Source of the DNA: Acholoe squamosa
Taxonomy: Eukaryota; Annelida; Polychaeta; Phyllodocida; Polynoidae
Assembly: GCA_949317995.1 (NCBI GenBank)
Contig: OX439040.1
Location: forward strand, 59,058,089 to 59,122,088
DNA: 64,000 nucleotides
Direction: 5' to 3'
Made by a program: the position numbers and the translations under genes. A model generated the notes under the pieces. It did no database searches, was not told where the DNA came from, and worked only from the letters and a program-made list of their open reading frames with translations. Of the stretch, positions 1 to 64,000 are shown piece after piece. Numbering within the stretch: the first letter of the stretch is position 1; every line of letters begins with the position of its first letter.

Positions 1-387
1 TATTTTGATTACTGCAGCTTCATGATTGATGGTGCAAATATGGACCAAGTCGCAAAACTCCAGAGGCTACAAAACAGGGGGCTTAGGATCATTACTAAAA
101 CATTAAGTATCAAAACAAGTACAGAGGTCCTTCACACCCGATGTGCAGTAGACAGGTTAGAAACCAGACGCAAAAACCAGCTGGCGATCTTCATGTACAA
201 GCAAGCCACCAAGCTGGGCCTGACGGTCAATGAAACCCAAAGGACCAGGAGTGACTTAAAAATTAAATTCCCACAGAAAAGGCCTAATCTTGAAAAATAT
301 AAGAGGAGTCCATATTACAGGGGTGTCCACCTATGGGACAGGATTGATGCCAGAGCTCAAAAAGCTAAGTCAATTTTAAGATTTTAA
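1..387 (+). pseudogene. LINE reverse transcriptase, C-terminal fragment
   Basis: An open frame runs from base 1, beyond the window edge, to the stop at 385-387. It begins with YFDYCSF and continues through KLQRLQNRGLRI to a basic tail ending SILRF. The arrangement (YFDY, then LQxLQNRGLRI, then a conserved Trp before the C-terminus) is that of the thumb and C-terminal region of CR1/L2/jockey-group non-LTR retrotransposon RTs, also seen in the LINE copies at 9-15 kb. The catalytic palm lies outside the window, so whether the copy is intact cannot be judged. The C-terminus differs clearly from the 9-15 kb copies, so this is a different LINE family. Clade is uncertain. Confidence 0.75.
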
Positions 388-1125
388 GTCACTATACAGC
401 AAGTACAATCTTGCTCCAGCCTTAATCGGCTAGTTGGGAAGTGCCAGACTCAAGGAAGATTGGGCTCCTGTCTTTGTTTTACTGAGTAATCATTGACACA
501 GAGGCTCCCATAATCCCTAAATTGTACAGGTACATGTAAAAGGAAACTGCATTGAATTACTGCAAACACAGTATACCCTATATCTGATTTGACCAAACTT
601 TGACTGAAGAGTTTTAGTTCCCCATAGTTGTAGAAAATGCCCACACTGCCAGAAAAACAACTACCATTATCATCAACTTCTACTTCACCTCAACTCACCA
701 AAATATCTACTATCTCACTGTCTGGTTGGCATCAGCAGTGTTTACTTTTACCTTTATCCTATCAGCTCTCTACTCCAACTATTCTATGTCATTTGAAGTC
801 TATCCGCATGATAAAAATTTATATTGTATGTAAGCTCCAGGATTGCTTTGTATGCCAAGAGTTAGATGTGGAAATAAAGGTTCGGCAGCGATGTAAAATC
901 ATGAAAATGATGTGGTGAAGCTGGAACAAAAAAAAAATGTAACGAGGAGGCGCAAATTTGAGGAGTTTAGGATCTTTTTTAAGGAAATTTTCACAGCATA
1001 GCTGTGATGAATTATTTTATTATGGTTAAGGGACATAGTTACCATAGAACTATGTATGCATGCTGTCTGTAAGGGGTTATTGTATGGCATGACTAATAAA
1101 AACTCATGTTGCCTGTAAGGGGTTA
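388..1125 (+). other. LINE 3' UTR, then unassigned sequence
   Basis: Follows the RT stop codon. A polyadenylation-type AATAAA lies at 873-878, and the LINE probably ends near 890. From there to 1125 there is no ORF, but fragments (TGCCTGTAAGGGGTTATGG) resemble the start of the satellite that follows. Confidence 0.4.
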
Positions 1126-1510
1126 TGGAGGCTGTGTGTACTGCCTGGTCACGGCTGAGCACTCCCAATAAGCTATCAAGTTGAAGTATATACTTGTAGT
1201 ACATCTCAGGTACATGGAGGCTGTGTGTACTGCCTGGTCAGTGCTGAGCACTGCCAATAAGCTATCAAGTTGAAGTATATACTTGTAGTATGTTTCAGGT
1301 GTGTGGAGGCCGTGTGTACTGCCTGGTCACGGCTGAGCACTGCCAATAAGCTATCAAGTTGAATTATATACTTGTAGTACATCTCAGGTAGATGGAGGCT
1401 GTGTGTACTGCCTGGTCACGGCTGAGCACTCCCAATAAGCTATCAAGTTGAATTATATACTTGTAGTACGTCTCAGGTGTGTGGAGGCCTTGTGTCCTGC
1501 CTGGACAGGG
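1126..1510. repeat. 89-bp tandem repeat
   Basis: The phrase GGAGGCTGTGTGTACTGCCT recurs at about 1127, 1216, 1305, 1394 and (diverged) 1483, a spacing of 89 bp. Each unit holds CAATAAGCTATCAAGTTGAA and ends near ACTTGTAGTAC. There are about 4.3 units. Short ORFs across it are products of the repeat. Confidence 0.9.
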
Positions 1511-2358
1511 TCTATGGGTCACTGAGGACAAAATTCTAGCGCGTGGTGTTACATGTGAATGAATTATTTTCAAAATGAAAATAATTCAATAATGCATGTT
1601 TGAGTACTTGAGCATGCGAGGGGGTGCGTGACTTAATGAATGAGGGGTTCACTACAGAAAAAATGAGCCCAATTTTCCTGGCTGTGCGCTGCCCCCATCC
1701 CCCTTAGACCACCCACCCTGTATCTGCCTCTGCTGGGGTAGCTTTGGGGAGGTATCAGGGCAACCCCCCTCCCCCTCCACAGCACCTCCTGTATGGGACC
1801 ATCCATTAATTACGTACACACTTTTTGGCAGAAATTTGACCCCCCACCCCCTGTTGCACCATGTACACATTGGGGCTATATTCCCCCTCCCCCCTGCGTA
1901 CATACTTACTTCACTGACCCCCCCCCCCCCCCCCGCCGGTCCCTTAGATAAGTAGGACTTCAGGAGAGGGGGTGAAACCACATATTTTGATCTGTATTTG
2001 AAGGTATTTAGTATATGAATATGCACCTTATTTTTAATCAAAAAGAAGTACATGTGATTCAAAAGTATGATCGATTTAGTTTAGAAGATATTCATTTCCT
2101 CACCCTACCTAAAGTTAGTTGTTGATCGGGAGTTGTTTTGAGAATACTGGAGATTAGAAAAGGGTCCAATTAAGGGCTTCTACTCCTGACCCCCAGTTTA
2201 CAAATCTCTTTTTCATGAAGACGTAATTTCCATTACTAAATAGACTGAATCATCAAATTTAGAAATTCCTGATTTGTTTCAGATTTCCTGTAAAATTTTC
2301 TTCTAAATCTAACTCATCAATGATTTTAACTTTGAGAAATTTCTCTCATTTTCTATTA
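1511..2358. other. No gene seen; C-rich MITE-like remnant
   Basis: Around 1790-1930 there is C-rich sequence starting GGGACCATCCATTAATTACG. It resembles the left end of the MITE at 61879 (GGGGCCATCCATTAAGGATG). No coding sequence is supported. Confidence 0.35.
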
Positions 2359-2581
2359 CCGTAAATCCTCGCGTATAAGACGCAGCTTATAAAGCTGAAT
2401 TATGCCCTCTGCGTCCTATAGGATTCATCCAAACTCAGGGTGCGTCCTATAGGCTAGGATTTTCCACTGTAGAACAGTACTAAAATCACCAAACTCTCAC
2501 CCTAGGAGTGTCTTATAGGCTTTAGCTGAACTCAGGGTGCGTCCTATACATGAGGGGCGTCCTATACGCGAGGATTTAAAG
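2359..2581. mobile_element. TA-flanked MITE (CCGTAA family)
   Basis: Inverted ends CCGTAAATCCTCGCGTATAA and TATACGCGAGGATTTAAAG are flanked on both sides by TA. The interior repeats GCGTCCTATA and GCGTCTTATA. The TA duplication and short inverted repeats suggest a non-autonomous Tc1/mariner-type element. Other copies start at 4252, 7961, 8277, 13304, 27024, 30961 and 63586; 15723 is a variant. Confidence 0.75.
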
Positions 2582-2583
2582 TA

Positions 2584-3357
2584 CTCAGAGGTTTAGAGCC
2601 CCACTGCCTGCATCACCCTCCTGGCTGGGAAGGTTTCAGAAACGAATGACCTAGGCCTGGTTAATCAGACCCTAAAATGACCCAAAGATACCCTAAATTT
2701 TGTTTCAATGTACCCCTCTCCGTGGACAATGCGTATGCCAAAATGGCCTAAGACCCCCCCCCTCCCCCTGTACGCACATGTACAGCACTATCAGTGCCAG
2801 TGAATACTTGATACTCTACTTTGATCATGATGCATGTCTATGTCCTTCAAGGGTTACCTAATGTATTCTGCCATAAGGATGTGCCTTATACATTTAGGCA
2901 CAAATGTCATGTAATAATAGAACAGTACTAAAATTACCACAATCTGGTGTAGTTGTGCCTTCCAGGTCTGGCATGAGCTCAGTGCGCGCCTTGTGAGCGA
3001 GATGTGCCTTACACACGAGATACTGCTGAATTTTCTAAAATATTGAAAACAAACTCAAATCTTGTAGTCTAAAACCTCACAAAAGAAGAGGGGTGCCTTA
3101 GGTCAAAGACATGAATTATATGTCAGATAGAAAATTGACTAAGAAAGATTTCACTTGGCTAAGAATAATATCACTTGGCTATCCAGCATGGACGTTTGTC
3201 ACGAGTCGATCCTCCAGGCTGGATCTTAATTTGAACCAGCTAACACCTAAATGTAAGCGAGATATTCTGCAACTCACACACCACTTCAATTATGATTGGT
3301 GTATTTCACCTTACAAAAAAAAAAGAATAGAATCACAACGTTTTGTCATATAAGTTA
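2584..3357. other. No gene seen
   Basis: Downstream of the cyclophilin poly(A) site. It carries a degenerate copy of the TA-flanked MITE interior around 2860-3020 (GTGCCTTATACATTTAGGC and similar). No convincing ORF. Confidence 0.4.
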
Positions 3358-3363
3358 TTTATT
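3358..3363 (-). promoter_or_regulatory. Candidate cyclophilin poly(A) signal
   Basis: TTTATT on the plus strand reads AATAAA on the minus strand, about 475 bases after the cyclophilin stop codon. It is the most plausible signal seen in the 3' flank. Confidence 0.5.
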
Positions 3364-3836
3364 AATAACCTCTCAAGTTTGACGTTGAAGGATAGCAGGA
3401 ACAGCATCCCTCCCCAAACATTCACACAAGCACACATTAGCCACACAACCAGGTATACTCAATCAACCAAAAACATGGCTTCTCAATAGTCACAAAAAGC
3501 AAAAATTACCACCCAAAAAGAGCGTTTTTGCACCATGAAGGACGATGATATAGCAACGTTGAAAAGGTCTCACAAGTCACAAAAATATCCCTTCACAATT
3601 CCATCACGCTGATAAGAGTGACGGTTATAAGTTACATTGCATGGATTTATCTAGATGAACGGATTCGTGAACTCCATTTCGTGTGCTAGCTGTTGAGCCA
3701 CTGTTGGCACCTAAGGCTCTGCACGCTGGCACCCGGTGATGATAACGCTATCAGGCAATCACAGTGGCGGAGCCTAAGGTTAAAGTCCTAAAGTTGAGGG
3801 CTGTTGACAAACATGGGAAAAGTCTATGTGTATAAA

Positions 3837-3996
3837 TCATTCAGCGCCCTCCTCGCCTTCTGGTATACACTCGCCACAGTCCGCGATGGTAACCTTCTTG
3901 GATGTGGTGCCTGAGTGCGAGCCAAGGGCCTCCATCTTCTTCACTATGTCCATGCCCTCCACCACCTCCCCGAACACTACGTGCTTGCCGTCAAGC
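3837..3996 (-). CDS. Cyclophilin exon 4 (C-terminal exon)
   Basis: The exon begins after the minus-strand acceptor CTTCTTTGCAG. Its first base completes the Trp codon (phase 2). It codes for [20 protein letters not shown] through [18 protein letters not shown] and stops with TGA at 3839-3837. It carries the active-site Leu and His that follow Trp (equivalent to L122 and H126 of CypA). The acidic extension after ADCGE is longer than in cytosolic CypA. Confidence 0.93.
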
Positions 3997-4251
3997 CTGC
4001 AAAGAAGAGGGACAATGTAGATTCTATTCTCTGTAACCTTAAGGGCACAAAGCATGATAAGGTGCATGTTTATTTGTCGATTTGACCATTCCCTGGGATA
4101 TCAGAACACATCAATGACCACCAGGAATGTAAGTCAGAGTGTATGAAAAATTCTGAAGACATATGCATAGAAAGTCTGATTTTTTTTATAGAATACTACA
4201 AGACTTTGATCAAAGATGGGAAATTCAGATACATCTGTAGGTACTATAATA

Positions 4252-4518
4252 CCGTGTGTATAAGGTACGTCTTATACACGAGGATGGGCCCCTGAGATAA
4301 GAAAAAGTTTAGTGTAAAATCTCCCAAAGCCAAGGCTACCCTTGCAAGGATTAAAATGGTTTTAGGATAATAGGGTATGCCGTAGCCTACCCACAAGTTT
4401 TCCAAATTTCCAAAATCCATTGATAGGAACATAAGTTATATCATGTTAAATTTTTCTAGAGACCCATGAAGTCTGGGTGCGTTTAATTTACGCGGGGTGC
4501 ACCTCATATAAGACGGGG
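4252..4518. mobile_element. Degenerate TA-flanked MITE in cyclophilin intron 3
   Basis: Starts CCGTGTGTATAAGGTACGTC after a TA and ends TATAAGACGGGG before a TA. The ends are recognisably the CCGTAA family but heavily mutated. Confidence 0.5.
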
Positions 4519-4904
4519 TATTAAGTATGTCAAACCAACAAAATTCTGAAATCAAACTTTTGAAAACTTATATCCCTGCACCACCTGCACGATGCATGAC
4601 TGCACCTCTGGGTAGTCACCTTCCCACAGGTAGTAAGTCAATTCAGGGATGTAAGTCACCTAGTACACAAATCCCTGAAATGCTCAAGATGAACCCCTTA
4701 AATGTTACCAGCTAAGTTTGTATAGGAATCCGAATGAATAGGACTTTAAACCTTCAAAATTCCTGAAATCAGGGAAATCCCTGAAGACTTCCATCCCTGA
4801 GTCATGATGCACGAAAGCAGTACCTGTATAGATCTGCATGTACCAGTAACTGACTGCCCCTGCAGCGGTGCATCATGATGACAGATGAACGCATTTCTTA
4901 TGTT

Positions 4905-5095
4905 AAAATTAGATTGATTGATTGATTTGTGTTTTACACCACTTTAGCGGCACTAAGTGGCTATCCCGTGCTACACCGGTTGATAATTTAACAGAGGAAT
5001 GTGTCAGTGCCCGCGCATATGTGCACCACACACATCCTGAGGGGATAGGAAAGAGGAGATATAGACCATTTTAAGTGGGCTAGGGAAGCCCGCTG
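4905..5095 (-). repeat. SINE-like repeat, copy 1
   Basis: A (GATT)n run at the left end suggests a (AATC)n 3' tail on the minus strand. The body contains CAGAGGAATGTGTCAGTGCC, GCATATGTGCACCACACACA and TTTTAAGTGGGCTAGGGAAG. About 120 bp is nearly identical to 5790-5905. It lies in cyclophilin intron 3. Confidence 0.7.
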
Positions 5096-5194
5096 TTAAA
5101 ATTAGCAATCCAAATATGACCCCTCATCCCCTCCCGAGAGGGGGGAATCATATTTGGATTAATCCCAGGGATTAATATCAATATGAAAACATAC

Positions 5195-5270
5195 CATGAT
5201 GTCTTGGCTGTGCAGATGAAGAACTGGGATCCATTGGAATTAGGGCCTGCATTAGCCATGGACAATATAC
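5195..5270 (-). CDS. Cyclophilin exon 3
   Basis: The acceptor is TTTAAAG before GTATATTG. The donor is GTATGT directly after TCATG, so the Trp codon is split with exon 4. It codes for [18 protein letters not shown] through TAKTSW, with the conserved active-site Ala-Asn, the Phe of QFF and the Trp equivalent to W121 that contacts cyclosporin in other family members. The 76-nt size keeps the frame. Confidence 0.94.
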
Positions 5271-5717
5271 CTTTAAATACAGAGAATACCAGATCATTGA
5301 TTTTGTGGAATACATGGGTCTCCAAGCCAGTTATTGGAGAGATGAAGAATTTCATCATCAACCTGTTAAGTATGCTCTACACTACTGAACTCATTTTTCC
5401 CTGCAACTGTAAACAGGCATGGAACTGTGATTTGAATAAATAAAGATGCGACTTTAACTCTTTCTTTAATTACCAAGGTGTTTTGAGCTGATTTTCGGTC
5501 TCAAGGGGATGTCATTATCTTTTAAAAACTGGTGGAATTATGTTCATATTCCTAGTTGAAAGTTAAGTAGGAATGGTATAAGCTACGCATAAGGGTAGAA
5601 ATTTACAGAATCCCGACTGGCTGTATCTATCTTAATAAGAGATAAATGATAGTGGCAGCACAGCATGTTTATTCCAAAAAGTGGTGATTTATTCAAACTT
5701 CAACAATCATTTTCAGG

Positions 5718-5905
5718 AGTGAGTGAGTGAGTAATAGATGTTTAACGCCATTTCGACAGCTAAGGTCATATTCATGGCGAGAACTACATTACACAATTTC
5801 ACAGAGGAATGTGTCAGTGCCCACGCATATGTGCACCACACACATCCTGAGGGGATAGGAAAGAGGAGAAATAGACCCTTTTAAGTGGGCTAGGGAAGCC
5901 CGTCA
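5718..5905 (-). repeat. SINE-like repeat, copy 2
   Basis: Same body as 4905-5095, with a (GAGT)n run instead of (GATT)n at the left end, followed by TAATAGATGTTTAACGCC. The different tail microsatellite shows it is an independent insertion, here in cyclophilin intron 2. Confidence 0.7.
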
Positions 5906-6587
5906 TTTTCAGGACTCCCTCTATCAACTGAGACGAAATAGAGAATAAATCTTAGCAACTTTTCGGATTTTTCAAATTCAATGGTCACATAGTATATCTT
6001 CCATTCGGTTACCATGGCAACCAGGACAGTGCAAAATCACTGTTTTAGTGTGGCTATTTTTGTCTACAACACACCGAAATTTCGACCAAAAACCTTGATC
6101 AGTACCATCTTTTTTGTCATGAATCTAAAGTAGATCTATTTTTAGTGCTTAAGAAAGATTTCATGACCCTTGTACCCCCGTCGTGACCGGCGCTTATTCA
6201 AATCCCAGTGCTTAAACACAACCATACGGTATTTCATGATTTTTGCCTCAAATATTGAGTAAAATCGGCCTAAACCTTCCTTAATTCTCTGCCAGGTTTA
6301 GAGGATCATTTTATCTCAGCAAAAGATATGAGGAACTTCTGATTTGGGGTATGCAGAGATCACACATCAGACAACAAGATTTGAAAAAATCGTGAGATGT
6401 CATGCATTTTTGAGAGAATTTTTTTTTTCGTAGAAATGCACGATCGGTAAAGGAAGAATAATCTCTGATATTGGTAATATTTCATATGAATGATATATAG
6501 AAACTAATATTTTTATCAACCGCCACCCCCAAACGACATGTCAAAAAAAAAATATATTTATGGTTGATCAAGATGCAGATGCCTTAC

Positions 6588-6804
6588 CGGGACCAGTGTG
6601 CTTTAGTTCAAAATTCTCATCAGCGAATTTATGCCCATAGATGCTGCGGCCACCGAGCCCATTGTGATGTGTGAAGTCGCCGCCCTGACACATGAAGCCG
6701 GGGATGATGCGGTGGAATGTTGTGTTCTTGTAGCCAAATCCCTTTTCTCCTGTACATAAGGCACGGAAGTTCTCCGATGTCTTTGGCACTACATCCTGAC
6801 GAAG
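6588..6804 (-). CDS. Cyclophilin exon 2
   Basis: The acceptor TTTTGGATAG precedes CTTCGTCAGG, and the donor GTAAGGC follows GGTCCCG. The 217-nt exon codes for [22 protein letters not shown], then [15 protein letters not shown] (catalytic Arg and the F-M-Q pocket residues) and [14 protein letters not shown]. It is the strongest single piece of evidence for a functional cyclophilin. No frameshift or stop interrupts it. Confidence 0.95.
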
Positions 6805-7960
6805 CTATCCAAAACAGAGAAAGCAGTTTTAAAAAGACCCATTATAACAAGACATCAATTAAAAAATAGAGAGAAGAATATGTAACAAAGTAGATTTGCA
6901 TGGGGGACTGTACACATAATTCGTTAAATTGGAATCAATGAGGTAAAAACTTAAAGGACTCAATTTGAATAAATAATTGCTGTACAGATTGATTAAAATT
7001 CAAAATAACATGAACCCCTCTTTCACACTTTTAAGTGTCAGTTCTAAACCTCTTCTAGATTCAGCACAACATTCACTATAGAAATGTATGGGGGAGGAGG
7101 GGGGGGACTTCCATTTTCATTTATGTTTCACTTTTCACTACTTAAAATTGAACCACACGATTTTGCCAACAAAAACAACATTTGTCTCATATAACCGGGT
7201 ACATGTATATTCTTATATGGCAGTTCAAGAAAGATTGCACTATTTCAAGTCCCTCTATATTCAAATCCAGCTTGACATTGGATAACATTACTGTAGTCCC
7301 TGTTCGGGGGGGGGGGAGGGGGGGGGGCAGCACAGACTTATAGACTTTTTATAGACTTACAAGATTCTTATTCATTTTAGACCCTAGTAATGATATGTGA
7401 CTGTACTGTTCTAAAGTATAAGATCTTTGCCAATAAGGTGCATCTCCAAATTTGAGGAATCAATTTGGGGCCTTATTTTATGGATCGTGCACTTCGAATT
7501 GGTCCCAAAATGTAGCCTGATACCTCATGTATAAGGCGCAGCTTACACACGAGGATAGTATACTATTCAACTATGGTGGAAGGGTCAGTGACATACATTA
7601 ACCTTTCTAGTTGTTTGCAAAAAGAAGCACTATTATCAGGAGTTCTATTCGGCATATGACCAAATACAATTCTTCACTTTAGGTAGACAGTTTTTAAATA
7701 TCTCCTATACATGAATCAGAGGCCTCCTGTGCCTTTAATATAGAATCAGCCCAAAGTGTGGGTGCTTCTTATTGGCTGGAAGCGGGTCTGGAGCTGGTTT
7801 CTGGTGGCAATCACTGATAAGAACTGATAACATGGGACCAGCATGTCCCTGGAAGTGGGTGTTACCCAGGGACAAGGTACCCATCATAGTATGTCTTATC
7901 AGTGGGGTTTACCTCAACCAGCAAAATTCAAAATGGTGGACCCACAGGACGTCAATACTA
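6805..7960. other. Start of cyclophilin intron 1; no gene seen
   Basis: Intronic on the minus strand. It contains a G-run near 7305-7330 and a decayed CCGTAA-family MITE end around 7500-7560 (TATAAGGCGCAGCTTACACA). Nothing else is recognised. Confidence 0.5.
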
Positions 7961-8193
7961 CCGTAAACTCCCGCGTATAGGACGCGTCCTCTACGCCAAA
8001 CAAATGCCTTGTGCGTCTTATAAGATCTCTTCAGGTTGGGGGTGCGTCTTATACGAGGGGTAATTTTACTATAGAAATGTACTAATCTTACAAATTTACG
8101 CATTAAAATGTGCGTCTTATACGCGAAAATGCATGTGCTGAGTTTGGGGTGCGTCCTATATGCGCAACGCGTCTTCTATGCGGGAGATTACGG
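7961..8193. mobile_element. TA-flanked MITE (CCGTAA family)
   Basis: CCGTAAACTCCCGCGTATAG at the left and TATGCGGGAGATTACGG at the right, each next to TA. Very similar to the copy at 63586-63800, including the interior word GGGGTAATTTTACTATAGAA. Confidence 0.85.
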
Positions 8194-8276
8194 TAAGCCC
8201 TATAGGCGGGGTATTTTTACTTTAGAACAGTACTGGTACTAAACCTTAAAAAATCGGCCCCAAGATGAACCTCATA

Positions 8277-8746
8277 CCGTAATCTCCCGCGTATAAGGGG
8301 CACCCCTGCTGTAACACGCACCTAGAATTTTAGAAAATGGTAAAAAAAAAAATGAAAAATTCATAACTTTAGTTCTACTGAATGGATTTTGAAAATTCAA
8401 AAAGCTATTTGTAGCTAGGGCCCCCTGGACCCCGCTATGTCATTTCATGACGTAGGGGGCTGTGTATGAATGACATCATGTTTTGGACCTTTTTTGACCC
8501 CCCCCCCGGTCATGTTTTTTGCCAATTTTGCAATGATGAAAGTATAGGGAAAATTAATCCTGTCATGCCGGGCCTAACCCTCCCCTCCCCCTTCCTGCAT
8601 GACGTCATTTGTACACAGCCGCCCCCCCCCTGAGGGGGAATGTAACATATCAAAAGAAAGGTCTTGGGTGTCCCTTTTGCAGACCCAGGAAGAACTAAAA
8701 CCTTTTGTGTAAGACGCGCCTAATAGTTATACGTGAGAGATTATGG
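8277..8746. mobile_element. TA-flanked MITE containing a second MITE
   Basis: CCGTAATCTCCCGCGTATAA begins the element and ACGTGAGAGATTATGG ends it, TA on both sides. Its interior holds the separate inverted-repeat unit at 8457-8624. Confidence 0.75.
8457..8624. mobile_element. Nested short element, GGCTGTGTA inverted repeats
   Basis: Left GGCTGTGTATGAATGACATC and right GACGTCATTTGTACACAGCC are inverted repeats of each other with few mismatches. Related ends occur at 61879 and 62240-62267. Confidence 0.6.
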
Positions 8747-8815
8747 TAGGGTTTTCTTACTTGCAGGGCAGTTAGATTTTTGATATGGTGGAACATTTTT
8801 TTAAATCTATATTTA

Positions 8816-8955
8816 GGGAGTGGTCATTATTTATCAACAGCGGGGTGGTGGAATTTTTTATGCCTCCCCCTTGACAGGAGTCAAAATTTGTTGCGCCCCC
8901 ACCCCCTGTGCCAGAGGCGGAGGATTTTCGTGCCCCTCTTTGATCTATTATAATT
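8816..8955. mobile_element. Truncated GGGAGTGGTC MITE
   Basis: Starts TTA then GGGAGTGGTCATTATTTATC, as in the complete copies at 30543 and 36651, and follows their interior (TCTTTGATCTAT). The right end is missing. Confidence 0.65.
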
Positions 8956-8989
8956 TAGCATTACCAAAATGAAAATTTATATTGATTGA

Positions 8990-10400
8990 ACTGCAAGTCA
9001 AGTTTCAAGTTTCAAAGATATTTTATTCCAAGAAATATTTACAGGTTCGCCATTCCAGAGATCTCCCTGCATCATACACCTGGGAGATTGCTATGGGGGA
9101 ACAATCTCTCATTTACCATGGTAATACTAATACTACTAATACTTGTGGAAATACAGATCCTCATATATCGGTACAGTGTGTGTAATATTCAGTGATATAT
9201 GGATAAACAAAATAAACCACTATGAAAATTGTTCTACTTCTACCTTCATAATGGGTATAAAGTTTATCTGTGTCCCATTCCCTATAGAAGTAGCTTACTA
9301 GCCTGTTTTTGATTTCCGTTTTGCAGCTTTCCTTCCCCACTATCCATCTTAGGCTGGGTTCTAGAGCATTCCATTGTGCATGAGCTTGATATACCGGGTC
9401 TCTAATGAGGTATTCTGATTTGGGGCAGGCTTGTAATATTTGGGGTGCTTGTGAGCTGCGGGTACCAACAGAGTGTAGTACAAGAGCTTGGCCACTAAAT
9501 ACCAGTCTGTGACACATTGTCAACTGCAGGGACACTCTTCTTGGCTTATCTATTGGCAGCATTTTTGCTCTAACATACAGCTCTTTGACATGGATGTCCC
9601 TTGGGTTATTTATCCTATAACATATTCTTAAACCAGTGTTACACAATACATGTAGCTTCCTGAGGGCTGATGCTGGCAGGCCCGTTGTAAAAACAAGACC
9701 ATAGTCTAGGTAAGGCATGACCATACTTCTCATAATACCACAGTAAGTTCATCAATCATACTACGAGTTTGCAGCAACATCCACACTTTATGCCTAACTG
9801 ACTTGACCATGTTATTTACTTGCCCCACAAAGTCGAGGCTTCCATCCATCATAATACCTAAATACTTGTACATTGTGGTAGCTTCAAACTCTGTGCCTTT
9901 GATATTCAGATTCAGCTCCTCTCTATCCCTAGAGATCAGCATGTGTTTGGACTTGGCTATATTTATTGTGAGGCTGTTTATACCACACCACTTTACAATA
10001 CTATCAACATCCTGCTGTAGTGAGGCTAGTAGTTCTTCTAATGTGCTATCACAGCCTATCAACAGAGTGTCATCTGCATATAGCTTAAGTTCGGATGTAG
10101 TGTTCACTGTAGCCATTAGAGTTTTACATAAATGAGAAACAGCAGAGGACAGACACTGGAGCCCTGATATATTCTGATGTGACTTTATTACACAGAGTTC
10201 TCTGCACACGGTTCTCCAGGTAGCTCCCCAACCATTTCTGGGCCTGCTCTGCTATTCTGAGAGGTCCTAATTTAGAGATCAGCAGGCTATGGTCCAGAGA
10301 ATCAAAAGCTTTTGCTAGATCAAAATAGACTATTCCCACTTTCTTATTATTTACTCTATGCAGATGAGCAGTGTGTAGTACCTGGAATAACTGCAAATTT
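8990..10400 (-). pseudogene. 5'-truncated, frameshifted LINE (RT 3' half)
   Basis: Read on the minus strand from about 10400: VGIVYFDLAKAFDSLDHS (RT palm, first catalytic Asp), then after a frameshift LKLYADDTLLIGCDS (the YADD catalytic motif), then after another shift YLDYGLVFTTGLPAS through WNALEPSLRWIVGKES near the C-terminus. At least two frameshifts break the reading. The 3' end has AATAAAATATC followed by a short (GAAACTT)n tail at about 8990-9030, typical of CR1/L2-type ends. Residue pattern matches the larger LINE at 11-15 kb, so the two are related copies in the same orientation. It is inside cyclophilin intron 1 and cannot be active. Confidence 0.85.
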
Positions 10401-10454
10401 TAATTGTCAAAACCAGTGAGCAAATTAAGGGCATTTATGCCTGTTGGAGGAAAA

Positions 10455-11072
10455 TGTTATTTTTTTTTTTATTTTTTTTTTTTTAAACGCTTTTATTTTC
10501 ACCTGGTTACACTATGATCAGTACAACTGTTCAACCCATACATGAACCAGGGACCGAGTGAAGCTAACTCAGGTCCAGTCTTTACACATAATCAAGGGAC
10601 TTTCAGTTACAAACAATGTTCAGTTGCTTCTTTACATAGGATAAGGTAAAAAACTAGAATATAAACTAATCACATGAATAATATTGGAGTACATTTATAA
10701 GTCACATGTACATGTAAAATAAGACTAAAATGATATTTATGTTTACAGGACAGGACGTCATCACAGACACAAGACAAACAACCCAAAAGAGGAGCTGTTC
10801 CTGAAGAGGAGTTATATCCTAATAAGCAGGCATACCCTAAATCGAGATCTGCAATCCTATAATCACTCTTAAGTACATCAACTCATTCATGAGCACCTAT
10901 TTACTTATATGCCTAACCTCACCCAGTCAGAACAGCTCGATTTATGATTAATAAAGCGCGTTATAAACATATTCAATGCTCGGTATTATATGCTTGTCCT
11001 TCCTCCTCAACGCTGAGGATTTAGACCACTCACTCATGTTTATATTCATGTAATAGACTCTCTCATATCTTC
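10455..11072 (-). other. 3' UTR and A-rich tail of the second LINE
   Basis: Lies between the end of LINE ORF2 at 11073 and an A-rich run (T-rich on the plus strand) at about 10457-10484. It marks the likely 3' end of the element. No ORF of note. Confidence 0.55.
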
Positions 11073-13303
11073 TTACGATGGGGCAGATGGGAGCACTTCC
11101 CTAGTGATGTCAGTTCCATCAAATAATAAGTATGGGGCATCTCTTCTCCATTTACATAGAAAAGCCAACCCTAACCTCCTTTTGAGTTGTCTACTGAACT
11201 CTGTTTTATCCAGTACCCACCTAAGTGAGGGATCTAGTGCATTCCATCTGGAAGCTGCCTGGTATGTGGGGCCCTTTATATACATTTCCAGTTTACGCCT
11301 GGGAAGTTTAATGGTGGGAGCTCCCGTGGCTCTAGTCCCAGTGCTAGGAAGTGTCTCCATCTTGCCCGAATACACCAGCCTATGACAGAGGGTCAATTGG
11401 AAATATATTCTCCTCAGATCCAACGGCAATATATTAGCTTTTTTATAGAGCTCTTTGACATGGCATTGCTTGGGATCCTTTTTTTTAAAACATACCCGCA
11501 ACCCAATGTTACAAAGTACTTGTAGCCTTTCATAACATACTACCGGCAGAGCCGTCAAGAATATCGACCCATAGTCAAAATATGGCAGTATCATGGTTTT
11601 GAAGACAGTTTGAGCAGCCTCATTGTCCAAGGACGCACATATTTGCTTATATAACCACAATTTATGGCTGACCTTGCTACACATGTCATTAAAATGTTCT
11701 TTAAAGGTGAGGTCCTTATCTATAACCACACCAAGGTATTTGTATGTGTCAGTCCTTTCTAGATTCGAACCACATATTTTAAGGGCCAGATCCGACACAT
11801 CAGTCTCCTTGGATATAAGGGTGTACTTTGTCTTACTAGGATTTATAGTTAGTCCATTACAGTTACACCAGTTAGCTATTGTGTCTAGATCATCTTGCAA
11901 CATAAGACCCATGACTTCAGTATCGTTATGAGATATGTGCATCAAAGTATCATCTGCACACAGTATTTAACTTCGGCATTGAATTTACATATAGAAGAAA
12001 CAACAAAGGACCCAAAATTGATCCTTGAGGCACCCCGTGAGTAAGGCTTTCCTTTTTAGAGTATTTGTCATTGCAAATAGTATGCTGTGTCCTATCAGAC
12101 AAATAATTACTAAACCACTGGATAGTAGGCAGTGATATATTGAATTTTCTTAGTTTGCTCATAAGTATAGAATGGTCCAAAGAATCAAAGGCCTTGGAAA
12201 AATCCAAATAAACAATTCCCACACTCTTTTCATTAGAGAGTGCTTTATGGGCAGCCTCAAGTAATTGATATACCGCGTCTTGTGTCCCGTTATTTCTTCT
12301 AAAACCATTTTGCTCCCTAGCCAATAAACCATTACCCTCAAGAAAAACATATAGTTGGTTGTATACTAGGCGCTCAAGTATTTTTCCTGGCACCGCTAGC
12401 AGTGAGATCGGCCTCAGCTGCCCAGGGGCAGATGGATTCCCCACTTTGGGTACAGGAACCACAGTTGCTCCCTTCCACCCTAGTAGTATCCTGGCCTCAT
12501 CTATAGATCTATTCAAAAGCGTTGCAAAGGGCTGGAGTGCCAATGACAGGAAATCACGCAGATATTTGCTAGATATGTGATCCATACCTGAAGATTTCAT
12601 AACATCAATATTTTTGATTTCTTTTAGAACCTCAGCTTCAGTGAAGGGTCTCACACTAAACACAGTATTGTTATGACCCATGTCTGGAGAGTCGTCCAAG
12701 GAAAAACCCGCGGGACCCGGTGGGGGGATTTCACCAGCTAACATAGGTCCTACTTTAGCAAAGTAGGTGTTGATTTTGTCAGGTACTTCATTTGATGGGG
12801 TAGGTTGAAAATTTTCATCTAGTAAGTTCACCGGGGCCCTGTTAGCTCTCCTTGGAAGTAGCTCTCCAATGACCTTCCAAAACTTCTTTGGGTCCTGCCT
12901 ATACTGTGCAAGCCTAATTTTAATATACATAGCCTGCGCATGATTTACTGCATCATTGGTTCTGGTTCTGATACCTCTAGCCCACACAAGGCTCTCCCGC
13001 GTCCAATGTTTTTTAACATAGGCAAGCGCCTTATCTCTTTGTCTCATCATTCTGAAAAGTTCCTCTGTAAGCCAGGGTGGTTTCGACCTTGGGAACGAGA
13101 AATCCTTGATGGGGAAGAGGTCATCAGCTACATCAACCATAATTTTATACAAAGCACTCCATAGTTCATCTGGATCAGATATTTCATCCAGCGCCCTCGT
13201 TAGTTTAGAGTGTACAGCATCTTGTATTTTATCTGGGTTATAATTCCTGTATGATCTACCCCTGAACTCTGCCCTGGCGTGTCTGTCTCTCTTATTTTTC
13301 ATA

Positions 13304-14460
13304 CCGTAATCTCCCGCGTATAAGGCGCGTCTTATACGCGAATCAGATCGTGACTGGGTCTTATACGCGGGAGGGTAATTGCCTTGAGTTGGGGGTGCGC
13401 CTTATACGCGGGGTACCTCCACTTTCCAAACCAGAAAGATGTACACAGGTTCATGTATTTTCTTTAACCAAAGAAAAGGTGTAGTCTATACCATGGTGCT
13501 CTAAATACCCTTGAACTGCTGAATGAAACATGCCATTCTGCTCACCATAAAAGTGTTTGGAAATATGTGTACACCCCACTCACTGAGAGCTTTGTTAATT
13601 ACACCATTGACCTTTTAATCAAGAGAATCCATGCAGCATTATAATCAATAATCCTGCCATAGTGTGTGCTGCACCTGGTGTTGTATGAGCTGTATGTCAT
13701 TCTCTATTCTCTACATTACAAACTACTGGTATCCCAGCATGCCATGTCTCTAGAAGACAGGCCTATTTCCCTCTTATAACAGTGTGGGCCTAGATAATCA
13801 ATGGGAGGGTATGATATGAACAAATAACAAATTTGGTTTGAACCTGTCTTATCTATAACCTGTTAACAAATAATGCAAATCAGAGGATTATTTCTTTCAA
13901 AAAATGAACAGTATTGTACCTTTCAAAATGATGCCAAATAACATCAGTTGTGGGCCATATGAAGACAATTGGCATCAATAGTAGTTAATGAGTTAAATGA
14001 TCCCTAGAATAACACCAGGTGGCAGCACACACTATGACAGGATTATTGATTATAATGCTGCATGAATTCTCTTGATTAAAAGGTCAATAGTGTAATTAAC
14101 AATGCTCTCAGTGAGTGGGGTGTACACACATTTCCAAACACTTTTATGGTGAGCAGAATGGCATGTTTCATTCAGCAGTTTAAGGGTATTTAGAGCACCA
14201 TGGTATAGACTACACCTTTTCTTTGGTTAAAGAAAATAATGACCAGTTGGGGTATTGATAGTTGCAGGCAATATTTGAAAGGCCCCTTTGGGTTGGGTCC
14301 TTTATGTGGACCATGCTCCTTGAGTTAGGGGTGCGCCTTATACGCGGTTTTTCAAATATTAGACTGAGGAGCAGCAGATGGCCTTCTATGCGGATCTGCG
14401 TTCTCTGAGTTGGGGGTGCGCCTTCTACGCGGGCTGCGCCTTCTACGCGAGAGATTACGG
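13304..14460. mobile_element. TA-flanked element inserted in LINE ORF2
   Basis: Left CCGTAATCTCCCGCGTATAA at 13304 and right GCGAGAGATTACGG ending at 14460, with TA at 13302-13303 and 14461-14462. The target is codon-resolved: excision of the 1157 bp plus one TA restores the LINE frame. Another inverted-repeat unit is nested inside it. Confidence 0.92.
13457..14237. mobile_element. Long inverted-repeat element nested in the MITE
   Basis: About 220 bp starting ATTTTCTTTAACCAAAG near 13457 returns in reverse complement ending CTTTGGTTAAAGAAAAT near 14237, with matching landmarks such as TAGTCTATACCATGGTGCTC. The central 330 bp has no ORF. No clear target duplication was found, so the boundaries are approximate. 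Confidence 0.75.
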
Positions 14461-15151
14461 TAATAGCATATTGAGGAAGATGGTCACTTATCCCAGAGTT
14501 AAATACACCTTTTTCAGTTATGTGTGGGGAATTAGTGTAAATTTGATCTATTACATTTGTTGGGTGATATAAAGGCCGGGATAGGTGTGATATCAATGGG
14601 TTTAGATGAAATTTTTTAATTGTAGGGTCTAGAGGGCATGCATATTGTCCTCTAGGCGAGACATTTAGGTTAAAATCTCCCATTACATAAATGAATGGCT
14701 CCCTGTGCTGTGTCATAATATATGTCAAGGCAGTGTCCAGGTGCTGTATAAACTTTTCTACATTCCCTTCAGGTCTGTAGACTTGAATAAAGAATTCCGG
14801 CCTACAACCAGTTCTTCCTAATCTAACAGCCATCATTTCACAGTCATCATTAATAATATTCAGTTCAGGGTTTGCAAGCCTGACATGTGCATGTTTATGG
14901 GCTACAAGTATAACTAAGCCCCCTCCAGCCGTGGCAGTGGTCCTGTCAAGTCTGTGTTGAGTATAACCCTGAAACTGATACAGCCTATCATCCATATGAG
15001 GTTTCAGCCAAGACTCAGAAATTCCAAAAATGTCAGGTTGGCGCAAGTATGTGAAATAGGGTAGTGTGACCTTTTTACGTACCATAGACCGCACATTCCA
15101 GGACATAACCATTAGTCCTTTGGGTTTTACAAAGGTTGTTTCACTAGCCAT

Positions 15152-16752
15152 TATTAAAGAAAAAAGACTTGGTGGAAAATCTCGAATTGGGTGACAAACT
15201 TAATTACATCACAGACAATAAAACCTGTAAAGGTAGGTACAAAGACATGGACATGGACACAGACATAAACAATCAAAGGATCTTGATCCCTAATCTCCTC
15301 TGTGGATCTCATTTCACAGAGGGGCGCTGGGGGGGGGGGGAACCACTGATACTAGGTAACATTAATGTCCATGTTTGCGTTCCAAATCACCATTCCAAAA
15401 AATTTCATCATTTAACTCGTCAGCTAATACAATATTGTTTTGAAGGGTATTTGCTAACTAAACTGAATTATGTACCGCTTTTGAGGAATTCGTATACAGG
15501 AGCCACACTTGAAGAATTCAACATACCTAAGCTTAACATTTGTCAAGATCTGTCACATTAATTCGTTAAATCCAATCCAATTTTACTCTTAACGCTTAAA
15601 AAAGACCACTGCCAACGGTAGCATGGTCAACACTGTAAGCCTCTCTATATAACCTCCTCTGAGTCACCCGACATGATATGGGTAATAAAAACTGGCGTAA
15701 TTTAAATACAGAGTTCCAAGTACTGTAAATCCCCGGTCATAAGCTGGATTTTTTTTTCTATTTTGGGCCCAAACAGGCTTCTAAATTTTTCCCAAAGTCC
15801 CCCCCGGCTTATGACCTGGTTTTTTTTACTATAGAATAAAGAGAAAATGGGAAAAATTTGACACCAAAATCGGCTTATAGGATTTCCCTGAACTCACCCC
15901 CCGGCTTATGACCGGGGCCGGCTTATGACCGGGGATTTACGGTACTTAACGGCTAATACATACTACCATATTCTGTAACACACATCCCAACTTAGGTCGA
16001 TGTTCCACAAATCAAATGCATGCTTATAACACGTAGTATTGAACACTAACCATAGACCAACGGGCCATCAAATATTTCTGATACTCTGGACATGGTCCAA
16101 CATGCTATGAACAGAGTCGACATTTTCCTCCAAGATTAATTCTTAATTCCAACTTTGTTACACAGTATTCCTCAAGTATAGACATAGATTATGTATCGTA
16201 GATCAAAACAATCAAACAACAGCCAGTATACCATAGGGCCCACTGTAACGCACCAATATGTCTAAGTAGAGCCACTGTTACATGACATCTTCTTTACACC
16301 TTAGTTATAATTTGTTATCTCTGACACAGCCAACATATTACGCTGCCACACACTACCATGCCCAATTCCCATCCTATGCAGATCAAGGGTTAAGCGGGCC
16401 TACTGCCAAGTTAACCCAGACATACACAGTCCCAGTCATAGACAAATAATCATAAAAAAATAAAAATAAATCTGACATAGCTTCTGCTTCAAGAGTACTC
16501 AGTGTTATGTAAGTAAATATCAGAGTAGCAGTTCTCTTGCGTATAAACAAATAAGGGTATTCTCAATTCAGCTTTAAGCCAAGCACCATTTTCATAGACA
16601 TCAACTTATTCAGACATATGTCTTGAGATCAGCCACAGTTCAATACATCACTTCCTTATATTTTCGTAGAGTTCAGTGTACCAACTTTAGCTTCATAGTA
16701 TAGTAGTATACATGTGGGGGGAGGGGGGGTCTACCCCAGCTCCTGCTCACAT
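15152..16752 (-). other. Noncoding stretch between LINE-like ORFs
   Basis: Upstream of ORF2 on the minus strand. Apart from the MITE at 15723-15942 there is no ORF, repeat or motif that can be named. It may be inter-ORF or 5' leader sequence of the LINE. Confidence 0.4.
15723..15942. mobile_element. TA-flanked MITE, CCCCGGTCATAAG variant
   Basis: Left CTGTAAATCCCCGGTCATAA and right CTTATGACCGGGGATTTACG with a TA on each side. It shares the CCGTAAAT tip with the CCGTAA family, but its subterminal word is CCGGTCATAAGCC instead of CGCGTATAAGGCG. Confidence 0.85.
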
Positions 16753-17651
16753 CTAGGATAGACCAGTTGCATTCATCCAAGACTTCATATATTGATCTAG
16801 CACATCAGCCCAATATGTTACTAGTTTGGCAGTGGGTACATTGTTGTAATTCATATGTTTGTACTCATGCCTCCAGACGTTTCCTATATTGTAGTGTACA
16901 GGGTACTGTGGGGGGGGGGGGGGGTGGCAAGTAGGCGGGCTTCATTAAACTGATAAACACAGTCATTGACTGTAAGGACTGCTTGGTTTAGTATTCCTTG
17001 TAGGTCTGGGCTCACAGTTGGGATTCCCTGGTACACCGGCCATGGTGATGTCCTCGCCCCTACTATAGGGATCCAAACTACAGCTCCTGGGGGGGCTGCG
17101 CTGTCTAGCAGGTCATCAAGGCAATATAGCTCATATTTGATACTTTCACAGATCTCATCAATGTTGAGGACACATGGGCGTATGTTGGTGCAAAATGCAT
17201 TGTCCAGTACAGCAGCATCATACTGGCACAGGTCATAAAATCCAGTATTTATAAGAACCTTGTCAGCCTTCCCATCTAGATAATACTTTATGGCTTCTTC
17301 AACCACTTGCCTAGCTGTCTTGCGGGGACGCAGTATAACAGTATATGTCACCGGGTTGTCCTCTATGTACATCTGCGCAGCCTCCAGAAATTCCATATGT
17401 TCATCAGCAAAGATAGCCACTCTGACCATCCTAGCAGCTGAGCCTTGAGTCTGTATATTCTCTGCGTATCCAACTGTTTCTCCCGAAACCTGTAGGCCGA
17501 GCCCCCTGCCGACTCTACTTCCTACGGGAGCGGCAGAGCGCAGATGCCTTTGTTGTAGTCTAAAATTCGGTACCAATGGTACCGAATGATTTTTAACACA
17601 CTTCCCCTTTATGCATGGCTTCCAAATTTCATCCATACAACTATGGCACAC
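16753..17651 (-). pseudogene. Cys-cluster plus SGNH-like ORF (LINE ORF1-like)
   Basis: The frame from 17651 codes for a Cys/His cluster (CHSCMDEIWKPC, KGKC), a linker, then an alpha/beta domain: MVRVAIFADEHMEFLEAAQ, then KADKVLINTGFYDLCQYD, VLNIDEICESIKYEL and GAVVWIPIVGARTS. Block order resembles the SGNH/GDSL hydrolase fold found in ORF1 of several CR1/L2 LINEs. The usual GDS is replaced by ADEH and GxND by GFYD, so catalysis is doubtful. The apparent stop at 16884 follows a run of C residues on the minus strand (16911-16924). After a one-base shift there the frame stays open to TAG at 16755-16753 and includes WRHEYKHMNYNNVP. This suggests a homopolymer frameshift or sequencing slip. Whether it belongs to the LINE at 11-15 kb or is separate is unknown. 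The start is uncertain. Confidence 0.55.
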
Positions 17652-18319
17652 TTTACTTGCTACTTCTGCTTGGATGGAAAGATGTGAGCTTTAATTCAGT
17701 TTTAAATCATCTTTTTATATCTCCTGGCTGGAGCAAAGGCCCTGCTCTGGCACTGTGCCAAGATCAAGGTTGCTGCCTAAAATTTCTAAATTTTACTAAA
17801 ATATAAATAACAAAGACTATAAAACTAAAGATTAATTACTGCATTGGCAAAATCACATGTTTACTTAAGTATGTGAGAAGTTTCAAGTAGGAGAGTGAGG
17901 GGAAAGTTTATTTTCACATGAGTTTTTTGTTGTCTATGAGCCCATCCAACTTTGCTGTCAGCCGTTAGCAGGAGCGATAGGCTGTCATCGTCTGGCCTAG
18001 AAACCTGCGGCTGCAGGGTGCCCATTTTGCGTCCTTATTTAACCTAAAGTTGATCTATTCTCTTATGTTATTGCCTTTCCTCCTCCTCTATTAAGTGAGT
18101 CGTTCTTGTCAGACCATGTGGGGCGATAATGGGTGCATTTAGCAATTCTCGCTTGGTCTCGTCTGCAAAAGGGTCACTTCTTGCAGATTTGACCTGGCCC
18201 TCTGTTTCCCACTCCTTCCTCTAGATGTCGCCTTTAGTTCCTTCTTCATCCTCCAGGTGGCTCTTTCCACCCCTTCTGTGTCTCATCAAATAATTATGGT
18301 TCACCTCTCTGTTTCTTTC
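17652..18319. other. No gene seen
   Basis: AT-rich to about 17900, then mixed sequence. No supported ORF, no clear repeat. Confidence 0.4.
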
Positions 18320-18592
18320 TTGCCAAAACGGGGGTTCGGGGGCAGAGCCCCCGATCAAGGATATATGCCAGATCTCATCTGAATTTGAATTACATTCAGA
18401 TGAGATCATCTGAAACTAATGGAAACTTACATGGAAGATTATTATTCAGATGAGATCTCATCTGAAAGGGGGGGTTATCCGGGGGATGTGGCCGGATGGG
18501 TCTCTCAGGGAATGAAATGTTTATGGGGCGGTATGACGTCAGTCCACTTCCGGCCAGGTCAAAATCCCAAGAAGTGACCCAGATGCGTCTCG
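18320..18592. repeat. Palindrome-bearing repeat, copy 1 (empty site)
   Basis: Runs from GGGTTCGGGGGCAGAGCCCC to AAGTGACCCAGATGCGTC and matches 36537-37048. It holds a 22-bp perfect palindrome at 18445-18466 (TTCAGATGAGA followed by its complement). The site at 18438-18448 (GATTATTATTCAG) is the uninterrupted version of the MITE insertion point at 36651. Confidence 0.8.
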
Positions 18593-18744
18593 TCTTGACA
18601 ACTCCAACAGCAAAGCACAAAGGAAGTCTCTCTGTTATTGGTCAGCCTTTCTCGAGGGCGGGGCCTCCATGTTTAAACTTTGTTTTTGTAAACATAACCA
18701 CGTGCAGACGCACCCTCTCTCAACACGTCGCTACTCGTGTTGCC

Positions 18745-20050
18745 TCACAACACAGTTTCAGCGACAACTTCTTTAGGGATCGTTTCAGACTGCACTTCTT
18801 CTGCAATATGAAGGCTTAACCTCTCTTCTTGAATTGCTATAGCACCCTGATCAGTTTGTTGTGTTTGGTGATCTTCTTTTTTCTTCTCAGCCGGTTCAGC
18901 AATGTGGCTGACGCCCAGTTGACTTGTATGTTGTTTAGTAGGCTTAACAGCTGACTGGCTGGCAATTCGCTGTTTCTCAGGTTGGCTTGCAGATTTATCA
19001 GGCTGGCAGATAGTCCGTGCTGGTTGAGTAGGTGCAGGCGTTAGGACCTGTTGTTGGAGAGGTGCAGGTTCAGGCTTAAGCCTATCTCTGACTCTAGTGA
19101 GTATTTTACCCATCTTGTTGGCCCCTTTATAATGTCCAATGTGAAGATCTCTGGAGAAAATGGTTTCTCCCGCGCCATTATAGGGTCCTTGGTGGCTTCA
19201 ATAAAATGTTGATCGCCGTATCTAAGTAAGAAGTCACACACTCCTTTGTTCTGCGAGAATTTTGCAGACTGCACGCTCCAGGGTATCTTCCTGGTACTCC
19301 TCTCGCCACTCTCTAGACGCTTTAAAGGAGTCACCGATGGATTTCATTTCCCTGGGTCCTGTCTGGTTCCTGATTAGGGTGGCTAACATGCTTTTGTCAT
19401 GTTGTTTACATTTTACATACATGTAATACTGCTCTACACAGTTCCATGTGGCTCCATCTAAAGTAAAAGATGTCCCATGCCAATTTGACAACGGGCTGAA
19501 TTTAGACATGTATGCCACGCCTTTTGGGGTTTGAACTGTGAAGGCATGTTCTACTGCAAGATGAGGGGGGATGAGGTGGCAGTTTTCTTTGTTGAACCTT
19601 ACTCCATCTATGATAATCTCATCTCCATAGACCGCACAGGTGTGCCCTTTTGCCGCTGCCAGTTGCTGTATAGCTCTGAGGCCCATGATAATTCTCTGTC
19701 TTCATCTGTGTAGTCTGGGTTAATCCAGATTTTACTGTATTTGTCGTTTTCACAGCGCCTTAGTCGTGATCTAGAGTTGTAGATCTTATCACGCAACAGT
19801 TGTGTGACAAAGACACAGACAAGCGGTTTATTCCTATACCTAGCTTGAGGCCTGGGAGGAGGGCCCCCGCGTTCCACGTGCTCTATATCAGCAATATCTA
19901 TGTTATAGCCTATATGCCTGAGAATATTCATTATCTCATGCGACATGTTTTTTCCATATGTCTCCTCTAGCTTGTCAAAGACTAATGTTCTCTTCTTTCG
20001 TTCCCTTTCCTGGTATTCCACTACACGCAGTTCAACCAGCGCCCTCATGT
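18745..20050 (-). pseudogene. LINE ORF1 3' part: RRM, CTD and NADAR domain
   Basis: Minus strand from 20050. ALVELRVVEYQERERKK leads into an ORF1-type RRM: EIMNILRHIGYNIDIADIEH, KPLVCVFVTQLLRDKIY, SKIWINPDYTDEDREL, as in L1-like ORF1 proteins that bind element RNA. After a one-base shift near 19680 comes a short CTD (YGDEIIIDGVRFN), then a NADAR domain: AYMSKFSPLSNWHGTSFTLD, WNCVEQYYMYVKCKQH, REMKSIGDSF. Another shift at an A-run (about 19263) continues with FSQNKGVCDFLLRYGDQH and FIEATKDPIMA, and a third, near 19120, leads to KGANKMGKILTRVRD. A Gln/Pro-rich tail ends at 18745. NADAR (YbiA/DUF1768) proteins are N-glycosidases of riboflavin-pathway or ADP-ribose metabolites; the Phe-SN and VEQYY blocks are the family signature. 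At least three frameshifts make this copy a pseudogene. Confidence 0.8.
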
Positions 20051-20259
20051 CAGGTAGGATTATGACGGGATTCCGGTCGAAGCTCGCCGAGAGTCCTCTC
20101 CCTACCGTCGTGTAGTCGCCGTATAGTGTGAGGCGGGGGGGGGGGTGAGGGGTTGGGGGCAGGGGGAGGGGGGGAGGTGGATGGGTTGAGGGGAGGGGGC
20201 AGTAGTTGCTTGGGTTAGTTGGGGTTGGGTTTATTGGTTACCTGTCCCTGGTTACCTGT

Positions 20260-21210
20260 ACACCGGTGACCGGAGATGACTTTCTTGAGTCATCTCCGAT
20301 CCAACTGGAGGAAACCTGGAGATGACTTTCCATTTCCTGGATTTGTCATCTCCAGTCTGTTCTATATGGTTACCTCATACCTGTACCGTACATCGGAGAT
20401 GACTTTCTTGAGTCATCTCCGATCCACCTGAAAGATACCTGGGACCTGGAGATGACTTTCCGCCTCCTGGATTGTCATCTCCAGTCTGTTCTATGGTCAC
20501 CTGTACACCGGAGATGACTTTCTTGAGTCATCTCCGATCCACCTGGAGGAAACCTGTGACCTGGAGATGACTTTCCATTTCCTGGATTGTCATCTCCAGT
20601 CTGTTCTATATGGTTACCTGTACGGTACACCGGAGATGACTTTCTTGAGTCATCTCCGATCCACCTGGAGGAAACCTGTGACCTGGAGATGACTTTCCAT
20701 TTCCTGGATTGTCATCTCCAGTCTGTTCTATATGGTTACCTGTACGGTACACCGGAGATGACTTTCTTGAGTCATCTCCGATCCACCTGGAGGAAACCTG
20801 TGACCTGGAGATGACTTTCCATTTCCTAGATTGTCATCTCCAGTCTGTTCTATATGGTTACCTGTACGGTACACCGGAGATGACTTTCTTGAGTCATCTC
20901 CGATCCACCTGGAGGATACCTACAACCTGGAGATGACTTTCCGCCTCCTGGATTGTCATCTCCAGTCTGTTCTATGGTTACCTGTACACTGGAGATGGCT
21001 TTCTTGAGTCATCTCCAATCCACCCGGAGGAAACCTGGGACCTGGATATGACTTTCCATTTCCTGGATTGTCATCTCCAGTCAGTTCTATGGTCACCTGT
21101 ACACCGGAGATGACTTTCTCCAGTCATCTCCGCTCTGCACCTATGGTACCTGTACCCTGCAGATCACTTCCAACATTCCAGGTATATGTCATCTCCAGTC
21201 TGATTTAAGG
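20260..21210. repeat. 122-bp hairpin tandem array, left arm
   Basis: GGAGATGACT recurs at 20632, 20754 and 20876, giving a 122-bp period. Each unit carries two hairpins: GGAGATGACT-TTCTTG-AGTCATCTCC, and a larger one from CTGGAGATGACT to GTCATCTCCAG. About eight units. The 75-aa ORFs here are repeat artefacts. Confidence 0.93.
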
Positions 21211-21726
21211 CCATTTAGTTCTAATAAATTGGATTACGGATGTTTTCAATCAACTCTGTGGTCGGCCATGGGCAAAAAAATAAAAATAAAAGTTGCCCCA
21301 AGCCCCCATCTAAGACCCAATATATCCTACCGGCATGAGCAAAAAAAAAAAAAAAAAAGTCATGGAAAAGCCATTTTTATGTCATCTAAAGTGTAGATAC
21401 CGGTATTAATAATTTGTTCACATGGAAAGGCAGAAATCGAAGGTTCATTGCTTACAATATACTATTTTTCCCAAAGAATAATATTTTTTGGGTCATATTC
21501 TCCAAAAATCCTGTCGCCAATAGGAAAAAAAAAATAAAATAAAATTTTCACTTTTCTATTTTGCCAAAAATCTTGTCGCCAGATCCGTAATCAAAGTTAT
21601 AAGAATAAAATGGCCTAACCTAGAGATGACTTTCTAGAGTCATCTCCGGTCTGCCTGGAGGATGCCTGCACCTGGAGATGACCTACCATGTCCTGGGTAG
21701 ACATCTCCGATCTGTTCTTACTCTTA

Positions 21727-21924
21727 GGGAGTGGTCATTTTTTAACAACAGGGGAGTCGGTGAAATTCCGCGCGTGTGCACAGAAATTTTTCAGTGCCCA
21801 CTCAGAGGCGGTTGAAATTTTTCTGTCCCCCCCTTTTATTCTTTAGTGGCGCGCATTCTTTTTCGCTCAAAAGGGGGGGGGGGAGTCTTTTTTGTCCCAC
21901 CCTAAGAGGGGTCTGACCACTCCC
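21727..21924. mobile_element. GGGAGTGGTC MITE inside the foldback, left copy
   Basis: Inverted ends GGGAGTGGTCATTTTTTAAC and GGTCTGACCACTCCC. It is mirrored at 22292-22476, so it was present before the arm was duplicated or copied by gene conversion. Confidence 0.75.
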
Positions 21925-22291
21925 TAAAGCCGAAAGATTAGTGAGGAGGAAGGTATGAAGGGGTTCGGGATCATGAATTATTTCAAATTTTGGATCCACC
22001 AAATTTTAAACTTGTGCCCCTGGATTGTCATCTCCAGTCTGATCTACGGTCACTTGTACACCGCATGAGCAATAGGGTGCACCAGCAGGTTAACTCGGAG
22101 GAGTAACCCTTCAGGGTCCAAGTATAAGAACAGGGCTGAGCATCCCTGGAGCTTTTGCAGGCACAGTCGTAGCCGGCTACCGGAGAAGCAGTGATGGGGC
22201 ACAAGTTTAAAATTTGGTGGATCCAAAATTTGAAATAATTCATGATCCCGAACCCCTTCATACCTTCCTCCTCACTAATCTTTCGGCTTTA

Positions 22292-22476
22292 GGGAGTGGT
22301 CAGACCCCTCTTAGGGTGTCGTTTTTTTGAACAAAAAAGCCCGCGCGCCACTAAAGAATAAAAGGGGGGGACAGAAAAATTTCAAACCCCTCCGAGGGGG
22401 CACGGAAAAATTTTCACCACACACGCGCAGAATTTCACCAACCCCCCCCCCCTGTTGTTAAAAAATGACCACTCCC
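22292..22476. mobile_element. GGGAGTGGTC MITE inside the foldback, right copy
   Basis: Reverse-complement counterpart of 21727-21924 in the opposite arm, with the same flanks (CTTTCGGCTTTA and TAAGAACAGA). Confidence 0.75.
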
Positions 22477-22606
22477 TAAGAACAGATTGGAGATGTCTAC
22501 CCAGGACATGGTAGGTCATCTCCAGGTGCAGGCATCCTCCAGGCAGACCGGAGATGACTCTATAAAGTTGTCTCCGGTGTATTAAGTTACAGGTAGGCCT
22601 AACCAT

Positions 22607-23160
22607 TTTTTTGTTTGTTTGTTTGTTTAGTTTTACGTCCGGGGGCCATCGAGGAACTCAGACATTCAAGGTTTCTCGGACATTAAGTCCTTTCTTTTCT
22701 TTTTGGACAGGTATTTATATGCTGCTTGCCCGACACAGCAGTGACCGAATCTATGAATGACCGAATCTATGAGATGAATGACCGAATCTATGAGGAGGGT
22801 CGAGGGGGAAAACCGCTACCGGGGCTTCATTCCCCTACTCTTTTCGAAGGATAGCAAGTGTTCTTTTATTTGCCTGGTCCCATAGGCAGGGCCAGACAAA
22901 CCACGGCCTTTGATCACTCAGACGTGGTTCACTGAGGGGGAATCCCATGGCAAAAGACAAGCATGTAAGCCCAGGCCCGCGCATATGGACACCAGCTGCC
23001 CACATGCTCACCCCAAGACACAAGAAACACCAAGTTTGTCGCCTTTTACGAATCTGGTATGCCCACTGTTGGTATGGAAGGAGATTTCTCCTTGTGGACT
23101 CCCAATGGAGTTATTCTGCTCCTTCATGCCCTCACATGAAGGTCCCCACTCCACAGAGGG
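22607..23160 (-). mobile_element. Retroposon (SINE-like) inserted in the right arm
   Basis: Flanked by the 12-bp direct repeat AGGCCTAACCAT at 22595-22606 and 23161-23172. The left end is a (TTTG)n run, so the element is on the minus strand with a (CAAA)n tail. It contains a small GACCGAATCTATGA repeat near 22743-22795. No counterpart exists in the left arm, so it inserted later. Confidence 0.8.
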
Positions 23161-23189
23161 AGGCCTAACCATAGAACAGGCTGTAGATC

Positions 23190-24150
23190 CCTGGAGATGA
23201 CCATCCAGGACATGGTAGGTCTTCTCTAGGGTACAGGTATCCTGCAGTAGGATCAGAAAGTCATCTCCGGTGTACATGTAACCATGGGACAGACTGGAGA
23301 TGGCAATCTAGGAAATGGAAAGTCATCTCCAGGTCCCAGGTATCCTCCAGGTGGAACGGAGATGACTCCAGAAAGTCATCTCCAGTGTACCGGGTACAGA
23401 TAACCATAGAACAGACTGGAGATGACAATCCAGGAAATAGAAAGTCATCTCCAGGTCCCTGGTATCCTCCAGGTGGATCAGAGATGACTCCAGAAAGTCA
23501 TCTCTGGTGTACGGGTAACCATAGAACAGACTGGAGATGACAATCCAGGAGGCGGAAAGCCATCTCCAGGCTGTAGGTATCCTCCAGGTGGACTGGAGAT
23601 GACTCTAGGAAGTCATCTCCAGTGTTCAGGTGAGTATAAAATAGACTGGAGATAACAATCCAGGAGGCGAAAAGTCATCTCCAGGCTGTAGATATCCTCC
23701 AGGTGGATCGGAGATGACTTTCTTCTCCGGTGTACAGGTAACCATAGAACAGACTGGAGATGACAATCCAGGAAATGGAAAGTCATCTCCAGGTCCCAGG
23801 TATCCTCCAGGTGGATCGGAGATGACTCAAGAAAGTCATCTCCGGTGTACAGGTGACCATAGAACAGACTGAAGATGACAATCCAGGAGGCGGAAAGTCA
23901 TCTCCAGGTCCCAGGTGTAGCCTACATCCATAGAACAGACTGGAGTTGACAACCCAGGAGGTGTAAAGTCATCTCCAGGTCCCAGGTATCTTTCAGGTGG
24001 ATCGGAGATGACTCAAGAAAGTCATCTCCGATGTACGGTACAGGTAACCATAGAACAGACTGGAGATGACAATCCAGGAAATAGAAAGTCATCTCCAGGT
24101 TTCCTCCAGTTGGATCGGAGATTACTCAAGAAAGTCATCTCCGGTCACCG
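23190..24150. repeat. 122-bp hairpin tandem array, right arm
   Basis: Reverse-complement array of 20260-21210: GGAGATGACTC, AGTCATCTCC and ACAGACTGGAGATGACAATC recur through the region with substitutions. The mutual complementarity would let the whole element fold into one long hairpin. Confidence 0.92.
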
Positions 24151-24304
24151 GTGCACAGGTAACCAGGGACAGGTAACCAATAAACCCAACCCCAACTAAC
24201 CCAAGCAACTACTGCCCCCTCCCCTCAACCCATCCTCCCCTCAACCCATCCACCTCCCCCTGCCCCCAACCCCTCACCCCTCCCCCCGCCTCACACTATA
24301 CGGC

Positions 24305-24590
24305 GTTAATTATAAATAAGGGCCGAGTCATGGAGCATAGTAAGCATTGGGCTGCGTGGTCTAGCGGTTAGGGAACTGGCCTTTCACGCGGGGGCTCGCC
24401 CGTTCGAGCCTGGACAGAACGCGTATCTAACAATTTACCACGTTATATTGAAAGATATGACAATTTTTATTAATGGAATATAGATCTATTTATTCTGTAT
24501 GACTTGAAGGTAAAAGATATGCATTATAGTGAAGAATGGTACCCATATATATCAGAAATAAAAATATAAATAAATTTTACTACATTGACC
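24305..24590 (+). repeat. tRNA-Glu-like SINE in the foldback right end
   Basis: GCGTGGTCTAGCGGTTAGG (24353) followed by CCTTTCACGC and GTTCGAGCC match the A and B boxes and a TTC anticodon arm of tRNA-Glu, but the acceptor ends do not pair. The segment has no partner in the left arm, so it is an insertion. Its A/T-rich 3' part ends near 24590. Confidence 0.6.
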
Positions 24591-24652
24591 GAACAACGAC
24601 TGGGAGAGGACTTCCGGCGAGGATGAACTGAAATCGCGTTGAAAACATAGCT

Positions 24653-25162
24653 CCTCATGTTCTTGTCTGCATCCCGTTGTGACCTCTTCAGGTTAGTGAC
24701 AGCGCCTCGTAGTGCGGCAATTTCACCTTCATTTTTACCTATCCTATTCTCTTTTTCTTTCAGTTGCTCTTTCAGTTTGTCAATATCCTCACCATAGAAA
24801 TCAGCCGTGGTCTGAAGTCCGGCCACTTCCCCCTGCACTGTACCTATAGAATTTTCTGCTACTCTGACCCGTTCTGTCAGCAGTGTCGTCTCACCTTCCA
24901 CCGTTGTGACACGCTCAAGCAGCTTGTTCCAACCTTTGGAAGATTCTTTCAAGTCACGTATATCTCTAAGGCCCGTCTCAAGATCTCTACGCATATCCTT
25001 TATTCCAGATCCTAATTCATCTCTTAGTGCAGCTATGTTTTCACTGAGAGCAGTCAGTGGGTCTTTCTCTCTGTCACCGTTGATCTTATCCAACATCTCT
25101 GTTTTTGAGCGTGTCAGTCTGTCAGCCGCCATTTTAGCCGTAACTCCCTTGTTATCGCCCAT
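24653..25162 (-). pseudogene. LINE ORF1 N-terminal coiled coil
   Basis: Starts at the ATG at 25162 (MGDNKGVTAKMAADRLTR). It continues as a long heptad-rich stretch (GIKDMRRDLETGLRDIRD, LLERVTTVEGETTLLTER, IDKLKEQLKEKENRIGKN) and reaches DADKNMR, where the foldback element begins. Coiled coils of this type make LINE ORF1 proteins trimerise. The frame joins the RRM segment at 20050 once the insertion is removed. The apparent C-terminus beyond MR is element sequence. Confidence 0.85.
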
Positions 25163-25489
25163 CTGGGGCAGCTTTTTTCTGATGCAAGTAGTAATCAATA
25201 TATTTACCAAACACAGGAAATAAGTATTCTTCTTTGATCCTGGGTAGGTAATCTCAATTTGTGACGAGGTAAAGTTCTTACACACACAAGGATGACGTTG
25301 ATTTTCCCGGATTCCCCCCTCCGCCGTTATCGCGCTAGCCTTGCTGCGTCATGTTATGCTATTTAGATATGAGTCGCAGACCCCCTAGATTAGCATTTTT
25401 ATTCTATTTTTCATACAAAATGTTGTATGAAATGTTAAATTTTAGTTACACATATACTAAAATGAGCACATAGGGGGTAGGGGAGACCT
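25163..25489. other. Probable LINE 5' leader, then unassigned
   Basis: Directly upstream of ORF1 on the minus strand. The 5' end of the element cannot be fixed. No ORF. Confidence 0.35.
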
Positions 25490-26160
25490 GGGAGAGAGAA
25501 CTGGGACAATATTTGTAAGTCACTATATTTTTGTTCATCATTCCTACAATAAGAACAACATACAAAGTAATTATCTTCTAGAAGAAGGATTGATGGTAGG
25601 CCTACAATATGGACTATTCAGACATTTTCTAACTATCATCAATTCTTAGATAGAGCTTGCTTTAGTTTTGATTAAATCTGGTGAGAACTGGTACACCACT
25701 AGGGAGAACTGGGACGCAACCTAATGAGAACTGGGACAGACCAATAAAACATGTTGTAAAGTTATCACATATTAATCAAATTATTGAATTCCTGTAAATT
25801 CTATGATGTTTAAGACTGCTGACAAGATGCTAGAAATCATTTTGATGTATATTTACAAGATTAAGATACTTTTATGATATCTTTATCAAGGTGTGCATTA
25901 TTATCAATGTAGAAATAGAGCAATTGTGGGAGAACTGGGACACCATCAAATACCACATTAAATGAGATGAACATGTCATGGCTTGTTACCCAGGTTTTTA
26001 ACATTGTGATGCTATAACTTCTTTTGAAGAACCTCCAGGTTCTTATTTTGACTGATAGGCTTCCTGTCACATGCTTATTTGTTCATCATTTGTGTGATTT
26101 TAGAAAAATCAGTTGTAGATTGGGGAGAACTGGGATGGGTGCGTCCCAGTTCTCACCAGC
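25490..26160. repeat. Dispersed AGAACTGGGAC words
   Basis: AGAACTGGGAC or a one-base variant occurs near 25497, 25683, 25705, 25726, 25931 and 26126. The reverse complement GTCCCAGTTCT follows at 26143-26153. Spacers are unique AT-rich DNA. It may be the interior of an unrecognised element. Confidence 0.6.
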
Positions 26161-26189
26161 TTGGCATTTTTAAGAAAAATATTCATATA

Positions 26190-26686
26190 CAGTAAAATTC
26201 AGTTATAACAAACTACTAGGGAACAGCAGAAAAATTCGTTATAAACGTATTTCATTGTATCCAAACAAAGTAATTGTGGGCAGAGATGTCCTAAAACAGG
26301 GCCCAACACCTCTTTGAACCCACCTACTGCCGCACAGGTGACATGGGGGTGGGCAGAGATGTCCTAAAACAGGGCCCAACACCTCTTTGAACCCACCTAC
26401 TGCCGCACAGGTGACATGGGGGTGGGCAGAGATGTCCTAAAACAGGGCCCAACACCTCTTTGAACCCCTTATACTGCTGCACAGGTGATATGGGGGTAAG
26501 TAGAGATGCATTGAAACCACTCTATAGCCAAAAGAAATTCGTTGTAAACGAATACAATCATGTAAAGTTCACTATAAAGGGATTAATTTACTATAGAAAT
26601 GTATGGAGTTATATTGGGACATTGCAATTTGTTTGCTATAAACGAAAATTCGTTGTAACAGGATTCGTTGTAGCGGAATTTCACTG
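26190..26686. mobile_element. mariner-type MITE with minisatellite
   Basis: CAGTAAAATTCAGTTATAAC at the left and GTTGTAGCGGAATTTCACTG at the right, each next to TA. Further inward TTCGTTATAAACG and TTCGTTGTAAACGAA also pair. These are ends of the Tc1/mariner CAGTGAAA type. It contains the 73-bp minisatellite. Confidence 0.85.
26276..26500. repeat. 73-bp minisatellite, 3 copies
   Basis: GTGGGCAGAGATGTCCTAAA at 26276, 26349 and 26422, then a diverged partial copy. The first two units are almost identical, so the amplification is recent. Confidence 0.93.
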
Positions 26687-27023
26687 TAGTCTGAAAAAGG
26701 TTAAACTAAGTAATTTTGGATAACTGGTCATATATTAAAGTTTTTAATACACATTTGGCACTATCAAAATGGACTGTTGTCATTTGGGAACCTTTTGAGA
26801 ACCCGCCAGACACTTGAAAAAAAAATCTTTTTTTTAGGCCACACCAAAAAAATAAGTTGGTCTATGTTTTTTTGTTTTTTTTAAGATTTTTTGGCGTCCT
26901 ATGGATTCCTTGCTGGAAAAGTGAGGCGAGCGAAAAAGCCAAACATCACAAAGAGAAAACTTGTAGAAAGTGAAGCGAGCGAAATCCGTAGACGAGATTT
27001 TTTTCAAAAAAAAAAAATTTGTA

Positions 27024-27250
27024 CCGTAAACTCCCGCGTAGAAGACGCGCTGCACGTATAAGATGCACCCCAAACTCAGCACATGCATTTTTGCGTATAA
27101 GATGCACATTTTAAGGCTGAAATTTGAAAGATTAGTACATTTCTATAGTAAAATTGCCCCTCGTATAAGACGCACCCCAAACTTGAAAAAATCCTATAAG
27201 ACCCCCCAGGCATTTGTTTTGGCGTAGAGGACGCGTCTTATACACGGTTT
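27024..27250. mobile_element. TA-flanked MITE, decayed right end
   Basis: CCGTAAACTCCCGCGTAGAA after TA at the left, and GACGCGTCTTATACACGG at the right without a clear flank. Interior matches the copies at 7961 and 63586 in reverse order. Confidence 0.7.
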
Positions 27251-27379
27251 TTTGGTTTTGAAAAAATAGTGCGAGCGAGCGAAAAATGGATTCCTTGCTG
27301 GAAAAGTGAGGCGAGCGAAAAAAAGTTATTTTAAAAAAAATTTGCCAAACATCACAAAGAGGAAACTTGTAGAAAGGGA

Positions 27380-28041
27380 ATTTTGTCTTTGACCCTATTG
27401 AAGTTCAACCAAAAGTTTAGAACCATTTTATGATGAGAAGATCACTGAGCACCTAAAAATAAATGGTTCCCACCTGTTCTATGGTTAAAAATGATCTAGA
27501 AAATTTCTAGCTTTTCTTTTTCTAAGGGGCAGTATGTTTGACAGACCCTGCAAACTTTTTGGGCGAGATTATCTGTGGACACTTGTCCCAACCTCCCCCA
27601 TGTTGGGCAATTACCTATCAATTAAGACCTTATTGTATGCATTTGATATGGTGAGAAAATGATAGCTGTGATAAAAATAAGTGGTTTTGCTTTATAAATG
27701 AAGTTTTTATGACAATTAATAGTATGGAAGTTATGATCATTCAAACATCCTGAGTCAAAGATATTCTGCCCTGCAGTATAAGGGAAAAGATGACATCAAA
27801 AATTTGCTTTTACATTGTTTGATTATGATAAAATGTATCATTATTTACATTTTTGGGGATATATATATCTTGCTTACCTGAAAAGAAAATTGCCCAAAAT
27901 AATCATTTTAGTGATCTAGTCTACCTTGGATTCATCTTGCTTGATCACAAAATTGGATCCAAATTAAACTCTTAACTATGGCAGAATTCTGGGTCTGATT
28001 TGGTACCTTTGACCAGTCATAATTCCACTTTAAATTGACAT
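27380..28041. repeat. Dispersed repeat block A, copy 1
   Basis: About 650 bp matching 33873-34556 at high similarity, e.g. GAACCATTTTATGATGAGAA and CTTGGATTCATCTTGCTTGA. No ORF. In the second copy it lies inside the foldback element at 32669-34701. Confidence 0.85.
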
Positions 28042-28535
28042 AGCAGAGATGCCAACAGTCCCGGAACGTCCGGGACAGTCCTGGAAATTGGCTCCTTTCT
28101 TAGAGTCCCACCCGGAAGGGTATGTGTCCCGGAAAGAGCAGATCAAGAGCTTCAAAATGACATATTATATGTTAAATTCCATCCACTGGATATATTTCTA
28201 TCAAGGTTTAAAGGAGGCATAGAGTGAATTCCATAATACAGCTAAACACTCCCTATATCTGTCACAGTGCTAAACACCTTGTACTGCAAATTCGATTCTG
28301 AGGGTTCTATTGGACAGAATTGCACCTAATTTACACCAAAAATTGGCAAAATGCTGCTGATGGTACACCAAAATGCTTTTTCTGGATTGGGGTCTTGAAA
28401 TGCACCGTTTGATGTGTAAATTTCAAAATTTTCTTAGGGGGAGCATGCCCCCAAACCCCCCTAGATTTGTCGCGGCGCTGCGCTTGCGACATTACGGCGC
28501 TGTGCTTGCAGCTCCGTGCTGATAGGCACCAGGTT
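28042..28535. other. Unassigned flank of the next foldback element
   Basis: Contains GTCCCGGAACGTCCGGGACAG (28055-28076), a short imperfect palindrome. No gene. Confidence 0.35.
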
Positions 28536-30343
28536 GCAGGATACCGATGACGGCGGTCTAGCTAGTCCTGAGGACTAAGGTGACTGGCGCATCCATGCTG
28601 ACCTAAATATGCGGACTCTAAACGGAGCCTCCCGCGGTGCGCGTAGGTGCACGGGCGTAGTGGTAGTCCTCAGGACTATAGCTAATAAAAATGCAATGCT
28701 TAAGTCCTAAGGACTAAAGATACAGTCCTGGGGACCAAGGACTGTGTCTCTAGTCCCAAGGACAATGTTGCAGTCCCCAGGACTGTATCTTTAGTCCCTG
28801 GGACTGCACAGTAGTCACTGGGACTACAAGTAGTCCAATGGTGACTAAAGGGCTGAAGGTAGGCCTATGGTCCTAGAGCATAGTCCTTTGGACTAAGACC
28901 CTATATCCCACCTACCCCTTGAGACTTGGCAGATATAGATAGTCCTCGGGACTAAGACCTAGTCCTCAGGACCAGCTGGACTGAAATAGTAGTCCCTGGG
29001 ACTATGTCTCTAATCCCCAGGACTACATCTTTAGTCCTGAGGACCAGGCAGCTACATCTTTAGCCCTCAGGACTTAACAGTTAGTCCCTGGGACTGAACC
29101 TTGTACCAGGGCAGAGGCGTAGGAATCAAATCTTGATTGGGGGGCCCAGGCCCAAGCCCAGGGGGGCCCTGTCGCACTTATCGTAATTCATTGATAGAGT
29201 GGGCTGACACTTATTCATGGGTACATAAGATATATGTATTAAAATATCTTTGATGACTTTTGCCTGTGATTTAAAGCCCAGGCTCCCCCTTTTTCCATTG
29301 TGCTACCATATTTGTGAAAGATTTGGGGGAAATTTTTGCATTTTATCATAGGTCTTGACAAATATTGGGGGGGCCCAGACATATTCAGGCCCCACCTCCT
29401 CTGGGATTGGGGGGGCCTGGGCCCCCTGGCCCCCCCTTTTCCTACGCCCCTGCAGGGTATAGATATGGAAAAGGCTGCGTTGATCAATTTCTAGCCTTCA
29501 GAACCATTCTTCTAGCCCGAGGACTACACTTTAAGTCCTTAGGACTAAAGTTGTAGGCCTCAGGACTAACGTCCAATCACCAGGAATGTCTCTAGTCACT
29601 AGCACTAAGTCACTAGCACTAGATGTGTAGCCCTTAGGGCTAAAATATCATCCTGAGCACTATAATCTTTAGTCCTCAAAACTAAGTTTTTAATCCCAGG
29701 GACTATATCTTTCTAGCACCGAGGGCTGTTCCGCGTACCCATGTGGTCGTAAAAATAAAACGCAAGGCCTTAGTCCCAAGGATTGTATCTTAGTCCCAAG
29801 AATTATGTTCTAGTCCCTAGAACTATATGTTTAGTCCTTAGGACTAGACAGCCAGGCTAAAGCTACAAGTCAAGTCCTGGGGATTAAAAAGTAGCTCCAG
29901 GGACTAAAATTCTAGTCCCCAGGACCAATCCTTGACTCCCCATGAGCATGCATCTAGTCCCTAGCAGTTTCAGCATTGTTGCTTAGATTCAAAGCCTATA
30001 GTCCCTGGGACTACTCACTACACAGTAGTCCCAGGGACTAAAGATACAGTCCTAGGGACTAGATTATAGTCCTTGGGACTGAGACCCTGGCTCATAATCA
30101 TCCAAGAGTAGAGAATAGTCATGGTGCCCTGGGGATGAGATTCATAGTCCCAGGGACCACCTGTTTAGTCCTGAGGACTAAACTGTAGAAAGGCGAGTAA
30201 AGGCGCGTTCTAGTCCCCAGGACTAGATGTCAGCGCGTGGCTGCTGCTGGCCGCTGCAGTGTACGCAGCAAACAGGGTCAGCGCGGACGCGGCAGACGCC
30301 TTAGTCCTCAGGACTAGCTAGACTGCCGTCATCGGTATCCTGC
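28536..30343. mobile_element. Foldback element packed with AGTCC-NNN-GGACT words
   Basis: Begins GCAGGATACCGATGACGG and ends with its reverse complement at 30343. The 9-bp duplication CACCAGGTT flanks it at 28527-28535 and 30344-30352. More than thirty full or partial copies of AGTCC-NNN-GGACT (centres TGA, CCA, CTG, CAA and others) are scattered in both arms at irregular spacing. A C/G-rich stretch with CCCAGGCCCAAGC lies near 29140 and its inverse near 29400. No transposase ORF. Confidence 0.9.
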
Positions 30344-30382
30344 CACCAGGTTAGATCCCTGCAACTGTCCCTGAAGCCAATG

Positions 30383-30495
30383 ATCAGATGTTAGAGACTT
30401 CATTTAAAAAGCAAATCCACTTCTGCTCATTAGATAAGTTTAATAAGATAAAGTCTTGAAAAACTAGGTATTAAGTACCTACATGAGGGAAGGGC
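30383..30495. repeat. Dispersed repeat block B, copy 1
   Basis: AGAGACTTCATTTAAAAAGC to AAGTACCTACATG matches 34558-34665. In the 34-kb copy, blocks A and B are adjacent. Here they are separated by 2.3 kb including the AGTCC foldback element. Confidence 0.75.
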
Positions 30496-30542
30496 CCCAC
30501 AGTTCTATTCGAGACTCTACGATATACCCCCCGGGATCTTTA

Positions 30543-30830
30543 GGGAGTGGTCATTATTCATCAACAGGGGGGGTGGTGGTTTTTCGCGCGGAAATTTTTT
30601 ACGCCCCCCCTCGACGGTAGTCAAAACTTTTTTGCGCCCCCCCCACACCGGAGGCGCGGAGAGTTTTCGCGCCCCTCTTTGATCTATAGTAGCACGCTGG
30701 CTTTTTTGCTAAAAAGAGGTTGAATTTTTTTAGCCCCCCCTCAAGAGGTTCAAAATTTTTTTAGCCCCCCCCCTCGGGAGGGGTCTGAAAATTTTACGCC
30801 CCCCCCTGTTGATAAATAATGACCACTCCC
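30543..30830. mobile_element. GGGAGTGGTC MITE (TTA target duplication)
   Basis: Inverted ends GGGAGTGGTCATTATTCATC and GATAAATAATGACCACTCCC with TTA on both sides. The TTA duplication suggests the PIF/Harbinger group. The interior is G- and C-run rich. Confidence 0.9.
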
Positions 30831-30960
30831 TTACTTCAACTTGAACTTCAAGCAGAGGGGCTTAGCTTAGATCATGGACCTGAAAGACTGGATTTGAATC
30901 AGTATAGCATTGCAGTCTATCAACTGTGCCATGGGTCCCTGGTGGGAGAAATGGGAACTA

Positions 30961-31688
30961 CCGTAATCTCCCGCGTAGAAGGCACAGCTCGCGTAGAAGG
31001 CGCCCCCCCAACTCAGAGAAGGCCTTTTCACGTAGAAGGCGCACGTACCTCTTCTGGATCGATTTCCGGAAAAACCCGCGTATAAGGCGCCCCCCCAACT
31101 CACAGGGGGGCTGTTTCGCGTAGAAGGCGCCCCCCCTCCCCACCCCCTATTCTACAGTGACCGGTCTGCCACGGTGCAGGCTCTATGAGTTCAAGCTGTC
31201 ATCGGCACACGGTCGCCGTCAAACCCGCCGAGCAAATCTTCACCGACCGGTCTGCCGCGGTGCTGGCTTTATGAATTCAAGCTGTCAGCGGCACACGGTC
31301 GGCGTCAAACCCGCTGAGCGCCTGTACACCGCCCGGTCTGCCGTGGTGCAGGCGCTATGAGTTCAAGCTGTCATCGGCACACGGTCGGCGTCAAACCCGC
31401 CGAGCAAATCTACACCGACCGGTCTGCCGCGGTGCTGGCTTTATGAGTTCAAGCTGTCATCGGCACACGGTCGGCGTCAAACCCGCCGAGCAAATCTACA
31501 CCGACCGGTCTGCTGCGGTGCTGGCTATATGAGTTCAAGCTGTCATCGGCGCATTTTCCCAAATGAGATGTTGGAAAAACCCGCGTATAAGGCGCACCCC
31601 CAACTCAAGGCAGTTACCCTCCCGCGTATAAGACCCAGCAGCATTTTGTTTGGCGTAGAAGACGCGCCTTCTACGCGGGAGATTACGG
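30961..31688. mobile_element. TA-flanked MITE with internal satellite
   Basis: CCGTAATCTCCCGCGTAGAA at the left, TCTACGCGGGAGATTACGG at the right, TA on both sides. Subterminal GCGTATAAGGCGC words are repeated several times. An 86-bp tandem array occupies the middle. Confidence 0.92.
31158..31545. repeat. 86-bp tandem repeat inside the MITE
   Basis: ACCGGTCTGCC (or a variant) starts units at about 31160, 31245, 31332, 31418 and 31503. Each unit holds GAGTTCAAGCTGTCATCGGC. About 4.5 units. Confidence 0.92.
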
Positions 31689-31715
31689 TACTAATGGTAG
31701 GCCTTAACATGACCT

Positions 31716-32405
31716 ACAGAAGATAATTTCTTTGCCCCACTTAGCTTTGTCACAGCTCTTTGATTCAAAAAGCATCAGAGAGCCCTTGATCTATAGTTTC
31801 TGACTGACCTTATTTCATCATGATATCAAAAGTGGATATTTTTAAGAAAAGGCTCCGATTATGAAGATTTATTTGAAAAATTGTCAAAAATTGACCCCCT
31901 CCTAGAAAATTTTCTTCTCATGATTTCTATCCGAAATCACTTGGGTCACATAGATGAAGAACATAGCTGTCCAAATCCTTTTGAATTATGGATCTATCAC
32001 AATTCTAAGTGACAAAAGAAAATTATCTCCTGACTGCCACTTTATGAGTTCGGGGCTGAATTAGCTTTATATTTCTATCAGAGTGACCAATCCAAGATAA
32101 TTTCTTTTCCCAACTTAGTTATGTCACAGCTCTTTTATTTAAAAAGCATCAGAAAGCCCTTGATTTGTATATTCTGACTCACCTTATTTCATCATGTTAT
32201 AAAAAGTGGCTATTTTTGAGAAAAGGCTCCGTTTTTGAAGATTTTTTTTAGAAAAATTGCCAAAAATTGCCCCCTCCTAGAAAATTTTCTTCTCGTGATT
32301 TCCATCAGAAATCACTTGGGTCACTTAGATGAAGAAAATAGCTATCCAAATCCTTTTGAATCATATCTATGAAAATTTTAAGGGACAGAAGAAAATTATC
32401 TCCTA
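31716..32405. repeat. Tandem duplication, about 371-bp unit
   Basis: The block with AGATAATTTCTTT, AAAAGCATCAGAGAGCCCTT and GAAATCACTTGGGTCAC recurs about 371 bp later with roughly 10 percent differences. No ORF. Confidence 0.85.
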
Positions 32406-32668
32406 AGGGCCAGTGACTGCAAGATTTTGTATGAGACTTCCATAGTTACCCACCAGGGGCAGCACACTCATTTCTCTCTCTTTTACAGATGTACTGTTTT
32501 CATTGCATAGATAACCTATCTGTGCATTACCATAATGGTTAATTATAGTTATAGCTACAAAATTTACATATTATTTGTAAGAATAAGTTATAAATAAATA
32601 AAATATAAGATGTTTAACATGCTGGCTCTGTGCTGCCACCTAGTGACACATAAGGATTTTCATTGCCA

Positions 32669-34701
32669 GCAGGATACAACTTGTTACATCGGACTATGCC
32701 CTCGGGGCCTACAGACTGCCGCGTGGGAGTGATGTGAAAATTACGCGGACAGTAGCGGCTGAGGCGTGCCCTTTCCCACACTCCCCATGGTAAGTCTGGG
32801 AAAATGCCCCCAGGGCATCCATGGTAAGGATGATGCTCCCAGGACATGTAGACCTATATAGGGTATTGGACTATGCCCCGGGGGCTTCGTTTAGTACATG
32901 GATGCCCCCAGGGCATCGTCAATTTTTTTTATGCATGTACGATTATCCTTACTATGAATGCCCTGAGGGCATTGTCACCCATTGTTCTCTGTACCATGCC
33001 CCTGGGGCATCCATAATATGGATGATGTGTGATGATGCCCCCAGGGAATGGCGCCAGGGAATGCACTGATAGTCATATGAGTTGAAGGTTGGAGAGTGCC
33101 CCAGCCTAGTAGGCTCCTAATTGCCCCCTGATTAGCTTAAAGTCCAATATTCCCTGAGGGCTTGCATGGATGTCCCAAGGGCATACCCTTGTTTAATACC
33201 ACTTCATTTATCATCAACTTTATGCCCTGAGGATTAACCTTTGTAGACTGTAGTTCTAAGGAACCCGTGAGAAGGAAGATATGCCCTGGGGGGTATGCAT
33301 ACTTAGGCCCTTCTTGTAGCTAGCCTACAAGTACAACTTGTGGAATTGTACTACATGCCTAGAGGGCATGCTTTGGTCAATCATGCTTTAAAGAAGCAAG
33401 AAATATGCCCTGAGGGTATGTTGCCCTCAGGGCATGTGCATGTTTTTCTGGTCAATGCCAGAACGTCTAGATCCAGAGGTCAGAAATGGTCCTGTGTATG
33501 CATATGCCCTGAGGGCCGATACACGATGCCCTGAGGGCATAGACTAGCATTGGTAAATTGCTGATTTCTAGGGGGTCAGCAATATGCCCTCAGGGCATGC
33601 ATAATTCAGCGGGGCAGTCCCGAAAATATACGCGTCACCACAGGGGGCGGCACTGAATGCCCCCAGGGTAGGCACTGAAATACCTCCACTGTGTGAGTCT
33701 GCTGCAGGAGAGGTGTGAAACTGTGATAAAGCTGAAACTGGGTAGTGTTAAACTCTCCTTTCTTTGCAAGCTTATTCTGAAGCTATTTACTGGAGGATCT
33801 TTACAAACAAGGGCTCATTTTAACAGGCTTGGCTAGACCTTTAAAATGATTATTTTTTTGTACAAGATTGAATGCAGGGAACTTTGCCTTTGACCCCATC
33901 AAAGTTCAACCAAAAGTTGAGAACCATTTTATGATGAGAAGACCATTGAGCACCTAAAAATAAATGGTTCCCACCTGTTCTATGGTTAAAAATGATCTAG
34001 AAAATGTTTTCATTTTCTTTTTCTAAGGGGCTGCAGTATGTTTGACAGACCCTGCAAACTTTTTGGGCGAGATTATCTGTAGACACTTATCCCAACCTCC
34101 CCAAGGTTGGGCACTTACCTATCAATTAAGACCTTATTGTATGTATTTTATATGGTGGGAAATTGATAGCTATGATAAAAATGAGTGGTTTTGCTTTTTA
34201 AATGAAGTTATTATGTCAATTTCAATGGAAGTTATGATCATTCATACATCCTGAGTCAAAGACGATATTCTGCCGTGGTTCTGTCAGAGCGCACAGTTCA
34301 AGAGAAAAGATGACATAAAAAATTTGCTTTTACATTGTTTGATTATGATAAAATGTATCATTATTTACATTCTTGAGGGTATATCTTGCTTATCTGAAAA
34401 GAAAATTGCCCAAAAATATTCATTTTAGTGATCTAGTATACCTTGGATTCATCTTGCTTGATCACAAAATTAGATCCAAATTAAACTCTTAACTATGGCA
34501 GAATTCTGGGTCTGATTTGGTACCTTTGACCGGTCGTAATTCCACTTAAAATTGACATAGAGACTTCATTTCAAAAGCAAATCCACTTCTTTTCTCAAGA
34601 TCCATCCATTGAGCATTAGATAGGTTTAATGGGATAAAGTCTTGAAGTATTAGGTAAGTGCCTACCCAAGGCATAGACCGATGTAACAAGTTGTATCCTG
34701 C
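32669..34701. mobile_element. Foldback element packed with TGCCC-NNN-GGGCA words
   Basis: Starts GCAGGATACAACTTGTTACA and ends with the reverse complement at 34701. CATTGCCA duplicates the target at 32661-32668 and 34703-34710. From 32690 to 33670 about 18 copies of ATGCCC-NNN-GGGCAT, complete or mutated, are scattered at irregular spacing. The rest (33873-34665) consists of blocks A and B. The first nine terminal bases are the same as in the element at 28536. Confidence 0.9.
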
Positions 34702-34710
34702 CCATTGCCA

Positions 34711-36071
34711 TCTAGACTAGTGGCAGATGGTGAAAACACACCCATGGCACAGCTCTTCCAAAGAAGGCCTTTCTTTCATATCCAGTGTTTCAGGTCCATG
34801 CTTAGAGTTAGATGTAGCCCGAGAGCTAGACCCACCCAGACTGCAGTACAGATAGGTACTTTGACATCGCCACAGTGGAGGGTGAGAAAAGCTGGCAGGC
34901 AGGTGTGACACTTTTGGTCAGCTCTCAGTGTGGACGAAATTCGCGACCTCGCGGGCATCGCCGATTATGGCCATTAATATATTGTTTTTATGGGGTTTTG
35001 ATAGCTGTCCACATAGTTTAGATATTAAGCTACCCACCAGCGAAATCTGGGATAAAAAATTCCAATTATTGACCGTGTTACAGTAAGTTGAATATGAAGG
35101 TAATATTGAAGCTTTGAAAAACACATCAAGCAATGGAGACACGGAAACGGAAACACCAGACACAGCTTCAGGGCATACAGATCTCCCAGGATATGAAATT
35201 TCATGTTTCTATCACTTTGCCCACTGATACTTTTATGAGGACCAAAATATGATACATTTTACAGAATTCCCACTCCTCCTCACACTGCTGCCAGGTGAGT
35301 GTGATCTCACATCAACACTACCTGTGAACATTGCAGTCATGTTACATTTTCCCGGGATCATTTTAGGCCCATTTTAATATGGTATGGGTAAATTGCAGGT
35401 TTAATCTAATGATCCATGGGGAGTGATTAATCGCTCTGTATTGAGCTGTTTGACCCTGTGGTAAGGTCAAATGTACTGCTTCACTAAGTAGGTAAAAAAA
35501 CTAGGTCAACTGACATCTTTTATTAGAATTATAATAGAATCTTTAATAAACTGATGGGACTTAACTCTAAGGCTCTTTAAATCTTGTTTTCTATTGAAAT
35601 ATAAATTCCCAGAAAGGAGTTAAAGCTCCGAAAGGGCTTTTCAAGGTCACCTGAAGGTCACTGAAAGGTCATGTGAAGGTCACACCATGATATTGGATAG
35701 GTTATGTTATGATCTCCTCACCACTGATAAGTCCTGAAAATTTCAAGTTAATCCATTGGAAATTGACAATTTTGTGGATAAAATAGTGTTTATGTCCTGA
35801 ATTCACATCACAAAAACTGAAACACATTTCCTACCATTTCTATTATGCTACTTGCCTCAGAATTTCGGACACTATTTTTCTAATATCTCTGGTTCTAGAC
35901 AAGATAGAATCTTAATTTCAAAAGTTTTGGAAATGATTGAATGAGCTTAATGGAATGTGACTAAAAAGATCTTTTTGTATTCATTTTATTTTTTTTGTTG
36001 AAGTGCCTAGTACAGAGACTAGTCCAGACTCCGGCAAGGCACAAGCAATGACAACACACACGCGCACTCAC
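34711..36071. other. Intron 1 sequence; no gene seen
   Basis: Part of cyclophilin intron 1 close to exon 1. No supported ORF or repeat. The short GGTCACCTGAAGGTCA series at 35646-35680 is a minor local repeat. Confidence 0.45.
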
Positions 36072-36185
36072 CTCAAACGTAACGCGACCTAATTTGGTGC
36101 CGTCAGCCGCCACATCGAAGAAACAGCGCGTTCTATCTCCGCCTGCCATCCTGCTGAAACTCCGGATTGTTGTGAAGAACCGCAT
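36072..36185 (-). CDS. Cyclophilin exon 1 (start codon)
   Basis: ATG at 36185 codes for MRFFTTIRSFSRMAGGDRTR, then CFFDVAADGTKLGRVTFE. The donor GTGAGTG follows directly at 36071. VFFD-type residues and GRVTFE are the start of the cyclophilin beta-barrel. I chose the ATG at 36185 because the reading frame further upstream offers only a GTG at 36221. An internal ATG at 36149 could give a shorter cytosolic form. The first 12 residues have the composition of a mitochondrial targeting sequence. Confidence 0.88.
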
Positions 36186-36480
36186 TTTGATGCTTTTCGA
36201 CCCCTCCCTTTTTCCCCTCACGTGTTTGATGCCCTAGAAATGGCCGACTTCAGAGGGCAAACAACTCTTCGTACCGATGTCTAGTTTCAAATAATGTTAC
36301 AGTATGGATAGGACAGTGATGCAGAGATCTGCTTGAAGACTGACTCGCAGGTGCCTGGCTTGTTTCTGATTGGCGCGCGTGAACGCCAGGAATCAGAAGT
36401 AATTGGACAGTTTCCCGCGCGCTAGACCGTAGACATGTAGCTCTTTGGCTAGACTGACGAGCTTGCAGAATTAACCTGGC
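36186..36480 (-). promoter_or_regulatory. Candidate cyclophilin promoter
   Basis: Upstream of exon 1 there is CACGTG (E-box) at 36219-36224, ATTGG (inverted CCAAT) at 36369-36373 and 36402-36406, and TTTCCCGCGCGC, an E2F-type word, at 36411. No TATA box is seen. Regulation is inferred from motifs only. Confidence 0.4.
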
Positions 36481-36536
36481 CCTCCGTGGAGACGAATGTT
36501 GACGCCGCCGCGCTTCCCGGGGTGCCTGGCCAAAGG

Positions 36537-37048
36537 AGGGTTCGGGGGCAGAGCCCCCAATCGAGGATATATGCCAGAACTCATCTGAATTTGAACTACT
36601 TGCAGATGAGATCATCTGACACTTATGGAAACTTAAATGAAAGATTATTAGGGAGTGGTCATTATTTATCAACAGGGGGGGAGGGTGGGTTTGAGGGGGG
36701 GGCGTAAAATTTTCAGACCCCTCCCGAGGGGGGGCTAAAAAAATTTTGACCCCTCTTGAGGGGGGGCTAAAAAAATTCACCCTCTTTTTAGCAAAAAAGC
36801 CCGCGCGCTACTATAGATCAAAGAGGGGCGCGAAAACTCTCCGCGCCTCCGGCGCGAAAACCCACCACCCCCCCCCTGTTGATAAATAATGACCACTCCC
36901 TTATTCAGATGAGATCTCATCTGAAAACAGTCAGAAGTGTGTGACAGCATGCATCCCTGAGGAAGGCGGCGTGAATGTTTGTCTCCAGTGTGACGTCATT
37001 TTACTTCCGGCCAGGTTAAAATCCCAAGAAGAGACCCAGATGCGTCAA
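36537..37048. repeat. Palindrome-bearing repeat, copy 2 (filled site)
   Basis: Matches 18320-18592 on both sides of the MITE at 36651-36900. Shared parts include GGGGGCAGAGCCCC, the 22-bp palindrome at 36904-36925, and CCCAAGAAGAGACCCAGATG. Confidence 0.8.
36651..36900. mobile_element. GGGAGTGGTC MITE with TTA duplication
   Basis: TTA at 36648-36650 and 36901-36903. Ends GGGAGTGGTCATTATTTATC and GATAAATAATGACCACTCCC. The related repeat at 18438-18448 has a single TTA here, so both boundaries and duplication are confirmed in the window. Confidence 0.95.
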
Positions 37049-37056
37049 TGTTCCGT

Positions 37057-37520
37057 CGCAGGATGCAACTTGCTACGTTGGACTTTGCCCTGAGGGCATG
37101 CAGCGCCGCCCCCATGGTGACGCGTATATTTTTGGGACCGCCGCACGGGATTGGGCATGCCCTGAGGGCATATTGCTGGTCTTTACATATCAACAATTGA
37201 CCACTTCTAGTGTACCGGTATGCCCTGAGGGCATTGTGTATTAGTCTCTGGGGGCATATTCCTGCTCTTTTGAAGTTCTAAGATTAACCATAAGCACACA
37301 CATGCCCTCAGGACAACACCAGCGTTGTCTAGGCCACTATCCACACTATGATTGACCAAATCATGCCCTTAGGGCATTACTAGTGTATGAATACCCTTGG
37401 GGCAGGTAAGGAATTTACCTGGGGAATTTATAGACAAGAGACAGTCCCTGGGGGCATCAGTTAGTGAGCACTAATGCACTGAGGGCATTGGTGATAAAAC
37501 AAGAAATGTGGTTGTGACAG
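37057..37520. mobile_element. Incomplete TGCCC-NNN-GGGCA foldback, left part
   Basis: Begins GCAGGATGCAACTTGCTACG, close to the end of the element at 32669, and carries ATGCCCTGAGGGCAT words at about 37082, 37157, 37219 and onward. No matching right end was found. Confidence 0.7.
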
Positions 37521-39529
37521 CGTAAAAAACGCCTCCCGCCGTTAATGTCGGTATATAGCAACGAGAATGGAAAATTAAATCCTAATTATTAATCTGAGCA
37601 TGGTACTTAACCTGGTAGAGCTTGACATGGGAAATATGATGCAATTTGAATTTTTCAAAAATTCCAAATATCTCTTGAGTTATTTAACATTTTGATGATT
37701 ATATTTACAATAGAGATATGTCAAAATAGAGCAGGCTGTCTATGGGGCTACAGCATTGGAGGCATACAGGCAGATGGACTATGGAAATATACCTCTCCTG
37801 GAGTGGTGTCCTCCAGGGGGAAGGGGATTACAGCATGGCCATGGCCTTTCCTCCCACACCCTCAGTCACACTCGTTGACCAGAGCCCTGCTCCCTTACTT
37901 TTAAACAGAAATCAATGACTTCCATCCACAAAACCATGCTTGCCATGTGTATTTTTTGTTTCTAGACCACCAGAAAAATAGATTCAAAATCTATACCCTT
38001 TTCCTATTATCACTGACTTTAGGCATCTTTCCTAACTCTGATACTGTGCTGATGCCACCACATATTATAATTCACCTTTGATTTTCTACAACTTCTACTT
38101 ATTATAATGGCCAAAGCCAATGAATTGAGTCAAAGTCCTTGTGACAAGTTAAACTTACTACTGTTTATTCCTTAATCCACACAACAGCAGGGTACAGGTG
38201 CATAAGTACTCTCACAGAGTTGATAAATGCCCTGCAGTCACACAGAAATTGTCCATAGGAGATCTAATCCCACTGGTAGATGCTTATTTCCTATGGTTGT
38301 CACAGTAGCACATAGTAACACACAAATGTCCTCAGGTAATATAATATTTCAGCATAGAGTCCATTGAACATAACTGTGTGCAATAACATTCAGTAGTCCA
38401 ACCTTAGCATTGATATAACCTTCAGGGTAACCTGGTATAATAACCTGTACAAAGAATATTGCCTCCTCTTAGTCCTCAGGTACAAAGTCCAGTATATCAG
38501 CAAGGTAGTCCATAGGGTTGATGTGAACAGCACAGATCAGATGTAGTGATTGAGGAGGGAAGAGAGGGACCTGCTTTTATATGCTATCTAAAGGCTGAGA
38601 TCAGAGTCTCACATCATCCAGAAGTATGATGGAGGACTGATATCAGATGGGGAGACAAACAGGTGACTGATGATATCAGCTAAAAGGATGAAGTAAGCAC
38701 ACTGAGTGGTACACATGAGACAAGTATGACATCAGCAGGCATGAGATCAGCCAGTGTATATGTTCCAAGAATGCTGATGTAGGCCTACCACATGATACTA
38801 GGTCATTGAAACATACAACCATCAACATACCTTTACTGTACTTTGATTCTAACCCATTTAGTTGTAAACTATGACATTCTATACAACCCTACTATATTCT
38901 TTACCTTACACTACATTCATAGTACAGAGATTGTCTATATACTGACATGTAGGGTAAACCCCCATCTACTGGCCATAAGCCTATTAGCTAATCCCCTTTC
39001 CTAGCCCAGCACTTGTTGCTAAAGACCCAGGGGTTGTGATGATAGTGGTCCTAGCTGGTGACAGGGGAGTCCCACTACTATATACACAAACTTAGGGTTC
39101 CCCACCCTTATACATAGAGTAAAGTGTACCACATGTCTAAATAAGTTATACCCAGTGATAGTATAGTAGGTTAGCATTAAGACAGTGTTTACAGAAAGAG
39201 AATCCATCTATTATTCACTGAGTTATGAGGAAATTAGCACAGGAAGGTATAGGCTGGATGGATGCAGGACGCTTATAGTGAAAACATTCGCCCGTCTACG
39301 CTCGGCCCACTCGCAAGTCTACTCTCGCATAGCTACGGTATACCAGTGTTTGATGACATGTCTCATAAAAGCAGACATAAAGAAGATTTCACAATTATCA
39401 ATTTCTCTATTCAGTACCCCCTGGTAATTTTGTATTGTGAGACCTCATCACATGGGGCAAATGCAATCATCATAGCGCACTCCCGTACCGCTTTGCGGTA
39501 CTGCCACTACGCGGCGTGGGAGGCGTAAA
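37521..39529. other. Unassigned insert within the incomplete foldback
   Basis: ACGCCTCCC at 37526 and its complement GGGAGGCGT at 39518-39526 bracket the stretch, next to A-runs. This may be another element with very short inverted ends. The interior has no convincing ORF. A hairpin GTACCGC-TTT-GCGGTAC sits at 39485-39501. Confidence 0.35.
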
Positions 39530-39800
39530 AAAAAATGCCCTTAGGGCATAACAGTTGCATTATTTTATAGCCTCAAGTCCTGAATATATCCTGATGATGA
39601 AAAAAAAATCCTGTATTAGGGGGCCTAGTCCAGATCAGGCCTTAAGGGCATCAATATTACTGGTAGGCTATGCCCCAAGGCCCAAGGGTATTATTAGTGA
39701 TGCCAATGTCAGAGGCTAATTGACTAGTGCATGCCCTCAGGGCAGCACAAGAACAATCTATGCCCTCAAGGCATGTCGCCTTTCTTCTAAGTTATTAAAT
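39530..39800. mobile_element. Incomplete TGCCC-NNN-GGGCA foldback, right part
   Basis: TGCCCTTAGGGCA at 39535, then ATGCCCTCAGGGCA and ATGCCCTCAAGGCAT near 39731 and 39760. It appears to continue the element that starts at 37057 and is cut by Gypsy-1. Confidence 0.6.
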
Positions 39801-39823
39801 AACAATTCAGTGCGTCAGGGTGA

Positions 39824-39895
39824 TTATTCGTGATTGACCCCGTAGTCCGAGCATCGGTCCCCGACCCGAGGGTCAAGCAATATCATAACATCACA
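39824..39895 (-). repeat. Gypsy-1 3' LTR, truncated
   Basis: Minus strand starts TGTGATGTTATGATATTGCT and matches the first 72 bases of the 5' LTR, with A/G differences. The last 42 bases are lost. Confidence 0.8.
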
Positions 39896-39906
39896 TCCCT
39901 CCCTTC
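39896..39906 (-). promoter_or_regulatory. Gypsy-1 polypurine tract
   Basis: GAAGGGAGGGA on the minus strand, directly before the 3' LTR TGTGATG. This is the expected place and composition for second-strand priming. Confidence 0.75.
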
Positions 39907-40276
39907 ATATATGAAAGATGCATATATTCGATAACTCTATGTCTTAGTTATTGTCTCTGCAAATAAATTTAGGATGTAGCCACAACCTGTTCTTCACTCA
40001 GTATCTCAGTTTTAGTAAATGAGAATAAAGTTCAAATATCACTGTCCATCAACCTCAAACTTGGGTATTTGAATAACAGTTTGTAACAGTCTTTAACTAG
40101 ATAAACAGTTAAAGACTGTAACTGTTGTTGACTTATCAACAACAGTTATACTTTTTATAGATTATCCATCACTTGTGAATATGAACCAAAATATAACACA
40201 AATGCTCCGTCCTGTGGGCAATGTACTATTCCACTGCCATATAAACTATATGATGCAATTTCACACTTGAAAATAA

Positions 40277-42808
40277 TCATTCACAGAATCTCTGTGGCTT
40301 TCTCACAACACGCCCAGACCGTGAAGTCACCTGTGGTGCAGTATCTGGGACAACCTTCCCCTTATCAACACTACCACCATCTGGCACCTGTGGGAATGAT
40401 GACTGTGGTGGGACTGGCTTTAACTGTGGCATCCTTGGAGGAGCCTTTTGGGGTGACCCTGGTTGCGGTTTTGGCATCTCAATAGGTGTACCAGCCTCCA
40501 CCCTAGCTCCATGTGCACTGTTGTCAAGGGGTGTAGGTCTGGGGGTGTCTCTGATATGGACACGGTTCCTGCGGAGTAGTTTGCCTGTTGGGGTCTTTAT
40601 TATGTAACTCCTGGGCTCTGCTGACTTTGCTTGGACAATAGCCTGGTCCCATTTGCCAGTCTGTACATTTTGGTAGGTAGCATTCTGTCCTGGTATGATA
40701 TGCCTTTTGTTGAACTTGCTTTTTCTGGAGTTCCTCCCGTGCATCCTCGTGCATACGGGATGTGCTCTTGATCAGTACTGGTAGCGAGTCTCTGATCCTC
40801 CTTTGGAACATCAGTTCTGCAGGGCTCGGCACCTTGGCAGTCAGTGGGGTTGTCCGCAGCCGCAGTAGAGCTAGGTTGATGTCCTCTCCACATTGCTGTG
40901 CTTTTTTGATAACACCCTTTGCAATAGCCACCTGGCGCTCAATAAACCCGTTGGACCTTGGGTAACGGGGTGACGATGTGACATGCTTGAAATGGTACTC
41001 CCTCTCGAATTTAGCAAAATCAGCACTGCTGTAATGTGGTCCATTATCAGAGCGAATCACATCTGGGAATCCAAACACACCACAATATTTCTTCAGTATA
41101 TCTACAACTATTTCAGAGGTTGCTGGATTTGGTAGTTTGTCCACAAATGGGAACTTGGTGTAGTAATCTGCTGTCAGTAGGTATTGTTCATTGCCTAACT
41201 GAAACAGATCTGTGCCAAGTACGCTCCAAGGCGGCTTGGGACCTCAGTCTGCAACATAGGCTCGTTTACTTGTGACCTCTGGTGCTCCTGACACACAGTA
41301 CAGTTCTTGCATATCCGCTCTATATCATCATTGATTTTTGGCCAATACACATCCAGGCGTGCCCTCATCTGGGTCTTCACAATACCGAGGTGTCCCGTGT
41401 GCAGGTTTTTTAAGACACCTTGGCGCTGTGGCTCAGGGATAAACACTCTCTCACCACATAGGATTATGCCATCAACTACACTCAACTGGTCTCTGAAGGC
41501 CCAAAAGTTGCGTATTTGCACAGGTAACTCCTTCATTGTCTCCGGCCATCCACAGTAGATAATCTCCTTCAACTCATTCAGAGCTGGGTCTGCCTGGGTA
41601 GACCTCCTGATGTCACTTAATCTATCTTCGGAGAACTGCACATGCTCGATCCGAATGTCCAAAGGCACATCTTCTGAGTTTGCTGGGTTTGGCAGGCGGC
41701 TTAAGGCATCAGCAAGACCTACGTCCTTACCAGGGGTGTACTTCACCTCGAAGTCATAGTCCTGCACTTCAAGCAGCATGGCCTGAAGTCTTGGTGGTGC
41801 GACCATCATTGGCTTGGCTGTTACCATCTCAAGCAGTTTGTGGTCTGATAACACAGTGAATGGCCTGTTGTATAAGTATATGTGTAGTCGCTTGATGCCA
41901 AAAGTGATGGCCAGCATCTCACGCTCAATGTTCACATAGTTCTTCTGAGCAGGAGATAGAGATTTACTAGCGAATGCCACTGGCCTGGTCTCTACAGTAT
42001 AACTACCATCCTGCAACCGGTCTGGCTGTAGTAGTGCTGCGCCCAGACCTTGTTCGCTTGCATCCACCATCAGATATGTGGGAGCTTCGGTGTCGTAATA
42101 CTTTAAGCATGCTTCCTTGCTGATCAGTGTTTTGAGATGCTCAAACACATGCTGGTAGTCTGCTGACCACTCAAATGGTGTGTCCTTGCACAAGAGCTTC
42201 CTCACTGGCTCTGCCTGTGCTGAGAGGTTGCGTATGAATGGGCTGAGGTAGGTTATCAGTCCAAGGAACTCCTGCAGTTCTTTCTTGTTGGTGGGTGCTG
42301 GCATGGCCTTGAGGTCCTTCACCTTGGCTTCGTCAGGCCTCATACTGGCAACACTGAATACAATACGATCAAACTGCTCTGGATAACGGAGCTGTAGGTC
42401 TTTGACAGACGTGATCTTTGCACTGGGCTCAGCTGATATCGCACAATTGACTGTCACTAGGCCTAAATCCTCAGCCATTGGAAGGCCGCATACTGCGGGA
42501 CCAGGGACATCCACTACATAAAATTTATGCTTGACCCACTCAGTGTCGCCATACCGGCTTGGTAGAGTTATGCTTCCATAGCAGTCAATTGGCATGTTGT
42601 TGTATGCCACTAAGGTAGTGTTCTTGGTACTGGTTATCTCCTTCTGATTAGGTGTCCCATCACAGTTCATTTTGCTTGGTAACATTTTCTTGAACACCCT
42701 AAGAGGAATTATGTTACCCATAGCACCAGTGTCTACCTTCATGCTGAGCACATGCCTTTTTTTGTCAGCCCCATCCTCCGGCACATCAATATTGACCTTG
42801 GCGTACAC
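40277..42808 (-). pseudogene. Gypsy-1 pol, RT core deleted
   Basis: Aspartic protease motif KVDTGAMGNIIPLRV near the start. At about 42345-42375 the linker jumps from LQLRYPEQFDRI to MRPDEAKVKDL, sequences that normally flank the RT palm, so fingers, palm and the YxDD box are absent. RNase H (YLMVDASEQGLGAALLQ) and integrase follow: HTGHLGIVKTQ with CKNCTVC (HHCC zinc site), then after a frameshift near 41235 the core with SDNGPHY and NGFIER. A second shift near 40700 leads to the C-terminal part ending SGRVVRKPQRFCE. It cannot make RT, so its own mobility would need help in trans. Confidence 0.88.
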
Positions 42809-42961
42809 TTCCTTGCGTCGCCCGGTACCTTCGGTAACACCTGCAACGTCTACCGTAAGGGTACTGTATTCTACAGTCTAGAATTCATCATACTGGGGTT
42901 CAGGTTCAGTGTCATTTGTGTTTATTTGGGCCACATGCTTTTTCCTTGTGTCTTTACCCCT

Positions 42962-43639
42962 TCAGCCCCAATAGTTGCGCCCACGTCGGCTCTTGTCAGC
43001 TGAGGAGGATTGTGCTTTATCGATCCAACATCTCTTTTCCCAATGACCGACTTTTCCACATTTGAAACATTTCATATCTGCAGCTGGGCAGCTATTTATA
43101 TCATCTTCATGATACAACCCACACCTATGGCACTTTTCATTGGTGGACTGTTGTTCACGGCTTTGTTTCTTGTTACGCTGTCGTCCGTTTTGGAGGATTG
43201 CATCAACCGTCGTCTGAGTTTTTGTACTCTTACCCCGCTCGTCAATGTGGTTTAGGCTATTCTCGGTGGTCTCGCATTGTCGCCCCTCTTCAAGTACTGC
43301 ATCAATTGTGACTTCAGCTTTCTGACCAAGGAGCCACTTACGATACTCGGCTAATGGGGTGCTGGCAAGAAGTTGTTTGACAAACCTTTCTTTCTCCTCG
43401 TCTGGGGTAAAGCTACAGTCTACTGACACACCTCTGAATTTAGTATAGAATTCATCCAGGGACTCATTCTCCTGGTACATGAAGTGCAAGTCAAGCCTCG
43501 CAGCTCTGAAGTTAGGCTTATTTATTTTCAGTCTCTTTTCGAATTTCGCATATATTTCTTTCGGGTCCTTCTTCTGGGCATCAGTCAGAGTGAAGGAGTT
43601 ATATATTTTTAGCCCTTTATCGTCTAGAGACTGTAATAT
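42962..43639 (-). pseudogene. Gypsy-1 gag, main part (interrupted)
   Basis: From the Gypsy-2 target site, the frame codes for a retrotransposon gag domain (DPKEIYAKFEKRLKINKPNF, FMYQENESLDEFYTKFRG). It continues to zinc knuckles of the CCHC kind (CHRCGLYHEDDINSCP, CFKCGKVGHWEKRC) and ends at 42962. The N-terminal codons are on the far side of Gypsy-2, at 56560-56419, in the same frame once Gypsy-2 and one ATAT copy are disregarded. Confidence 0.88.
43636..43639 (+). other. Gypsy-2 target duplication, left
   Basis: ATAT directly before the 5' LTR, matched by ATAT at 56419-56422 after the 3' LTR. Confidence 0.85.
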
Positions 43640-43982
43640 TGTAGCGGTGGGCGGCACCGAGAGCGGCACGGCGGTACGTACCGCGCGGCACGGTGGTGTG
43701 CCGCGCATCCGGTAGGGGGCGCCCCGGGCGGCGCGCGTATATAAGACGACGCGTGCCGCACGGGGGCCAGTCTAGTCTCGCTTGAGCTGAGAGTAGGACG
43801 TGCCCTGTGCTGGTCTTAGTGCCTCCACTGCTACTCTCTACTAGGCTACAGGAACGACGCGAACTGGTGATAAGTTGATGACAAGTGATGTTACATTCCT
43901 GCATTCTTCAATAGTGAACTCTAGTTTATTTACAGCACTTCTGTCTTGTGTCTTCTCTGCACTCATACCAATTCCCGTTACA
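43640..43982 (+). repeat. Gypsy-2 5' LTR
   Basis: Starts TGTAGCGGTGGGCGGCACCG and ends CAATTCCCGTTACA. Has TATATAAG at 43738. The first 110 bp are rich in GTACCGC and GCGGCAC words, including GTACCGCGCGGCAC at 43677-43690. Confidence 0.95.
43738..43744 (+). promoter_or_regulatory. Gypsy-2 LTR TATA box
   Basis: TATATAA in a GC-rich context, about 100 bp into the LTR. The same box is in the 3' LTR at 56174. Probable core promoter. Confidence 0.65.
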
Positions 43983-43983
43983 T

Positions 43984-44000
43984 TGGTGACAGCCGGTGTT
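43984..44000 (+). promoter_or_regulatory. Gypsy-2 primer binding site
   Basis: TGGTGACAGCCGGTG begins one base after the LTR. TGG fits a tRNA 3' CCA. The tRNA was not identified. Gypsy-1 has nearly the same site. Confidence 0.7.
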
Positions 44001-44035
44001 TTCAAAGGAAAGAACTCTACGCTGGGGGTGTTGAT

Positions 44036-46678
44036 ATGAGTGACAGGGAAATTCAAGAACTTATGGCAGGAAGACGGGGTAACCTAGTCGAAGTTATCCC
44101 TGGGGAGGACATATTTCTGAGAAGGTCCAGGGAGGAAGGTCCGCCATTTTCCGTGCCGCTGCCGCAGGAGGACACCGTACCGCTGCCGCACGTACCGCTG
44201 CCGCAAGGGACCCTCGTGCCGCAGGACCAAGGCGTACCGCTGCCGCAGGGCCTGGACAAAGGCGTACCGCTGCCGCAGGTACTGGACCAGGGCATACCGC
44301 TGCCGCAGGTACTGGACCAGGGCGTACCGCTGCCGCAGGTACTGGACCAGGGCGTACCGCTGCCACAGGTACCGGACAAGGGTGTGCCGCTGCTGCAGGG
44401 ACGGGATCAGGAGGTACCGCCGCCGCAAGGGAGAGGCCAAGAAGTACCGCTGCCGCACGTACCGCAGTACCAGGCCATGCCTCAGCACCGCACTGTACCT
44501 AGTGCCGCTGCCGCGGCTGCTAACGTCCACGTACCACAGATGGTGCCGCAGCCTCGTCTGATGGAAGATGGTCTCCTGACGAACCAAAGAGCCTGGGCTT
44601 GGCAGTACGGTGTGGAAATGGAGGAAAGGCGGAAGGCTAGGGAGGAAGAGAGGGTAGCACAAGAGGCTAGATGGGAGGAGCTAGCTCAGAGCTTGGCGCT
44701 GACTCACCTAGAAAGAGGGGAGGAGACGACTCGTGACATCCCAGTTTCTCTGGCCGACCATACAGGGGATAGGGGATCACCCTGGGAAGGCACTCCACGG
44801 CAGGGGGGTGACCTGTCGCTACCATGGGGATCATCATTCTCGGCACCGGTCCGCAAGGAAACCGAGTCCGTCGGGAGGGATAATCGGGAGGCTCGGACTC
44901 CCCTGACCAGGCACGAGCTCCGGTTACCACTCTACTCGTCAGATGCTCCTAGCGTTCCCCCTCAGGGGAGTTGGCCATGGACCCCCATGTTTCAGGGAGC
45001 TGCCCCTTCGGTGCCTTCCAGCGTGTGCTCTTCGAGGGCGGCTAGCCCCGCACCTACAATTTGCCCTGACGACCGTGGGGCGATGTCCTTCCCGAGGAAG
45101 GAGGGAGGAGAGATGCCCTCGGCGGCACTACCTAAAACAAGTAATACGGCTCGCCTACCACCTGGGTTTCTCCAGTTGGGGGAGAGCCGCGTGGACCCAG
45201 GCGGCCTCGGGACGGACCCGATTCCAGTGAGACAAGAGGCAGAAAGGGATGGCGTTCTGGCCCCTAGTTCAATGCCCCCGGCACGCCTAGGAGATCGCGA
45301 AACAACAAGCTACCCAAGGACGGGAGGATGGGAGATGCCTTTGGCGGAGCTCCCGAAACCGGTAGACGCCTCGCGTCTTCCACCAGGCTTTCTCCGGGTA
45401 GGTGAGGGCCGCATGTACCCGGGTCACCGGGAGAGAGACACTATCCTGGAGAGGCACGGGGTCCCAGTAGGGACGGCGGGGTATGCAAGAGCACCCATGG
45501 GACCAGCGGTCGCCCCTCCCATGGGGCTGGCACCATCATATAGGTCCTACGTCTCCCCTCCCCTCTGGGGCTGGAGAGCCCCTTCGGAGGGCCCCAGGTT
45601 CCCCGAGGCGGAAAACCCCCAGGGATACCCTACGCAGCGGATGGTGCCTGCACATTCCCCGGCAGCAGGGGACGATTGGAGTAACCTCCCTCGGCCCGTC
45701 GCACCCGCCATGGAGTTGCCCCGAGGACCAGCGGGAGAACCCTCTATCAAACAGTGGGGTGGCCCTGAGAAGGCACTCAAGGGCATCAGTGGCAGCGAGG
45801 GCAACTCGACCACTAAGGAATGGGGCAAGGGAGACAAGTTGTCGAAACCCATATTCATGCCCGGAAAATTTGATGGGTCAGGTCATCTGACGGAGTACCT
45901 GGCGCACTTCGACCTTTGCCGGAGGGCGAACGGATGGGATCACGAAACAGCTGGAGTTTTCTTAGGTCTAAGCCTCACCGGCATTGCCCGAAGACTGCTG
46001 GCGGGAGTCGAATCGGGAACCGCCCGGGGGTACTTACAACTGCGGGAAGCGCTGGTGGCCCGCTTTCAACCACCTAACCAGGCCGCCATGTATAAGGCCA
46101 TCCTACGAGCCAAGGAAAGGGTAAAAGGGGAGTGCTTGCAGGCTTACGCAGAAGAAATCGAGCGGTATACTCGAATGGCTTATCCGGGTGCTGACGTTAA
46201 CACCATTAACGTTATAGCAAAGGATAAATTCATAGACAGCCTGAAGGATCTGGAGTTGCAGAACTGGATTCACCAAGGGACTCCCGAGACTCTAGTCGAC
46301 GCAGTACAGATCGCCCTGCGAGGTGAGGCCGTCCTAAGACCTAACCGAAATTCCAGCAGTGTGAGAGCCGCCGACAAGACCATGGCGGAGGAGCTGGCGC
46401 AACTGCGCGCAGAGTCGGCGAAAGATCGGGAAGCTAACGCCGCCTTCCGCGATTCTTTTCGCGATAAAAACAGCCGGAGTAGCGGGAACGGTAGAGGTAA
46501 TTCTGGCCGCTCGTCTTCGGCGAGACCCCGCAATAGCGACCTGCGCTGTTATCACTGCGCGGAGTTAGGACACATGCGGGTAAACTGCCCCGCCTGGAAA
46601 GCAATGGTAGAGGTAGCGGAGACTCGCTCCCCGTCCGGGGCCCCCTCCAAGGCAGCTGACAAACCGGCGGAAAACTAG
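44036..46678 (+). CDS. Gypsy-2 gag polyprotein
   Basis: Structural protein that packages element RNA. ATG at 44036 (MSDREIQELMAGRRGN) is chosen because upstream codons belong to the leader; the product is 880 aa. N-terminus: a run of GVPLPQVLDQ decapeptides (30-bp DNA repeats, 44225-44375) rich in Pro and Gln. Middle: low complexity with PSRPP-type segments and two related PPGFL repeats (SNTARLPPGFLQLGE, DASRLPPGFLRVGE). From about 45850: the retrotransposon gag domain (FMPGKFDGSGHLTEYLAHF, REALVARFQPPNQAAMY). C-terminus: zinc knuckle CYHCAELGHMRVNC (46546-46590). It ends TAG after GAAAAC. The pol frame is open across this stop in the -1 register, so a frameshift probably makes Gag-Pol. Confidence 0.93.
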   Translation: MSDREIQELMAGRRGNLVEVIPGEDIFLRRSREEGPPFSVPLPQEDTVPLPHVPLPQGTLVPQDQGVPLPQGLDKGVPLPQVLDQGIPLPQVLDQGVPLPQVLDQGVPLPQVPDKGVPLLQGRDQEVPPPQGRGQEVPLPHVPQYQAMPQHRTVPSAAAAAANVHVPQMVPQPRLMEDGLLTNQRAWAWQYGVEMEERRKAREEERVAQEARWEELAQSLALTHLERGEETTRDIPVSLADHTGDRGSPWEGTPRQGGDLSLPWGSSFSAPVRKETESVGRDNREARTPLTRHELRLPLYSSDAPSVPPQGSWPWTPMFQGAAPSVPSSVCSSRAASPAPTICPDDRGAMSFPRKEGGEMPSAALPKTSNTARLPPGFLQLGESRVDPGGLGTDPIPVRQEAERDGVLAPSSMPPARLGDRETTSYPRTGGWEMPLAELPKPVDASRLPPGFLRVGEGRMYPGHRERDTILERHGVPVGTAGYARAPMGPAVAPPMGLAPSYRSYVSPPLWGWRAPSEGPRFPEAENPQGYPTQRMVPAHSPAAGDDWSNLPRPVAPAMELPRGPAGEPSIKQWGGPEKALKGISGSEGNSTTKEWGKGDKLSKPIFMPGKFDGSGHLTEYLAHFDLCRRANGWDHETAGVFLGLSLTGIARRLLAGVESGTARGYLQLREALVARFQPPNQAAMYKAILRAKERVKGECLQAYAEEIERYTRMAYPGADVNTINVIAKDKFIDSLKDLELQNWIHQGTPETLVDAVQIALRGEAVLRPNRNSSSVRAADKTMAEELAQLRAESAKDREANAAFRDSFRDKNSRSSGNGRGNSGRSSSARPRNSDLRCYHCAELGHMRVNCPAWKAMVEVAETRSPSGAPSKAADKPAEN

Positions 46679-49600
46679 GAACGACCCCAGAAGACAGCCG
46701 TTCTGGGGTCGACAGCGAAAGAGATAGGCAAGAGAGACAGCTTATTCCTGGGCGCCTGGAGAAGGGCGGTTCCGGCTTGTTGATGGAGGGGAAGATGCGG
46801 GGTTGTTCCTTAGGGTGTCTGGTGGACACGGGAGCAGCAGTGAACATCCTCTCTCTGTCTTGGTGGCAAACCAACGGGGAACCGGGTGCTTTGGAAGAGA
46901 CCACGGAGGCCCTATACTCGGTGGAGGGACGACCACTGAAGTTACACGGACGGATACGATCCCAACTAGCTTTGGGGGGCCACGAGTGGGACACCATCTT
47001 CGAACTCTCAGACATTAGTTCAGATGCCATATTGGGTGCAGGATTCTTGCGGGAGTCACAACTGGTGGTGGACCTGGCCGGCGAGTGCTTGTGGCTTAGG
47101 GGCAGGAGGGAGGCTCCCATGAGGGAGTGCCGCGTCCTCAGCCGAAACACGGCCGTAATTGCAGCAGGAGAGGAAGCCGTGGTGGACGCCTACTTAGTAG
47201 GGGACTGGGAAGGTCCGGATGATGGGTTGATAGAAGGCCTGCGGGAAGTGGAGAAAAAACGGGGCTTCCTCGTCAGCCGTACTCTGGTGGACACTCGGCA
47301 GAATGAGACACCTCTGCGGGTTTTCAACCCTGGCCAGTCCCCAGTTATCATTTACCGGGACATGACACTGGCATCGATTGAACCAGTGCAGCCTCGGGAG
47401 GAGGGGGGTACCACATGCCCTCGAGAGTGCCGTATGGTGACAGCACATCCGGGGTCAGCCGAAGCAGTCTCCCTACCGGAGAGGGAACTATTATCTCCGG
47501 ATGAGGAAGGCATCATTGAAAAGATGACGGCAGGGGTAGAGGAGGATAAGAGGGAAGCGGTGGCCACGCTCCTTCGCCGGCACCGCAAGGCTTTCCAGCT
47601 GTGCCCCGAAGAAACGGGCCGAGCCACCATGGTGGAGCACCGCATTCGAACAGGGGAACACCCGCCTATCAAACAACCCCCAAGGCGCTTGGCCCCCCAT
47701 CGCCGCTCGCTCGTCGATGCTGAGGTAGAGAAGATGCTGGATGCGGGGATAATCGAGCCCGCGACGGGGCCGTGGGCCTCACCTGTCGTCCTCGTTAAGA
47801 AGAAAGACGGCAGCATGAGGTTCTGCGTCGATTACCGTCGCTTAAACGCAGCAACAATAAAGGATGCGTACCCCCTACCTCGCATCGACGACTCCCTAGA
47901 TACCCTGGCGGGGTCGTGCTGGTTCAGCACGATGGACCTCGTCAGCGGTTATTGGCAGGTGGCCATGGCCGAGGAAGATCGGGAGAAGACAGCCTTCTCC
48001 ACGCACCGGGGGCTCTTTCAGTTCACCGTCATGCCTTTCGGCCTCTGCAACGCCCCCGGTACGTTCGAGAGGTTGATGGAGGTGGCGATGCGGGGCCTGC
48101 AATGGTCGTCGTGCCTCGTTTACCTCGACGACATCGTGGTCTTCTCCCGGGACTTCGATAGTCACCTGCACCGGCTGGGGGAGGTGCTGTCCCGCCTCGA
48201 GGGTGCGGGCCTCAAAGTGAAGCCTTCCAAATGCCATCTCGCGCAGAGGGAAGTGGCTTTTCTAGGGCATGTGGTCAGTGCCCAGGGAATTGCTACCGAC
48301 CCCAGGAAAGTGGAAGCCGTTCGGAATTGGCCCACCCCGGAAAGTTTGACGGAAGTAAGGAGTTTCCTGGGCCTCGCGGGCTACTACCGGGCCTTTGTCC
48401 CCGGATTCGCCACCCTCGCTAAACCCCTCACCACCTTAGCAGAGAAGGGGAAATCCTTCCGCTGGGATAGCAACTGCCAGGCGGCCTTCGATGCGTTGCG
48501 TCAGCTCCTGATAGAGGCACCTATCTTAGGTTACCCCGAGGAGGAGGGCGCCATCGTGCTGGACACGGACGCGTCTGACACCGGTTTGGGGGCGGTGCTC
48601 TCCCAGAAACAAGGGGAGGTCGAGGTGGTCCTATCCTACGCCAGCCGGACTCTCACCAGGCCGGAGCGTAATTATTGCGTGACCCGACGCGAATTATTGG
48701 CCATCATTTTTGGACTTAAGAGGTTCCGGCATTACCTCCTCGGGCGGCACGTCCTGATTCGGACTGATCACGCGGCCCTTAAGTGGGTTATGGCCTTCAA
48801 GGAGCCGGAGGGCCAGGTGGCGCGGTGGCTCCAAATCCTCGATACATACGACTACAGCGTGGAGCACCGGCCGGGTCGTCTACATGGAAATGCCGACGGC
48901 CTCTCCCGCATCCCATGCCGGCAATGTGGGAGAGCGGACGAAGAACCGGAAGTCGGGGCCGCCGCTACTGGCGTCCGAGCCGTGACACGGCAAGGTTCTC
49001 GGGACCCCGACGTAGCCGAAGAAGTGAGGGAAGAGTGGATACGGGACCAAAAGGCCGATGAATTGGTGGGCAGAGCGTACAGGTGGGCGGCGGAGGAAAG
49101 GGAACCCGCCGAGGAAGAACTGGCGGGTGCCTCCTATGGGCTCCGATCTTTGGCAGCCCAGCGCAGCCGTCTCCTACTGAGGGAGGGCCTCTTAGGTCGG
49201 TGGTGGTTTATTCCGGGTGGCGAGCGCCAGTTCCAGGTAGTAGTACCGGAAAAGCGGAAGAAAGAAGTGTTCGAGGCCTGTCATGGTGAGGGTGTCATTG
49301 GTCACTTCGGACGCGACAGGACTTTAAGGAAGGTCCAGGAACGGTGGTATTGGCCGGAGTTCCGGAGGGAGGTGACATACTGGGCCGCTTCTTGCGCACG
49401 TTGCCTCGAGCGTAAACCTCCCCCACATCCCAGCCGGGCTAAGATGGGCCACGTCCCGGTAGGGATGGTAATGGAGAGGGTAGCCATCGACGTTATGGGA
49501 CCCCTGCCCCTTACCCCTCGTGGAAATAAATACATCGTCGTAATGTGCGATTACTTTACGAAGTGGGCTGAGGCCGCGGCGCTCCCTAACCAGGAAGCCG

Positions 49601-52600
49601 CTACGGTGGCCAGGGCTTTGGTGGAAGGACTGGTGTGCCGTTTCGGTTCCCCCGGGAGCCTGCACTCTGACCAGGGACGCAACTTCCAGTCCCACCTCTT
49701 CCGGGAGGTGGTGCGGCTACTAGGGGTGAAGCAAACCCGCACCTGCGCCTTTAACCCTAAGTCCGACGGCTTGGTAGAACGCGCCAACCGTACCATCGAG
49801 GCCCTGTTAGCAGCCGTGGTGGCGGACGATCACGGCGATTGGGACGAGCAGCTACCCTTGGTCATGTCAGCGTACCGGTCGTCCGTTCATTCTTCAACGG
49901 GAATGACTCCGAACATGCTCATGCTGGGCAGGGAAAACAATCCTCCCATCTCCCTTCTCTACCCGGAGGAGGAGGAGAGGGTAGGGGACGGGGCCCACGG
50001 TTACGTGGCTGATCTCCAGAGAAGGATGGCATCCGCGCATGAGGTCGCTAGAAGGGAGTTGGGCGTAGCGGTAACCAGGCAAACGAGGAACTATGACATG
50101 CGAGCCTCAAACCGGAGTATTCCGGAGGGCACGATGGTGTATTACCTCCATCCAATCAAGAGAAAGGGACACTCGCCTAAACTGGAACGTTGGTGGACCG
50201 GCCCCTGGAAAGTGACTAAGAGAATAGGGGAGGCCGTGTACGAAATCTCCCGAGCCCGTACCACGAAGATCGTGCACTTTGACTCCCTGAAGGCGGTACC
50301 CACCCCGCCCGAAGGAGTCCGCCCTCTCCAGCAGGAGGTGCGGAGGGTGAGGAGGGACCCCCTCCTCCAGAACGAAATTTCGGTGGGTGGGGGGGCCCTA
50401 GCGCCCCGCCTCCCACAGCCTCCGGTACCTCGGGAGGAAAAGATGGCACCACTAAAGGATCTTCCTCGCCTAGAATTTCCTCGCAGGTCCCCCTTCGTAA
50501 CTCGGGGAAGAAGGGAGGGGCCCCTGTTTCTTCTGTTTTCCGCTCTCGGTATTGGAGACCTTAGTACCGCTGCCGCTGCCGCCCGTGCCGCTGCCGCCCG
50601 TGCCGCTGCCGCAGGTGCCGCTGCCGCTGCCGCTGCTGCCGCTGCCGCTGGTACCGCTACCGCTGGTACCGCTACCTGCCGTACCGCTGCTGCAGTAGCT
50701 GCGTCCATGTCGTCCGTGTGGGACAGGCTTGGTACTGGGAAAGAAAAAATGAGGGAGAAGAAGAGAACTTTGCAAAGCTATGTCATCCCCAAGAAGCAGA
50801 AAGTGGGGGAAAGTCCAGGGAAGAGGGAGGAGGCCAAAAGGATAGCCGCCTCCATTGGCAAGGTTCCCCGGAAGGTGAGAAAGAGGAGCCCTTCTACCGG
50901 AAGTTCAGAGAGTGCGGAGGAAGGGGAGATCCTCAGGGTGACCAGGGGGAGCAGTAGCCGGAAAACAGAAGAATCGGCCGAGGGAACCCTAAAAATCACA
51001 ACCAAGAGGATGGGGGAGAAGGAGGAAGAAGGGAAAAGTCCATCCAGGAAAGGAGACCTGCGAGGAAAGAGTTCCCCAGGGCCGCCAAGGAGCCGACCTG
51101 GGAGCCCCCGGATTACTCCTAAGAAGGTGAGGGAATCGGTCTCACACTCCCCCCCCCCACGCAGAAGTTGGAAGGAGGAGAGGAATAAGAGAAAAAGTGG
51201 GAACAGCCCGGCGCTGAAAAGCAGAAAAATCGAGGCCGAAAGGGGTAGGTCACCAAAAGCGAGGAGCGGCTCAAGGTCATGCCGCGCGGCACGGTCTAGG
51301 AGCCCTGACGGGCCGTCTTCGTACCGCGCGGCACGACCAAAATCCAACTCTCGTAGCCTCTCGCCGTGCCGCGAGAAGGGACGAGATAAAAGCAAAGGGG
51401 ATACCGCTAGCGGCACCACCACTACGATCCCGAGCAGTTCTCCTAAGAAAACGGAAAAAAAAGACCGCAGAGGGGGCGAAAAAGAGGAGAGAAGGAAGGA
51501 GAAGGTGGGATCTCGCCATTCTGCCTCCCCTGGCCGACAGAGTGGGTCTCCTAAAGGGAACCCCTCCTCGTACCGCGCGGCACGCCCAAAAGCCAACTCT
51601 CGTAGCCTCTCGCCGTGCCGCGAGAGGGGGCGAGACGAAAACAAATCAGGTACCGCGAGCGGCACGGGAGGGCTGAAAACGGGCCGTTCTCCAAAGAAAA
51701 CTGATCAGAAACACCGCGGAGGGGGCGGAAAAGAGGAGACAAGGAGGGAGAGGGTTGGATCAAGCCGTTCGGCTTCCCCTGTGCGGAAAAGTAGGCCTAA
51801 AGACATCTCCAGGAGCCCCAGCCTGCCGCTGTCGTGCCGCGCGGCACGAGGGAAGTCCAAATCTCGCAGTCCCTCGCCGTACCGCGAGAGGCAGCGAGAG
51901 GAAGACAGGCCGAGTACCGCTAGCGGCACGGTCAGAGACGCTCTCCCTTCTTCATCCGATAAGTGGCAGAAAAGAGGAGAAAAGGAGAAGATAAGCGCTC
52001 TCCCAGGTAAGGGAGGACCCCTAGCACCCAGTAGGAGAGTGGAGAGTGACAGCAATACCGCTGGCAGCACAAAACCCCCTGGTACCGCGAGCGGGACGGT
52101 CTCGGTTGAGGGTGGCAGCAGTGCTGTCAGCCTGGGATCTTCTTCCCCCTGGGGTCGGGGCGCGGGTAAGGGACTAGCTCCTCTGGTTCCAAGGGCCCGT
52201 TTTGGAAGAGGCCTGCTGAGGCCACGAGTTTACGGCAGTAGGGCAGCGGGAAGAAGGCTCTTGCAGAGGCGAAACCATCTCTTCTGTGAGCACGGGGTGA
52301 TGGACAGCCGTAGGTACCCGTGTCTGAAATGCGCCAAAACGTTCACCCAGGCGGGCCCGCGCAACAGGCACATGCGAAAGGCCCACGCTGAGGGTGAGCA
52401 CCTGAAGGGATGGCTGTGCCCCATACGGGGGTGCACGCTGGGGAAGGCCGGAATGCCCTACGCCACCAACCGCCACAACGACATGACACGCCACCTCCGC
52501 AGCACGGGTCACCGGGCGGACGAAGGGGCTAAACACCCATGGTCGGTCAGGGGCAAGGACGCCTTCCCGGAAGCCTACCCGATCGTCCCCACCAGCCCCG

Positions 52601-55083
52601 CCCCGGCGCCTCATGCCCCCGCCCAAATCTCCTCGGACGAGGAAGTGCCGGAGGTGGGGGCCACGGAGGAGGTGGCTGTCGGGGGGATCCGGCGCTCGCC
52701 TCGTCGACCCAAGAGCGGCCCTGAGTACACGCGGGTACCCACGAAGGCGGAACTGAAGGCTCCTCCGAAGGAGGATCGGAAACGGCCTCGTGGGAGCCCC
52801 TCCTCCCTGGGGTCTTCCCCTCGGTACGCGCTGGGTAGCCCCCCTGCCGCGAACCAACCCCAGTCGAAACGGGCCAAGAAGGTCGTCGGCTCCTCCGCCC
52901 GTAAACCGGGTTCCACCATCACGCGGAGACCAGGGGGGAGTACCACCACCCCCTCCAGTTCATCTGGCCGTACGTCGGGATCCCGTCCCACGCTGAAGCC
53001 CGGGGGCAACCCAGCCACACTGGCCAAGCAGGAGGGGGGCACGGCAGCCCCGGGGCCCGATGCCACCAAGGGACCAGGCGCCCGGCTCTCCACAGCCGCG
53101 CCTACCCCCGTAGTGACGAGTAAGGGGACCAAAACGATCTCCGGGGCGGGGCCGGAGAGGCCGGTGAGTGCCGCGGCAGGGTCCGCAAGGGCTGCCCAGA
53201 GCCTCGCCGTTAACCCGGGCTTGGCGGAGACCTTGGTGACCCCCGGCCGAACCCCCGCCCCCATGGACTCCCTCTCCGGCGGGACACCCTCCATGGGGCT
53301 GGCGGAGACATCCACGGCTACCCCCCCTCGGGAGCCCGTGGTTCAGCTCGCCGCGGATCAGGCGGATGGGGTGCACCCACAACCCCTCTCCTATGAGAGC
53401 GTCGACCTGGACGCTCCTGACGACGAGGTCTTTCTTGACCCCCTTACCGGAGTTTGGGTGGATGTGAACGGCGAGCCGGTGGAGACGGTGGTGAACCCAG
53501 TAACAGGGGTGGTAGCGCCGCTCCAGTACGGGGAGGTCAGCGACTCCGACACCGAGCCGCCAGGAGACGTCGGGTTGGACCCAATAACAGGTGAACTAGG
53601 GGCGTCGCACACGGAACCGCCCCCTGTTTCACCGGGCAGTCAAGAGGGGGATGCCACTGCGGGCATAGCACCTCCGGAGCAGGTAGCAACCCAGGAAGCG
53701 GGGGCCCTAGTGACACATGGGGCGGCGCCCGCAGACGACCTGGCGGCCACACTCCAGGACTCCCTGACACCGTCTCAGGCGGAGACCTTGGCCGCGGTGG
53801 CGTCCATCATTGCCACGAGCGGGGACCTATCCCTGCAGTTGACACCCAGCAAGAGCCCCACGGTTCTCATCAACGCTGCTGGGGATGTGGCCGTTCTCGA
53901 GGCAGGGTTGACTCCAGGGGAGTCCCCGACACCGGTACAGGACACTGCTCCGGAGGCTCGTCAGCTGGGCGTGCCGGAGGAACCGCCTCAGCAAGGGGAG
54001 GGAACCGTCCAGTACACAGGTTCGGCCTCATCGGCGGTCCCCCCGGAGCCCACCTCGGCCCAGGAGGTAGAAGGAACCACGCCGGACACCGGGGCGCCTC
54101 CTGCAGCAGGGCCTCGGGAACCCATCTCAGCTGCCAAGGGGACCGTGCCGGAGGCCGCTCCCTCACAGCCCTCCGGCCCCAGAGCCACGGGTACCGCGCC
54201 AGGTGGTGGAACCGCGCCCTTCGCCATCCCGGCCGAGGCAATGGACGCCGTCATTAGGTACTGGGACCGGGAGAGTCCTGTCCAAGTAGAGGCGGTGTAC
54301 ACGGACCAGGGGAAGTGGGACGGACGTACGGCCATAACCCTGCCTCGGCCCTCCTCCCCTCAGCGCCGAGTGCTGTTCTCCCCGCACTCCCGTACGGCCC
54401 CAGTGGTGGTGGAGGAACAGGATCCCCCTACCCGGCACCGGAACAGACCGGACGAGGAGGCAGCCCTACAGAGGCTGGTGACAGACGACGGCCGCAGCCC
54501 GGGAGGAGCCCTGAGTGACTCTGAGCTTGACTCTCAGTGGCAGTCCCCGGCACCTCGTCCGCATATACCCCTACGCCAGCCCCGACCTCAGCAGGCCAGG
54601 AGACAGCAGTCGTCCGGGCGGTGGGGCCGGGTCTATGTTCCCCCGTCGGACAAACAGTCACCCAAGAAGGGCACGGCGACAAAAGGGACCGCCCCCAAGA
54701 CAAAGGGACCGGGCACCTCCTTCGGGGGTACTCCTCCGAGTGCGCACCAACAGAGGAGACGGTTCGTTCCCCCCCCAACCACCACCAGCAGAGGCCGAGG
54801 CCGCCGCCCGAGTGCGAGACCCGCTCCAGCAGACGCCGTGCATCTCCCCTGGTGGACGGTGTCGGACCGTGACCCTTCGCGCCTGGAGAGGTGGGCGGCC
54901 TACCTTCTGCCTCCTCTCGCCATGGGCGACGAGTTCGTGGCAACGGGAGGGGACATGTCATCACGCCTCCGGGTCGTAGGCCCAGATGTGTACGACGTCA
55001 TTGCATCAGTCACCACCCGCTGGCGCCTCTTGCGGGACCAGCAGGACCAGCCGGAGCAGGAGGTGAGTCGTTCTCAAGTTTAG
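46676..55083 (+). CDS. Gypsy-2 pol with giant C-terminal extension
   Basis: Open in the -1 frame from within gag; first ATG near 46783, so it is probably made as a Gag-Pol fusion. Protease: LVDTGAAVNILS (46820). RT: WASPVVLVKKKDGSMRFCVD, FTVMPFGLCNAPGTF, and YLDD at 48121-48132. RNase H: IVLDTDASDTGLGAVLSQ (48555). Integrase: HGEGVIGH with CARC zinc site (49281-49405), core acidic residues in VAIDVMG (49489), HSDQGRNF and LVERANR (49771). The usual pol ends near 50340 (WWTGPWKVTKRIGEAVYE, HFDSLKAVP). The frame continues without a stop for about 1,580 codons: Ala-rich, Lys/Arg/Ser-rich, two C2H2-like fingers, Pro/Ser/Thr-rich, and a conserved-looking end WWTVSDRDPSRLERWAAYLL. Confidence 0.93.
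50340..55083 (+). other. Pol extension: SR-rich, zinc fingers, DPxTG repeats
   Basis: Part of the pol frame. 50565-50705: Ala run coded by repeated CCGCTGCCGC. 50740-52130: basic Ser/Arg stretch with repeats SYRAARPKSNSRSLSPCRE (three or four copies), like splicing-factor RS domains. 52270-52530: CLKCAKTF..H..H (C-x2-C-x12-H-x4-H) and a second CPIRGC..H..H finger. 52600-53380: Pro/Ser/Gly-rich. 53400-53640: three DPLTG, NPVTG, DPITG motifs in acidic context. 54840-55080: a compact segment with WWTVSDRD and VVGPDVYDVIASVTTRW. Function unknown; RNA binding, chromatin targeting or an env substitute are all guesses. Confidence 0.8.
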
Positions 55084-56075
55084 GACGATTGATACTAGAG
55101 TAGAAGACGTATAACCAATCATGTCAGCATATGTCGCGGCAGTGGCACTGTAATTCGTGCCCGGGGTACGGGAGGTCCAGCGAGCGGGGTGCTGGAGAGT
55201 AGAACCGTAAAAGAGGGAGGAGCGGGGCCAGGAGGCGCGGTAGGAAACCTAGGGGAGCAGCGTGGCTAAAATGGTGTTCTGTGTGTCGTTACAGCCTGAG
55301 GGGGAGGCCCCCGAGTAGGGTGGAGCTACCGGCCTGGTCCGAGCCTGGGGAGGCGTCGCGGAGCCGGGGTTGGGCACCCGGTTCCGGGTCCGTGGAGGGG
55401 TGAGCCGGAGGCCCCCTCCACGCAGCGGGTGGTGTCATCATCCTTCATCATCATCATCAGCATCTTCATAGTCGGGACGACGGACGAGGACAACGTCGAC
55501 ATCACTCAGGAATTAGTTCTTTTTAGCGCTGTCGCGTAGGCTCCTTAAGAGCAGGGTCATCACGGGTTCTGAACCCTCATTATTTTAGAGTTTGGGCCCG
55601 TTGGCCGGCTAAGCCTCTTATAGGCAGGTTCATCGTTGGGGTTCTAAACCCCCTTTTGTTAGTTAGTTTCTGGGCCCCGTTGGCCGGCTAAGCCCCTTCT
55701 GGGCAGTGATAGACATTTGGTTAGGGCTCCTAGCCCTTGTTTTCCCCACATGGCGGGCTTTAGCTAGGAGGGGGCGCATGGGGGACGCCCTCGGTTTTAG
55801 GCTCCACATGAGCAGCAGCATGTCAATCTTAGTTATGGGCTCTTTTGGCCGACTAAGCCCCTTAAGGGCAGGGCATAAGTTAAGGAGGGGTTCCTAACCC
55901 TATAGCCCCACACGGCTGGCTTAGCTCGGAGGGGGCGGAAGGGGGCCGCTCCCGGTTAGTTTCACTCCTTACTTCTAAGACTAGTTAAAGTAGGCTGTTG
56001 ACCTAAGGGTCCATTCTTACCATTTTACCTTTTTATAATCGTTCCCCCCCTGTGCTTTAAATGGGCAGGGGAGAG
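55084..56075 (+). other. Gypsy-2 3' untranslated region and purine tract
   Basis: Noncoding. TTGGCCGGCTAAGCC or variants recur near 55590, 55678 and 55845, with inverted CTGGCTTAGC near 55917, hinting at RNA structure. GGGCAGGGGAGAG at 56063-56075 abuts the 3' LTR and is the likely polypurine tract. Confidence 0.65.
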
Positions 56076-56418
56076 TGTAGCGGTGGGCGGCACCGAGAGC
56101 GGCACGGCGGTACGTACCGCGCGGCACGGTGGTGTGCCGCGCATCCGGTAGGGGGCGCCCCGGGCGGCGCGCGTATATAAGACGACGCGTGCCGCACGGG
56201 GGCCAGTCTAGTCTCGCTTGAGCTGAGAGTAGGACGTGCCCTGTGCTGGTCTTAGTGCCTCCACTGCTACTCTCTACTAGGCTACAGGAACGACGCGAAC
56301 TGGTGATAAGTTGATGACAAGTGATGTTACATTCCTGCATTCTTCAATAGTGAACTCTAGTTTATTTACAGCACTTCTGTCTTGTGTCTTCTCTGCACTC
56401 ATACCAATTCCCGTTACA
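56076..56418 (+). repeat. Gypsy-2 3' LTR
   Basis: Same length (343 bp) and, as far as can be read, same sequence as 43640-43982. Followed by the ATAT duplication at 56419-56422. Confidence 0.95.
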
Positions 56419-56560
56419 ATATGTACGGCACTAATGCTTCACCAGTTTTTGTCAAGGTTACGGAGTACAGCCCCATGCGCTGTTTCCACAAATTGTACTT
56501 CTCGGTTTTATCACCTGTACCTGCAAACTGCATGGTTGGGGCATGTTCTTTGGCTGCCAT
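56419..56560 (-). pseudogene. Gypsy-1 gag, N-terminal codons
   Basis: ATG at 56560 (MAAKEHAPTMQF) and an open frame with KYNLWKQRMGLYSVTLTK up to the Gypsy-2 target site. Continues at 43639 in the same frame. Start chosen as the first ATG after the leader. Confidence 0.8.
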
Positions 56561-57039
56561 TTTGGCAATTTGGGTTGAACAGACCAGTCTGATTTACACT
56601 CTAGTTGTTCAAAGATAACCACTATCACTAGTGTCAGTCCTGTACCTGGCTTGGACAGTATGTTTCCTATGGGGTCTAGGGTACTATAACTGTGGGTACC
56701 GTCACACTTCATAGACACACTATTTTCAACATGAATGGGTACACAGTGTGATTTTATTTGCTGCTGACTCCTATACAACTACCACATTCAGAGTTCAAAT
56801 TGAACACACAGTTTAACAGTGTCTATCTTGACTTCCAAACAGGGCATTCATCATCTGCCCCAATTTTCGCTCACATTGGCTAACATTAATATGCTTCAAT
56901 CTGCTTATTTGCTGATATGTACACATCAAACTGTCATTCACAAGTGTTGTCTGGGATCCTATCTTTACCTGTATCACCCTTTTGCACTTTCAGTCATCAA
57001 TTATAGGGCAATATTTGGCAAATCCCACCGCTGTCACCA
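56561..57039 (-). other. Gypsy-1 leader and primer binding site
   Basis: TGGTGACAGCGGTGGGATTT, starting at 57039 on the minus strand just after the LTR, is the primer site. The rest of the leader has no ORF of note. Confidence 0.7.
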
Positions 57040-57153
57040 TGTAATGTCAAGCCATGTGTCGTGCGAAGTCGGAAGTGAAGTTTATTCGTGATTGACCCCG
57101 TAGTCCGAGCATCGGTCCCCGACCCGAGGGTCGAGCAATATCATAACATCACA
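57040..57153 (-). repeat. Gypsy-1 5' LTR
   Basis: 114 bp on the minus strand from TGTGATGTTATG to ACATTACA, next to the primer site. It contains CCCTCGGGTCGGGGACCGAT. Very short for a Gypsy LTR. Confidence 0.75.
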
Positions 57154-57167
57154 CCTATGTGGTCTGG

Positions 57168-57335
57168 ATGACAACGTTTACATCTAGAACGTTTAAAAAT
57201 GTTTTTAAACGTTTTGAATACAAACGTTTTCATCTGGAACGTACAGAAACGTTTCTATATGTTTCAGTTCAAAACGTTTTTGTGCAAACCATATTGAAAC
57301 ATTTTAAAAATGTTATAAACGTTATATAACATAAA
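57168..57335. repeat. AACGTTT word cluster
   Basis: AACGTTT/AAACGTT occurs about ten times (ACGTTTACATCTAGAACG, TTTTAAACGTTTTG). A second cluster is at 59858-60400. Possibly both ends of one element with the tRNA-like region between. Confidence 0.5.
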
Positions 57336-57405
57336 GAAACACCGGGTTTCGACCCCGGGACCTCTCAACTTGCAAGCGAGCGCTCTACCACTGAGCTACA
57401 TCCCC
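57336..57405 (-). repeat. tRNA-like sequence (Ala-type body, GCA loop)
   Basis: Minus strand GGGGATGTAGCTCAGTGGTA, GAGCGCTCGC, GCA in the anticodon position, and GAGGTCCCGGG. The 3' strand of the acceptor (TGTTTCT) does not pair with GGGGATG, so it is a SINE head or tRNA pseudogene. Confidence 0.7.
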
Positions 57406-57813
57406 AGACCTGACATTTTCTACCTTCCACCAACATCTGGATCGGTATGACAGAAGGGGGCAGTGTTCACTGCCTGACCAGCCCCTGGGGGCTGGTGCAA
57501 CCGGAACGGGGACAGATAGTATACCGCCATGGACTCACAGCCAGAGCTGGCCCCTACAGGTGTAAGCACTATACCGGGACTATACCATTATTGTATCTAA
57601 GTGAATAATCCCATCTTTATAGAGATATGGTAGCGATAAAATGATAATCATCTGATCAATGTAATAGCTACATAAAATGTATAACTAACATCTAATACAA
57701 AAGCTATAGATTATTTAATACTTTTATTGATTATATGATATCCATATGAGTATCATATTGACGAACACCTTTTTTGTAGGAAATAGAAAATATATGTATC
57801 TGTCCAACCTTGT
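57406..57813. other. No gene seen
   Basis: AT-rich from 57580. Short GC-rich stretch with CCAGCCCCTGGGGGCTGG (57477-57494), a palindrome. No ORF. Confidence 0.4.
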
Positions 57814-57823
57814 ACACCCTTCA

Positions 57824-58270
57824 GCCGGGAGGCGTGGCGCAGTCGGTAGCGCGTCTGCTCATGGGCCGTAAGTTTGTGGGTTCAGTTCCCGGCCCGGCCG
57901 GAGCACAGTGGTGGTTCCAAACGTCGCCGTAAGGTGTTGTTTGAGTTCCTCCCTGCTCTGGCTAGGCTGTGCTGGAAAGTCTCTCGGCGGTCATGGCAGA
58001 CAAATGACTTAAAACAGGCCTGTCTCACTATGCCTATGTAGTGACGGATGTTAAAGAACCATTGCCTCGGTAAATGCATGTGTAGGGGCGTGCTTTCTAT
58101 CTTCCCATAGATTCAGTCACCATCATCCCCCCTCCTCATTAGACTAGGGTCCGGGCAACAACGCCACAAGGGTAATCTCACTTCGGTGTGGATACAACCC
58201 GAGGGACCTCTCACCCTTGAGTGTCGGCCGTAAGGAAGGCACGAGGTGAGATAAAAATTCAATCATCAAT
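57824..58270 (+). mobile_element. Intact tRNA-Met-headed SINE (447 bp)
   Basis: Flanked by ACACCCTTCA at 57814-57823 and 58271-58280. The head GGCGTGGCGCAGTCGGTAGC with CTCATGG resembles elongator tRNA-Met. The B box is GGTTCAGTTCC. The body continues to the 3' end AAAATTCAATCATCAAT. The perfect 10-bp duplication suggests a recent insertion. Confidence 0.92.
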
Positions 58271-58280
58271 ACACCCTTCA

Positions 58281-58639
58281 AATGAATTGAAATGGTCTAC
58301 CTGCCTGCTCAAGCCATACATGTACATGGATTTCTGTACTGTGGTGGATATGGGCAAAGAATGATGATTTAATAAAGCAACACCTGTTTCCTAAGATAAT
58401 AATATTGAACAAGTAACCAATAGCTAACTCATGACGCGTGTGTATTAGTGAAGGATAATGACACGAGGCCGTAGGCCGAGTGTTATTAGCCTTTGCTAAC
58501 ACACATAAGTCATGAGTTATCCATTGACTACTTATTTTATACCACGAAACCAATAAATAATCAATAGAATACCAGTAAATTCAAGTTGAAAACAAAAATT
58601 ACTCCCCCTCCCCGGGACTCGATGCCAGCCATTGTGTAC
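58281..58639. other. No gene seen
   Basis: No supported ORF. The ACTCATGACGCGTGTG and CATAAGTCATGAGTTATCC words around 58427-58520 form an imperfect inverted pair. Confidence 0.35.
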
Positions 58640-59145
58640 ACGATCGCTACATACACCTCGGCGCCCGGCAGCGGACAGCGACAGCCCCGGTCTCGGCTAG
58701 GCTTAGCAGCGGCACACGGCGAAAAATAGTGTACATACACCTCCTCTCCCGGCAGCGGACAGCGGCAGCGCACACGGCGAAAAAAGACGCGTCTCGCTGT
58801 TATGTTTGTGTATAATACACCTCCTCTCCTGGCAGCGTACAGCTACAGCACACACGGCGAAAAAAGATGCTTCTCGCTGTTATGTTTGTGTAGAATACAC
58901 CTCCTCGCCCGACAGCAACAGCGCACACGGCGAAAAAAAGAAGCGTTCCGGCCAGGATTCGATCCATGTACATCTCACGGCTGAGCGCAACGTGCTAACC
59001 GCTAGACCACCGCGTCTCCTCCTTCTGCGCCCGGCAGTGGACAGTGACAGTGCACATGGCGAAAAAAGATGCGTCTCGCTGTTATGTTTGTGTAGAATAC
59101 ACCTCCTCGCCCGGCAGCGGACAGCGACAGCGCACACGGCTTTGT
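58640..59145. repeat. 80-bp tandem repeat with tRNA-like insert
   Basis: CTCCTCTCCCGGCAGCGGAC starts units at 58741, 58821 and 58901 (80 bp), with related units at about 58655, 59022 and 59102. Each has CACACGGCGAAAAAAGA and TCTCGCTGTTATGTTTGTGT. The unit starting at 58901 is interrupted by the tRNA-like sequence at 58942-59017. Confidence 0.88.
58942..59017 (-). repeat. tRNA-like sequence (Glu-type A box)
   Basis: Minus strand GGAGACGCGGTGGTCTAGCG, GTTAGCACG, then GATCGAATCC (B box). Poor pairing in the anticodon and acceptor arms. Sits inside an 80-bp unit. Confidence 0.6.
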
Positions 59146-59184
59146 ATCATAGCAAGACGTGGTTCGAACCGAGCGTATCTCGTC

Positions 59185-59255
59185 AGTCCCTGTGGCGCAA
59201 TGCATAGGGGGTTGGACTAGGAATCTTAGGTTGCAGGTTCGAGCCCTACCATGGC
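59185..59255 (+). repeat. tRNA-like sequence (GGCGCAATG type)
   Basis: CCCTGTGGCGCAATGCATAG, TTGGACTAGGAATC and GGTTCGAGCCC follow tRNA box spacing. Its 3' half is duplicated 248 bp downstream. Confidence 0.6.
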
Positions 59256-59702
59256 AAAGAAATAGTCTGTTGGTTTTAACATGTAACATATGACATGGGA
59301 GGTGTGCGGTTATCCTGGATAACCGCACACCTCCCATGGATAACCGCACACCTTCCATGGATAACCGCACGCCTTCCAAAATTGATGTTACAGCCTATAG
59401 GGTGTGCAATATCGACAGATATGTGTATGGGAATAGCCACCAAAAAGCACTGAGTGGGTTGGACTAGGAATCTTAGGTTGCAGGTTCGAGCCCTACCATG
59501 GCAAAGAAATAGTCTGTTGGTTTTAACATGTAACACATAACATGGGAGGTGTGCTGTTATCCTGGATAACCGCACGCCTTCCATGGATAACCGCACACCT
59601 TCCATGGATAACCGCACGCCTTCCAAAATTGATGTTACAGCCTATAGGGTGTGCAATATCGACAGATATGTGTATGGGAATAGCCACCAAAAAGCACTGA
59701 GT
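59210..59702. repeat. 248-bp tandem duplication
   Basis: TTGGACTAGGAATCTTAGGT at 59212 and 59460 starts two nearly identical units. Each includes a mini-repeat of GGATAACCGCACACCTTCCAT and ends CACCAAAAAGCACTGA. Confidence 0.93.
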
Positions 59703-59857
59703 AACCAAGAAATCGTGGTATAAGGCAAAATAAATACTAAATGTTTAAATGTCTAGCACCGAAGCCTATTTATGCTATCGGATGTTAAGGGGACTAGAAC
59801 AGAGGTATTTTGTATGAAATGAAAATGTTATTGAAGGTTTATAAAAGTTGCACAATG

Positions 59858-60400
59858 AAACGTTTGCTTGTATATCCCTTGTATTTTTTTTTTTACGTTT
59901 AATATTTGGAGTCCACATTTTTACGTTAATCGTACGTTTTATTTTCGATTTTTTAAAACGTTTTTGAACCCTTCAGATAACTTTTTTTCAGGTGATTTAA
60001 CGTTTTTTTTTGTTTGCTGGGTAGTAACTATATCTGCATCGGACGTTCGAGGGCCCGCCAGATTGTTATCTGCCCCGCCCTGTTCATTTTCCTGGAACCC
60101 AGGCACTACCGGATCATTTCAATGATATATCAATGATATATCGATTACTCCTAATCCAACTCCTCAAAAGATGATTTATCATTTGAGGAGTTGGATTGGG
60201 AGTAATTAAACAAAATTACGTTCTGCAAACAAAACAAAACAAAAAACACGTTTTTAACGCTTGAGAAACGGGTTTTGCCAAACTCTTTTTTAAAGTGTAT
60301 ATGAACAAACATCCGTTTAATGTTAAAAATGTTATTTTAACGTTTTTGAACGTTAAAAAACGTTTTTTTTTTTAAGGTTAAAATAAGGTTTTTGAGATTC
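59858..60400. repeat. AACGTTT-rich region
   Basis: Many ACGTTTT/AAAACGT words (59894, 59933, 59955, 60240, 60340-60370). The hairpin at 60144-60206 lies within. No ORF of note. Confidence 0.5.
60144..60206. repeat. 25-bp stem hairpin, 13-nt loop
   Basis: ATTACTCCTAATCCAACTCC plus TCAAA pairs with TTTGAGGAGTTGGATTGGGA plus GTAAT with one G-T pair; loop AGATGATTTATCA. Confidence 0.85.
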
Positions 60401-61878
60401 GGTCACTCGCTGTTTCTGGGGGGAAAATGTAAAGCTAAACCATGTGTGGGTTCGAACCTGCTACCTTCAGATATATACGGGTGACCCAAATTTTTTAGAG
60501 TGTCGATTTTTATTATTCATAACTTTCTGCCTGTCGTTGTTTAAAAACCCTTGTGTCACCCTTGTGTTGATTTTTAAAACCCCTGTGTCGCTTTTTATCT
60601 GCCTTTTTCCTCTATGCAGGGTTCCCACATTATTCCCAGACTCAAATTCCATGACTTTCCATGAGAGAAATCAAAATTCTCGATGACATTTTTTAACTAA
60701 TTTTGGACATTATCGCGGTTGACCTCCTGGCAAAATTCCGGAAATCGAGGTGGAAAAAAGGTTCACTCCAATGTATTTTGCAATAAATATTTAGTTTTCT
60801 CATTTTCAATGACTTTCCATGACACTAAATCAAATTTTCAGAAATTCCATGGCTTTCCCTGGCAGTTTTTTTATTCCATGACGCATGGAAACGAACCCTG
60901 CTATGTCCATCGATTTCCAAACCCCCTGGGTCGCCAGTGTCAATTTTTAAAACCCCTGTGTCGCCAGTGTCGATTTTCAAAACCCCTGTTTCGCCAGTGT
61001 CGATTTTTACCTAGGTCTTTCTATGCATGCTAGGGTGCTTTTTGGACAAATATCCCCAGCAAGTTCCTTCGTTTTTTTTCTATATTGGGGTCTACATTTC
61101 ACCCAAATTGCCCAAGCAAGGGTAAAACGTCAAGCAATGTTTCCAGATTTATTGGAAAAGTGTTCCTCTATTTATGAAAAGTCATGGGCAAGATTTTTTT
61201 TTTTTTTTTTAAGGATTTCCTAAAACAAAGTATTCGTGACAGCTCTCTGGCGAGGGTACGCATTTGAAGAAAACCCTGTGCAAAATTGCCCCATCCGATC
61301 ACTATGCATGCCTTTAGATGATTAAAATAATAATGGGTTGCCAACAGGTGGCTGCAGTGATTACAGATGTCCTTCCACAGAGCAACTCAGTCACTGCGTT
61401 AACAATAGGTGTCTCTACCGCACTGAGCTGCTCACACTCCCTTTCAAAACAACTTTGTATATGACAAAGAAAATATAATTAAATACTGGTATATGTGCAA
61501 TTTAGTAGTCCCACTATCCCAATAGCCTGCATCGGTACAATAGAAATCTACGTGGGTCCTGGAATTATAATACACTGGGTAGATATATTTTTATATAGAA
61601 GGTATAAACTATAATATATAGGACGGGAAATTGTCAAGGGATCCGAGTGCGCTTGTATAGGCTTAGGGATTTGATATAGACGTTTGCCTGAGATTTTACA
61701 ACCAAACTTAGAGATACAAGTAGCAATTTACTTGAAAGGTTGATGGGGGGGGGGGCAAAGCATAATCGCCCCCCTCCCCCAACTCTCCTGCGTTGGGGAT
61801 GTCGTGGCCTTCTCACCCCTCCGCCGCCCCTGAACTGGGGGGGGGGGGGAGGGTTGGATTACTAGTATGCCCGTGTGG
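60401..61878. other. No gene seen; small local repeats
   Basis: 60910-61020 repeats AACCCCTGTGTCGCCAGTGTCGATTTT about three times, with earlier forms at 60545-60600. At 60448 GTGGGTTCGAACCTGC resembles a tRNA B box. Otherwise nothing recognised. Confidence 0.45.
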
Positions 61879-62267
61879 GGCCATCCATTAAGGATGTCAT
61901 ACCAAATTTGACACTCGCCCCCCCCCCAGTTTCTTTGCCAAATTTGCAATGCTAATGGTACCGGTATATGGGAAATGAATGCTGGACGAATGGATAGGTG
62001 ATGTAAACTTACGACCAGCACTAGGATAAAATAAATAAAACGTATTAAAAAAAAGAAGTAATATATATTTCATAACAGATGAATGCATTAAACTTCCCTA
62101 CCTTTACAAATCTTTTTTTTTCCTTGCCAAAACTGAAGCAACTTGCAATATTTTTCATGACATGATGTCATGCAGCCCATGACCCCCCCTCCCCCCTTGT
62201 CATGCTTGGTCATGGGGAGTGGGACCCCCCCCCCCCTCCTGCATGACGTCATTTGTACACATCCCCT
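61879..62267. mobile_element. Probable MITE, GGGG(N)CATCC ends
   Basis: Left GGGGCCATCCATTAAGGATG and right GACGTCATTTGTACACATCC are imperfect inverted ends. G- and C-runs sit inside. Target duplication not clear. Confidence 0.45.
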
Positions 62268-62552
62268 TTTCACCATGATTGACATGCACATAATTTGTTG
62301 GCACAGATTTGTTTACGTCACTACAATACATGGGACTGCATTATTGATGTACGAACATACGTGCTTTCTCTGTATTTTAAGCTGCTTGTAATGGCAGTCC
62401 TACACCTACCTCTGTACATATGGCTTTTGAATAATCCCCATAAATGCTCATTCACGCAAAGGAGCCACACCCTGACTATGGGAGAATGCTATAAGCTACA
62501 CATGGGGCCCGAAATGGTTGATTCCTTAGCGTAATCTATGTATGGAATGCTT

Positions 62553-62820
62553 GAGGCATTCGGGTAGCGGTTTTTTTACATTTTGCAGTGCATTGTGGGT
62601 GGGGGTGACCTCGAATGCTAACTACACAACCTTTAAAAATAGCTTGTTCCCTCCACCCCAGCCAGGTCTGGCTAGGTACCAGTCCCGGGACCAGTCCTTA
62701 ACTATGCTTGGGAGGGTAGTAAGTTGACTTGGGGATCAACATTGACCCACATGGGGAGGACCAATAGGGGATGGCCTTACAAACCAGCATTGATCCCTTG
62801 GTCGATCCACGAACGCCTCG
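62553..62820. mobile_element. GAGGCATTCG-ended short element, copy 1
   Basis: Left GAGGCATTCGGGTAGCGG, right CCACGAACGCCTC. Interior CCCTCCACCCCAGCCAG and GGATCAACATTGACCCACAT match copy 2 at 62989. Confidence 0.75.
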
Positions 62821-62988
62821 ACTAAAAACTTTTATGGGGTTTCTACATGACTGAATCAGCTATGTCCGCCATAGTGCTAAAATAGGTCGATTCAGACAGC
62901 TTTACTTCGAAGGCCACGCTTGTAAGGTAAATGACAGGGGACCAGTCCCAAAAGCAGTGCGTTCAGTACTGCTGAAGAACAGACATAC

Positions 62989-63235
62989 GAGGCGTTCGGG
63001 CAGCGGTTTTCTAACGATATCTATTGCATTATGGGTAGGGGTGACCTTGAACGCTAACTACCCCACCTCAGCTGGTTCCCTCCACCCCAGCCAGTTTGGC
63101 TAGGTACCAGTCCTTAACTATGCTTGGGCGGGTAGTAAGTTGACTCAGGGATCAACATTGACCCACATGGGCAGGACCAATAGGTGGTGGCCTTACAAAC
63201 CAGCATTGATCCCTCGGCCATACCACGAACGCCAT
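62989..63235. mobile_element. GAGGCGTTCG-ended short element, copy 2
   Basis: Left GAGGCGTTCGGGCAGCGG, right ACCACGAACGCCATGAG. About 85 percent like copy 1, with two small deletions. Confidence 0.75.
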
Positions 63236-63585
63236 GAGTGAGTTAAGAACTAACCTTTTTCAGGGGCTCTACCCCCGAACCCCCACTCAAATTTTTGACT
63301 CCCAAAATAAACCTTTAAATATGCCCCCTAAAATTGTAACATTAAGTCACCTTTTCTCTGAAACTTCGAAGAATTTGGCATGTGGCAAGAGATAAAAGTT
63401 AGCAACCTGACACACCCCTCATGACCTACTTTCGGGGGGGGGGGTCCCCCGTCACTTACCATTTAGCACTTCGGCCATGAAAGTTTGAATTGACCAATGA
63501 GAAGGCAGCATTTGAGGTCGCCCTGGGCAATAAAATTATGTTCTTAAGTTATAGACACTTTACGGGGAACGGGGCACTTTAACTA
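63236..63585. other. No gene seen
   Basis: No supported ORF or repeat apart from a G-run at 63434-63445. Confidence 0.4.
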
Positions 63586-63800
63586 CCGTAAACTCCCGTG
63601 TATAAGACACGTCCTCTAGGCCAAACAAAATGCTGGTGCGTCTTATAGGATTTTCTAAAGTTGGGTGTGCGTCTTATACGAGGGGTAATTTTACTATAGA
63701 ACAGTACTGGATTTACAAAATTGAGCATTAAAATGTGCGTCTTATACGCAAAAATGCATGTGCTGACTTTGGGGTGCGTCTTATACGCGGGAGATTACCG
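63586..63800. mobile_element. TA-flanked MITE (CCGTAA family)
   Basis: CCGTAAACTCCCGTGTATAA at the left, TACGCGGGAGATTACCG at the right, TA on both sides. Close to the copy at 7961. Confidence 0.87.
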
Positions 63801-64000
63801 TAATATGTACAATGTAACTAGGTAGTCTCTGTATCCCATGAAAACCGCTGAGTTTGCATGCAATGATGTAATTAAAATTGTAGAGGGGCCAAAATCCCAA
63901 GAAGAAAAAAACCGCCTTGGGCTGCATAGAATCGATAATCAGCTTTGCAGACTTTTTGAAAAAGTATGGCGAGGGAGGGAGGCTTTTTATTTTATGATAT
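63801..64000. other. Window end; no gene seen
   Basis: No supported feature. Confidence 0.4.

Follow-up and report, generated by a model that had tools for sequence, protein, structure and literature searches.

A NADAR domain is fused into the ORF1 protein of many LINE retrotransposons in the genome of the polynoid annelid Acholoe squamosa. The fusion is found in intact, long open reading frames (ORFs), and the domain keeps its catalytic residues and is under purifying selection. The window, which is the whole stretch of 64,000 nucleotides that was analysed (contig OX439040.1, positions 59,058,089 to 59,122,088), contains one decayed copy of such a LINE. NADAR in ORF1 is not peculiar to this copy; the same ORF1 design is widespread in the genome.

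The decayed element of the window

The LINE lies on the minus strand of the window, from about 25.3 kb down to 11.1 kb. The parts of its ORF1 are ordered as coiled coil, RRM-like part, C-terminal domain (CTD), NADAR and tail. The features of the element are:

24623..25252, minus strand: ORF1 coiled-coil remnant (tblastn with the ORF1 of locus L033, 35% over 207 residues, E=1e-25; weak coiled-coil Pfam matches)
20135..24279, no strand: foldback-like insert that splits ORF1 between the coiled coil and the RRM-like part; it has long inverted arms and tandem repeats of ~122 bp
19680..20039, minus strand: ORF1 RRM-like part (54.6% identity to L025 ORF1; family-built RRM-CTD profile, 114 bits)
19504..19701, minus strand: ORF1 CTD (RRM-CTD profile, 55 bits; open piece 19701-19234)
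19075..19503, minus strand: NADAR domain, three pieces in two frames (PF08719, 38.8 + 14.1 + 15.4 bits)
18745..19074, minus strand: ORF1 Pro/Gln-rich tail, ending at a stop codon (open frame 19197-18745)
16774..17435, minus strand: middle ORF, SGNH/GDSL-like, without the GDS serine (two pieces, 47.8% and 51.1% identity to the L025 middle ORF)
14423..15157, minus strand: ORF2 endonuclease (PF03372, E=7.5e-7; 65% to L019)
11103..13305, minus strand: ORF2 reverse transcriptase and C-terminal part, two frames (PF00078, E=7.4e-23; 54.7% and 64.8% to L019)

The element is classed as a LINE by the endonuclease and reverse transcriptase (EN-RT) of an ORF2 that lies downstream on the same strand. The sequence-only reading had confined itself to 18745..20050, which does contain ORF1 sequence, but the element continues through the middle ORF, the endonuclease and the reverse transcriptase to about 11103. 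The window copy is dead: its ORF1 is broken by the ~4-kb foldback-like insert and by frameshifts. The arms of the insert, 20135-20343 and 24071-24279, are 89% complementary, and tandem arrays occupy 20269-21132 and 23254-23916 inside it. The frame shifts between the RRM-like part and the CTD and again within NADAR, while the CTD runs without a stop into the first NADAR piece. The earlier impression of a single ORF therefore holds for the intact relatives (L025 is stop-free over 597 residues) but not for the window copy itself. This copy has no close kin, its identity to the 150 genome matches scored being at most 63% with itself excluded. Elsewhere in the window, 9236-10390 (minus strand) and 1-402 (plus strand) hold reverse transcriptase fragments from further LINEs that are related to the groups described below. 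The window also contains a tandem array at 26276-26508 (73-bp unit, 3.2 copies, 94% matches) and, at 44000-56000, about 12 kb with a G+C content of 0.59-0.67, compared with 0.46-0.49 in the adjoining blocks.

The peptides quoted in the sequence-only reading are encoded on the minus strand where it had placed them, and its NADAR assignment is borne out by Pfam. PF08719 matches the piece at ~19503-19288 with E=1.4e-9 and 38.8 bits, above the cut-off of 35.1. Two further pieces, 19280-19188 (14.1 bits) and 19137-19075 (15.4 bits), are each below the cut-off alone; the three are colinear with profile positions 9-91, 94-124 and 143-163. All 8 members of an alignment of the family (A2) pass the curated cut-off. 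Profiles built from the relatives place the RRM-CTD (114 + 55 bits) just upstream of NADAR (98 + 24 + 21 bits) in the window copy, which was also scored as L037. The claim that ORF1 contains an RRM is less firm. The domain order and the coiled coil fit a type II ORF1, and the family profile has weak matches to L1 ORF1p (E=0.036 and E=1.6), but the Pfam profile searches listed no match of the ORF1 family to RRM or Transposase_22. Order and the L1 ORF1p matches thus weakly suggest an RRM-like identity for this part.

Kinds and numbers of NADAR-bearing LINEs

The search of the 1.48-Gb genome with PF08719 yielded 3224 first-look candidates. All 150 that were scored exceeded the curated cut-off, and many of them lie in frames open over 450-830 residues. 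Of 14 control genomes, 3 were positive in this search. Twenty loci of 10 kb and eight of 2.2 kb were read, together with short ones accompanying the match lists; they were picked from these lists by score and diversity, not at random. Eighteen of the 20 loci of 10 kb are LINEs, and in all 18 the EN-RT lies downstream on the NADAR strand. In 22 of the 28 loci L011-L036, L005 and L007, the RRM-CTD precedes NADAR by at most 150 bases, a count that is silent on ORF1s without NADAR because the loci were chosen by NADAR. In a further 12 loci, which include the window itself and five repeats of elements already read, the RRM-CTD precedes NADAR in every case. Intact copies, which the sequence-only reading had proposed to look for, are thus numerous and carry NADAR within the ORF1 frame, as expected if a LINE ORF1 has captured the domain. 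Neither of the outcomes that it had named as refuting this, the lack of a NADAR match or a NADAR frame absent from intact members or belonging to a host gene, appeared.

The elements can be divided into seven groups by their ORF2 and layout:

Group A: the window copy, L019, L025, L032 and L033/L034; middle SGNH-like ORF present
Group B: L013, L014 and L030; two middle SGNH-like ORFs in L013 and L014
Group C: L011, L012 and L018
Group D: L027 and L028
Group E: L023/L024 and L029
Group F: L017 and L020; L1-like ORF2
Group G: L015, L016, L021, L022, L026 and L036; RRM-CTD absent, NADAR fused to a following part that has a GNSN motif, and a different reverse transcriptase motif

NADAR accompanies three types of ORF2: the CR1/jockey-like type of the window element, an L1-like type and a third type, whose ORF1 is without the RRM part. 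Wherever ORF2 was read in groups A-E, its reverse transcriptase has a VPQGS- or IPQGS-type motif, which we take to be CR1/jockey-like. The group F ORF2 scores 253.5 bits with human L1 ORF2p and 71 bits with R2 and, by these scores, is closer to L1 than to R2; it may belong to either L1 or Tx1. L031 and L035, of which ORF1 was read, have the RRM-CTD and NADAR. The six loci without the RRM-CTD are all members of group G. In L022 (5460-7688, minus strand) and L036, NADAR is followed by the GNSN-motif part. Read by eye, the motif suggests that this part is SGNH-like; Pfam GDSL gave no match in it. On the opposite strand of L021 there is a second, broken RRM-NADAR pair, which is outside the count of 22 in 28.

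Some copies are nearly identical: L023/L024 (99.9% over 7.8 kb), L021/L022 (99.7% over 4.0 kb) and L033/L034 (99.2% over 2.1 kb). Such pairs point to recent activity of these LINEs.

The middle ORFs at L013:4370-6017 (plus strand), L014:3925-5317 (minus strand) and in the window have a GxND-like block; two of them stand in tandem in L013 and in L014. The GDS serine of SGNH hydrolases is missing from the middle ORF in groups A-C, and the GxND-like block is kept. PF13472 matches 4 of 8 members weakly (best E 3.7e-5), and a search of the PDB gave no match. The middle ORF seems to resemble the SGNH fold with the active site absent, and is perhaps catalytically dead. A match of the L023 middle ORF to a NarE-like transferase (E=0.0011, 19.7 bits, cut-off 27) was taken as chance; it overlaps the stretch that corresponds, by our matching, to the GxND-like block in other middle ORFs.

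Selection, catalytic residues and origin

To examine selection, intact ORF1s of different families were compared in ten pairs, which have members in common and cannot be counted as independent. The pN/pS of NADAR is 0.077 in L025/L032, 0.167 in L025/L033, 0.162 in L032/L033, 0.139 in L013/L030, 0.286 in L012/L018, 0.334 in L013/L014, 0.310 in L025/L019, 0.424 in L022/L036, 0.456 in L023/L029 and 0.333 in L027/L028; synonymous sites are near saturation (pS 0.71-0.96), so that these ratios, if anything, overstate dN/dS. NADAR is below the RRM-CTD in seven of the nine pairs that have an RRM-CTD, with bootstrap ranges that mostly overlap, and the tail has values of 0.53-0.78 (six pairs). Pairs within families, which have few changes, give 0.13-0.39 for NADAR in three cases and zero non-synonymous changes in L033/L034. 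The test for selection on NADAR that had been suggested earlier gives a purifying signal in the ten between-family pairs (0.08-0.46), about as strong as that on the RRM-CTD.

A profile of nine LINE and two host NADARs (alignment A1) matches the Phytophthora nicotianae NADAR (PDB 8bau, E=1.7e-23) and Escherichia coli YbiA (2b3w, E=5.3e-22), and no other PDB chain up to E 0.1. In the paper on 8bau, which is the ADP-ribose-bound structure, E43, K50 and E125 are placed about the ADP-ribose. On the assumption that the numbering of the 8bau chain equals that of the paper plus two, the Glu is found in 25 of 25 intact LINE copies (near-copies included), the Lys in 22 and the Glu of the last strand in all 25. 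The Lys is replaced by Arg in L014, L017 and L020. The position matched to K75 is Lys in 24 of the 25, and R79 is Asp in group A by our own reading of the alignments. The window copy retains all three residues, Glu, Lys and Glu. According to the paper on 8bau, the K95R mutant of the E. coli C7 NADAR kept its activity in vitro and lost its rescue of cells. The conserved residues lead us to predict that the LINE NADAR is an enzyme.

The genome has two NADAR loci that resemble ordinary host genes, L009:4755-5420 and L010:4444-5184 (both minus strand), with 64% mutual identity. They have neither the RRM-CTD nor a full EN-RT, although L009 has one RT-like piece of 53 bits about 1 kb away. Both are near animal and bacterial NADARs, and the best identity of L009 among the 120 NADARs listed is 66%. 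In protein searches, one intact ORF1 (residues 160-500) as query gave no match at E<=0.001 among 2371 candidates, and an alignment of eight as query gave two among 7991 scored sequences, P0125 and P0126. The protein P0125 comes from another source and shares the coiled coil, the RRM-CTD and the beginning of NADAR; its AlphaFold2 model (pLDDT 55) was too poor for a fold search. P0126 has 748 residues with Pfam PF13155 and NADAR, and may be a fusion of a phage primase with NADAR.

A first, quick tree with 59 NADARs put L020, on a very long branch, among the cellular sequences and the phage-like P0126 among the LINE sequences; a single LINE clade was not rejected (p-AU 0.644), and the tree constrained to it was 11 log units better. 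A second, careful tree had 42 rows: seven LINE copies were added, and P0126, P0005 and roughly half of the remaining cellular references were taken out. One branch (98/87) splits its 18 LINE NADARs from the 24 cellular ones; L020, L031 and L035 are long branches. The cellular references were drawn from the 120 listed matches closest to a profile headed by the host gene L009, a sample without DarT-linked or phage NADARs. The second tree fits a LINE group apart from the sampled cellular NADARs, which is not proof of a single origin; several independent captures are not needed to explain it but may have occurred. Groups A, B and C form one group in both the ORF2 tree (99) and the NADAR tree (94/96), which fits their common descent. 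The same RRM-CTD precedes NADAR in L1-like and CR1-like elements, which fits a possible exchange of ORF1 between LINE clades. Such exchange has been proposed for other ORF1 types (PMC4120745).

Possible function and known systems

L1 ORF1p coats the RNA of its own element, and the ORF1p of the present LINEs is expected to do likewise. The reading that we prefer, with even confidence for and against, is that the RNA-binding part of ORF1 is fused to a NADAR that frees the guanines of LINE RNA or cDNA from ADP-ribose. In living copies ORF1p would presumably trimerise on the LINE RNA, and its NADAR would remove ADP-ribose from guanine N2 on this RNA or on the nascent cDNA. A bulky group at guanine N2 would be expected to impede both base pairing and reverse transcription, so that the action of NADAR would leave the reverse transcriptase an unblocked template. 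The mark could come from the host or from a toxin. Of the hydrolases tested in PMC11833690, NADARs alone removed ADP-ribose from guanosine in RNA. NADARs are active on DNA too (PMC11543638, PMC11125620), and a guanine-N2 transferase, CARP-1, is known from clams (PMC11209040). Since the domain is kept by selection, the LINEs may be shielding themselves from a guanine-marking attack, a putative self-protection akin to the counter-defence that the sequence-only reading had proposed. A wider version is tentative and on balance doubtful: guanine ADP-ribosylation would be a weapon of animals against retroelements, to which LINEs of several clades would answer with an eraser, fused to their RNA-coating protein, taken up once and passed on by ORF1 exchange.

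The catalytic residues alone do not disclose the substrate, and the LINE NADAR might be an active hydrolase that tunes the RNP by acting on something else, for example metabolites derived from NAD or ADP-ribose, RNA ends that resemble NAD, or proteins of the RNP that are ADP-ribosylated. Some NADARs are described as N-glycosidases of riboflavin intermediates, and YbiA proteins differ in specificity (PMC11125620). This is a rather unlikely alternative, as the fusion behind an RNA-binding part in most loci points to nucleic acid, and NADARs were inactive on ADP-ribosylation of phosphate ends of RNA and DNA (PMC11833690). Loss of activity, leaving NADAR with a structural role in ORF1p or as a module that binds RNA or ADP-ribose, could account for the Arg in place of Lys in three copies and for variation at other positions, such as R79. 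It is weakened by the persistence of both Glu residues throughout and of Lys in all the other copies across long-branched lineages, in contrast to the SGNH-like middle ORF of groups A-C, which has lost its serine; we regard it as distinctly unlikely. The broken window copy on its own could be read as a host NADAR gene, a retrocopy or a chance match that happens to be in or beside a LINE, particularly in a genome with two ordinary-looking host loci. That possibility was rejected as very improbable, given the intact single ORFs in many copies and lineages, the EN-RT downstream in all 18 LINE loci, the retained catalytic residues, purifying selection, the separation from host NADARs in the tree, and the same design in P0125.

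NADAR in retrotransposons has a precedent. PMC12477816 (2025) mentions, in one sentence, the domain in ORF1 of several Crassostrea gigas Tx1 LINEs; it also reports NADAR in the Pol of a single Gypsy lineage from Ectocarpus and suggests a role in processing RNA intermediates. The L1-like group F may be of the same kind as the oyster elements. In A. squamosa, unlike in that account, the NADAR-bearing LINEs also include CR1/jockey-like elements and a third type that lacks the RRM part, and selection, catalytic residues and phylogeny were examined as well. The wider range of LINEs, the selection on the domain and the grouping of the LINE NADARs are the new findings; no further paper on NADAR in LINEs was among the matches listed in a search of titles and abstract beginnings in open-licence PMC. 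The order of coiled coil, RRM-like part and CTD is that of the type II ORF1, including L1 ORF1p (PMC4120745), with the difference that NADAR and a tail follow the CTD; the ORF1 additions named in the cited text of that paper are PHD, CCHC and esterase, not NADAR. The SGNH-like parts recall the esterase ORF1 of CR1/L2 LINEs (PMC4120745, PMC3905857), but here the SGNH-like part is either a middle ORF of its own, doubled in group B and lacking the GDS serine in groups A-C, or, as read from its motif, a part fused behind NADAR in group G. NADAR antitoxins and YbiA (PMC11543638, PMC11125620, PMC11833690) share the domain and the YbiA-subfamily Glu/Lys/Glu, whereas in the LINEs it is fused to a retrotransposon RNA-binding protein, with no adjoining transferase known.

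PMC11125620 describes what NADARs do in eukaryotes, including animals, as unclear. That selection has retained the domain in the RNA-binding protein of numerous LINE families points to a nucleic acid substrate, and one small domain makes it testable whether guanine ADP-ribosylation acts against animal retrotransposons. If the proposed activity is real, the RNP of these elements would bring along an enzyme of its own for base repair.
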